Shown here: in pieces, positions 1-32,479 of the stretch
Layout of the letters: each line of letters opens with the position of its first letter
How positions within the stretch are numbered: position 1 is the stretch's first letter
Source: an uncultured Phycisphaerae bacterium
GTDB taxonomy: Bacteria > Planctomycetota > Phycisphaerae > Sedimentisphaerales > Anaerohalosphaeraceae
DNA: 32,479 bases
Direction: 5' to 3'
Assembly (NCBI GenBank): GCA_937949545.1
Contig: CALEDR010000033.1
Location: 1-32,479 of the forward strand
Program-made: the position numbers and the translations under genes
The notes under the pieces: model-generated
The model's database searches: none
Told to the model about the DNA's origin: nothing
The model's input: only the letters and a program-made list of their open reading frames with translations

Positions 1-109
1 CCCAACGTCGATTATTGCGATAATACAGAGGGGGTGGGGGGTGTGTAAGATCATCACCCCCGGCACAAAAAATGAAAAGTCGGAAAACAATACGAAGAGG
101 AGAAAAAAA
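1..109 (+). promoter_or_regulatory. Leader of the pectate-lyase-type gene with RBS and possible hairpin
   Basis: No gene is visible here. A purine-rich ribosome binding site GAAGAGGAG (94-102) lies 7 nt before the ATG at 110 and decides that start over the upstream in-frame ATG at 41. GGGGGTG (30-36, or 37-43) can pair with CACCCCC (55-61), giving a possible 5' UTR hairpin. A short inverted repeat ATTAT/ATAAT lies at 11-24. No convincing -35/-10 pair is seen inside the window. Confidence 0.4.
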
Positions 110-2252
110 ATGAGAAAAGTTTTCTTTGTGTTCATTTGTCTCTGTTCTACCGAAGCCATCGTCTGGGCAATTCCCGCCTTTCCAGGAGCCCAAGGGCATG
201 GAGCCGCCGCCACTGGCGGACGCGGCGGTGCCGTTTATTTCGTCACCAATCTAAACGATTCCGGCCCCGGTTCCCTGCGGGACGCCCTCAATCACAATAC
301 GCCCCGCACCATTATTTTCCGTGTGTCCGGAACGATTCATCTCAATTCCAACCTGGATGTCAAATATCCCAACGTGACGATTGCCGGCCAAACCGCACCA
401 GGAGACGGCATCTGCATCGCCAACGGTTCTTTGTATGCCGGCTATAATAACGTGATCATCCGCTATATTCGATGTCGGCTGGGTGATCAATGGCCCGATG
501 GAACCGAAAACGACGATGCAGATGCTACCTCCGGACGATACGGCAACACCATCATTCTTGACCATGTTTCAGCCAGCTGGTCCGTCGATGAGACATTTTC
601 CTATTACGCCAACAATAACTTCACAGCCCAATGGTGTTTGATCACCGAAAGTCTGCGATATTCCCACCATAAAAAAGGCCCCCACGGCTACGGCGGCATC
701 TGGGGCGGCACCAACAGTTCCTGGCACCATAACCTGCTGGCCCATCACAGCTCACGCAATCCCCGCATTGAAGGCGACCTGGCCAATAATGTGGATTTGC
801 GAAACAATGTCCTTTACAACTGGGGCTACAACAGCTGCTACGGCGGGGAAAAAGCCACGGTCAACATCGTCAACTGCTATTATAAATACGGCCCCGGCGA
901 CCGGATCCGGCGTGCGATACCGAATCGCCAACCCCAGCCTGCAAAAAGATGCCTCCGGCACCATCATCATCCCGCATACCTACGGGCAATGGTACATCAG
1001 CGGAAATTATGTCCACGGCAGTACGGCCGTAACCAATGATAACTGGTTGGGTGTAAATCCCGAAGGCGGCGATGCCGAACGGATCTTATGCAAATCTGAA
1101 ATCCCTTTCCCCGTGGCTGTAACCTATCCGGTCACCACACAGACCGCACAGGATGCCTATCGGTCAGTCCTGGACGAGGTCGGCTGCAGTCTTTGGCGCG
1201 ACTCCGTAGACACCCGCATCATTCAAGAAGTCAAGACGGGAACCGCTACGTACGGCGGTCTGACCGGGGAAGGGCTGGGCATTATCGACTCCCAAACCAC
1301 CGTCGGCGGCTGGCCTGCCCTCCAGTCTCTGCCTGCCCTGCCCGATTCCGATAATGACGGCATGCCCGACGCCTGGGAACTTTCGCGAGGATTGAATCCC
1401 TACAATCCCGCTGACCGCAACGATGACCGACTCGGAGACGGATATACCAATCTGGAAGAATATCTCAACTGGCTGGTTACGCCGGCTGCACGGGCCGATT
1501 TGGACCGCAATTGTGTGATTGACCTGGGCGACTTTGCCGTCCTGGCCGCCTCCTGGGGCAGCCAGTCCGGTCAGGCCAATTGGTATCGATATGCGGATAT
1601 CGCAAGGCCCGAAAATGGTGTCATTGACCTGGAAGACTTGATGGTTCTCGCAGACAGCTGGCTGGGAGAATCGGCACAAGTCCCGCTCATCACGGAAATC
1701 TCCATCCCGGCCGTTCAGGGAAAGGCCATTCAGTTCAAGAACAATTCAGGGGCCTGGATTTCCGAACAGCGTTTGAAAACCCGTACAGCTGGCACCTGGA
1801 ACGAGGATCCGTCCCTGAACACCCTTGATGCCAATAAATCGTATCTGCAGTTTGACCTCTCCGGTATAAAGGGCACCATCACGGCGGCGACGCTGACAAT
1901 CTACGCCATCACACCCGATAAGTCCTACAATGTCTATGGGCTCAACGACGGGATAAACGAAACCTGGGGTGCGGATACAATTGATTGGTTCTCCGCTCCT
2001 GGAAATCAAACAACCAGCGGTTCGGCTTTGAAACCGGATCAAACGGTGTTCCTGTATTCGGTCAGTCCAACCGTCGCCGACGGCCCCGCCAGCGGCGATG
2101 TCACTTCATTCGTCCTAGCCGACACCGACAAACGGGTGACGTTTATCTTGACACCCGGCGGAACAACCTATCTGTACAACGTGATAGAAGGCGCTTACTA
2201 CAACCCCGATTATGTGCCTGTTCTAAAACTGGAAGGAACGTTTATCCCATAG
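110..2252 (+). pseudogene. Secreted pectate lyase-type protein with dockerin-like and DNRLRE-like modules, frameshifted
   Basis: Two overlapping frames encode one protein of about 713 residues. Frame one (110 to 1039) gives a signal peptide (MRKVFFVFICLC...) and a parallel beta-helix pectate lyase domain beginning AFPGAQGHGAAATGGRGG. It has the LDHVSASWSVDE segment and SSRNPRIEG, which resembles the catalytic RxPxxR motif. The second frame takes over around 892-898: deleting one base of the CCCCGG run restores YKYGPATGSGVRYRIANPS, which reads as a normal continuation. The second frame then carries a thrombospondin-3-like calcium repeat (DSDNDGMPDAWE), a two-part dockerin-like module (DLDRNCVIDLGDFAVLAASW, then GVIDLEDLMVLADSWL), and a C-terminal beta-sandwich resembling DNRLRE domains. 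The likely role is cleavage of pectin-like polyuronides outside the cell. Both halves remain intact, so this may be a sequencing error or a very recent lesion. Confidence 0.8.
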
Positions 2253-2278
2253 TCAGAAGCCGTCTTTCTCCAAAATAA

Positions 2279-2309
2279 AAAAAGCCGTCTCCATCCAAGA
2301 CGGCTTTTT
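2279..2309. terminator. Bidirectional intrinsic terminator between convergent genes
   Basis: Perfect 12-bp arms AAAAAGCCGTCT (2279-2290) and AGACGGCTTTTT (2298-2309) enclose a 7-nt loop. The terminal A/T runs give a U tract in both directions. It sits 26 bp after the plus-strand lyase stop and 22 bp after the minus-strand PEP-CTERM gene stop, so it can end both transcripts. Confidence 0.9.
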
Positions 2310-2331
2310 CAATAAACCGAGACGAAAATTA

Positions 2332-3015
2332 TTATTTTCGGCGCCGGATCCCCAGAAGCGCCCCTGCCGCCGCCAGCAGACATGCGGCCGGTTCCGGCAC
2401 TTCCGTCAGAATCAGTCCGTCATACCACGTCCGGTCGTACCAGCCGCCCTGGGAAGCATCCGACGGCTTGTCATCCAGATACACGCGTATCCGGCCGTTT
2501 CCATCCGCCGCAATCGTTCCGATGGTTCCCGTAAAGACCCAGCGGTCTCCATCCTGAATTCCCTCAATCCGAGTGCCCGCAATCGCTCCGCTGTTCACAT
2601 CACCCAACCGGTCAAACAGCAGCATGCTGCTCAGATCAAATCCGGCACGGATACACCAGTTCTGGCTGTTCGAAGACCAATACACAACATCCACCTGATA
2701 AAACTGCCCGGGCGTCAGGCCGGAAACGGTTGTCACAATCGCCACACTGTCTTCCCGACCGCTGCCGGTCCCGCTCGATTCAAAGATATCTTTCGTAGCG
2801 CCGTTCAGCACACCATCCTGGTCATACCCGAATGCCCTGCGGCCCCACAAACCATCCGGAGCCGTAGCCGTCGTCCACCAGGCATCTACATCCCCATCGC
2901 CGGCCCGGGCCGTATTCCCCGAAGCCCCGCCTTCGGCATCGACATAAATGACCGCCCATGCCGGCAGACCGGCCAGCAGAAGCATCAGCAAAATCAAACC
3001 ACCTTTTTTCATCAT
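2332..3015 (-). CDS. PEP-CTERM-sorted secreted protein with the cluster's shared N-terminal module
   Basis: The protein has 227 residues. It has a signal peptide (MMKKGGLILLMLLLAGLPAWA), a single extracellular module of about 180 residues, and a textbook PEP-CTERM tail: VPEP, a hydrophobic stretch (AACLLAAAGALLGI) and terminal RRRK. PEP-CTERM proteins are processed by an exosortase and sent to the envelope or exopolysaccharide. The module (YVDAEGGASGNT ... GTGSGRED ... QNWCIRAG ... DDKPSDASQGGWYDR) recurs at the N-terminus of the proteins at 5638-7665 and, more diverged, 7704-9692. It matches no family I can name with confidence and may bind glycan. GGAGG (3021-3025) favours the tandem ATGs at 3015/3012 over an in-frame ATG at 3051. 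It is the last gene of the cluster. Confidence 0.85.
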   Translation of the reverse strand: MMKKGGLILLMLLLAGLPAWAVIYVDAEGGASGNTARAGDGDVDAWWTTATAPDGLWGRRAFGYDQDGVLNGATKDIFESSGTGSGREDSVAIVTTVSGLTPGQFYQVDVVYWSSNSQNWCIRAGFDLSSMLLFDRLGDVNSGAIAGTRIEGIQDGDRWVFTGTIGTIAADGNGRIRVYLDDKPSDASQGGWYDRTWYDGLILTEVPEPAACLLAAAGALLGIRRRK

Positions 3016-3091
3016 TCTTTCCTCCACAAAATGTTTAAAAGTTCTGTTCAAAAACTCTCAGACACTTCACAACACACTTCACACACTTTTT

Positions 3092-5545
3092 TCACAAACA
3101 ATTCGATAACGGAACCATCGTGCATGACAGCCAGCCCGATGCCAGTTCCGCAAACTCATACAAATCCACCCTGCAATCCGGCACCCCCGCCGCTCCCGTC
3201 CAATCTGCACCCGGCCGAGCCGCACACCCATTGCCTTCCAATCCGCTGTCGAGCCATTGAGCGGCCAGAACCGCCAAATCACCCGTATCGATTCGGCAGT
3301 TCCGGTCAAAGTCAAACGGCTCAATCCGATAACAGGCCCGTCCCTGCTCATACAGCAGCCCGATTTCCTCCGGTCCCATGGCATAGCTGTAAATCCGCAC
3401 TTCATCAATCTGGCCGGTCCAATACCGCGGCGCATCCGACCGATTTCCGACGTACACCGGGTCCGTCCGTTCGTTGACCGGTTCGACGGTTACAGCGGAA
3501 GCATCCAGCTGCCCATCCACATAAAGCCGAATAACCTGACCGTCGTAGGTCGCCGCCAGATGATGCCACCGCCCGTCCACCACCGGAATATCGCCATTGG
3601 CCTGAAACTCATAGTTGGGGGAATTGAAATGGAAGGAAATAAAATTGGTCGCATTGTTTCGACACAGACGCCAGGAATAGCGGCCTTTGCCGATTACAGA
3701 GGCCCAGGCGGTGCTCAGCGCACTGGTTCTGACCCAGACTGAAATTGTGCCGCCGCCGGCCAGCGTCAAACCGGCACTGTTTGTGCAGTTCAGATAACTG
3801 CTGCCGTTCAAAGAAACAGACTGTCCAAAATAGCCGGTTGTAAAAAAGGGACTTCCCACGCCCACCGCATCATATCCGTTTCCACTGACATCCTGATAGG
3901 AGCCGTCCAGCGGCCAATACGCCGTCAAATCCGCCTTCATCAGCATCGCCGACGAAGAAGTCGCCGACCCGGCCGAATTCGACACCACACAGTAGTACCG
4001 CCCGATATCACCAGCCCCAACCTCCTCCAGAACCAGAACCGGTGAACCTTCCGCGATTAGAACATCCGAACCGGACGGATTCACCTTGTACCACGCAAAC
4101 GAAAGCGGCTCCAGTCCCGCCGCTTTGACCTCGAATACGGCTTTTCCGCCCGGCGGTGCGCCAACAGGCTTCGGATGTTCCAGAATCTCCGGCGCATACG
4201 GCAAAATCGGCTCTGGGTCAAACATCGCAACTACCTGTGTATTATAGTTCGTGTATGTGGAGTAAGTTCCCCGCATCCAGAGCAGGATTGTCCCGGGGCC
4301 GCCGATAGGGATAATCGGCCGCAGATTATCCACCGTTGAGTTTTTCGTTATGTACTCCCACGTCCAGGCTGCTCCGCCGTCCACTGTTGTCCCCCGGAAA
4401 ATCTCATAATGACGTTTTCCATCCGCCCCGCTGATCAGCGGAGCGCCCGTTACCGGATGGGCATTGGTCGAAATATACACCACATTCGGCTGTTCCGGAT
4501 GAATCGCCGCCAATCCTGAATAGTCATTTTCCGCTGAGTACAGCGCACTGCCGGCATAGGCCAGCGGATACGTCCGCATTTGACTGCCGTCCCAGCGGGC
4601 ATAAAAATACCGCAAATCGCTGCCGTCAAATGCCCCGCTGGAGGCCACCTGCACGGAAAAAATCATCACCGGCCTGCCGTCTGCATCCAGATGAATATCC
4701 GTCGGCCAGGCCCGCTGGGTTCCGCTTCCCGGGAAGACCAGCGTCAGCGTTTCCGGCGCCGCCGCATCCGTCATCGTAATGTCCCTCACTTTCACACCAT
4801 CCATTCGATACAGCCCGCCCTGATACACATAGCCGGCAAAAATGCTCGTTCCTCCAAGACCGCTGTTGTAGTACTCGCGCGGATGTGCGTTGGAGCAGAC
4901 CAGATAAACCCTGTCGAAATTGTTGGACGCATATTTGACATACGGACGCTGCCCGTCTTTTCGAAGCAGCCAGCCTCCATACGACCAGCTCTGTCCGTTA
5001 TCATCCGATACGATAAAATTCGGATTGTAATTTTCACCCCGATAAAAATCATAAATCCGTCCGCTGCCGCCGTTTTCCCCGGCCAGCCGGAACAGATTTG
5101 AATACGAGGTGCTGGCTCCGCGCGTCAGCTGAACATCGCTCCCCCACACCGTCGCATCAAACGGATTGACGCTGATGCGCCGGTGAATCAGATTGTCCGA
5201 CAAATGCCGCGTGTACATCGCCAAAAGCCGGCCGTCCGGCAGTTCCAGAAACGCCGGCACATCATGGTCATCCGCCTGAAGATTGTCATGCAGCGTCACC
5301 CGAACCGCCGTTCCGCTGTCCAGGTCATAGGACACCACCTCAATATCCCCGCTGCGAGTGCTTCCCCCAGCGCCGGCCCCGTTGGCAATCGAGCCGACAA
5401 TCAGCCTGCGGCCCTGCACAATCACCCGTTCATCCTGATACCAGCACCACCCGCCGTTGTCATTCAACACAATCAGCGGTCCGGCAAACGTCCAAACACT
5501 GACTCCAAGCAGAAAAATCCAAACCCATCCACCCATTCTCATCAT
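3092..5545 (-). CDS. Secreted BNR_4-type beta-propeller protein with Ig, LamG and dockerin-like modules
   Basis: About 817 residues. After a signal peptide (WVWIFLLGVSVWTFA), a BNR_4-type beta-propeller fills roughly residues 20-430, opening with DNGGWCWYQDERVIV and continuing with sialidase-like blades (SDDNGQSWSYGG). An Ig-like domain follows (FAWYKVNPSG ... GRYYCVVSNSAGSA), then a LamG/concanavalin-like domain (AYWPLDGSYQDVSGNGYDA ... VDGRWHHLAATYDG ... IDEVRIYSYAM). A two-part dockerin-like tail comes last (FDFDRNCRIDTGDLAVLAAQ, DCRVDLYEFAELASGWLSC). BNR_4 relatives include polysaccharide lyases and hydrolases, so a glycan-cleaving role is plausible, but the substrate is unknown. The start is uncertain: AAAGG favours ATG 5545/5542, while GGGGGGA could serve an ATG at 5569. 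It is the fifth gene of the minus-strand cluster. Confidence 0.85.
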   Translation of the reverse strand: MMRMGGWVWIFLLGVSVWTFAGPLIVLNDNGGWCWYQDERVIVQGRRLIVGSIANGAGAGGSTRSGDIEVVSYDLDSGTAVRVTLHDNLQADDHDVPAFLELPDGRLLAMYTRHLSDNLIHRRISVNPFDATVWGSDVQLTRGASTSYSNLFRLAGENGGSGRIYDFYRGENYNPNFIVSDDNGQSWSYGGWLLRKDGQRPYVKYASNNFDRVYLVCSNAHPREYYNSGLGGTSIFAGYVYQGGLYRMDGVKVRDITMTDAAAPETLTLVFPGSGTQRAWPTDIHLDADGRPVMIFSVQVASSGAFDGSDLRYFYARWDGSQMRTYPLAYAGSALYSAENDYSGLAAIHPEQPNVVYISTNAHPVTGAPLISGADGKRHYEIFRGTTVDGGAAWTWEYITKNSTVDNLRPIIPIGGPGTILLWMRGTYSTYTNYNTQVVAMFDPEPILPYAPEILEHPKPVGAPPGGKAVFEVKAAGLEPLSFAWYKVNPSGSDVLIAEGSPVLVLEEVGAGDIGRYYCVVSNSAGSATSSSAMLMKADLTAYWPLDGSYQDVSGNGYDAVGVGSPFFTTGYFGQSVSLNGSSYLNCTNSAGLTLAGGGTISVWVRTSALSTAWASVIGKGRYSWRLCRNNATNFISFHFNSPNYEFQANGDIPVVDGRWHHLAATYDGQVIRLYVDGQLDASAVTVEPVNERTDPVYVGNRSDAPRYWTGQIDEVRIYSYAMGPEEIGLLYEQGRACYRIEPFDFDRNCRIDTGDLAVLAAQWLDSGLEGNGCAARPGADWTGAAGVPDCRVDLYEFAELASGWLSCTMVPLSNCL

Positions 5546-5577
5546 GATGCCTTTCTGAGGTCCTCTCATCGGAAGTC

Positions 5578-5615
5578 CCCCCAAAAGGGGGCCTGTGCCG
5601 AACGGCACAGACCCC
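5578..5615 (-). promoter_or_regulatory. Two overlapping, mutually exclusive hairpins in a leader
   Basis: In the 92-bp gap between two minus-strand genes, positions 5588-5615 form a hairpin of about 13 bp on the minus strand. Its core arms are CTGTGCCG and CGGCACAG (5593-5600, 5603-5610), extended by four G-C pairs after a G-U wobble. The run 5578-5582 can instead pair with 5587-5591 (CCCCC/GGGGG around AAAA). Both structures need bases 5588-5591, so only one can form. The second would mask the GGGGGGA that might be a ribosome binding site for an ATG at 5569. No U tract follows, so a simple terminator is unlikely. Confidence 0.5.
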
Positions 5616-5637
5616 GTTGTGAATATTCTCTTGCCTT

Positions 5638-7665
5638 TTAATTACATGCAGACGCCGGTATCAGATTGCAGACCAGCCATTGCCGCGCAATTTCCGCCAG
5701 GTCATACAAATTCACCTTGCAGTCCGCTTGCTCCTCCGGACCGCTCAAATCCATCTCCGGATTATCTACACAACCGGATGCACCCGGCACAAAATCTACG
5801 TACAGCTGGGCAATGGCCGCCGGCTCGAGGGCATAATTGTAAATCCGCACATCATCCAGCCCGCCGGAGAACGGCCAGCTGAAGACTCCCGCCGTGCTTT
5901 TCTCAGAAGCCCCGATCACCAGGGGAGCTGATGTGCCGCTGCTGAACGGAACCGCTCCGCTGCTGACCTGCTGACCATTGCGGTACAGCGCCGCCGTCGT
6001 CCCGTCAAACACCACCGCCACATGCGCCCACTGCCCGATCGGCAGCGGCCCTGATGAAACCGCCGTGTTGCTTCCGTTTTTGTACACCACGTTGTTGTTC
6101 GTCTGGTCCACCTCGAGCTGCCACATCATTCCGTCCGCCGCAAACGAAGCCCGCTTGGCAATCAGTCCCTGCCAGCTCGCCGGTTCCGTCTGTCCGTTCC
6201 AGCGGGCCCACAGCGAAACCGTTATCTGACCGGTGTAAGCGGAAGGATTCCACGTCCCTGCATCAGCAAAACCGTTTTCGGCATTAACCTGAACAGCCCC
6301 CGACAGCTGACCGTCCGCACCCTCCAGAAACGCCGGAGCCCCGTTCGGAACCGCCGCATGCCCTTCTCCGCTGGCATCCAGATACTGACCGCCCTGATAA
6401 TCCGACTGATTCATCGTCCACCGGGCAACCAGCCGCTTGACGGCAATGCTCGCTGCATTGGAATTCGCCGAACCCAGTTCATTGCTCGCCCGGCACCAAT
6501 ATAGCCCTTCATCTGCCGCCGCCGCTGTAATCGTCAATTGGGAACTGTTCGCTCCGGAAATGTGCCCGGGCTCATCGGACAGCGGCTGACTCGTATCCCC
6601 GGAGGCGCCTTTGTACCACTGATAGGCAAAGTTGCCGACGCCCGCCGCCGCACTCAGCACGGCGTCCTCTCCGACAAAGACCGCCGTATTGACCGGCTGA
6701 TACCCAATGGGCGGATTGAAATCCGGCACAGTCTTTACAGTCTGAAAAGACCACATCACACCCGTCACTACACTGTTGTCATCCAACAGTTCATCCACCC
6801 GCCAGTAATAAGTCTTATTCGGCTGCAGGGACGGCATCTGCGTCTGGCTCTGCCCCGCCGGAACCGTCGCCAGCAAATCCTCCGCATCCGCCAGATTCGG
6901 GTCATCATCAAAATAAACCCTGTGCAGCAAAATCTTAGGGTTCTCCTGATTCAGATGATTCGGGTCCCGCATTGGTGTAAAAGACAGCACCGCCGCCGAG
7001 GTCGGCACATTCACCGCCCCGTCCGCCGGCGACGGAGCAAACGGCACATTGTACACCTCATAAAGAAGCCCGTCATACCAGCTGCGGTCATACCAGCCGC
7101 CCTGGGAGGCGTCCGACGGCTTGTCATCCACAAATACCGAGAGCTTTCCGTCCGCACCGGCGGCTTTATAGCCCAGATAGGCCGTCAGTTCATTGCGGTC
7201 TCCCTCCGTCTTGCCCGTCCGGGTCCCGGCCGTTGCTCCCGCCGCACCGGTAAAGTCATACAGCGGCAGATTCAACGAAGTCAGACCCGCCCGAACACAC
7301 CAGTTTTGTCCGTTGGCCGACCAGTACACCACCCACAGGTTGTAATACATCTCCGGCTGCAGACCGGATATCGTCGTCTTGATCATTGGGCTGTTTTCCC
7401 GTCCGCTGCCGGTTCCGCTCGATTCGAGAATATCGCTGTCCCCGCCCAGCGTAAAGCTCGGATTGTTTGCAAATCCCGTCCGCCGTCCCCACAGATTATC
7501 CTGCGACGGTGAGGAAACCCACCAATCCGTCGGACTGCCTGTCAGTGCATTGACCGTATTGCCGCTCGCTCCGCCCCGGGCATCCAGATAACTCTGCGCC
7601 CCAAACCCTATGCTGCACAACAGCCCGGTCAAAATCAAACTGCTTATATACCTTGCCGTTTTCAT
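5638..7665 (-). CDS. Large secreted protein: shared module, beta-sandwich, Ig, LamG and dockerin-like tail
   Basis: The protein has 675 residues. It has a signal peptide (about 1-23), then the module shared with the PEP-CTERM protein (YLDARGGASGNT ... ESSGTGSGREN ... GQNWCVRAG ... DDKPSDASQGGWYDRSWYDG, about 24-205). Next comes an FN3-like beta-sandwich with the phrase SLQPNKTYYWRVDELLDD. An Ig-like domain follows (FAYQWYKGASGD ... GLYWCRASNELGSA), then LamG (VARWTMNQSDYQGG ... GGLDDVRIYNYALEPAA). The dockerin-like tail ends DCKVNLYDLAEIARQWLVC and NLIPASACN. AGGAG (7674-7678) lies 8 nt before the ATG at 7665. It has no recognisable catalytic domain, so it is probably a glycan-binding or scaffold-docked surface protein. 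It follows its paralogue by 38 bp, consistent with an operon and tandem duplication. Confidence 0.85.
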   Translation of the reverse strand: MKTARYISSLILTGLLCSIGFGAQSYLDARGGASGNTVNALTGSPTDWWVSSPSQDNLWGRRTGFANNPSFTLGGDSDILESSGTGSGRENSPMIKTTISGLQPEMYYNLWVVYWSANGQNWCVRAGLTSLNLPLYDFTGAAGATAGTRTGKTEGDRNELTAYLGYKAAGADGKLSVFVDDKPSDASQGGWYDRSWYDGLLYEVYNVPFAPSPADGAVNVPTSAAVLSFTPMRDPNHLNQENPKILLHRVYFDDDPNLADAEDLLATVPAGQSQTQMPSLQPNKTYYWRVDELLDDNSVVTGVMWSFQTVKTVPDFNPPIGYQPVNTAVFVGEDAVLSAAAGVGNFAYQWYKGASGDTSQPLSDEPGHISGANSSQLTITAAAADEGLYWCRASNELGSANSNAASIAVKRLVARWTMNQSDYQGGQYLDASGEGHAAVPNGAPAFLEGADGQLSGAVQVNAENGFADAGTWNPSAYTGQITVSLWARWNGQTEPASWQGLIAKRASFAADGMMWQLEVDQTNNNVVYKNGSNTAVSSGPLPIGQWAHVAVVFDGTTAALYRNGQQVSSGAVPFSSGTSAPLVIGASEKSTAGVFSWPFSGGLDDVRIYNYALEPAAIAQLYVDFVPGASGCVDNPEMDLSGPEEQADCKVNLYDLAEIARQWLVCNLIPASACN

Positions 7666-7703
7666 CGTTTCTTCTCCTGTCTGTCTCATTCTTTCTCTCA
7701 ACC

Positions 7704-9692
7704 CTACTGCCCGCATGCATCCGCCGGAATCAGTCGGCACTCCAGCCAGCCGACTGCAAATTCCGCCAGGTCCGTCAGGTCCACCTGGCAATCCCCGTTG
7801 AAATCATATGCCGGCGCTGTCGGACAAATCGTCGCTCCGGGAACAAAATCCACATACAGCTGCGCCGCTTCCGCCGCTGTCAGCGTGTAATTGTACACCC
7901 GCAGATCATCCATCGCCCCGTTATAAAACGAAGCCGGCGTCCCTCCATTGTTGAACGCCCCCACCGTCAGCGGATACTGCCAGCCTGTAAATCCGCTGGC
8001 CGCCGTAGAAGTTCCGGTGTAAGCCAGCCGTCCGTCCAGGTAAATCCAGCCCTGCCCCGTCCCGCTGTTCCACGCAAACGTCAGCAGATGCCATTGCCCG
8101 TTTCGCAGATTAATGGGAGATGAGAACTGCACCAGCATCTGGCTAGACGCGGCATTCCGCACATACAGCTGCACCGCATTGGCATTGGAGTAGTGGATGT
8201 TCAGCATCGTCCCGTCGGCGGCATTCGCGCTGCCGATAAAGCTGTGCGCGCCGGTCACACTCGAGTTAATCCAGAACGAAACCGTCCCCTCCGACAGCCC
8301 GCCTCCTTCCGTGCCGTTCGGATATCCGCCCGTTCCGATGCTCATTGACTGCGTCCCGTCAAACACCAGCGCCTGCCCGCTGATGCCGGCTGTATAAACC
8401 GGGCTGCCCATCGTCCCGTGATTGACTCCCGCAGAATCATTCAGCGTCCCGTCAAACGTGTAATGAGCCAGCAGCTTCTTGAGCACAATCCGGGCCGCTG
8501 CGGAATTGCCGCTGCCCTGACTGTTCGTTGCCCGGCACCAGTAATCTCCTTCATCGCCCGGCTGCACCCAAACCTTCAGCTGCGCCGTCATCGCCCCCTC
8601 AATATGCCCCGGCTCGTTGACCACCGGACGGGTCGTTACACCGGACGGCCCCTTGTACCACTGATAAGCAAAGGCACTGTCCTGACCGGGTGAAACTCCC
8701 GCTTGCGCCGTTAAAGTGATTTCCTGTCCGACAAATGCCGCTGCACCGCTCGGCTGACTGCCGTACGGCGGCTCAAAGGTCGGAATCGTCTGCGTCGTCC
8801 GGAACGTCCACACATCCCCCTGAACCGTATTGGGGTCATTCGGCCCAGACCCCTGAATGCTCTCATCCACCCTCCAGTAATAGACAGCATTGTTTTCCAC
8901 AAACACCGTTCGGCTTTGTGCTGCCGGATTCGAGGAAACAGCAACTTCCAGAGGAACGACGCCCGCCAGATTCGGGTCGTTCTTCCGCAAATACAAATAA
9001 TGCTTACTCACATAGGGACTGGGCTGATTCGGGTTGGCTGCATCGGTCGGCATCGCCCACTGCAGCATCAGATTCTGCCCGCCCGGCACATCCACCGCCC
9101 CGTCCGCCGGATTCGGCTCCGAAGCCCCCAGCGCCCGAACCGTCAGCCCATCGTACCAGCTCCGGTACGTATTGGCGATGTCGTCAATATAAACCCGAAT
9201 CGTCCCCGCACTGTCCGCTTGAACCGTTCCAATCAGACCTTCATACTCATACCGGTCCGCATCCACCGCCCCGGTCTGTCGGCTGCTGCCGTTGTTCGTA
9301 TTAAACTCGCTTAAACTGTCGGAACTCAACCCTGCCAGCAGACGAATATTCTGCCCGGACGGATTCCAGTACACCACGGAAACCGCATACCGAAATCCCG
9401 GCATCAGTCCGGAAACCGTCGTCACCAGCATCGGACAGTCCCCTAAATAAGATGTGTTGCCGTTGGCCTCCCACAGCATCATTTCGTTGCCAAAGGTGTT
9501 GCGAAGTTTCCACAGACCCGCCGTATCCCCCGTTCCGCTGTTCCACGGGCTCTGACCGCTGACCGCCGCCGTATTGCTTTCTGCTGCATCAACATAAACG
9601 CCCTGATAGACGCTCCCGGTCCATCCCACGGCGGCCGTCCCGCAGGCCAGCCAGACAAACAATTCCAAAAATCCGCTTCTCATCCTTTCCAT
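7704..9692 (-). CDS. Large secreted protein, diverged paralogue: shared module, beta-sandwich, Ig, LamG, dockerin-like tail
   Basis: The protein has 662 residues with the same domain order as the gene at 5638-7665. A signal peptide (MRSGFLELFVWLACGTAAVG) is followed by a diverged copy of the shared module (YVDAAESNTAAVSG ... VVYWNPSGQNIRLLAG ... RVYIDDIANTYRSWYDGL). Then come an FN3-like unit (NPADGAVDVPGG ... YYWRVDESIQGSG), an Ig-like domain (FAYQWYKGPSGVTT ... GDYWCRATNSQGSG) and LamG (AHYTFDGTLNDSAGVNHGTM ... GAMDDLRVYNYTLT). The dockerin-like tail is YDFNGDCQVDLTDLAEFAVG plus CRLIPADAC. GGAAAGGG about 7 nt upstream supports ATG 9692; ATG 9683 is an alternative. It is the first secreted product after the FecR-type gene, 149 bp away. 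It lacks a recognised enzyme domain, so binding or adhesion is the best guess. Confidence 0.85.
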   Translation of the reverse strand: MERMRSGFLELFVWLACGTAAVGWTGSVYQGVYVDAAESNTAAVSGQSPWNSGTGDTAGLWKLRNTFGNEMMLWEANGNTSYLGDCPMLVTTVSGLMPGFRYAVSVVYWNPSGQNIRLLAGLSSDSLSEFNTNNGSSRQTGAVDADRYEYEGLIGTVQADSAGTIRVYIDDIANTYRSWYDGLTVRALGASEPNPADGAVDVPGGQNLMLQWAMPTDAANPNQPSPYVSKHYLYLRKNDPNLAGVVPLEVAVSSNPAAQSRTVFVENNAVYYWRVDESIQGSGPNDPNTVQGDVWTFRTTQTIPTFEPPYGSQPSGAAAFVGQEITLTAQAGVSPGQDSAFAYQWYKGPSGVTTRPVVNEPGHIEGAMTAQLKVWVQPGDEGDYWCRATNSQGSGNSAAARIVLKKLLAHYTFDGTLNDSAGVNHGTMGSPVYTAGISGQALVFDGTQSMSIGTGGYPNGTEGGGLSEGTVSFWINSSVTGAHSFIGSANAADGTMLNIHYSNANAVQLYVRNAASSQMLVQFSSPINLRNGQWHLLTFAWNSGTGQGWIYLDGRLAYTGTSTAASGFTGWQYPLTVGAFNNGGTPASFYNGAMDDLRVYNYTLTAAEAAQLYVDFVPGATICPTAPAYDFNGDCQVDLTDLAEFAVGWLECRLIPADACGQ

Positions 9693-9795
9693 CGTCAGAC
9701 CCTTTCCGAAAAAACGCCTCTTGAAAATGAAACTTCCTCCCGTTTTTTTATTGACCGCCCACCCCAAAACCCGAACGCCCTCCCGTGACCTGTCA

Positions 9796-9826
9796 GCTTC
9801 AGCAAAGAAGGAAGGCGGGAATCCAG
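9796..9826 (+). repeat. Intergenic dispersed repeat, copy A
   Basis: This 31-nt segment matches 15999-16029 with two mismatches in the same orientation, including an identical 22-nt core (9805-9826 and 16008-16029). The core ends GGCGGGAATCCAG, a phrase like that of widespread intergenic REP-like repeats. It lies between the FecR-type gene and the first secreted paralogue. Confidence 0.7.
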
Positions 9827-9841
9827 ACTCTTTTGCCGTAA

Positions 9842-11545
9842 TCACGGCTTTCCGGCTTCATACATCTGCCGAATCTCCCGGGCACTCAAAACCCGATTGA
9901 AAATCGCCGCCTCATCCAAAATCCCGTGAAACCTCTTGAACGAATAATCCACCCCGGGCACGTCCACATCGCCGATCAGCAAATCCGCCGCCGCCGGTTC
10001 CGCCTGATAAACATAGGGTACTGTACTGTGGAGCGTCCCGTTGACATAAAACGACGCTGTCTTGCCGTCATGCGTGACCGCCAGAAAGGTCCATCGGCCG
10101 GGTTCCAGCAAAACCGGCTGACTGCTGAGTTTGGTAAAAAACTGATACCGCAGAAACTGTATCGTATAATCCTCCTGACCGGCGCTGTTCCACCCGTTGA
10201 AATAACTGAGCTGGAAATTGACCCGATTGCCGTCCCGACATGAAAGAATATGACCGCCCAGCGCCTCCGGATTTTCCTGCAGATTCACCCACACCGCCAG
10301 CGTAATCGGCCCGGTCAGACACAGCGCCGGATGCGAGGGCACTCGAACCCCCTGTCCCTTCCGCCGGTCGAACCGCAGGGCGCTCTTCTGCGGCCATCGC
10401 CCGCTCGTCCACTCCGGCGCAGCGGCAAAGCCCTCTCCCAGCCGGCCGTGTCCGACTCCAAACCGCTCTGACACGACATTGTCCAGCACATCCGAGTCCG
10501 ACAGGGCACGTTCGCAGGGAAAATAAGCCGCCAGAGAGGGGTCGCGGCGAAGCGAATACGAATAGGCCTTCCATCGATAATAGCCGCCCTCTTTCTGTGC
10601 CTGAAAACGGATATCCATCTCTTCCGTCCGGACAAAACGAGTGGGGTCAATCAGTTTGACGGCAATTCGGCTGCCCGCATCCGCCTCCGCCCCCTGCCCG
10701 GCACTGAGAAGAAGACGCTGCCGAAAACGAACCGGATTGGACGAATCCCGAATCTCTGCCTGCCCCTCATACACATAGGTTTCCGTATGGCCTGTCGGAT
10801 AAACCTGAACCCCAAACTCTGTCCCATAGTCCACTACGCTGGCCGAAGGCGAACGAACGACAAAGCCCTCCTTGCCTCCTTCCATCTTCGCCACCACCTT
10901 GCCCTCCTGCAGGAAGATTTGGCTGGTCGACTCCAGAACCAGCCTCGAGGGCCCTTCCACCACCAGCGTCGTCCCGCCCTCAAAGAGAAGTTCCGCATAT
11001 CCTTCCGCCAGATGCAGCGGGCCTGTCTTCAGCTCACTGCCCCAGCTCAAAGGGCCGCTCCCATCTCCCCACTTCGCCCCGGCTGTTTTCGACAGCCGTG
11101 CTACAGTCGGACGTGAAGCCCCCGTAAACAAAAAGGCATACACCACCAAAAAAATCAGCGCTGCGGAGGACATCAGCAGGGCATAAAGCGACAGACGGCT
11201 GATTACGGGCTGCTCTCGCCGGTTCTCCCTCCGTTCCTCCCGGCAGACCGACTCCTCTTTCTTCGGCAGGTCAATCGTCTCCGCTGTTTTTTCCGACGCC
11301 GCCAGAGCCGCCCACAGTTCCATATCCAGTCCGCTGTCCTGGCCGTCTTCGGTCCCCATCGGCTCCTGCAGCTCCGGCAAAGTTCTGATATGGGTCAAAA
11401 TCGCCATATAATCGGCATACAGCTTACGGGCTTGTGGCTCCCGCCGCAGAATCTCTTTCAGACGGGCAAAGTCTTCGGGACTGATTGTCCCGTCCACAGA
11501 CGCCGTAATCAGTTCATAAAACCGGATGCACTCATTCTGATTCAT
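9842..11545 (-). CDS. Membrane FecR-domain protein with C-terminal LamG (putative anti-sigma/sensor)
   Basis: The protein has 567 residues. A cytoplasmic N-terminal helical region (ITASVDGTISPEDFARLKEI) looks like the anti-sigma-like segment common in planctomycete FecR proteins. One transmembrane helix lies near residues 118-140 (YALLMSSAALIFLVVYAFLF). A FecR domain spans about 150-270 (GPLHLAEGYAELLFEGGTTL, SASVVDYGTEFGVQVYPTG). A LamG-type domain spans about 365-560 (ITLAVWVNLQENP, RWTFLAVTHDGKTASFYVNG, LDEAAIFNRVLSAREI). FecR proteins pass periplasmic signals to a partner ECF sigma factor. Here the LamG could sense glycan outside the membrane, which is inference. The start overlaps the sigma gene's end by 14 nt, suggesting translational coupling and paired function. 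Confidence 0.88.
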   Translation of the reverse strand: MNQNECIRFYELITASVDGTISPEDFARLKEILRREPQARKLYADYMAILTHIRTLPELQEPMGTEDGQDSGLDMELWAALAASEKTAETIDLPKKEESVCREERRENRREQPVISRLSLYALLMSSAALIFLVVYAFLFTGASRPTVARLSKTAGAKWGDGSGPLSWGSELKTGPLHLAEGYAELLFEGGTTLVVEGPSRLVLESTSQIFLQEGKVVAKMEGGKEGFVVRSPSASVVDYGTEFGVQVYPTGHTETYVYEGQAEIRDSSNPVRFRQRLLLSAGQGAEADAGSRIAVKLIDPTRFVRTEEMDIRFQAQKEGGYYRWKAYSYSLRRDPSLAAYFPCERALSDSDVLDNVVSERFGVGHGRLGEGFAAAPEWTSGRWPQKSALRFDRRKGQGVRVPSHPALCLTGPITLAVWVNLQENPEALGGHILSCRDGNRVNFQLSYFNGWNSAGQEDYTIQFLRYQFFTKLSSQPVLLEPGRWTFLAVTHDGKTASFYVNGTLHSTVPYVYQAEPAAADLLIGDVDVPGVDYSFKRFHGILDEAAIFNRVLSAREIRQMYEAGKP

Positions 11546-12059
11546 ACCGGATATCCCACGCCGCCAGGGTTTTTTGTACGCAGTCCTGCAGCAGAAAATA
11601 GATAAAAGAAATTCTCTTATAAAGCGTATGAATCGACCGATTGCTTTGGCGGGCAATTTCCGCAATCGACAGATTTTGAAAATACTTCATCCGAATCAGA
11701 TTCAAATCGTCCTGGCGAAGTTTCTTCAGACAGCCGGTCAACGCCGCTTTCTGCTCATTCAAATGGCCGACCATCCGCTCATGAGCCGCCCCCAAATCCT
11801 CCAGCAAATCTTCATCCAGCTGAAACTGGCTCTTTTTAATCCGATAATAATTGGCAATTTTGTAGCGGGCAATCTGACGCGCCCACGCCCAGAAACTGCT
11901 TCCGGGACGATAGGTCTCAAACTTTTCCCACATCAGGGAAGCCGTCTCCTGCAGCAAATCCTCTGCATCCGAATAATTCGGCACCAGCGTCAGAATGAAA
12001 CTGAACAAATGATTGCTGTGGGCAAGAAACAGCTTCAAAAATGTATCTTTAGACTCCAT
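11532..12059 (-). CDS. ECF-type RNA polymerase sigma-70 factor
   Basis: The protein has 175 residues, the usual size for an extracytoplasmic function sigma factor. Region 2 is visible as NYSDAEDLLQETASLMWEKF with the following WAWARQIARYKIANYYR. Region 4 is the helix-turn-helix LSIAEIARQSNRSIHTLYKR. It resembles the sigma family expanded in Planctomycetes and Verrucomicrobia. The start at 12059 is preceded by AAGGA (12063-12067); a longer in-frame reading to 12203 lacks sigma homology. It heads the minus-strand cluster and overlaps the FecR-type gene by 14 nt, so it probably drives the secreted genes downstream. The 186 bp to the next gene upstream hold no clear promoter or ORF. Confidence 0.93.
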   Translation of the reverse strand: MESKDTFLKLFLAHSNHLFSFILTLVPNYSDAEDLLQETASLMWEKFETYRPGSSFWAWARQIARYKIANYYRIKKSQFQLDEDLLEDLGAAHERMVGHLNEQKAALTGCLKKLRQDDLNLIRMKYFQNLSIAEIARQSNRSIHTLYKRISFIYFLLQDCVQKTLAAWDIRYESE

Positions 12060-12245
12060 ATATCCTTTTTTGTTTTCGGAATCTTTTCTTTTATCAGATG
12101 TAAACAAACCCCGACTTTGGTATTTTTTGAAGAAAATTGGATTTTTAAGAGCCCCCTGAAACCGAAACTTTGAGCCGTTTTTGCGGAATGCCTTTCCCCG
12201 CAAAACAATGAAACTGCCGGGAAGCGAGTTCTGAATCTTGTTTTT

Positions 12246-13046
12246 TTATCGGGTCGGCTGAATCGTCAGCAAACGATAGGCCGAAAAAATACATACCGCC
12301 GTAAAGACAGCCCGCACAAGGTTTTTGGGCAATTTGTGCATCAGAATCCCCCCCAAATATCCCCCGACCATCCCCGCCGGCAGCACCCAAAGAGCAATTC
12401 GAATCGACTGCCCAACCGCTATTCCATGTTCGGCCAGAGTTGCATTCTTATAAACGGCACCCAGCCAGGCCATCGAGACAATCGCCGCCGCCGAATTGCT
12501 CATCGCATTCCGAAGCGGCAGTTTCAGACACAGCTGCTGCAGCGGCGTTGACACAGTCCCAGCCCCAATCCCCAAAAGCCCGGCTCCGATACCTGTCAGA
12601 AACCCGATTCCCACCGAAAAAAACTCACGAATCCTTTCGGACGCAGGCGGTTTCCTCCTCGGTTCCGGCGGGGACCAGAATTTCCACAAATTGTACGCCG
12701 CCACATACACCAGAAAGCCGCCAAACATTCGAGCCAGATAAAAACTGTTCCGGCCCTCAAAGCATCGGCAGTTGCTCAGGGCTACCCCAAGGACAATCCC
12801 CGCCACCGCCGCCGGCAGCATCCGCTTCAAGACCGACCCGACAAATGCCTCCGCCCGCCAATGAGCCGCCAGCGAGGCCGCCGCCACAAAAAAATTGCAA
12901 ATCATCGCCGACGCCTGATACAAATGCTGATTCTCTCCATAGACCAGCGTCAGCGCCGGAATCATCACAATCGAACCCCCAATCCCCAGAAGCCCCCCAA
13001 ACAGCCCCATCACCAATCCAATACTCAGCAAAATCAGCCCGTCCAC
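12246..13046 (-). CDS. TauE/SafE-family membrane permease
   Basis: The protein has 266 residues and about eight hydrophobic segments. The family's glycine-rich N-terminal motif is clear (LVMGLFGGLLGIGGSIVMIP), and its second-half counterpart is GIGFLTGIGAGLLGIGAGTV. The TauE/SafE (DUF81) family moves sulfite, sulfonates or other small organic anions across the cytoplasmic membrane; the substrate here cannot be told. The start is a GTG at 13046 directly after the trpC TAG, with GGGAG about 7 nt upstream inside trpC. The two genes are therefore almost certainly co-transcribed and perhaps translationally coupled. No clear terminator follows the stop. Confidence 0.9.
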   Translation of the reverse strand: MDGLILLSIGLVMGLFGGLLGIGGSIVMIPALTLVYGENQHLYQASAMICNFFVAAASLAAHWRAEAFVGSVLKRMLPAAVAGIVLGVALSNCRCFEGRNSFYLARMFGGFLVYVAAYNLWKFWSPPEPRRKPPASERIREFFSVGIGFLTGIGAGLLGIGAGTVSTPLQQLCLKLPLRNAMSNSAAAIVSMAWLGAVYKNATLAEHGIAVGQSIRIALWVLPAGMVGGYLGGILMHKLPKNLVRAVFTAVCIFSAYRLLTIQPTR

Positions 13047-13862
13047 CTATGCGCTCCCGCCGCCGAACAGTTCCTCAAACTTTTCTTCAATCGAACGGCT
13101 TTCGCACAGGGCCTGACCGATCAGCACCCCTCCAATTCCCAATCCCCTGAGCATCTCGACATCCTGCCGCGTATGAATTCCGCTTTCGGCAATCACCTCC
13201 CGGCGATTATCCGCCAGTTCCGCCAGCCGCCGGGTATGATTCAAATCCACCTTCATCGTCCGAAGGTCCCGGTTGTTAATCCCCAGCACACTGTAATGTT
13301 TCTGCGGAAAACCGATGAGACTGCGCATCTGCAGCAAACTATCCGCCTCGTGCACCTCCAGCAGCACCGTCAGGGTCAGCTGATTGGCCAGAATCATCAA
13401 ATCCATAATCTGGCCCTGCGGCAGCGCCTCGGCAATCAGCAGAATCGCATCCGCTCCCGCCGCCCGCGCCTCATATACCTGATAGGCGTCCACAATAAAA
13501 TCCTTCCGCAGCACCGGCACACGCACGGCTTCTTTGACCGCCGTCAGATACTCCAGCTTCCCCCCGAAATATTTTTCATCCGTCAGGACGCTGATGGCAT
13601 CCGCCCCGCACCGCTCATAAATCCGCGCAATCTCCACCGGCTCGAAATGCTCCCGGATGACCCCTGCGGAGGGGGAGGCCTTTTTGACCTCCGCAATCAC
13701 ATTCAGCCCTCGAGGATTCTTCTTTGTAACCGCCTGATAAAAATTGCGGCACTTCGGAAGCCCGCTGATCTTCCTGCGCAGCTCCTCCAGCGGCACCTGT
13801 TCCTTGCGAACCGCTACCTCCTGCCTCTTATGAGCCAGTATTTCATCCAGAATTGTGCTCAC
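13047..13862 (-). CDS. trpC: Indole-3-glycerol phosphate synthase
   Basis: The 271 residues form the TIM-barrel enzyme that closes CdRP to indole-3-glycerol phosphate in tryptophan synthesis. Conserved active-site elements are all present: E58 and K60 in AEVKKASPS, K120 in VLRKDF, E169 in LLEVH, N196 in GINNRDL, and E226-S227 in ESGI. The phosphate-binding GVLIGQAL segment is also visible. The length is typical. The start is GTG at 13862, overlapping by 4 nt (GTGA) the stop of a small ORF upstream. No other trp gene is in the window, so trpC is detached from a trp operon and sits with a permease and a DUF1844 gene. Confidence 0.96.
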   Translation of the reverse strand: MSTILDEILAHKRQEVAVRKEQVPLEELRRKISGLPKCRNFYQAVTKKNPRGLNVIAEVKKASPSAGVIREHFEPVEIARIYERCGADAISVLTDEKYFGGKLEYLTAVKEAVRVPVLRKDFIVDAYQVYEARAAGADAILLIAEALPQGQIMDLMILANQLTLTVLLEVHEADSLLQMRSLIGFPQKHYSVLGINNRDLRTMKVDLNHTRRLAELADNRREVIAESGIHTRQDVEMLRGLGIGGVLIGQALCESRSIEEKFEELFGGGSA

Positions 13863-13972
13863 AGTTCTTTGATTCCCCTGGCCTTAAAAAACGTATAATG
13901 AAACGTTCCGTCCGGCTCGGCGGCACGATAAAGACCGTCAATCCCCTTTTTCCACTCCTCCGGCTTTATCAT
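13859..13972 (-). CDS. Small 37-residue ORF coupled to trpC (hypothetical)
   Basis: ATG at 13972 opens a 38-codon frame (stop included) reading MIKPEEWKKGIDGLYRAAEP and ending in FFKARGIKEL. Its TGA overlaps the trpC GTG by 4 nt, the classic arrangement for translational coupling. It starts 16 nt after the DUF1844 gene's stop, so it fills an otherwise unexplained gap in a tight operon. It has a sensible soluble composition, no signal peptide and no membrane segment. I recognise no family. The ribosome binding site is weak (GAGCGGGC just before ATG). It could be a real small protein or a coupling leader for trpC. Confidence 0.5.
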   Translation of the reverse strand: MIKPEEWKKGIDGLYRAAEPDGTFHYTFFKARGIKEL

Positions 13973-13988
13973 GCCCGCTCAAAGCCTT

Positions 13989-14366
13989 TCACATCGACAG
14001 CTTCACAAACACCATCCGCAGCTGAGAGAGCGTCTCCGTCAGAACGGCCTGTTCCTCCCTCGTCAGATTCCCCTTGCACTTTTCCTCCAGCATCGCCAGC
14101 AGATCGATATGGTATCGTGCCATCGGCAGGTCCGGCTCAATCTCCTTGTCCTTATCCGCCGCACTGCGAATCACCCCCAGCGCATAGAACGCCTGAGAGG
14201 CCAGAATGCTCACCAGCCCCAGAAAATCCGCCGGCGGCATCTCCATCGGCCCCTTCTCCTGGTCCCCCTTCTTGGAGGCCTCCTCCTGCGCCTTCAGCCG
14301 CTCTTTTTCCTTTTGGGCCTGACTTTTCCAGTCCTCATCAATAAAAATCTTTTTTTCCTCAGCCAT
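13989..14366 (-). CDS. DUF1844 domain protein
   Basis: The protein has 125 residues. A charged N-terminal stretch of about 40 residues rich in Lys/Glu (EDWKSQAQKEKERLKAQEEA) is probably a coiled coil. It is followed by the DUF1844 signature PPADFLGLVSILASQAFYAL and a helical C-terminus (LPMARYHIDLLAMLEEKCKG ... EEQAVLTETLSQLRMVFVKL). The family is conserved in several bacterial phyla and has no known function. GGAG about 8 nt before the ATG supports the start. It sits between smpB (64 bp upstream) and the small ORF/trpC in one minus-strand run. Confidence 0.9.
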   Translation of the reverse strand: MAEEKKIFIDEDWKSQAQKEKERLKAQEEASKKGDQEKGPMEMPPADFLGLVSILASQAFYALGVIRSAADKDKEIEPDLPMARYHIDLLAMLEEKCKGNLTREEQAVLTETLSQLRMVFVKLSM

Positions 14367-14403
14367 CGGATTTCTCCAGTTTTTTTATCTTTCGTTCTGT
14401 GTT

Positions 14404-14433
14404 TAGGATTTAGAGTTTAAGATCTAGGATTTA
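14404..14433. repeat. Short direct repeat TAGGATTTA between smpB and the DUF1844 gene
   Basis: TAGGATTTA occurs at 14404-14412 and 14425-14433, 21 bp apart (about two helical turns). The second copy includes the smpB stop codon. It is AT-rich and may simply be low-complexity spacer. Confidence 0.4.
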
Positions 14434-14937
14434 AAATTTCCCTTTGTACTTCTTCCTGCCCCGTTCCAAATCCCGCTTCATCTGGCGTTCCTGCATCTTC
14501 TGCCGTTTGTCATACTGCCGTTTCCCTCGCACCAGCCCCAATTCCACCTTGGCATACCCTCTTGCATTGAAATACACTTTCAGCGGCACCAGCGTAAACC
14601 CCCGCTGTTCCAGCTTGCTGCGAATCTTGCGAATCTGACTGCGATGCAGCAGCAGCTTTCGCTTTCGGACCGGGTCATGATTGGCTCCGCCCGCCTGCAG
14701 GTACGGAGCAATCTTGCATCCGATCAGCCAGCATTCCCCATCCTGAATCTTCGCATAGGTCCCCTCCAGATCGCATTGTTTGGCGCGCAGGCTCTTTACC
14801 TCGGTCCCGAGCAGAGAAATCCCCGCCTCGACCGTTTCGACGATTTCATACTCAAACCGTGCCTTCTTGTTCTGGGCGATCGGCTCTGTACCCAACTGAT
14901 GTTCTTTTTCCTTATCTTTTGCCATCAGGGCCATCAT
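14431..14937 (-). CDS. smpB: SsrA-binding protein SmpB
   Basis: About 168 residues. SmpB binds tmRNA and brings it to stalled ribosomes for trans-translation. Diagnostic segments are present: NKKARFEYEIVETVEAGISL, LGTEVKSLR, YLQAGGANHDPVRKRKLLLH, FTLVPLKVYFNARGYAKVEL, GKRQYDKR. The basic C-terminal tail (RDLERGRKKYKGKF) enters the ribosomal A site. The start is uncertain among ATGs at 14937, 14934 and 14925; GGGCGG just upstream favours one of the first two, and a longer in-frame extension to 15171 shows no SmpB homology. The extra Lys/Glu-rich N-terminus is mild. No tmRNA gene was seen in the window. Confidence 0.96.
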   Translation of the reverse strand: MMALMAKDKEKEHQLGTEPIAQNKKARFEYEIVETVEAGISLLGTEVKSLRAKQCDLEGTYAKIQDGECWLIGCKIAPYLQAGGANHDPVRKRKLLLHRSQIRKIRSKLEQRGFTLVPLKVYFNARGYAKVELGLVRGKRQYDKRQKMQERQMKRDLERGRKKYKGKF

Positions 14938-15044
14938 AACACCGCCCGGCGGTTTTGCAACGACTCTTCCGCTCTGCGGGCGCAGCAAAACGGCATGTCC
15001 TTTCACAGGAAAAAGACATGCCGCCTCGTTTTCTCCCCTCATTT

Positions 15045-15422
15045 TTATTTGATTAAACGCAGACAAACCGGATACTGGTAGCGTTGCCCCTTTGACGCTG
15101 CCACCGCTGCCAATATAGAAAAAACAATATTCCCAATCCATGCTACCGCAAGAATCACAAACCCAACGCATACGAAAGTCAGAATACCCCCGACAATATA
15201 AGCAATCAGAAGCGTAATCTGAAAATTCAGCGCTTCCCGTCCGTGATGCTCTACATAACTATCAACATCCTTCTTCATCAGCCACAAAATCAGCGGCCCC
15301 AAAAAACTCGTGAAAAAACCCAGCACATGGCATAAAACGGCCAGATTCAATGCATCCTTGGATGGGGTTACACTTTCATTGGGTGCAGCAGCAGGATTTT
15401 GACCCTCCATATTTTGGTCCAT
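15045..15422 (-). CDS. DUF4870 small membrane protein
   Basis: The protein has 125 residues. A polar N-terminus of about 25 residues precedes a DUF4870-type membrane domain: LNLAVLCHVLGFFTSFLGPL, then YVEHHGREALNFQITLLIAY with the typical conserved H-x-x-EALNFQ motif, and two further hydrophobic segments ending in a short polar tail. Family function is unknown; it is thought to be a cytoplasmic-membrane protein. GGAGG lies 7 nt before the ATG at 15422, so the start is secure. A TTGACA -35 box lies about 75 bp upstream. smpB starts 107 bp downstream on the same strand. Confidence 0.92.
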   Translation of the reverse strand: MDQNMEGQNPAAAPNESVTPSKDALNLAVLCHVLGFFTSFLGPLILWLMKKDVDSYVEHHGREALNFQITLLIAYIVGGILTFVCVGFVILAVAWIGNIVFSILAAVAASKGQRYQYPVCLRLIK

Positions 15423-15472
15423 GGCTTAACCTCCTGTTTCTGTTAAATTCAGTTTTTTGATTTACTGTTGCC

Positions 15473-15501
15473 TTCCTAATCCAATCGACTCCTTCTGTCA
15501 A
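15473..15501 (-). promoter_or_regulatory. Candidate sigma-70-type promoter for the DUF4870 gene
   Basis: On the minus strand a perfect TTGACA (15496-15501) is followed after 17 bp by TAGGAA (15473-15478), a weak -10. It lies about 50 bp upstream of the DUF4870 start and points at it. Confidence 0.45.
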
Positions 15502-15668
15502 GAACTCTTTTCTCCAAAGCTCCTCTTGCATCCTTGTTTACGGCCCGTAATTTAAGAAAGCCGCAAACATACCAAATTCAAAAAACATACTTATCCACGA
15601 ATCATTCACAATTTTATAGTTGTGCCCTCTATAATACACAAAAACCTAACAAAGCGTATTATATATAC

Positions 15669-15682
15669 ATACCGGTTGGTAT
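15669..15682. promoter_or_regulatory. Inverted repeat ATACC-GGTT-GGTAT, TetR-operator-like
   Basis: The arms ATACC (15669-15673) and GGTAT (15678-15682) flank GGTT within a longer imperfectly symmetric stretch (CATACCGGTTGGTATAT). This pattern is typical of TetR-family operators, but no TetR gene is in the window, so the assignment is only by resemblance. Confidence 0.4.
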
Positions 15683-15975
15683 ATTATGTTGTTTCTGCAT
15701 TTGAACAACATCAACTTCTTTATACAAAATAACTTATAGAAAAATCTTTTTAGAAAAAATACGAAAGCATTTATTTTCTTATTTTGTTTGAGTCAGAATA
15801 CACCAATATAGACCTATTATTCCTTGTATTTAAATTCGGTTAGAAACTTTGTTCACAGGTTTTCCACAATTTGACTATTCGTCCGAAAACCTCCTTAAAG
15901 AACATCCCCAAAAAAAAGTTGCGTCTTTTCTTCTCCTATATGCATAATACCTGCTCAGAAATATGTTCCGCTGTC

Positions 15976-16029
15976 ATTCCTGCACCATGTCCTTCAAAGC
16001 TTCCGCGAAGAAGGAAGGCGGGAATCCAG
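15976..16029 (+). repeat. Intergenic dispersed repeat, copy B, with terminal inverted repeat
   Basis: Positions 15999-16029 match copy A (9796-9826) in 29 of 31 bases. Here the unit is longer: ATTCCTGC (15976-15983) can pair with GCGGGAAT (16018-16025) with one wobble, and CTTC-CGC-GAAG (16000-16010) forms an inner stem. The layout resembles REP-like elements. It ends just before the ribosome binding site of the folate fusion gene. Confidence 0.65.
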
Positions 16030-16048
16030 CTCTAAGGGAGAATCCTTT

Positions 16049-18505
16049 ATGTCCGGCAAACAAACACTCAAACAAATCTTGAACAAAAAAGAGAAATTTG
16101 CCGTTATCGCCGAGTTAACCGGCGGCCCTAACTACAGTTTTGCCCCTATTCTGAATTTTTTGAAACAATATCAGGAAAAAAGCGGCACAGATATTCCCTC
16201 CGACTTCCTCTTAGCCGGCATCACACTCCCTCAAAATCCCGGCGGCATCGCCAACCTCGACCCCGCCGATGTCATCGCCGTCTTCGACCAGAACCACCTT
16301 GCGGACAATCTGGATATCATACCTCACCTGACCTGCAAAGACGCCAACGCAGATTCGCTCCTGAGTTCTCTGGTCGGATATCGACAGCGCGGCATCGAAA
16401 GCATCCTTGCCCTCACCGGCGACAAACCCGTCATGGCCAAAGGAGTCTTCGAGCTTGAATCAATTGGGCTCTTGTCGCTGATTAAACGCGAAAACCAAAA
16501 AGCCGTCCTGTGTGCCAAACCCGGCCGGTGGGATTCCATCCATCAGTTTTTCCCCGGCGCGGCTGTCTCGCCGTTCAAATACACCGAGCCGTCCCTGATG
16601 CAGCAATATTACAAAATGGAAAAGAAAATCGCCGCAGGCGCCCAATTCCTCATCACTCAGGTCGGCTGGGATTGGAGAAAATCCCTCGAGTTAATGCAGT
16701 ATCTCCGAGATAATCATATCAGTATTCCCGTTATCGGGAATGTCTATTGGCTCACAACGCTCACTCCTGCTCCCCGCCTGATGCATGACGTTAAGCTTCC
16801 CGGATGCTTTGTGAGCGATGAACTCTTAGCCAAACTTCAATCCGAATCTGTCGAGCAGCACATCGAGCGGGCTGCCCAGCAGATTGCGATGTACCGAGCC
16901 ATCGGCGCCGCCGGCGCCGATATCGGCGGCGTCCACGATTACCCAACCTTTATCCGAATCCTTCACCGAGCCGCTGAAATCGGAACTGACTGGCAGCCCT
17001 TCCGGGACAATCTCTATTGGCCTCCGAAAAAGACCTTTTATCTCCACGATGACGCCGGCCGACAAACCCTGCTCTCAACCCCCGGAAAAACCGTCCGCAA
17101 ACGCTTCTTTGACTTTATGCACCGCTCCCTGCTCGACCCAAACCATATCGGCTTTCACGCCTTCAAAAAAACCCTCCGTTTCTTCCGAGCCGATAACGAA
17201 CAAAACTGTACCTATAAACTTTTTAACGCTGTCGAAAAACCCGTTAAATACCTCCTTTTTGAATGCGAAGAATGCGGCGACTGCTATTTGCCCGAAAATT
17301 TCGGCTGCTGCACCCTCGGGGAATGCGAAAAAGGCCTCGACAATGTCCCCTGCGGGGATGCGGCCGTGAACGGATTCTGCGGCAACAATCTGAACCGCAT
17401 CTGCGTTGGCGAAACGGTCTATCAATTCGCCCTTACCGAACCCGACGGCCGGCAAAATCTCCGCACCCGCATCAACAAACCGCGCATTCCGTCCCTTGAA
17501 CATACAAGCTCGATTATCAACTATCTATTCGGAAAGGACCATACGATGCACGCACCTCTGATTCAAATCGGTGAAGCCATCCATGCCTCGATTCCCAAAA
17601 CCGGCGCCGTGATGAAAGAACTGGACACCCTCGGCCCGAACGCCTATATCGCCCCCAGCAGCCCGCTGTCGTACATCCAGGCCCTCATCGAAACCCAGGC
17701 CGATGAAGGAGCCGACTATATCGCCGTCAACCTCGACGCCTTCGGGGAAGACAATCCGCAAACCGCGGTGCGGATGATGAAAGAATACGTCAAACTCGTC
17801 CGCCGCTGGGGCAAAGGCGTCCCCGTCTGCATCGATACCAGCAACAATGACGTTCTCATCACCGGTCTGCAGGAATGGTACAACACCGACCAGCCCGTCA
17901 AACCCCCGCTGCTCAATTCCATTAAAGTCTTCACCGCCGATCAAATTATGCCCCTCAAGCGGCAGTATGACTTCCGGTTCATCGGCCTGCTGGTAACCGA
18001 AGGCCGCCCCAAAGGCCCCGGCGGCTCGCATTCCGTCGAAGAGCTCGTCCAGCTCGCCCACACCCTCTACGACAAAGCAATGCAGTACGGCTTCAAACCC
18101 GATGAAATCTTCTTCGACTCTACTGTCTTTCCCATCGCCATCGACCTGCCGATGGAGCCCGGCATCCCCGGCTACACTTACCGCGCCTTTGAAACGATTA
18201 AACGCATCAAAAGCGACCCCAAACTCAGGCACTGTCACTGTTCGCTGGGCATCAGCAACTGCTGCCGAGACCTGCCCGGACGCAAAATCGGCATCTGCCG
18301 TGCCTATGTTGCCAAGGCCATGGAGTACGGCCTTGACGCCGGTATTGTGAATACCTCCCATCAGTACGGCCGCAAAGACCCCGACCCCGAACTGCTTGAG
18401 TTGATCACCGCGTATGCCGAAATGGATGGTTCCCCCGACAAACTCAACCGCGTAATGATGCTGATGGGGCGTTTCTGCGCCTCCGCCGCCCGCAAACCGG
18501 CTTAA
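16049..18505 (+). CDS. Three-domain fusion: methylenetetrahydrofolate reductase, MTHFR_C/MetV-like domain and pterin-binding methyltransferase-like domain
   Basis: The protein has 818 residues. Residues about 1-310 are a MetF-type barrel (FAVIAELTGG, GITLPQNPGG, IIPHLTCKDANADSLLS, GIESILALTGDKP) that would reduce methylene-H4folate to methyl-H4folate. Residues about 395-460 match the MTHFR C-terminal/MetV-type cysteine-rich domain: C406, C409, C412, C420, C421, C426, C435, C444, C452 (CEECGDC, GCCTLGEC, GFCGNNLNRIC), probably a metal or Fe-S site. Residues about 510-800 form a second, pterin-binding barrel of the DHPS/AcsE/MetH type (VPVCIDTSNNDVLITGLQ, LLNSIKVF, SLGISNCCRDLPGRKIGICR, GLDAGIVN). 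The protein may make methyl-H4folate and pass the methyl group to a corrinoid, in methionine synthesis or a Wood-Ljungdahl branch. That is inference. AAGGGAG lies 8 nt upstream of the ATG. Confidence 0.88.
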   Translation: MSGKQTLKQILNKKEKFAVIAELTGGPNYSFAPILNFLKQYQEKSGTDIPSDFLLAGITLPQNPGGIANLDPADVIAVFDQNHLADNLDIIPHLTCKDANADSLLSSLVGYRQRGIESILALTGDKPVMAKGVFELESIGLLSLIKRENQKAVLCAKPGRWDSIHQFFPGAAVSPFKYTEPSLMQQYYKMEKKIAAGAQFLITQVGWDWRKSLELMQYLRDNHISIPVIGNVYWLTTLTPAPRLMHDVKLPGCFVSDELLAKLQSESVEQHIERAAQQIAMYRAIGAAGADIGGVHDYPTFIRILHRAAEIGTDWQPFRDNLYWPPKKTFYLHDDAGRQTLLSTPGKTVRKRFFDFMHRSLLDPNHIGFHAFKKTLRFFRADNEQNCTYKLFNAVEKPVKYLLFECEECGDCYLPENFGCCTLGECEKGLDNVPCGDAAVNGFCGNNLNRICVGETVYQFALTEPDGRQNLRTRINKPRIPSLEHTSSIINYLFGKDHTMHAPLIQIGEAIHASIPKTGAVMKELDTLGPNAYIAPSSPLSYIQALIETQADEGADYIAVNLDAFGEDNPQTAVRMMKEYVKLVRRWGKGVPVCIDTSNNDVLITGLQEWYNTDQPVKPPLLNSIKVFTADQIMPLKRQYDFRFIGLLVTEGRPKGPGGSHSVEELVQLAHTLYDKAMQYGFKPDEIFFDSTVFPIAIDLPMEPGIPGYTYRAFETIKRIKSDPKLRHCHCSLGISNCCRDLPGRKIGICRAYVAKAMEYGLDAGIVNTSHQYGRKDPDPELLELITAYAEMDGSPDKLNRVMMLMGRFCASAARKPA

Positions 18506-18557
18506 AAACAGGGACAGGCACCATTTTTTGCACCCACGGCCTTCGTCCCTTTTGGAA

Positions 18558-19379
18558 TTATTCTTTTTCGCGTATCAGCGGGACAAACCGCACGGGCATT
18601 ACAGAACGCCTGCGAATCCCTCCCTGTCTGTCCTTCTCTACCAATACCAGTTCCTGCACGCCCCATTCGCTGCCCACCGGAATAATCATCCTCCCGCCGG
18701 GCTTGAGCTGTTCCAACAGGGGCTTCGGGATTTCATTCGGCGCGCATGTCACAATCACAGCATCAAACGGCGCCGCCTCCGGCCAGCCCTTATAGCCGTC
18801 CCCAATTCGCACCTGAATCGTCTCGTATCCATACTGGGCAAACGTCTCCTTCGCCCGCTCGGCCAGCGGACGCACAATCTCAATCGTAAACACATGCGGC
18901 GTAAACTCATTCAGCACCGCCGCCTGATACCCCGACCCCGTCCCAATCTCCAGCACCCGCTCATTCGGCTCCAGCTTCAGTACGCTGGTCATATACGCCA
19001 CAATAAAGGGCTGCGAAATCGTCTGTCCGTACCCTATCGGCAACGGCGAATCAACATAAGCATACGCCTGCTGAGAGGCGGGAACAAACCAGTGCCGCGG
19101 CACATTCTGCATCGCCTCCAACACCCGCTCATCCGTCAGGCCGTAGTCCTGCCGAATCCGATTAACCATCTCCATCCGCTCGCGCTGCCGTTCCGCCGTG
19201 CGCGGACGATTCCACCCCGCCGAACGCTCCGGCACAACCGCCGACTCAGACCGTTCAGCAGAAGTACTCGGCTTGTCTTCCCCGGAAGAATTCGGCAGCG
19301 GCTTCCGGCAGGAACTCCAAAAAAGCAGGCCTGTGCTTATCACCCCCATACCCAGCAAAACCATTCGCCCCTTTTCCAT
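18558..19379 (-). CDS. Protein-L-isoaspartate O-methyltransferase-like protein with N-terminal membrane or lipoprotein signal
   Basis: About 273 residues. The C-terminal two thirds is a PCMT domain: RVLEAMQNVPRHWFVP, PLPIGYGQTISQPFIVAYMT, and the SAM-binding VLEIGTGSGYQAAVL, then GDGYKGWPEAAPFDAVIVTC and LKPGGRMIIPVG. PCMT methylates isoaspartyl residues to start their repair, with SAM as donor. Unusually, the N-terminus has a hydrophobic segment (MVLLGMGVISTGLLFWSSC) and a Ser/Glu-rich linker of about 50 residues, as in a signal anchor or lipoprotein (WSSC is a poor lipobox). ATG 19379 is chosen; GTG 19394 and ATG 19364 are alternatives, none with a strong RBS. The 190 bp to the next gene upstream show nothing clear. 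Confidence 0.88.
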   Translation of the reverse strand: MEKGRMVLLGMGVISTGLLFWSSCRKPLPNSSGEDKPSTSAERSESAVVPERSAGWNRPRTAERQRERMEMVNRIRQDYGLTDERVLEAMQNVPRHWFVPASQQAYAYVDSPLPIGYGQTISQPFIVAYMTSVLKLEPNERVLEIGTGSGYQAAVLNEFTPHVFTIEIVRPLAERAKETFAQYGYETIQVRIGDGYKGWPEAAPFDAVIVTCAPNEIPKPLLEQLKPGGRMIIPVGSEWGVQELVLVEKDRQGGIRRRSVMPVRFVPLIREKE

Positions 19380-19569
19380 ACTTCTATTGTACACCCCCGC
19401 TTTTCGCTGTACAACCCCTCAGACCAGCCGCCAAAATCGATCGGACGGATGCAGAATCTTCCCCTGTTGAAGTGTTCCCGTTGTTCCCCGGAAGACACCC
19501 GGCTGTCAGGCATTTGACCTTCTGCAGGATCCCCGTTCCGATTTTGACAGCGGCAGGCGGCGGAAAAGA

Positions 19570-21009
19570 TTATGCGGGCCGTTTGCCCCTTCGTTTTTCC
19601 AAAATCTGCCGGATTTCGTTGGCTTTCCTTTCATCAATCTCATACAGATAAATCACCGCCATTGCCGATGCGGAGGTCGCCAGCGGAATCCCCACATCAA
19701 ACACCCGCAGCCAGAACATCGCCGCTTCCGGCTGAGCGGGGCCGAGATTCACATCAAAGCCGGACAGCCGCAGCAGAATCCCGGCCAGCAATCCGGCTGC
19801 GGACATCCCCACCTTCACCATCCACCAGTAAATCGCCCCAAACATTCCCTCCCGCCGCTGCCCGCTCTGCAGTTCATCATAATCACACACATCCGAAATC
19901 ATCGAGCCCATTAAGGTAAACAGCGACCCCGTCCCGAACGCCACCAGCGGAGCGGCATAGAGCAGCCAATACGGATGATTCGGATTATACCCGACCCACT
20001 TGAGGGCATACCCAATCAGCGACAGGCCGATGGTACAGAAAAAGGTTAGACGCTTGCCGATACGCGTCGCTACCCAGCCGGTCAGCGGAATCACAATCAC
20101 CAGGGTGACCGCCGACATCAGTGTCCCGTACAAACCTTGAAGATGAGCGCCCTGTGAGTCGCTTCCATGGTACACGTAATAAATCATCACATACAGGGAA
20201 AACGACACGCCCAGCTGGTAGCCGTTGAATACCAAAAACGTCGCGGCACAGAGCTTCACAAACGGCCGGCATCGAAAGGTCTGTCCAAATGTCTTAAAAA
20301 AATCCAGAAGGTTCTTCCATACACCGCCCTGCGTCTGCGCCGCCGGCGGCATCTGGGCAAACCGCTCTCGACAGAAAATCGCCGGCACCACCCCCAGCAC
20401 CGCCACCGCTGCCCCGATAAAGACCGCCAAAACCCGTGTTCCCTGAACTTTATCCGCAAAGAGTTTTTCGTTGACCACAATCGCAAAAAACCACGGTGCA
20501 ATCAGCCAGGCGGCCTGCCCCACCGTATTGGCGAAGGTATGCAGGCGGGTGCGTTCGTGATAATCCGGCGTCATCTCATAGCCGAACGCCACGAACGGCG
20601 TCGCATAAACCGTGTAGGCCCCGAAAAATACCAGTGAAGCCGTCAGGAAAACCCAGACATAAAACGCCTGGCTGTGTCCGGCCGGCAGCTGCCACATCAG
20701 AGCAAAAATCCCCCCCGACAGAATAGCCCCCCAGAAAATATAAGGACGCCGCCGCCCCCATCTCGAGCGAGTGTTGTCGGAGATGTATCCCATTACCGGG
20801 TCTGTCAAGGCATCAAACGCGCGCGGGACAGCGGCCAGCAAACCCACCAGCACCGGGTCCACCTTCAGCCCCAGATTCAGAATCACCACCATCGCCGGCA
20901 GGGCTGCCGCCTGAAGGTTGTTGACAAACATCCCCACCGCATACGCTGACTTCTGCAACAGCCCAATCCGGTCTTCGGGGGCCGTTTTCGAGAAAGACCC
21001 GAAAATCAT
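19570..21009 (-). CDS. GPH-family sugar:cation symporter (MFS_2)
   Basis: The protein has 479 residues with about 12 membrane segments. The glycoside-pentoside-hexuronide symporter signature is clear: FDALTDPVMGYISDNTRSRW followed by GRRRPYIFWG. The second-half loop GWVATRIGKRLTFF is also typical. Such carriers import mono- or oligosaccharides or glycosides with Na+ or H+. AAAGGAG lies 5 nt before the ATG at 21009. It diverges from the GH-A hydrolase gene across a 170-bp control region with back-to-back -35 boxes and a LacI-type operator. It is probably the importer for the products of the neighbouring hydrolases; the exact sugar cannot be read from sequence. Confidence 0.92.
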   Translation of the reverse strand: MIFGSFSKTAPEDRIGLLQKSAYAVGMFVNNLQAAALPAMVVILNLGLKVDPVLVGLLAAVPRAFDALTDPVMGYISDNTRSRWGRRRPYIFWGAILSGGIFALMWQLPAGHSQAFYVWVFLTASLVFFGAYTVYATPFVAFGYEMTPDYHERTRLHTFANTVGQAAWLIAPWFFAIVVNEKLFADKVQGTRVLAVFIGAAVAVLGVVPAIFCRERFAQMPPAAQTQGGVWKNLLDFFKTFGQTFRCRPFVKLCAATFLVFNGYQLGVSFSLYVMIYYVYHGSDSQGAHLQGLYGTLMSAVTLVIVIPLTGWVATRIGKRLTFFCTIGLSLIGYALKWVGYNPNHPYWLLYAAPLVAFGTGSLFTLMGSMISDVCDYDELQSGQRREGMFGAIYWWMVKVGMSAAGLLAGILLRLSGFDVNLGPAQPEAAMFWLRVFDVGIPLATSASAMAVIYLYEIDERKANEIRQILEKRRGKRPA

Positions 21010-21060
21010 CTGTCTCCTTTCCGATTTAACTGATCGCCGCTCCTGAACCCTCCAAATGTC

Positions 21061-21089
21061 AGCCTAAAAAACCCGGCGGCCTCTGTCAA
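21061..21089 (-). promoter_or_regulatory. Candidate promoter for the GPH symporter
   Basis: On the minus strand, TTGACA (21084-21089), a 17-bp spacer and TAGGCT (21061-21066, weak -10) point at the symporter. Its -35 is separated by 8 bp from the -35 of the divergent GH-A promoter. Confidence 0.5.
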
Positions 21090-21102
21090 GATTTCTCTTG
21101 AC
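21085..21102. promoter_or_regulatory. Perfect inverted repeat GTCAAGA-TTTC-TCTTGAC spanning both -35 boxes
   Basis: Seven-bp perfect arms (21085-21091, 21096-21102) with a 4-nt spacer lie exactly over the two outward-facing -35 elements. The symmetry follows partly from two TTGAC motifs placed back to back, but the extra AGA/TCT pairs also match, so a shared activator site is possible. Confidence 0.5.
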
Positions 21103-21125
21103 GAAAACGCAAAATATTTTAAAAT
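21098..21125 (+). promoter_or_regulatory. Promoter of the GH-A hydrolase gene
   Basis: TTGACG (21098-21103), a 16-bp spacer and TAAAAT (21120-21125) each match consensus in 5 of 6 positions. The expected start of transcription falls near 21132, inside the LacI-type operator. Confidence 0.65.
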
Positions 21126-21128
21126 AGC

Positions 21129-21137
21129 AAACGGTTT
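21129..21137. promoter_or_regulatory. LacI-family operator core AAACGGTTT, site 1
   Basis: AAAC-G-GTTT is a palindrome of the type bound by LacI-family repressors. It overlaps the predicted transcription start of the GH-A gene. The 12-nt context AGCAAACGGTTT (21126-21137) is identical to that at 23221-23232 in front of the lacI-type gene. Confidence 0.75.
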
Positions 21138-21179
21138 TTAATGAAGTTGCCTAAAAACATCTCCTCAGGAGAAATGTCC

Positions 21180-23141
21180 ATGGCCTCATTGTTTCTAATC
21201 CGTCCAAAAATGTTCGGAACGGCTGTAATTCTCTCGGCCTGTTTTCTGCTGCTTTTTTCCCTGCTTTTGCAGGCTCAACCTTCACCGGCTTATCCCGCTG
21301 TCCTGAGCGGCCCTTATACCGTTCAAAAAGATGAAAACGGAAAATATTGGTTCGCCGATTCGGCAGGCCGCCGATTCTTGTCTATCGGCATCAACAACAT
21401 CACTCCCGAACCATTCCGTCCCCGCCCAAACACGCAGTATTATAATCCTGTTCCCACTGTCTTTGGCGGCGATTTTCACGCCTGGAAACAGGAGGTCCTG
21501 CAGCTGCTCCGTGACCACGGGTTTAATACCCTCGGTGCCTGGTCCGACGGGCGGCTTTATGATGGGCCCATCCCGGGCACCATCTGCCTATATGTGGCCG
21601 CCCACAGTTCTGACCGTTGCCTCGATGCCCTCCGACCGGATTTCGAAAAACGTGTGCGTCAAAATATCCAAACCGCTCTGGAACGCTATCCTCACACAAG
21701 CAATCTGCTCGGGGTCTTCCTGGATAACGAAATGCCCTGGTACGGCCATGCTCCCTGGGGCGAAATCCCCAATTCCACGCTCCTTGAAGCCGCCCTGGCC
21801 TTGCCTAAAGAAGATGCCGCTCATCAAGCCGCCGTCAAATTTCTCCAGCAGCGATACAGTTCTGCAGACAATCTCGCCAAGGCCTGGGGCAAACCGCTCG
21901 ATTCGTGGGACAATCTGACCCCCGATTACGCCCGCTCCTGCCTGAGTCCGGCGGCGCATCAGGACCGGCAGGCTTTTATCGGCTATGCCGCCGACGCTTT
22001 TTATCGCCTCTCTGCCCAAGTCGTTCGCCAAATGATGCCCGGTGTCCTCATCTTAGGCACCCGCTTTGCCGCCTATGCCCCTCAGCCGGTCATTGAGGCC
22101 TGCGGACGCTATTGCGATGTCATCTCCTTTAATGACTATCGTGCCGCCCCCGCCGCCGATCCGGATATGATCGCCCGCTACTGGATTTGGGGCGGACAAA
22201 AACCCCTTCTCATCACAGAATATTCCTGGCGTGCTGAAGAAAACACCAGCGGCAATCCCAACACCGGCGGTGCCGGCGCGGTCGTGAAAACACAGGCCCA
22301 GCGTGCCGAAAACTATCAAAAATATGTCGAAGACCTCTTGTCTTACCCCATCGTGATTGGTGCCCATTGGTTCGAATTTGCCGACCAGTCCCCGCAAGGC
22401 CGTTTTGACGGCGAAAACTCCAATTACGGCATTGTGGATATTTATCATCGCCAGTACACGGAATTGCTTGCCGCAATGAAGCAAACCAATTCTCAAATCG
22501 CCGAAATCCACGCCAAATCCTCCAAAACGGCCCCAGCTGAACTGCCCAAACCCAAAAAAGTTCGCCTCGAAATCGCCCAGCGTCCTGAACGCTCGCCCTC
22601 CATTGACCTCCTCCACGCCGAACCGCTTAAAAATCCCGAACTCTTCCAGGCCCCGGATGCCTCCATCCAGCTCGAAGCACTTGCTCAAAATCAGGGCGTT
22701 CAAATCGCGTTGCAAACCGGACGCGACTGGGGCTGCGGTCTGCTCCTGTTCGGCCCCAAAGGCGCCAAAAGTGTCCGCGGAGCCGATTTCGCCTCGGATC
22801 TGGACGGCTACAGCGCCGTTGAGCTCGACGCCGAAATCCCGCAAGCCCTTGCTTTTCAATGTTTTATCGATGAAGCAGGGGTCGATCGTCCTGATGCCGC
22901 CTCCTATGACACCCGGGCCGGCGATGACGCCGAAAGTTTCATTTTTGCCCTCATTCACGGCAGCGGAACCCGCAAAATCTATCGGCTGAATCTGGCGGAG
23001 CTGGAACCCAGAACCGCCTGGGGCAATCAAAAAGGAGCCGGCCGAGTGGACCTGTTCGCCCTCAAAGGAATTGGTCTGTACTTCCCCGGCAGCCAGGGAA
23101 ACCACACCATCAAACTTTATGCCCTCAGACTCGTCCGATAA
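21180..23141 (+). CDS. Secreted GH-A clan glycoside hydrolase, GH50/agarase-like
   Basis: About 653 residues. A signal peptide or anchor (FGTAVILSACFLLLFSLLLQA) is followed by a TIM-barrel hydrolase of about 400 residues. Segments RRFLSIGINNITPEPF and LLRDHGFNTLGAWSDGRLY resemble GH50/agarase-type proteins. GVFLDNEMPW offers E184 as acid/base and LLITEYSW offers E347 as nucleophile, the usual GH-A arrangement. The C-terminal 200 residues look like a beta-sandwich. It would cut a beta-linked polysaccharide; agar-type specificity is not established, and the neighbours suggest beta-glucan. AGGAG (21167-21171) lies 8 nt before ATG 21180 but only 2 nt before ATG 21174, so 21180 is preferred over 21141. 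Regulated by the operator at 21129. Confidence 0.75.
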   Translation: MASLFLIRPKMFGTAVILSACFLLLFSLLLQAQPSPAYPAVLSGPYTVQKDENGKYWFADSAGRRFLSIGINNITPEPFRPRPNTQYYNPVPTVFGGDFHAWKQEVLQLLRDHGFNTLGAWSDGRLYDGPIPGTICLYVAAHSSDRCLDALRPDFEKRVRQNIQTALERYPHTSNLLGVFLDNEMPWYGHAPWGEIPNSTLLEAALALPKEDAAHQAAVKFLQQRYSSADNLAKAWGKPLDSWDNLTPDYARSCLSPAAHQDRQAFIGYAADAFYRLSAQVVRQMMPGVLILGTRFAAYAPQPVIEACGRYCDVISFNDYRAAPAADPDMIARYWIWGGQKPLLITEYSWRAEENTSGNPNTGGAGAVVKTQAQRAENYQKYVEDLLSYPIVIGAHWFEFADQSPQGRFDGENSNYGIVDIYHRQYTELLAAMKQTNSQIAEIHAKSSKTAPAELPKPKKVRLEIAQRPERSPSIDLLHAEPLKNPELFQAPDASIQLEALAQNQGVQIALQTGRDWGCGLLLFGPKGAKSVRGADFASDLDGYSAVELDAEIPQALAFQCFIDEAGVDRPDAASYDTRAGDDAESFIFALIHGSGTRKIYRLNLAELEPRTAWGNQKGAGRVDLFALKGIGLYFPGSQGNHTIKLYALRLVR

Positions 23142-23182
23142 TCTTCAGCTATGCTCTGCGGCCGCACCCTTAAAAAGAATCG

Positions 23183-23211
23183 TTGACATCCGACCCCTGA
23201 AAAGATATAAT
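23183..23211 (+). promoter_or_regulatory. Full-consensus sigma-70 promoter of the lacI-type gene
   Basis: TTGACA (23183-23188), a 17-bp spacer and TATAAT (23206-23211) match consensus exactly, the strongest promoter in the window. Transcription should start near 23218, just ahead of the operator at 23224-23232. Confidence 0.85.
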
Positions 23212-23223
23212 GCATTCATAAGC

Positions 23224-23232
23224 AAACGGTTT
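23224..23232. promoter_or_regulatory. LacI-family operator core AAACGGTTT, site 2
   Basis: It is identical to site 1 over 12 nt (AGCAAACGGTTT, 23221-23232). It lies a few bases downstream of the predicted transcription start of the regulator's own gene, consistent with autorepression. Confidence 0.75.
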
Positions 23233-23278
23233 CTAATTGTGTTTTTGAACAAGAAAATAAAAGAGGGAACTTGCAGCG

Positions 23279-24310
23279 ATGAAATCGACAGCTCCCAATT
23301 TGAGCGATGTAGCCGCCCAAGCGGGCGTCAGCAAATCCACTGTCAGCCGCATCCTGAACAACCGGCTCGGAAACGGCTTCTCGGTCAAAGAGGAAGTGCG
23401 GCAGCGTGTCCTCGAAATCGCCCGCAAACTGAATTACCGCCCCAACCTCATCGCCAAGAGTCTGACGATGCGGTCTACCAAGATGATTCACATTATCGGC
23501 GGCAATCACGCCCTCAGCCAGCTCGGAAACATCTATCAGACCATCGTCAACCACATCACCGAAGTTATCGATTCCAAGGGACAGGGCTTTGACGTGACGG
23601 TTGACATGTCCAAACACAAACCCGACGAAAGCGAAATGCCCGCCTGGAAAATCGACGGTGCGATCATCCTTGCCCGCTGCACCGAACCGACTATGGAGGA
23701 AATCCTTCAATTGGGTATCCCGTATGTCGTCATTAACGGCCCCGCCCCTGCCGGAGGAACCTCCGTAGTCCCTGATGACGTCCAGGGAACCCGCCTGGCC
23801 CTCAAACATCTGATGGAGCTGGGGCATCGCAAAATCGCCTATACACCGCCGCCCCGAAAATATATGATGGTCGGCCATTCGAGCATCGCAGACCGCCAGG
23901 AAACGTATCTGGCCCAGATGAAGAAAAACGGTCTTGACCCCATCATCAGCTCCCTCGACGTGCTCGAAGACACCGAAAAACTTCTCCAGGAACTGGTGTT
24001 TGAACGAAAAGTGACCGCTATCTTAGCTTACGGTCATATGGAAGCCCTGAACCTTCTTCAGGCCGCACACTCCCTCGAAATCCCCGTCCCCGAACGGCTC
24101 AGCGTCATGTGCTTCTGTGATCACTACGCCAACAAAATTATGAGCCCGGGCCTGACTTTTATAGACCTGGGTTCAGCCCAAATGGGAACCCTCGCCGCTC
24201 AGCTGCTTCTCGAACAAATCACGCAGTCTGATAAACAAAAGCCTAAACGGGTGGTCCTCGACGAAACACTTTGCGTCCGCAGCACCACCGCACCGCCTTC
24301 TCCGAACTGA
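23279..24310 (+). CDS. LacI-family transcriptional repressor
   Basis: The protein has 343 residues. The N-terminal helix-turn-helix and hinge are typical (NLSDVAAQAGVSKSTVSRIL, then VLEIARKLNYRPNLIAKSL). A periplasmic-binding-protein-like effector domain follows (IDGAIILARC, VVPDDVQGTRLALKHLMELG, DPIISSLDVLED, ERLSVMCFCD). It should bind the AAACGGTTT sites at 21129 and 23224 and release them when a sugar binds. Its gene sits between the GH-A gene and the phosphorylase-type gene, which starts 20 bp after its stop, so regulator and enzymes are probably co-transcribed. GAGGGA upstream is the RBS, with a longish spacer of about 10 nt. Confidence 0.95.
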   Translation: MKSTAPNLSDVAAQAGVSKSTVSRILNNRLGNGFSVKEEVRQRVLEIARKLNYRPNLIAKSLTMRSTKMIHIIGGNHALSQLGNIYQTIVNHITEVIDSKGQGFDVTVDMSKHKPDESEMPAWKIDGAIILARCTEPTMEEILQLGIPYVVINGPAPAGGTSVVPDDVQGTRLALKHLMELGHRKIAYTPPPRKYMMVGHSSIADRQETYLAQMKKNGLDPIISSLDVLEDTEKLLQELVFERKVTAILAYGHMEALNLLQAAHSLEIPVPERLSVMCFCDHYANKIMSPGLTFIDLGSAQMGTLAAQLLLEQITQSDKQKPKRVVLDETLCVRSTTAPPSPN

Positions 24311-24330
24311 GCCCCACACGGACCGAATCC

Positions 24331-27300
24331 ATGAAAACAAAAATCGCCAACCCGAAAATCTTCCAAACGAAAACCGAACTGCCGACCGGTTATCATCTTG
24401 AGTCCGGCGGGGTCTTCCGCATTGACCAATATGACAGCCGGCCAGCCTTTGCCGGATTCCTCCCCGGAATCGGCGGACTGGACGGCGTGCCTCTCTGGTG
24501 CCTGTATGTCAACCGCGGACAGGCCGTCTCCTCTTTCGGTGTCGCCAACAAAAATCACGCCATCCTCGAATTTCTGCCTGCCAACTGGGCGTATCAGATG
24601 ACCCCGATTCAGGGGTTTCGCACCTTCTGCTGCGCCGACGAGGTCATCTTTGAACCCTTCGGGCTTCGGAACCGTCCGGCAGACAGTGTCCAACGTTCGC
24701 TCTGGATCGAGACGGACCGGATCAAAATCCGGGAAGACAACGAGCCCTTCGGCCTTCGATTCGAAGTCGTCTATTTTTCTCCCGTCAATCAGCCGCTCGG
24801 CTCGCTCATTCGCCTTCTGACCGTCTCGAACCTGACGACCAAAACTAGAAAACTCCTACTCTTGGACGGACTGGCGCAGCTGCTGCCGGCAGGCTTTACG
24901 GAACTGGGTATCAAAACCATGCGCCGAATCTACGAAGCCTATGCCTCCGTTCGGCTCATCGACGGCCGCATCCCGTTTTATGCCGCACGCGTCCGGGTTC
25001 ACGATGAGGCTGAAGTCGAGGAGGTGCAAAGCGGAAACTTCTACGCCTCCTGGCTCAGCGAGGGCGATTATCTCCTGCCCGTCGAACCCTACTACGACCC
25101 GGACGTCATCTTCGGGACCGACCAGGACCTCCTTCTGCCGCGGCACTTTACCCCGCAGGGGCTGCCCGACCGTTCCATTCAAGTCGGCGAAAACAAGCTC
25201 CCCTGCGCTTTGACGCCAATTCAGACCGCTCTGGGACCGCAGGAATCCCTTGTCTTGGTGTCTATCGCCGGAACGGCCCCGAATGAATCGCTTTTGAGGA
25301 CGTTCCTGTCCAATTTCCAGAAATTATCTGATTTTGAAACCGCCTCTCGGCAGAGCCGCAAAACCATTGAAACGCTCACAGCGCCCGCCTTTACGCTCTC
25401 TGCCGACCCGCGGCTGGACGGCTACGCCCGTCAGAACTTTCTCGATAACATCCTGCGCGGGGGTATTCCGTATTCGCTGCCTTCCCACCGGGGGCCTGTC
25501 CTGCTGCATCTGTATTCCCGCAGACACGGCGACGCCGAACGAGATTACAACTTCTTCGACCTGCCTGCCTGTCCTCTGTCCAGCGGAGAAGGAAACTACC
25601 GCGACATCTGCCAGAACCGCCGAAACAATCTCTGGTTTTACCCCCAAACGGCGGATGCAGAAATCCGGATGTTTGCCTCCCTGCTTCAGCCGGACGGCTA
25701 CAACCCCCTGTCCGTCAAAGGATACCGGTGGCTCTGGCCGAAAAGCCACAATCCTCTGTACGTCTGCCCTTCGGAGGATTCCGCGGCACAAGATGCCTTT
25801 GCGTCCATTCTGAAACGGCCCTTCCTGCCCGGCGAACTGCTCGCCTGGGCCAACCTGTATGCCCCCAATCTTTCCGCCCGGCATTCCTGGCTCGAGCAGA
25901 TTCTCTCCCGCTGCGACGTTCATCTGGAGGCCTGCGGCCACGAAGGCGGCTATTGGATAGACCACTGGACCTACATCACTGACCTGCTCGAATCCTATGA
26001 GGCCCTCTATCCGGAACGCATCCAAACCATTCTCACGGAGCCGGCTGATATCGAATGGTTCTGTGAACCGGCTCAGGTTGTGGACCGCAGACAGAAATAT
26101 CTCCTCCGGAAAAAAGGACTCCGGCAGCTGCATGCAGTGCAGGATGCTCCCTGTCCGCCGGTCCCCCTGCCGCCGGTGACGCTCTTCGGAAAACTCTGCG
26201 CTTTGCTGGCCCTGAAAATCGTCTCTCTCGACTTCGAAGGCCGCGGCGTCGAAATGGAGGCAGGCCGGCCCGGCTGGAATGATGCCCTCAACGGTCTGCC
26301 CGGCTTGTTCGGATCCTCCACCTGTGAAACAGCGGAAATCTGCCGGCTGACCCGCTGGCTCCTGCGCATCCTGCCGGCAATACCGGATACACGCTTCCCG
26401 GAAGCCGTTGCCGAACTGCTCGAAAACGTCCTGGCCGATGTCCGCTCGGATTATTCCTGGCACCGAGCTGCCGACATCCGGGAGTCCTACCGCCGGAAAA
26501 TCTATCAAAACACCTCCGCCAAAACTCGGCTCATCAAAGGAGCCGTACTCAAAAAACTCCTGCATGGCATCCTGGCACGCGGCGAAAAAGCCGTTCAGGA
26601 GTCCATCAATCCGAAAAACGGCCTCCTTCATACGTACTATTTTCATACCCCGCAGCCGCCTTCGGCAGGCCGTCTTGAAGACATCCGTTCGTTTGAAGCC
26701 CATCCGCTGCCCCTCTTCCTCGAAGGCCAGGTCCACTGGCTGCGCATCTGCGACACCCAAACCGCCCGCCGTATCTCCGCCGCCGTGCGCCAAAGTCCCC
26801 TCCTCGACCCGCATCTGAAGATGTACAAGCTCAACGAATCGCTGGAATCCTGCTCGCCGGAAATCGGACGGGCCCGAACCTTCACACGCGGCTGGTTCGA
26901 AAACGAATCCGTCTGGCTTCATATGACTTACAAATACCTGCTCGAACTGCTCAAGCACGGCCTCTATGAGGACTTCTTCGAGGATGCCCAAACCATGCTG
27001 GTGCCCTTTATGAAGCCGGAAGTGTACGGACGCAGCATCCTCGAAAACAGCTCTTTTATCGCCTCCTCCGTTTGTCCGGACCCGGAGGCCCGCGGACGCG
27101 GCTTTGTCGCCCGCCTGTCCGGCAGCACCGCCGAATTTATCCACATCTGGCTCCTGCTGACCGTCGGCGTCCGTCCTTTCCGTCTGGACGCCGGACGGCT
27201 CATTTTTGAACCCGCCCCGGTACTTCCCGGTGACTGGTTCACCCGACAGCCGCATACGATTCGATGGAAGGACCGTTCCTTCCTGGTTCCGGAAAACACC

Positions 27301-27501
27301 TTTGCCTGTGCCCTGCTCGGGGACATTTTGCTGGTCTATCACAACCCGGCCCGAAAAAACACCTATGGACCGTCATCTGTTCGGCCGGTTCAGTATATTC
27401 TGGATGAACAAAATACAATCATAAATCCGTACCTGACAGAAGAGGCGGCACAAAAAATCCGCAACAGAGAAATCGGACGCCTCGACATTCATTTGGGCTG
27501 A
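24331..27501 (+). CDS. Large GH94/GH149/GH161-like glycoside phosphorylase-type protein
   Basis: The protein has 1056 residues and no signal peptide, so it is probably cytoplasmic. A beta-sandwich N-terminal third (FRIDQYDSRPAFAGFLPGIG ... RFEVVYFSPVNQPLG) leads into an (alpha/alpha)6-barrel. Motifs seen are GEGNYRDICQNRRNN (about 418-432), GYRWLWPKS, HEGGYWIDHWTYITDLLES, and GWNDALNGLPGLFGS (648 onwards). In the last, D651 sits where GH94-type phosphorylases have their catalytic Asp. The length of about 1,050 is closer to GH149/GH161 beta-1,3-glucan phosphorylases than to GH94, but I cannot assign the family. The likely role is phosphorolysis of imported oligosaccharide. The ATG at 24331 is the first codon giving family-like sequence; its RBS is weak, which fits coupling to the LacI-type gene. 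Confidence 0.7.
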   Translation: MKTKIANPKIFQTKTELPTGYHLESGGVFRIDQYDSRPAFAGFLPGIGGLDGVPLWCLYVNRGQAVSSFGVANKNHAILEFLPANWAYQMTPIQGFRTFCCADEVIFEPFGLRNRPADSVQRSLWIETDRIKIREDNEPFGLRFEVVYFSPVNQPLGSLIRLLTVSNLTTKTRKLLLLDGLAQLLPAGFTELGIKTMRRIYEAYASVRLIDGRIPFYAARVRVHDEAEVEEVQSGNFYASWLSEGDYLLPVEPYYDPDVIFGTDQDLLLPRHFTPQGLPDRSIQVGENKLPCALTPIQTALGPQESLVLVSIAGTAPNESLLRTFLSNFQKLSDFETASRQSRKTIETLTAPAFTLSADPRLDGYARQNFLDNILRGGIPYSLPSHRGPVLLHLYSRRHGDAERDYNFFDLPACPLSSGEGNYRDICQNRRNNLWFYPQTADAEIRMFASLLQPDGYNPLSVKGYRWLWPKSHNPLYVCPSEDSAAQDAFASILKRPFLPGELLAWANLYAPNLSARHSWLEQILSRCDVHLEACGHEGGYWIDHWTYITDLLESYEALYPERIQTILTEPADIEWFCEPAQVVDRRQKYLLRKKGLRQLHAVQDAPCPPVPLPPVTLFGKLCALLALKIVSLDFEGRGVEMEAGRPGWNDALNGLPGLFGSSTCETAEICRLTRWLLRILPAIPDTRFPEAVAELLENVLADVRSDYSWHRAADIRESYRRKIYQNTSAKTRLIKGAVLKKLLHGILARGEKAVQESINPKNGLLHTYYFHTPQPPSAGRLEDIRSFEAHPLPLFLEGQVHWLRICDTQTARRISAAVRQSPLLDPHLKMYKLNESLESCSPEIGRARTFTRGWFENESVWLHMTYKYLLELLKHGLYEDFFEDAQTMLVPFMKPEVYGRSILENSSFIASSVCPDPEARGRGFVARLSGSTAEFIHIWLLLTVGVRPFRLDAGRLIFEPAPVLPGDWFTRQPHTIRWKDRSFLVPENTFACALLGDILLVYHNPARKNTYGPSSVRPVQYILDEQNTIINPYLTEEAAQKIRNREIGRLDIHLG

Positions 27502-27553
27502 CAAAATCCGGACAGATGATAACCGATAATTGATAACTGACTCGGGGGTACCA

Positions 27554-29005
27554 ATGCGGCAAACCATCTCAATCATCTGGCTCTTGACCTTTACCTCTCT
27601 CTATGGACAAAACCTGCTTATCAACGGGGACTTCGAATCCGGGGTGGTCAAAGGCCACTTTGCCAACGGATACCCCGACAACTGGCAGGGCTGGGGCACC
27701 AACGGCTGGCATCATTCCGACCTCGGCTATCGAAAAGGCAGCTACGGTATCGCCATTTGGGACAACGATACCGGCCTGTCTCAATCCGTTCCTGTAACTG
27801 CCGGCATGCAGATGCAGGTCTCCGGCGAGATGATTTACCACACCACCGAAATCCTCGTAAATAAACGGGCCCTCATAAAAATCGAATTCTGGAACGGCCC
27901 CGCTTCTTCCGGCACCAAAATCTCTGAAACCATTGTCGGCACACTGATGCCCTCCCACACCGCGGGCACCTGGTACACCTTCACCCAGACGCTCACCGTG
28001 CCTGCCTCAGCCAATCTGGCCCGGCTGCTCTGCTATACCGTCTCCACCGGTTCTCCCTCCACCGGCAAGGCCTTCTGGGACAATTTGTTCATCGACGACG
28101 GCCGGGTCCTCAACAGCCCCGACTACAATTTTGACCAAATTATCAACCTGCTCGATTTTGCCCCGCTGGCCTCCGCCTGGCTTAGCGAATCCCCGTCTTA
28201 CAACCTCATTGGACAAAACTGGATTAACATGGAAGACCTTGACTTATTCTGCTCCCGCTGGCTGAACACGATCCCCCAATACCCGGGATACCGGTTCGTC
28301 TGGTCTGATGAATTTGACGGCCCCTCTATTGATACCGCCAACTGGACCTGGGAAATCGGTGCCGGGGGCTGGGGCAATAACGAATTGCAGTATTACACCG
28401 ATCACCCTGACAATTCTTATATCGAAAACGGCTGTCTGGTCATCGCCGCCCGCAAAAACCATCTCGGAAAAACCTATACGTCCGCCCGGCTGAAGACGCA
28501 AAATAAACGGTCTTTCCGGTACGGACGGATGGAAGCCCGTATCAAGCTGCCGGCCGGCGGAAAGGGAATCTGGCCTGCTTTTTGGATGCTCGGAAACAAT
28601 ATTTCCACCCTCGGATGGCCCGGATGCGGCGAAATCGACATTATGGAGGCCATCAATTCTCTGTCCACTGTTTATGGAACCATCCACTACGGCAGCAGCA
28701 ATCCGTATATTCACAACTCCAATGGCGGCTCGTATGCTCCGTCCCCCAGTCCGGCTGGACGATTCAACACGTATGCGATTGAATGGGAACCTACCCGAAT
28801 CCGCTGGTTTTTCAACGACATCAATTACTATACGTCATCAAACTGGTGGTCCAGCGACCCCTATCCGGCCCCCTTCAATCAGCCGTTCTTCTTTATTGTC
28901 AACATCGCCGTCGGCGGCAACTGGCCCGGCTACCCGGACAGCACAACTCCGTTCCCCCAGCTGATGTACATCGACTCCATCCGGGTTTACGAAAAAATCA
29001 ACTGA
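27554..29005 (+). CDS. Secreted GH16 laminarinase-type beta-glucanase with CBM and internal dockerin-like module
   Basis: The protein has 483 residues. A signal peptide (MRQTISIIWLLTFTSLYG) is followed by a CenC-type carbohydrate-binding jelly roll (NLLINGDFESG ... KAFWDNLFIDDG, about 20-185). A dockerin-like pair comes next (YNFDQIINLLDFAPLASAWL, WINMEDLDLFCSRWL, about 190-235). The C-terminal catalytic domain is GH16 (YRFVWSDEFDG, GGWGNNELQYYTDHPDN, RMEARIKLPAGGKGIWPAFW, GEIDIMEA). E360, D362 and E365 are the nucleophile, helper and acid/base of the E-x-D-x-x-E motif. The sequence is laminarinase-like rather than agarase-like, so beta-1,3-glucan is the expected substrate. The dockerin in the middle rather than the end is unusual. 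GGGGG (27544-27548) lies 5 nt before the ATG at 27554. Confidence 0.9.
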   Translation: MRQTISIIWLLTFTSLYGQNLLINGDFESGVVKGHFANGYPDNWQGWGTNGWHHSDLGYRKGSYGIAIWDNDTGLSQSVPVTAGMQMQVSGEMIYHTTEILVNKRALIKIEFWNGPASSGTKISETIVGTLMPSHTAGTWYTFTQTLTVPASANLARLLCYTVSTGSPSTGKAFWDNLFIDDGRVLNSPDYNFDQIINLLDFAPLASAWLSESPSYNLIGQNWINMEDLDLFCSRWLNTIPQYPGYRFVWSDEFDGPSIDTANWTWEIGAGGWGNNELQYYTDHPDNSYIENGCLVIAARKNHLGKTYTSARLKTQNKRSFRYGRMEARIKLPAGGKGIWPAFWMLGNNISTLGWPGCGEIDIMEAINSLSTVYGTIHYGSSNPYIHNSNGGSYAPSPSPAGRFNTYAIEWEPTRIRWFFNDINYYTSSNWWSSDPYPAPFNQPFFFIVNIAVGGNWPGYPDSTTPFPQLMYIDSIRVYEKIN

Positions 29006-29016
29006 GCACAGCGGAT

Positions 29017-29889
29017 TTACGTCCGATTCTGGTGGGCCAAATCCAGCAGCAGCCAGTCATCGTCCGGCACCATTTTCTCCGTGACCGGATCCCACCGCTG
29101 CGGGGCCTTGTTTCCCCGATGCACCTCCTCCAAAAACGGCAGAAGCGGCCGCTTGGGCGGATACTTCTCCTCCAGCCGGTCCGTCGGGTCCGGCACCCAC
29201 CCAAAGGCTTCCCGATAGCGGGAAAACCCAAACCCGTCAAAAAAGTTCTCGCTGCCGATCAGCGGCATATACCACAAACTCGGAACCCCACGCGGATTCG
29301 GCTTGATTGGAACCTGCCGCTCCAAATCCGCCAGAAGCCGCTGACCCTTCCTGTCCTTCTTTTCATCCAGATGCCGCCGCAGATGCTCCAAGGCCGTAAA
29401 CACCACCGGCGGACTGACAAACAAAACCGGCTTGTGCTGCAAAGATGCCACAATAATTTCATGCGGCGTGCCAACGCTGTAAATATTCGTCGGACTGTAG
29501 GCTATCACAAAATCACTGATGTCCACCATCCGCAAATCCAGATGCATAATCTCCCGAAAGGTCTGACAGCATTGGCTGCGCGCTCGACGCCCCTCGTCCG
29601 TCGGCTCAAACGTCCACGTCTCCCGCAGACGGACCGTCTGCTCACCCTCTCGCCCATAGCCGTACATCCCCTGCACACTCGGCTTGGACCAAGGATCAAA
29701 CACCGTCACACCCAGTTCCTTCAAAAACTGCCCAACTCGAACACGCCAGCCCCATTTCTTCTCCTGCTTGCGGCTGTGTACAAAATCCATCGGACCCGAC
29801 AAATACACCCGGGCATTCTCCAGAAACCCCTTCTTCGCCCACGGAAGAATCGAATTTTTCTTCGAAGCATTCTGATTTTTTGCAGCCAT
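29017..29889 (-). CDS. Nucleoside 2-deoxyribosyltransferase-like protein
   Basis: The protein has 290 residues. The N-terminal half has the Rossmann-like nucleoside deoxyribosyltransferase fold: ARVYLSGPMDFVHSRKQ, LGVTVFDPW, LDLRMVDISDFVIAYSP, and SVGTPHEIIVASLQHKPVLF. In the last, the Glu of GTPHE is in the family's catalytic position. The family transfers or hydrolyses deoxyribose-base bonds, and related proteins serve in modified-base or nucleotide salvage pathways. The C-terminal 130 residues are not recognised and make it longer than the usual 140-160 residues. It follows the secreted phosphatase-type gene by 21 bp and converges on the GH16 gene with an 11-bp gap and no obvious terminator. 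Confidence 0.7.
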   Translation of the reverse strand: MAAKNQNASKKNSILPWAKKGFLENARVYLSGPMDFVHSRKQEKKWGWRVRVGQFLKELGVTVFDPWSKPSVQGMYGYGREGEQTVRLRETWTFEPTDEGRRARSQCCQTFREIMHLDLRMVDISDFVIAYSPTNIYSVGTPHEIIVASLQHKPVLFVSPPVVFTALEHLRRHLDEKKDRKGQRLLADLERQVPIKPNPRGVPSLWYMPLIGSENFFDGFGFSRYREAFGWVPDPTDRLEEKYPPKRPLLPFLEEVHRGNKAPQRWDPVTEKMVPDDDWLLLDLAHQNRT

Positions 29890-29910
29890 TCTGAAGTACT
29901 CCCATTCCTG

Positions 29911-31089
29911 TTACGGCAGTTCCAAATCCGCCCAAACCAGCCGATGGTCCGAACTGACATACGGCGGCCCTGCCGTCAGTCTCGACAGCGGATCCGCCCG
30001 CTCCGGCCAGAAAACCTCTGCCTTTATAACCCTCCATTCCCTGCAAGGCAAAACATAATCCAGCCGCAGATTTCCCGGCTGCCGTCCGAGCGGCGATTGA
30101 TAGGTATCCAATTCCGCCGGCCCCTTATGCCCTTCGTTCACCCCTCCATCCAGGCGGGCTGCCTCCGCCGCTCCCTTCGATGCGGGCCGCACATCCTGGA
30201 CCCGCGGGTGATGGAGCAGCGACAAAATCCCCTCGTGCAGCCCATCCCCATCCAGCGGATCGGCATTCAAATCCCCCAAAATCACAAAGAGCGTCTCCTC
30301 TTCCAGTCCTCCCTGCCGGCCCGCATCATCATAAATATAGCCGCTTTTGCCTTTTGTCAAATAATCCGCCCAAAACCGAATCTCATCGTGATTTCTCCGC
30401 CCGTTGCGATCCTCCGCCCCGTCAAAGACCGGCGGCGTCGGATGCGATGCCAAAAAGTGAATCACCCGCCCCAACACGTCCACCGGCACATCCCAATGGC
30501 TTTTGGATGACAGACGCAGGCGTTCAAGGGCCTCCGGAGAGTACCACATCTCCTTGTCCGTACCGGGCCTTGTCGGCAGCAGCGCCCCCGGCATATCCTT
30601 CCATAAAAAGGTCTGAAATGTCCGAACGGCCTCCTTCCGTATCGGAAACCGCGACAGGAGCACCATCCCGTACTGCCCTTCGAACCGGCCGTAGCCGAAG
30701 GCATCCTCCGGTCCATCCGTCCGCCCGTCCCCGTCCAAATCAAACCCGCTGGCCAGACCCGTATTGACCGGTGCCGTGAACACAAACGGATAGATCAGCG
30801 GATCCTGACCGCTCTGGGAAACCTCCAGATATTCCTTCTGAAAAATCTCGATTGCTCTTCCTTCGGCGTCCCAGTCGAACTCATTCAGCAGCACCACATC
30901 CGGCCGCACCCGCTGAAGTATCTCCGATACGGCTTGGGCTTGCGGATTCTGCCCGCCGCGTAAATCCTCAATCAGCCCGCCCGCCTTGGAACGGGTCAGC
31001 GAACAATTAAAGGTTGCCGTCCGAATCATCTTTGCCCCTGCAGGCAGCACCACCGCAAACAGCCACAACAACACGATCTTTATTCGCAT
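29911..31089 (-). CDS. Secreted endonuclease/exonuclease/phosphatase-family protein
   Basis: The protein has 392 residues. It has a signal peptide (MRIKIVLLWLFAVVLPAGA), then an EEP fold with its metal and catalytic motifs: TATFNCSLTRS, VVLLNEFDWD (metal-binding Glu), ILGDLNADPLDGDG, LRLDYVLP, and SSDHRLVWADL (catalytic His). An inserted Asp-rich loop (FDLDGDGRTDGPEDAFGYG) looks calcium-binding. Members cleave phosphodiester or phosphate-ester bonds in nucleic acids, lipids or inositol phosphates; the substrate is unknown, and export suggests phosphate or nucleic-acid scavenging. ACAGGG 5 nt upstream supports ATG 31089 over an upstream start at 31131. It is probably co-transcribed with the gene at 29017-29889. 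Confidence 0.85.
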   Translation of the reverse strand: MRIKIVLLWLFAVVLPAGAKMIRTATFNCSLTRSKAGGLIEDLRGGQNPQAQAVSEILQRVRPDVVLLNEFDWDAEGRAIEIFQKEYLEVSQSGQDPLIYPFVFTAPVNTGLASGFDLDGDGRTDGPEDAFGYGRFEGQYGMVLLSRFPIRKEAVRTFQTFLWKDMPGALLPTRPGTDKEMWYSPEALERLRLSSKSHWDVPVDVLGRVIHFLASHPTPPVFDGAEDRNGRRNHDEIRFWADYLTKGKSGYIYDDAGRQGGLEEETLFVILGDLNADPLDGDGLHEGILSLLHHPRVQDVRPASKGAAEAARLDGGVNEGHKGPAELDTYQSPLGRQPGNLRLDYVLPCREWRVIKAEVFWPERADPLSRLTAGPPYVSSDHRLVWADLELP

Positions 31090-31180
31090 ACAAACCCTGT
31101 CCAATCTATCATCTTTTACTGCCTCGCACAACCCGCCATCCTCCTTCTCGTCGGCCTGGCGTATCCTTCCTCAAAAAAAA

Positions 31181-31203
31181 GGGCCGACGCCTCGCGCCGG
31201 CCC
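31181..31203 (-). terminator. Intrinsic terminator of the partial dockerin-like gene
   Basis: GGGCCGACGC (31181-31190) and GCGCCGGCCC (31194-31203) form a 10-bp stem with one mismatch and a 3-nt loop. The preceding run of eight A becomes U8 on the minus-strand transcript. The TTTT after it allows weaker termination in the other direction. Confidence 0.88.
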
Positions 31204-31228
31204 CTTTTCTTCTGCCAAAACCCACTCC

Positions 31229-32479
31229 TTACAGCCCGCAGTCCTCCGCCGGCTGCAGGTTGCATTTAAGCCAATCCTGCACAAAGTAAACAAAATCCCC
31301 TAAATCCACTTTGCAGTTCGCATCCAAATCAAACTGGGAAGGCAGCCCGCCTACACAAATCGCAGGCCCATCCGGACTGGGAAACAGCACCGTCGCCGTC
31401 TGCGGCACTTCAATCTTCAAATCATCCACAAAACCGCCTTCTCCAACAGCGGAATACGTACGAATCTTCAAAATCATCCCCGTCACCGGATGCGGATTCC
31501 CCTGACTGTCGGTATAGGTCAAAGACGGAAATACCCATGTTTTCCGCAGCTCGGTCCACTCATCCGGATTGGAATAGATTTCATATCCCCCCGCCGAACC
31601 GGCAAAACTTCGAATAGTCGCATCATCATACGTATAATGTGCCCACAACCGCACCCCGCCGCTGCTCTGTCCCGCATAACTTTTTGCAAAACAGGAAGCA
31701 TTGATATAATTTCCCGGCTGCAGGCCGCGAATCCACGCTACATACCCTTCCGGTGTATCGGAAGAACTGTCATCAGAAATCCACAAGGCCTTGCTGCCGC
31801 TGCGAACCTCGCCGATCTCCAAGCCGGTCTGGAGAGCCCCGTAAGTTCCCAGCAGAACCGTCTCCCGGAAATTCGGAGAAAACGGATCAAAATTCTCCCA
31901 GCCGTATTCGTACACCGTATAGGCACTCGGATCATACGCTGGCGGCAGTACAATCTGGGCATGTGCCGGATACGTGATTTCCAGCCCATCAAAATAGAAA
32001 TCCTCGGACACATTCGTCCAGTTATCGGACAGCTGCAATCCAATGAGCATTCCGTCCCGCTCCCCATCCGCCACAAATTTCCAGGTGTACTCGAGCCGCT
32101 CCCAGCCGATGCCGGTTGTATAATCACTGGTGCCGCTGGCCGCCCCCAGAATCGTCCCGATATTCCCGGCGGGCACATAATCCGCAATCAGACGAGCCTT
32201 CTGATAATCCGCACCATTCTCATCATAGGCCCACACTTTCGCCGTTACTTTCTCCGCCATCTGGAGCCCTTTTACCCACGCAAAATACACTTTGTTATTG
32301 GCACCCTGGACAATGGGTTTGACGGTCACCTTGACGGCACGGCTGCCGCTCTGGACCTGCTCTGTCGTATTCTCGGCCTTGTACACATAATCCGTCGCCA
32401 AAAGACCTCCTCCAACCCCGTCTTCCCAGCCGTAACTTGATGTGTTCATCGGTACATTCGGGTCAAACACATTCGGGTC
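31229..32479 (-). CDS. Secreted carbohydrate-binding-type protein with dockerin-like tail (partial, N-terminus outside window)
   Basis: At least 416 residues; the frame is open to the right edge. Two jelly-roll-like units are visible. The first has YGWEDGVGGGLLATDYVYKA ... GSRAVKVTVKP ... WVKGLQMAEKVTAKVWAY ... DFYFDGLEITYP. The second has YEYGWENFDPFSPNF ... GSKALWISDD ... WIRGLQPGNYINASCFAKSY ... FVDDLKIEVP. They align as internal repeats of about 170 residues, joined by a DPxxY-type linker (YDPSAYTVYEYGWE). A cysteine-bracketed dockerin-like tail follows (CVGGLPSQFDLDANCKVDLG, WLKCNLQPAEDC). At the edge the codons repeat DPNV-F-DPNV, perhaps the tail of an earlier linker. No catalytic domain is visible; one may lie outside the window. 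The transcript ends at the hairpin at 31181-31203. Confidence 0.85.
   Translation of the reverse strand, partial: DPNVFDPNVPMNTSSYGWEDGVGGGLLATDYVYKAENTTEQVQSGSRAVKVTVKPIVQGANNKVYFAWVKGLQMAEKVTAKVWAYDENGADYQKARLIADYVPAGNIGTILGAASGTSDYTTGIGWERLEYTWKFVADGERDGMLIGLQLSDNWTNVSEDFYFDGLEITYPAHAQIVLPPAYDPSAYTVYEYGWENFDPFSPNFRETVLLGTYGALQTGLEIGEVRSGSKALWISDDSSSDTPEGYVAWIRGLQPGNYINASCFAKSYAGQSSGGVRLWAHYTYDDATIRSFAGSAGGYEIYSNPDEWTELRKTWVFPSLTYTDSQGNPHPVTGMILKIRTYSAVGEGGFVDDLKIEVPQTATVLFPSPDGPAICVGGLPSQFDLDANCKVDLGDFVYFVQDWLKCNLQPAEDCGL

Follow-up and report, generated by a model that had tools for sequence, protein, structure and literature searches.

A fused MetF, MetV-type and pterin methyltransferase protein with a probable role in split methionine synthesis across most of a planctomycete order

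A gene from an uncultured Phycisphaerae bacterium of the order Sedimentisphaerales joins a MetF-type methylene-tetrahydrofolate (methylene-THF) reductase barrel, a MetV-type cysteine domain and a predicted methyl-THF:corrinoid methyltransferase (MeTr) barrel in one chain of 818 residues. The gene occupies positions 16049..18505 on the + strand of the window, by which we mean the whole stretch of 32,479 nucleotides that was analysed. We propose that its product is probably a trifunctional enzyme that takes methylene-THF to methyl-THF and then to methylcorrinoid, feeding a split methionine synthase in most of the order. The reactions and folds are known ones; what is new is their covalent arrangement, which is deeply conserved. 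To our knowledge, methylene-THF reduction and corrinoid methylation are carried out by separate proteins in known systems. We found no description of a MetF-MetV-MeTr fusion in the open-access literature searched, and nothing on Sedimentisphaera or Anaerohalosphaera among the matches listed there.

The frame runs uninterrupted from an ATG, ahead of which lies a plausible ribosome-binding site read by eye (AAGGGAGAA, 16034..16042, + strand). A PCMT gene (18558..19394, - strand) is convergent with the fusion gene and lies outside the system. A + strand frame at 18528-19517 was considered as a downstream partner gene and rejected, as it is antisense to the PCMT gene and has no Pfam match. No Rfam family, and thus no known riboswitch, reached the gathering threshold within the whole window. 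The commonest neighbours of the fusion across genomes, ThiD2-ThiE, SmpB, TrpC, TauE and DUF4870, look like plain synteny.

A sequence-only reading of this DNA had placed MetF, MetV-like and pterin methyltransferase parts in a single 818-residue frame, and this layout was borne out by Pfam, a PDB sequence search and fold matches of an AlphaFold model. All three segments scored above the curated Pfam cut-offs: MTHFR (PF02219) at residues 86-264 (E 5e-18, 65.8 bits versus a cut-off of 24), DUF5981 (the MetV-type MTHFR C-terminal domain, PF12225) at residues 390-460 (E 1e-9, 38.4 bits versus 23) and Pterin_bind (PF00809) at residues 546-738 (E 4e-9, 36.9 bits versus 25.5). The model, built from 63 fusions (the window's and 62 relatives), reached a pLDDT of 90.4 and a pTM of 0.89. 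Its MetF barrel (residues about 5-310, 16061..16978, + strand) matched Thermus MTHFR 3apy (Z 24.7, rmsd 3.1 over 272 residues). The MetV-type domain covers residues 390-460 (17216..17428, + strand), and none of the fold matches listed was confined to residues about 311-500, the stretch that holds it. The junction falls at residues about 497-503 (17537..17557, + strand), as placed from unfused relatives: matches of two-domain MetF-MetV proteins to the fusion mostly stop at residues 499-517, and those of standalone MeTr proteins start at about residue 481-504.

The C-terminal barrel (residues 501-814, 17549..18490, + strand) is supported, by sequence and by the predicted structure, as a pterin methyltransferase of the MeTr class. 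Its best fold matches were the pterin domain of Bacteroides MetH (3k13, Z 29.0, rmsd 2.5 over 272), an O-demethylase methyltransferase (4o1e, Z 28.8, with 4o1f also among the top matches) and MeTr (2yci, Z 28.2). The PDB sequence search, which also matched MTHFRs, identified this part as AcsE/MeTr (2yci, E 8e-12). Thus, a pterin-binding match and folate-site residues, both expected for this segment on the sequence-only reading, are present in the form of the Pterin_bind match, the 2yci match, the fold and four aligned Asp and Asn residues (below). We rejected DHPS as the identity of the barrel, because the genome has a separate DHPS and the DHPS structure 3tyc matched less well (Z 20.5 versus 28-29). 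NCBIfam models showed the same kinships (PRK08645, AcsE-type PRK07535, MetH and others), with none over its cut-off for the fusion. Scores fell below the curated values for AcsE (PRK07535, 88 versus 259 bits), the CODH/ACS methyltransferase (NF040758, 53.6 versus 370) and canonical MetH (TIGR02082, 50.7 versus 1010.85 bits). In a quick tree with few outgroups, the fused MeTr formed a group apart (84 SH-aLRT).

Residues with likely catalytic roles are strongly conserved among fusions. We aligned the 63 fusions, and the residue counts leave out the fusions of three genomes (G047, G055 and G058) and one distant fusion (L229). In the MetF barrel, E22, D125 and Q204 are invariant in 63/63; an alignment to E. 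coli MetF pairs D125 and Q204 with its ALRGD and ITQ motifs, and E22 was assigned by eye. We take these three to be the counterparts of the E. coli catalytic residues E28, D120 and Q183. The nine cysteines between C406 and C452 that had been read from the sequence were confirmed, and the eight of them that entered the count, C420 being left aside, are kept in every one of the 63 fusions. In the MeTr barrel, D596, N623, D690 and N737 align with MeTr D75, N96, D160 and N199 in the PDB search alignment, from which the numbering is derived. We assume that these D/N/D/N residues are the catalytic sites and that the MeTr numbering of D75, N96 and D160 holds; N199 was a mutagenesis target, as the title of PDB entry 2ogy names Asn199Ala. 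All four are intact in 53/53 aligned fusions outside a single fast-evolving clade, and in 24/24 distinct standalone MeTr loci read. The standalone proteins of two genomes (G042 and G046) keep the four residues and have replacements at the nearby R745 and R751.

The architecture recurs well beyond the window, as the sequence-only reading had suggested a search of genomes might show. Among 59 sampled genomes, the window's own (G000) included, 38 carried the fusion at full length. This recurrence, with 62 aligned relatives of the same layout, led us to reject an assembly or frame artefact. Two further genomes (G002 and G055) had the fusion minus its last ~110 residues, one (G024) had its halves on two contigs and one (G008) combined a standalone MeTr with an N-terminal half located at the end of a contig. 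A standalone MeTr of ~320 aa was present without the fusion in 14/59 genomes, and four genomes (G015, G023, G043 and G051) had an additional standalone copy alongside the fusion. The remaining three of the 59 lacked both fusion and standalone MeTr. CODH/ACS and AcsE-like proteins occur in two of them (G019 and G026), and the third (G038) encodes a full MetH. Across the phylum, 16/392 genomes matched at 1e-20, nine in the window's own order and seven in the MetF-MetV part only. In a second phylum, that of a Kiritimatiellales locus (L062), 36/288 genomes matched; three fusions were at 57-63% identity and five at 38-41%, and the remaining matches covered the MetF-MetV part or less. All three close fusions keep the D/N/D/N residues, as do the four distant fusions that were read (all but L229). 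Two other planctomycetes (L183 and L171) encode MetF-MetV followed by a separate MeTr, with Fhs next in L183, and this arrangement is likely the unfused counterpart of the fusion.

One clade of fusions, which serves as a built-in natural control, appears to have lost the methyltransferase function while keeping the reductase part. This fast-evolving clade comprised 11 rows with 99 SH-aLRT in the quick MeTr tree, which carried long-branch warnings and was used mainly for delimiting the clade. Of its ten aligned members, all lack the residue at N623 and nine that at N737, and all listed MetF and cysteine residues are kept. An intact MeTr was found elsewhere in 8/10 of these genomes, as a standalone protein in seven and an intact fusion in one. 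The exceptions were one genome with an AcsE-like match only (G447; judging by its coordinates, probably the same as G006, which is 71% complete) and one with nothing else (G442); AcsE-like matches also occurred in G444, G446 and G449. For comparison, we took 20 genomes with an intact fusion in alignment-list order, of which two (G464 and G468) had a second intact MeTr. Among the other controls, one had a degenerate second copy (G453), one an AcsE-like match (G454) and one a MetH-sized match (G460). The difference (8/10 versus 2/20; Fisher p 2.9e-4) is to be read with the caution that the test ignores shared ancestry, the degenerate fusions being one clade, and the non-random choice of controls. 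As judged from sequence, catalytic residues thus tend to be retained in the fused MeTr barrel when a genome has no other copy, which argues that the barrel is enzymatically active in such genomes, the window's among them.

The methyl acceptor of the MeTr barrel is likely a separate corrinoid protein, a suggestion that comes from gene linkage. The sequence-only reading had proposed methyl transfer to a corrinoid protein or to cobalamin; fold and linkage favour the corrinoid protein as partner, and the interpretation as a whole is partly supported, with the proposed channelling of methyl-THF from the first barrel to the last a possibility. The order has a ~210-aa corrinoid protein of the MtbC/MtgC type, present among the matches listed in 33 of the 35 genomes that are at least 90% complete (hereafter, good genomes; the two without it are G038 and G053), and missing or cut among those matches in six less complete genomes (G007, G022, G024, G026, G033 and G058). 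In the window's genome, this gene (G000:C21, L115:7985-8611; B12-binding and B12-binding_2) has as neighbours genes for a URO-D methyltransferase of the MtaA/CmuA-like kind and for a PocR/AraC regulator, with no homocysteine methyltransferase beside it. In a member of the same genus (G005), the corrinoid gene, Fhs and the fusion form one run in the same direction. In two second-phylum loci (L062 and L236), FolD, fusion, Fhs, corrinoid, RACo and DUF1638 genes share a strand, and a PocR regulator is encoded divergently. Another locus (L098) holds a homocysteine methyltransferase, PocR, corrinoid, Fhs and FolD genes and the N-terminal part of the fusion at a contig end, plus DUF1638. Standalone MeTr genes show similar links: one directly follows the corrinoid gene (G021), and those of G042 and G046 directly precede a bifunctional homocysteine methyltransferase/MetF gene.

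Such partner-linked loci are the telling cases, and they are a minority. We counted partners at a distance of at most 7 kb around 90 fusion or MeTr loci, many of which were truncated, either by flanks of 1.5 kb or where the contig stopped, and found Fhs at nine, FolD and NuoEF-like genes at five each, and corrinoid, PocR and formate dehydrogenase genes at four each. DUF1638 and AcsE were each near three loci, PF02574 near two and RACo near one. The stretches around the five distant second-phylum fusions (L227 and L232-L235) held none of the partner genes sought. DUF1638 occurred near fusion or partner genes in L062, L098, L121 and L236. Of the 15 best-scoring corrinoid loci, 11 have a fused ETF gene next to the corrinoid gene, and in one longer locus (L119) an ETF-QO-like frame, identified by eye, lies alongside. 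This ETF gene provides a lead on the electron donor.

Gene content across the sampled genomes points to methionine as the likely end of the pathway in most relatives. Among the 59 genomes, the MetH activation domain was found in six (two marginal) and the MetE C-terminal domain in five (one partial); PF02574 was found in 55, RACo in 53 and the CODH/ACS component CdhC in 13. The MetH activation domain, full MetE and any MetH-sized pterin frame were absent from 28 of the 35 good genomes, with G017, which has a weak partial MetE match, set aside. Of these 28 genomes, 27 encode a MeTr, fused in 18 (G008 among them) and standalone in nine, the exception (G019) having AcsE-like proteins. The corrinoid protein and RACo were each present in 27/28, and MeTr, corrinoid protein and RACo together in 25/28, as counted from sets compiled by hand. 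PF02574 was present in 35/35 good genomes. Only two good genomes (G012 and G038) have the MetH activation domain, and both are without RACo; two less complete genomes (G027 and G029) have the domain and RACo together. The fusion coexists with MetH-type proteins in G012, G027 and G029.

The window's own genome fits this pattern less simply. It has two PF02574 proteins (G000 C39 and C27), a RamA/RACo-type reactivase (G000:C1; L173:5829-7607) and a PRK08645 bifunctional homocysteine S-methyltransferase/MTHFR above its cut-off (L002), and searches of this genome returned no match to the MetH activation domain PF02965 or to CdhC. It is also one of four genomes with a full MetE, together with G004, G014 and G043. 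The fusion therefore need not be its methionine route, and auxotrophy on loss of the fusion is not expected. The presence of MetE, and of the MtaA-like URO-D gene beside the corrinoid gene, speaks against a simple methionine role in the window's species. Of the two roles that the sequence-only reading had left open, methionine synthesis and one-carbon energy metabolism, the first is thus favoured for most relatives, from gene content and, in a few loci, linkage, but the window's genome has its own MetE.

We infer the following route for most of the order. The MetF barrel would reduce 5,10-methylene-THF to 5-methyl-THF, receiving electrons through the MetV-type domain, a putative Fe-S domain; purified MetVF enzymes reportedly carry one or two [4Fe-4S] clusters in MetV (PMC8515935). 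The fused MeTr barrel would then bind methyl-THF and pass its methyl group to cob(I)alamin on the separate ~210-aa corrinoid protein. A PF02574 homocysteine S-methyltransferase would turn the methyl-corrinoid into a methionine supply, and a RACo/RamA-type ATPase would reactivate oxidised corrinoid. The electron donor may be ferredoxin- or ETF-like. The system would thus be a split methionine synthase in which one chain holds both the folate part and the reductase that supplies it with substrate. In the window's genome, which also encodes MetE, the fusion may serve an MtaA-like partner additionally or instead. We tentatively entertain a further possibility, in which methyl-THF is made and used inside one protein, methyl-corrinoid is the cell's common methyl carrier for both homocysteine methyltransferases and MtaA-like enzymes, and ferredoxin- or ETF-linked electrons render the route reversible. 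Methyl-THF need not then reach the free pool, so that methyl-corrinoid would be the common carrier in its place.

Other functions could be drawn from parts of the same evidence. The route might run in the oxidative direction, with a methyltransferase I (MtaA/URO-D-like or other) loading the corrinoid protein, MeTr moving the methyl group to THF, MetF-MetV oxidising it to methylene-THF, and FolD and Fhs releasing formate and ATP. Several fusions adjoin Fhs and FolD, the O-demethylase methyltransferase is among the closest fold matches, and the ETF genes described above lie beside corrinoid genes. In three genomes of the window's genus (G000, G001 and G003), an MtaA/CmuA-like URO-D gene and PocR adjoin the corrinoid gene. 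In Ruegeria, MtgC and MtgD are reported to take part in betaine demethylation as well as in methionine synthesis, and the gene next to mtgD codes for a MetF paralogue (PMC12478193). Against this, the system is near-universal in an order mostly without MetH and MetE, which better fits a housekeeping role, and L098 and G042/G046 tie it to homocysteine methyltransferases. MtaA-like enzymes also methylate thiols from methyl-corrinoid, so the URO-D gene leaves the direction unfixed. We consider methyl oxidation rather unlikely, but it may occur in the window's genome, given the MetE there and the MtaA-like gene next to the corrinoid gene.

Supply of methyl groups to acetyl-CoA synthase through the Wood-Ljungdahl methyl branch would account for the fusions beside AcsE and Fhs in two genomes with CODH/ACS (L090 in G015 and L131 in G023), and for an intact fusion that has Fhs on one side and NuoEF-like and formate dehydrogenase genes on the other (L068). 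However, the L090 and L131 fusions belong to the clade with a degenerate MeTr (L131 falling outside the residue count), and CdhC is confined to the minority of sampled genomes given above. With no CdhC match, the window's genome seems to lack this route to acetyl-CoA, and we find this explanation scarcely credible. The C-terminal barrel might alternatively be a structural or regulatory relic on a protein that works as MetF-MetV only. This is likely for the fast-evolving clade, whose residue losses show that the fused barrel can lose catalytic residues with MetF and MetV intact. For the window's protein it is very improbable, as all four catalytic positions are intact there and in the fusions outside that clade, and a PF00809 search of the window's genome matched only DHPS and the fusion, leaving no other non-DHPS pterin protein. 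We favour a reversible methylene-THF, methyl-THF and methylcorrinoid enzyme, serving methionine synthesis in most of the order, since the parts match the split methionine synthase of Phaeobacter and Ruegeria.

That comparison is the closest among known systems. As far as the available excerpts describe them, Phaeobacter inhibens and Ruegeria pomeroyi have separate PF00809, corrinoid and PF02574 proteins (MtgC/MtgD/MtgE), a RamA/DUF4445 reactivase and DUF1638 (PMC5764234, PMC12478193). Support for the split synthase comes from the fitness of mutants in Phaeobacter (PMC5764234) and from knockouts in Ruegeria, where the pterin and corrinoid proteins also function in betaine demethylation (PMC12478193). 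What differs in our genomes is that MetF, the MetV-type domain and the PF00809 part share one chain, and that DUF1638 was seen only in the loci of some relatives. The MetF and cysteine-rich MetV parts resemble the type II-IV methylene-THF reductases (MetVF) of acetogens, which, in the passages available, are separate subunits with metV before metF and draw electrons from ferredoxin or extra NADH modules (PMC8760232, PMC8515935). Here there is one chain, with MetF first and a methyltransferase added. The MeTr barrel shares its fold with AcsE/MeTr, O-demethylase methyltransferases and the folate domain of MetH, and its D/N/D/N residues are as in MeTr, but identity in structural alignments is 19-26% and scores are below the NCBIfam AcsE and MetH cut-offs. 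PRK08645 is also a MetF fusion for methionine, with its MTHFR joined to the homocysteine end, whereas the window's protein has it at the folate end. In the core methionine synthases (core-MetE), homocysteine likewise receives its methyl group from a corrinoid, but these enzymes are described as being of the MetE type and without a folate module (PMC7005905, PMC7857596).

Methionine synthesis, acetogenesis and methyl-group oxidation all have methylene-THF reduction and corrinoid methylation among their steps. A single chain that performs both reactions would be a natural system in which to test for channelling from MTHFR to a corrinoid methyltransferase. For members of the order that have neither MetH nor MetE, the fusion is a candidate answer to how methionine is made.

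Gene arrangements in other planctomycete families point to a likely unfused counterpart of the fusion of MetF, MetV-type and pterin methyltransferase (MeTr) domains. At two loci from these families, L171 and L183, a two-domain MetF-MetV gene was followed by a separate MeTr gene, with Fhs next after the latter at L183. Distant fusions (L225-L229, 38-41% identity) were found in a second phylum, and the MeTr catalytic residues were intact in four of these five, L229 being the one not read. No partner genes linked to the five were found in the stretches read around them.

Eleven fusions (L081, L084, L085, L086, L087, L090, L092, L093, L095, L133 and L212) had lost the MeTr catalytic asparagines while retaining intact MetF and MetV domains. 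Genes for NuoEF-like proteins and formate dehydrogenase adjoined three of these asparagine-less fusions (L081, L084 and L090), and AcsE adjoined the one at L090.

Elsewhere in the window, positions 19570-29005 looked like a beta-glucan utilisation cluster, encoding a GPH-type sugar symporter, a distant Glyco_hydro_42-like protein, a LacI regulator, GH16 and a weak match to GH149 beta-1,3-glucan phosphorylase. Four large Laminin_G_3 proteins were encoded in a tandem row on the reverse strand (3092-12203), after a sigma-70-like gene; three of the four had Ig-domain matches (one below cut-off), one had BNR_4 and one had FecR.

Genes for MtaA/CmuA-like URO-D proteins lay next to the corrinoid protein gene, or close to it, at L115 (8678-9763), the corrinoid locus of the window's own genome, L062 (16377-17753) and L184 (6548-8218, by Pfam only), and two of these three proteins also matched a thioredoxin-like domain. 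Among the 15 corrinoid loci that scored best, 11 had a fused ETF alpha/beta gene adjoining the corrinoid protein gene. The two genes were recorded together at L100-L103, L105, L106, L108, L110-L112, L114 and L119, the last also containing an ETF-QO-like frame, and the fused ETF is a possible electron partner. AraC-type regulators with a PocR sensor were encoded beside corrinoid or fusion genes at L098 (2880-4226), L115 (9947-11257), L116 (6956-8233) and L236 (11047-12234), which we regard as a candidate one-carbon regulon.
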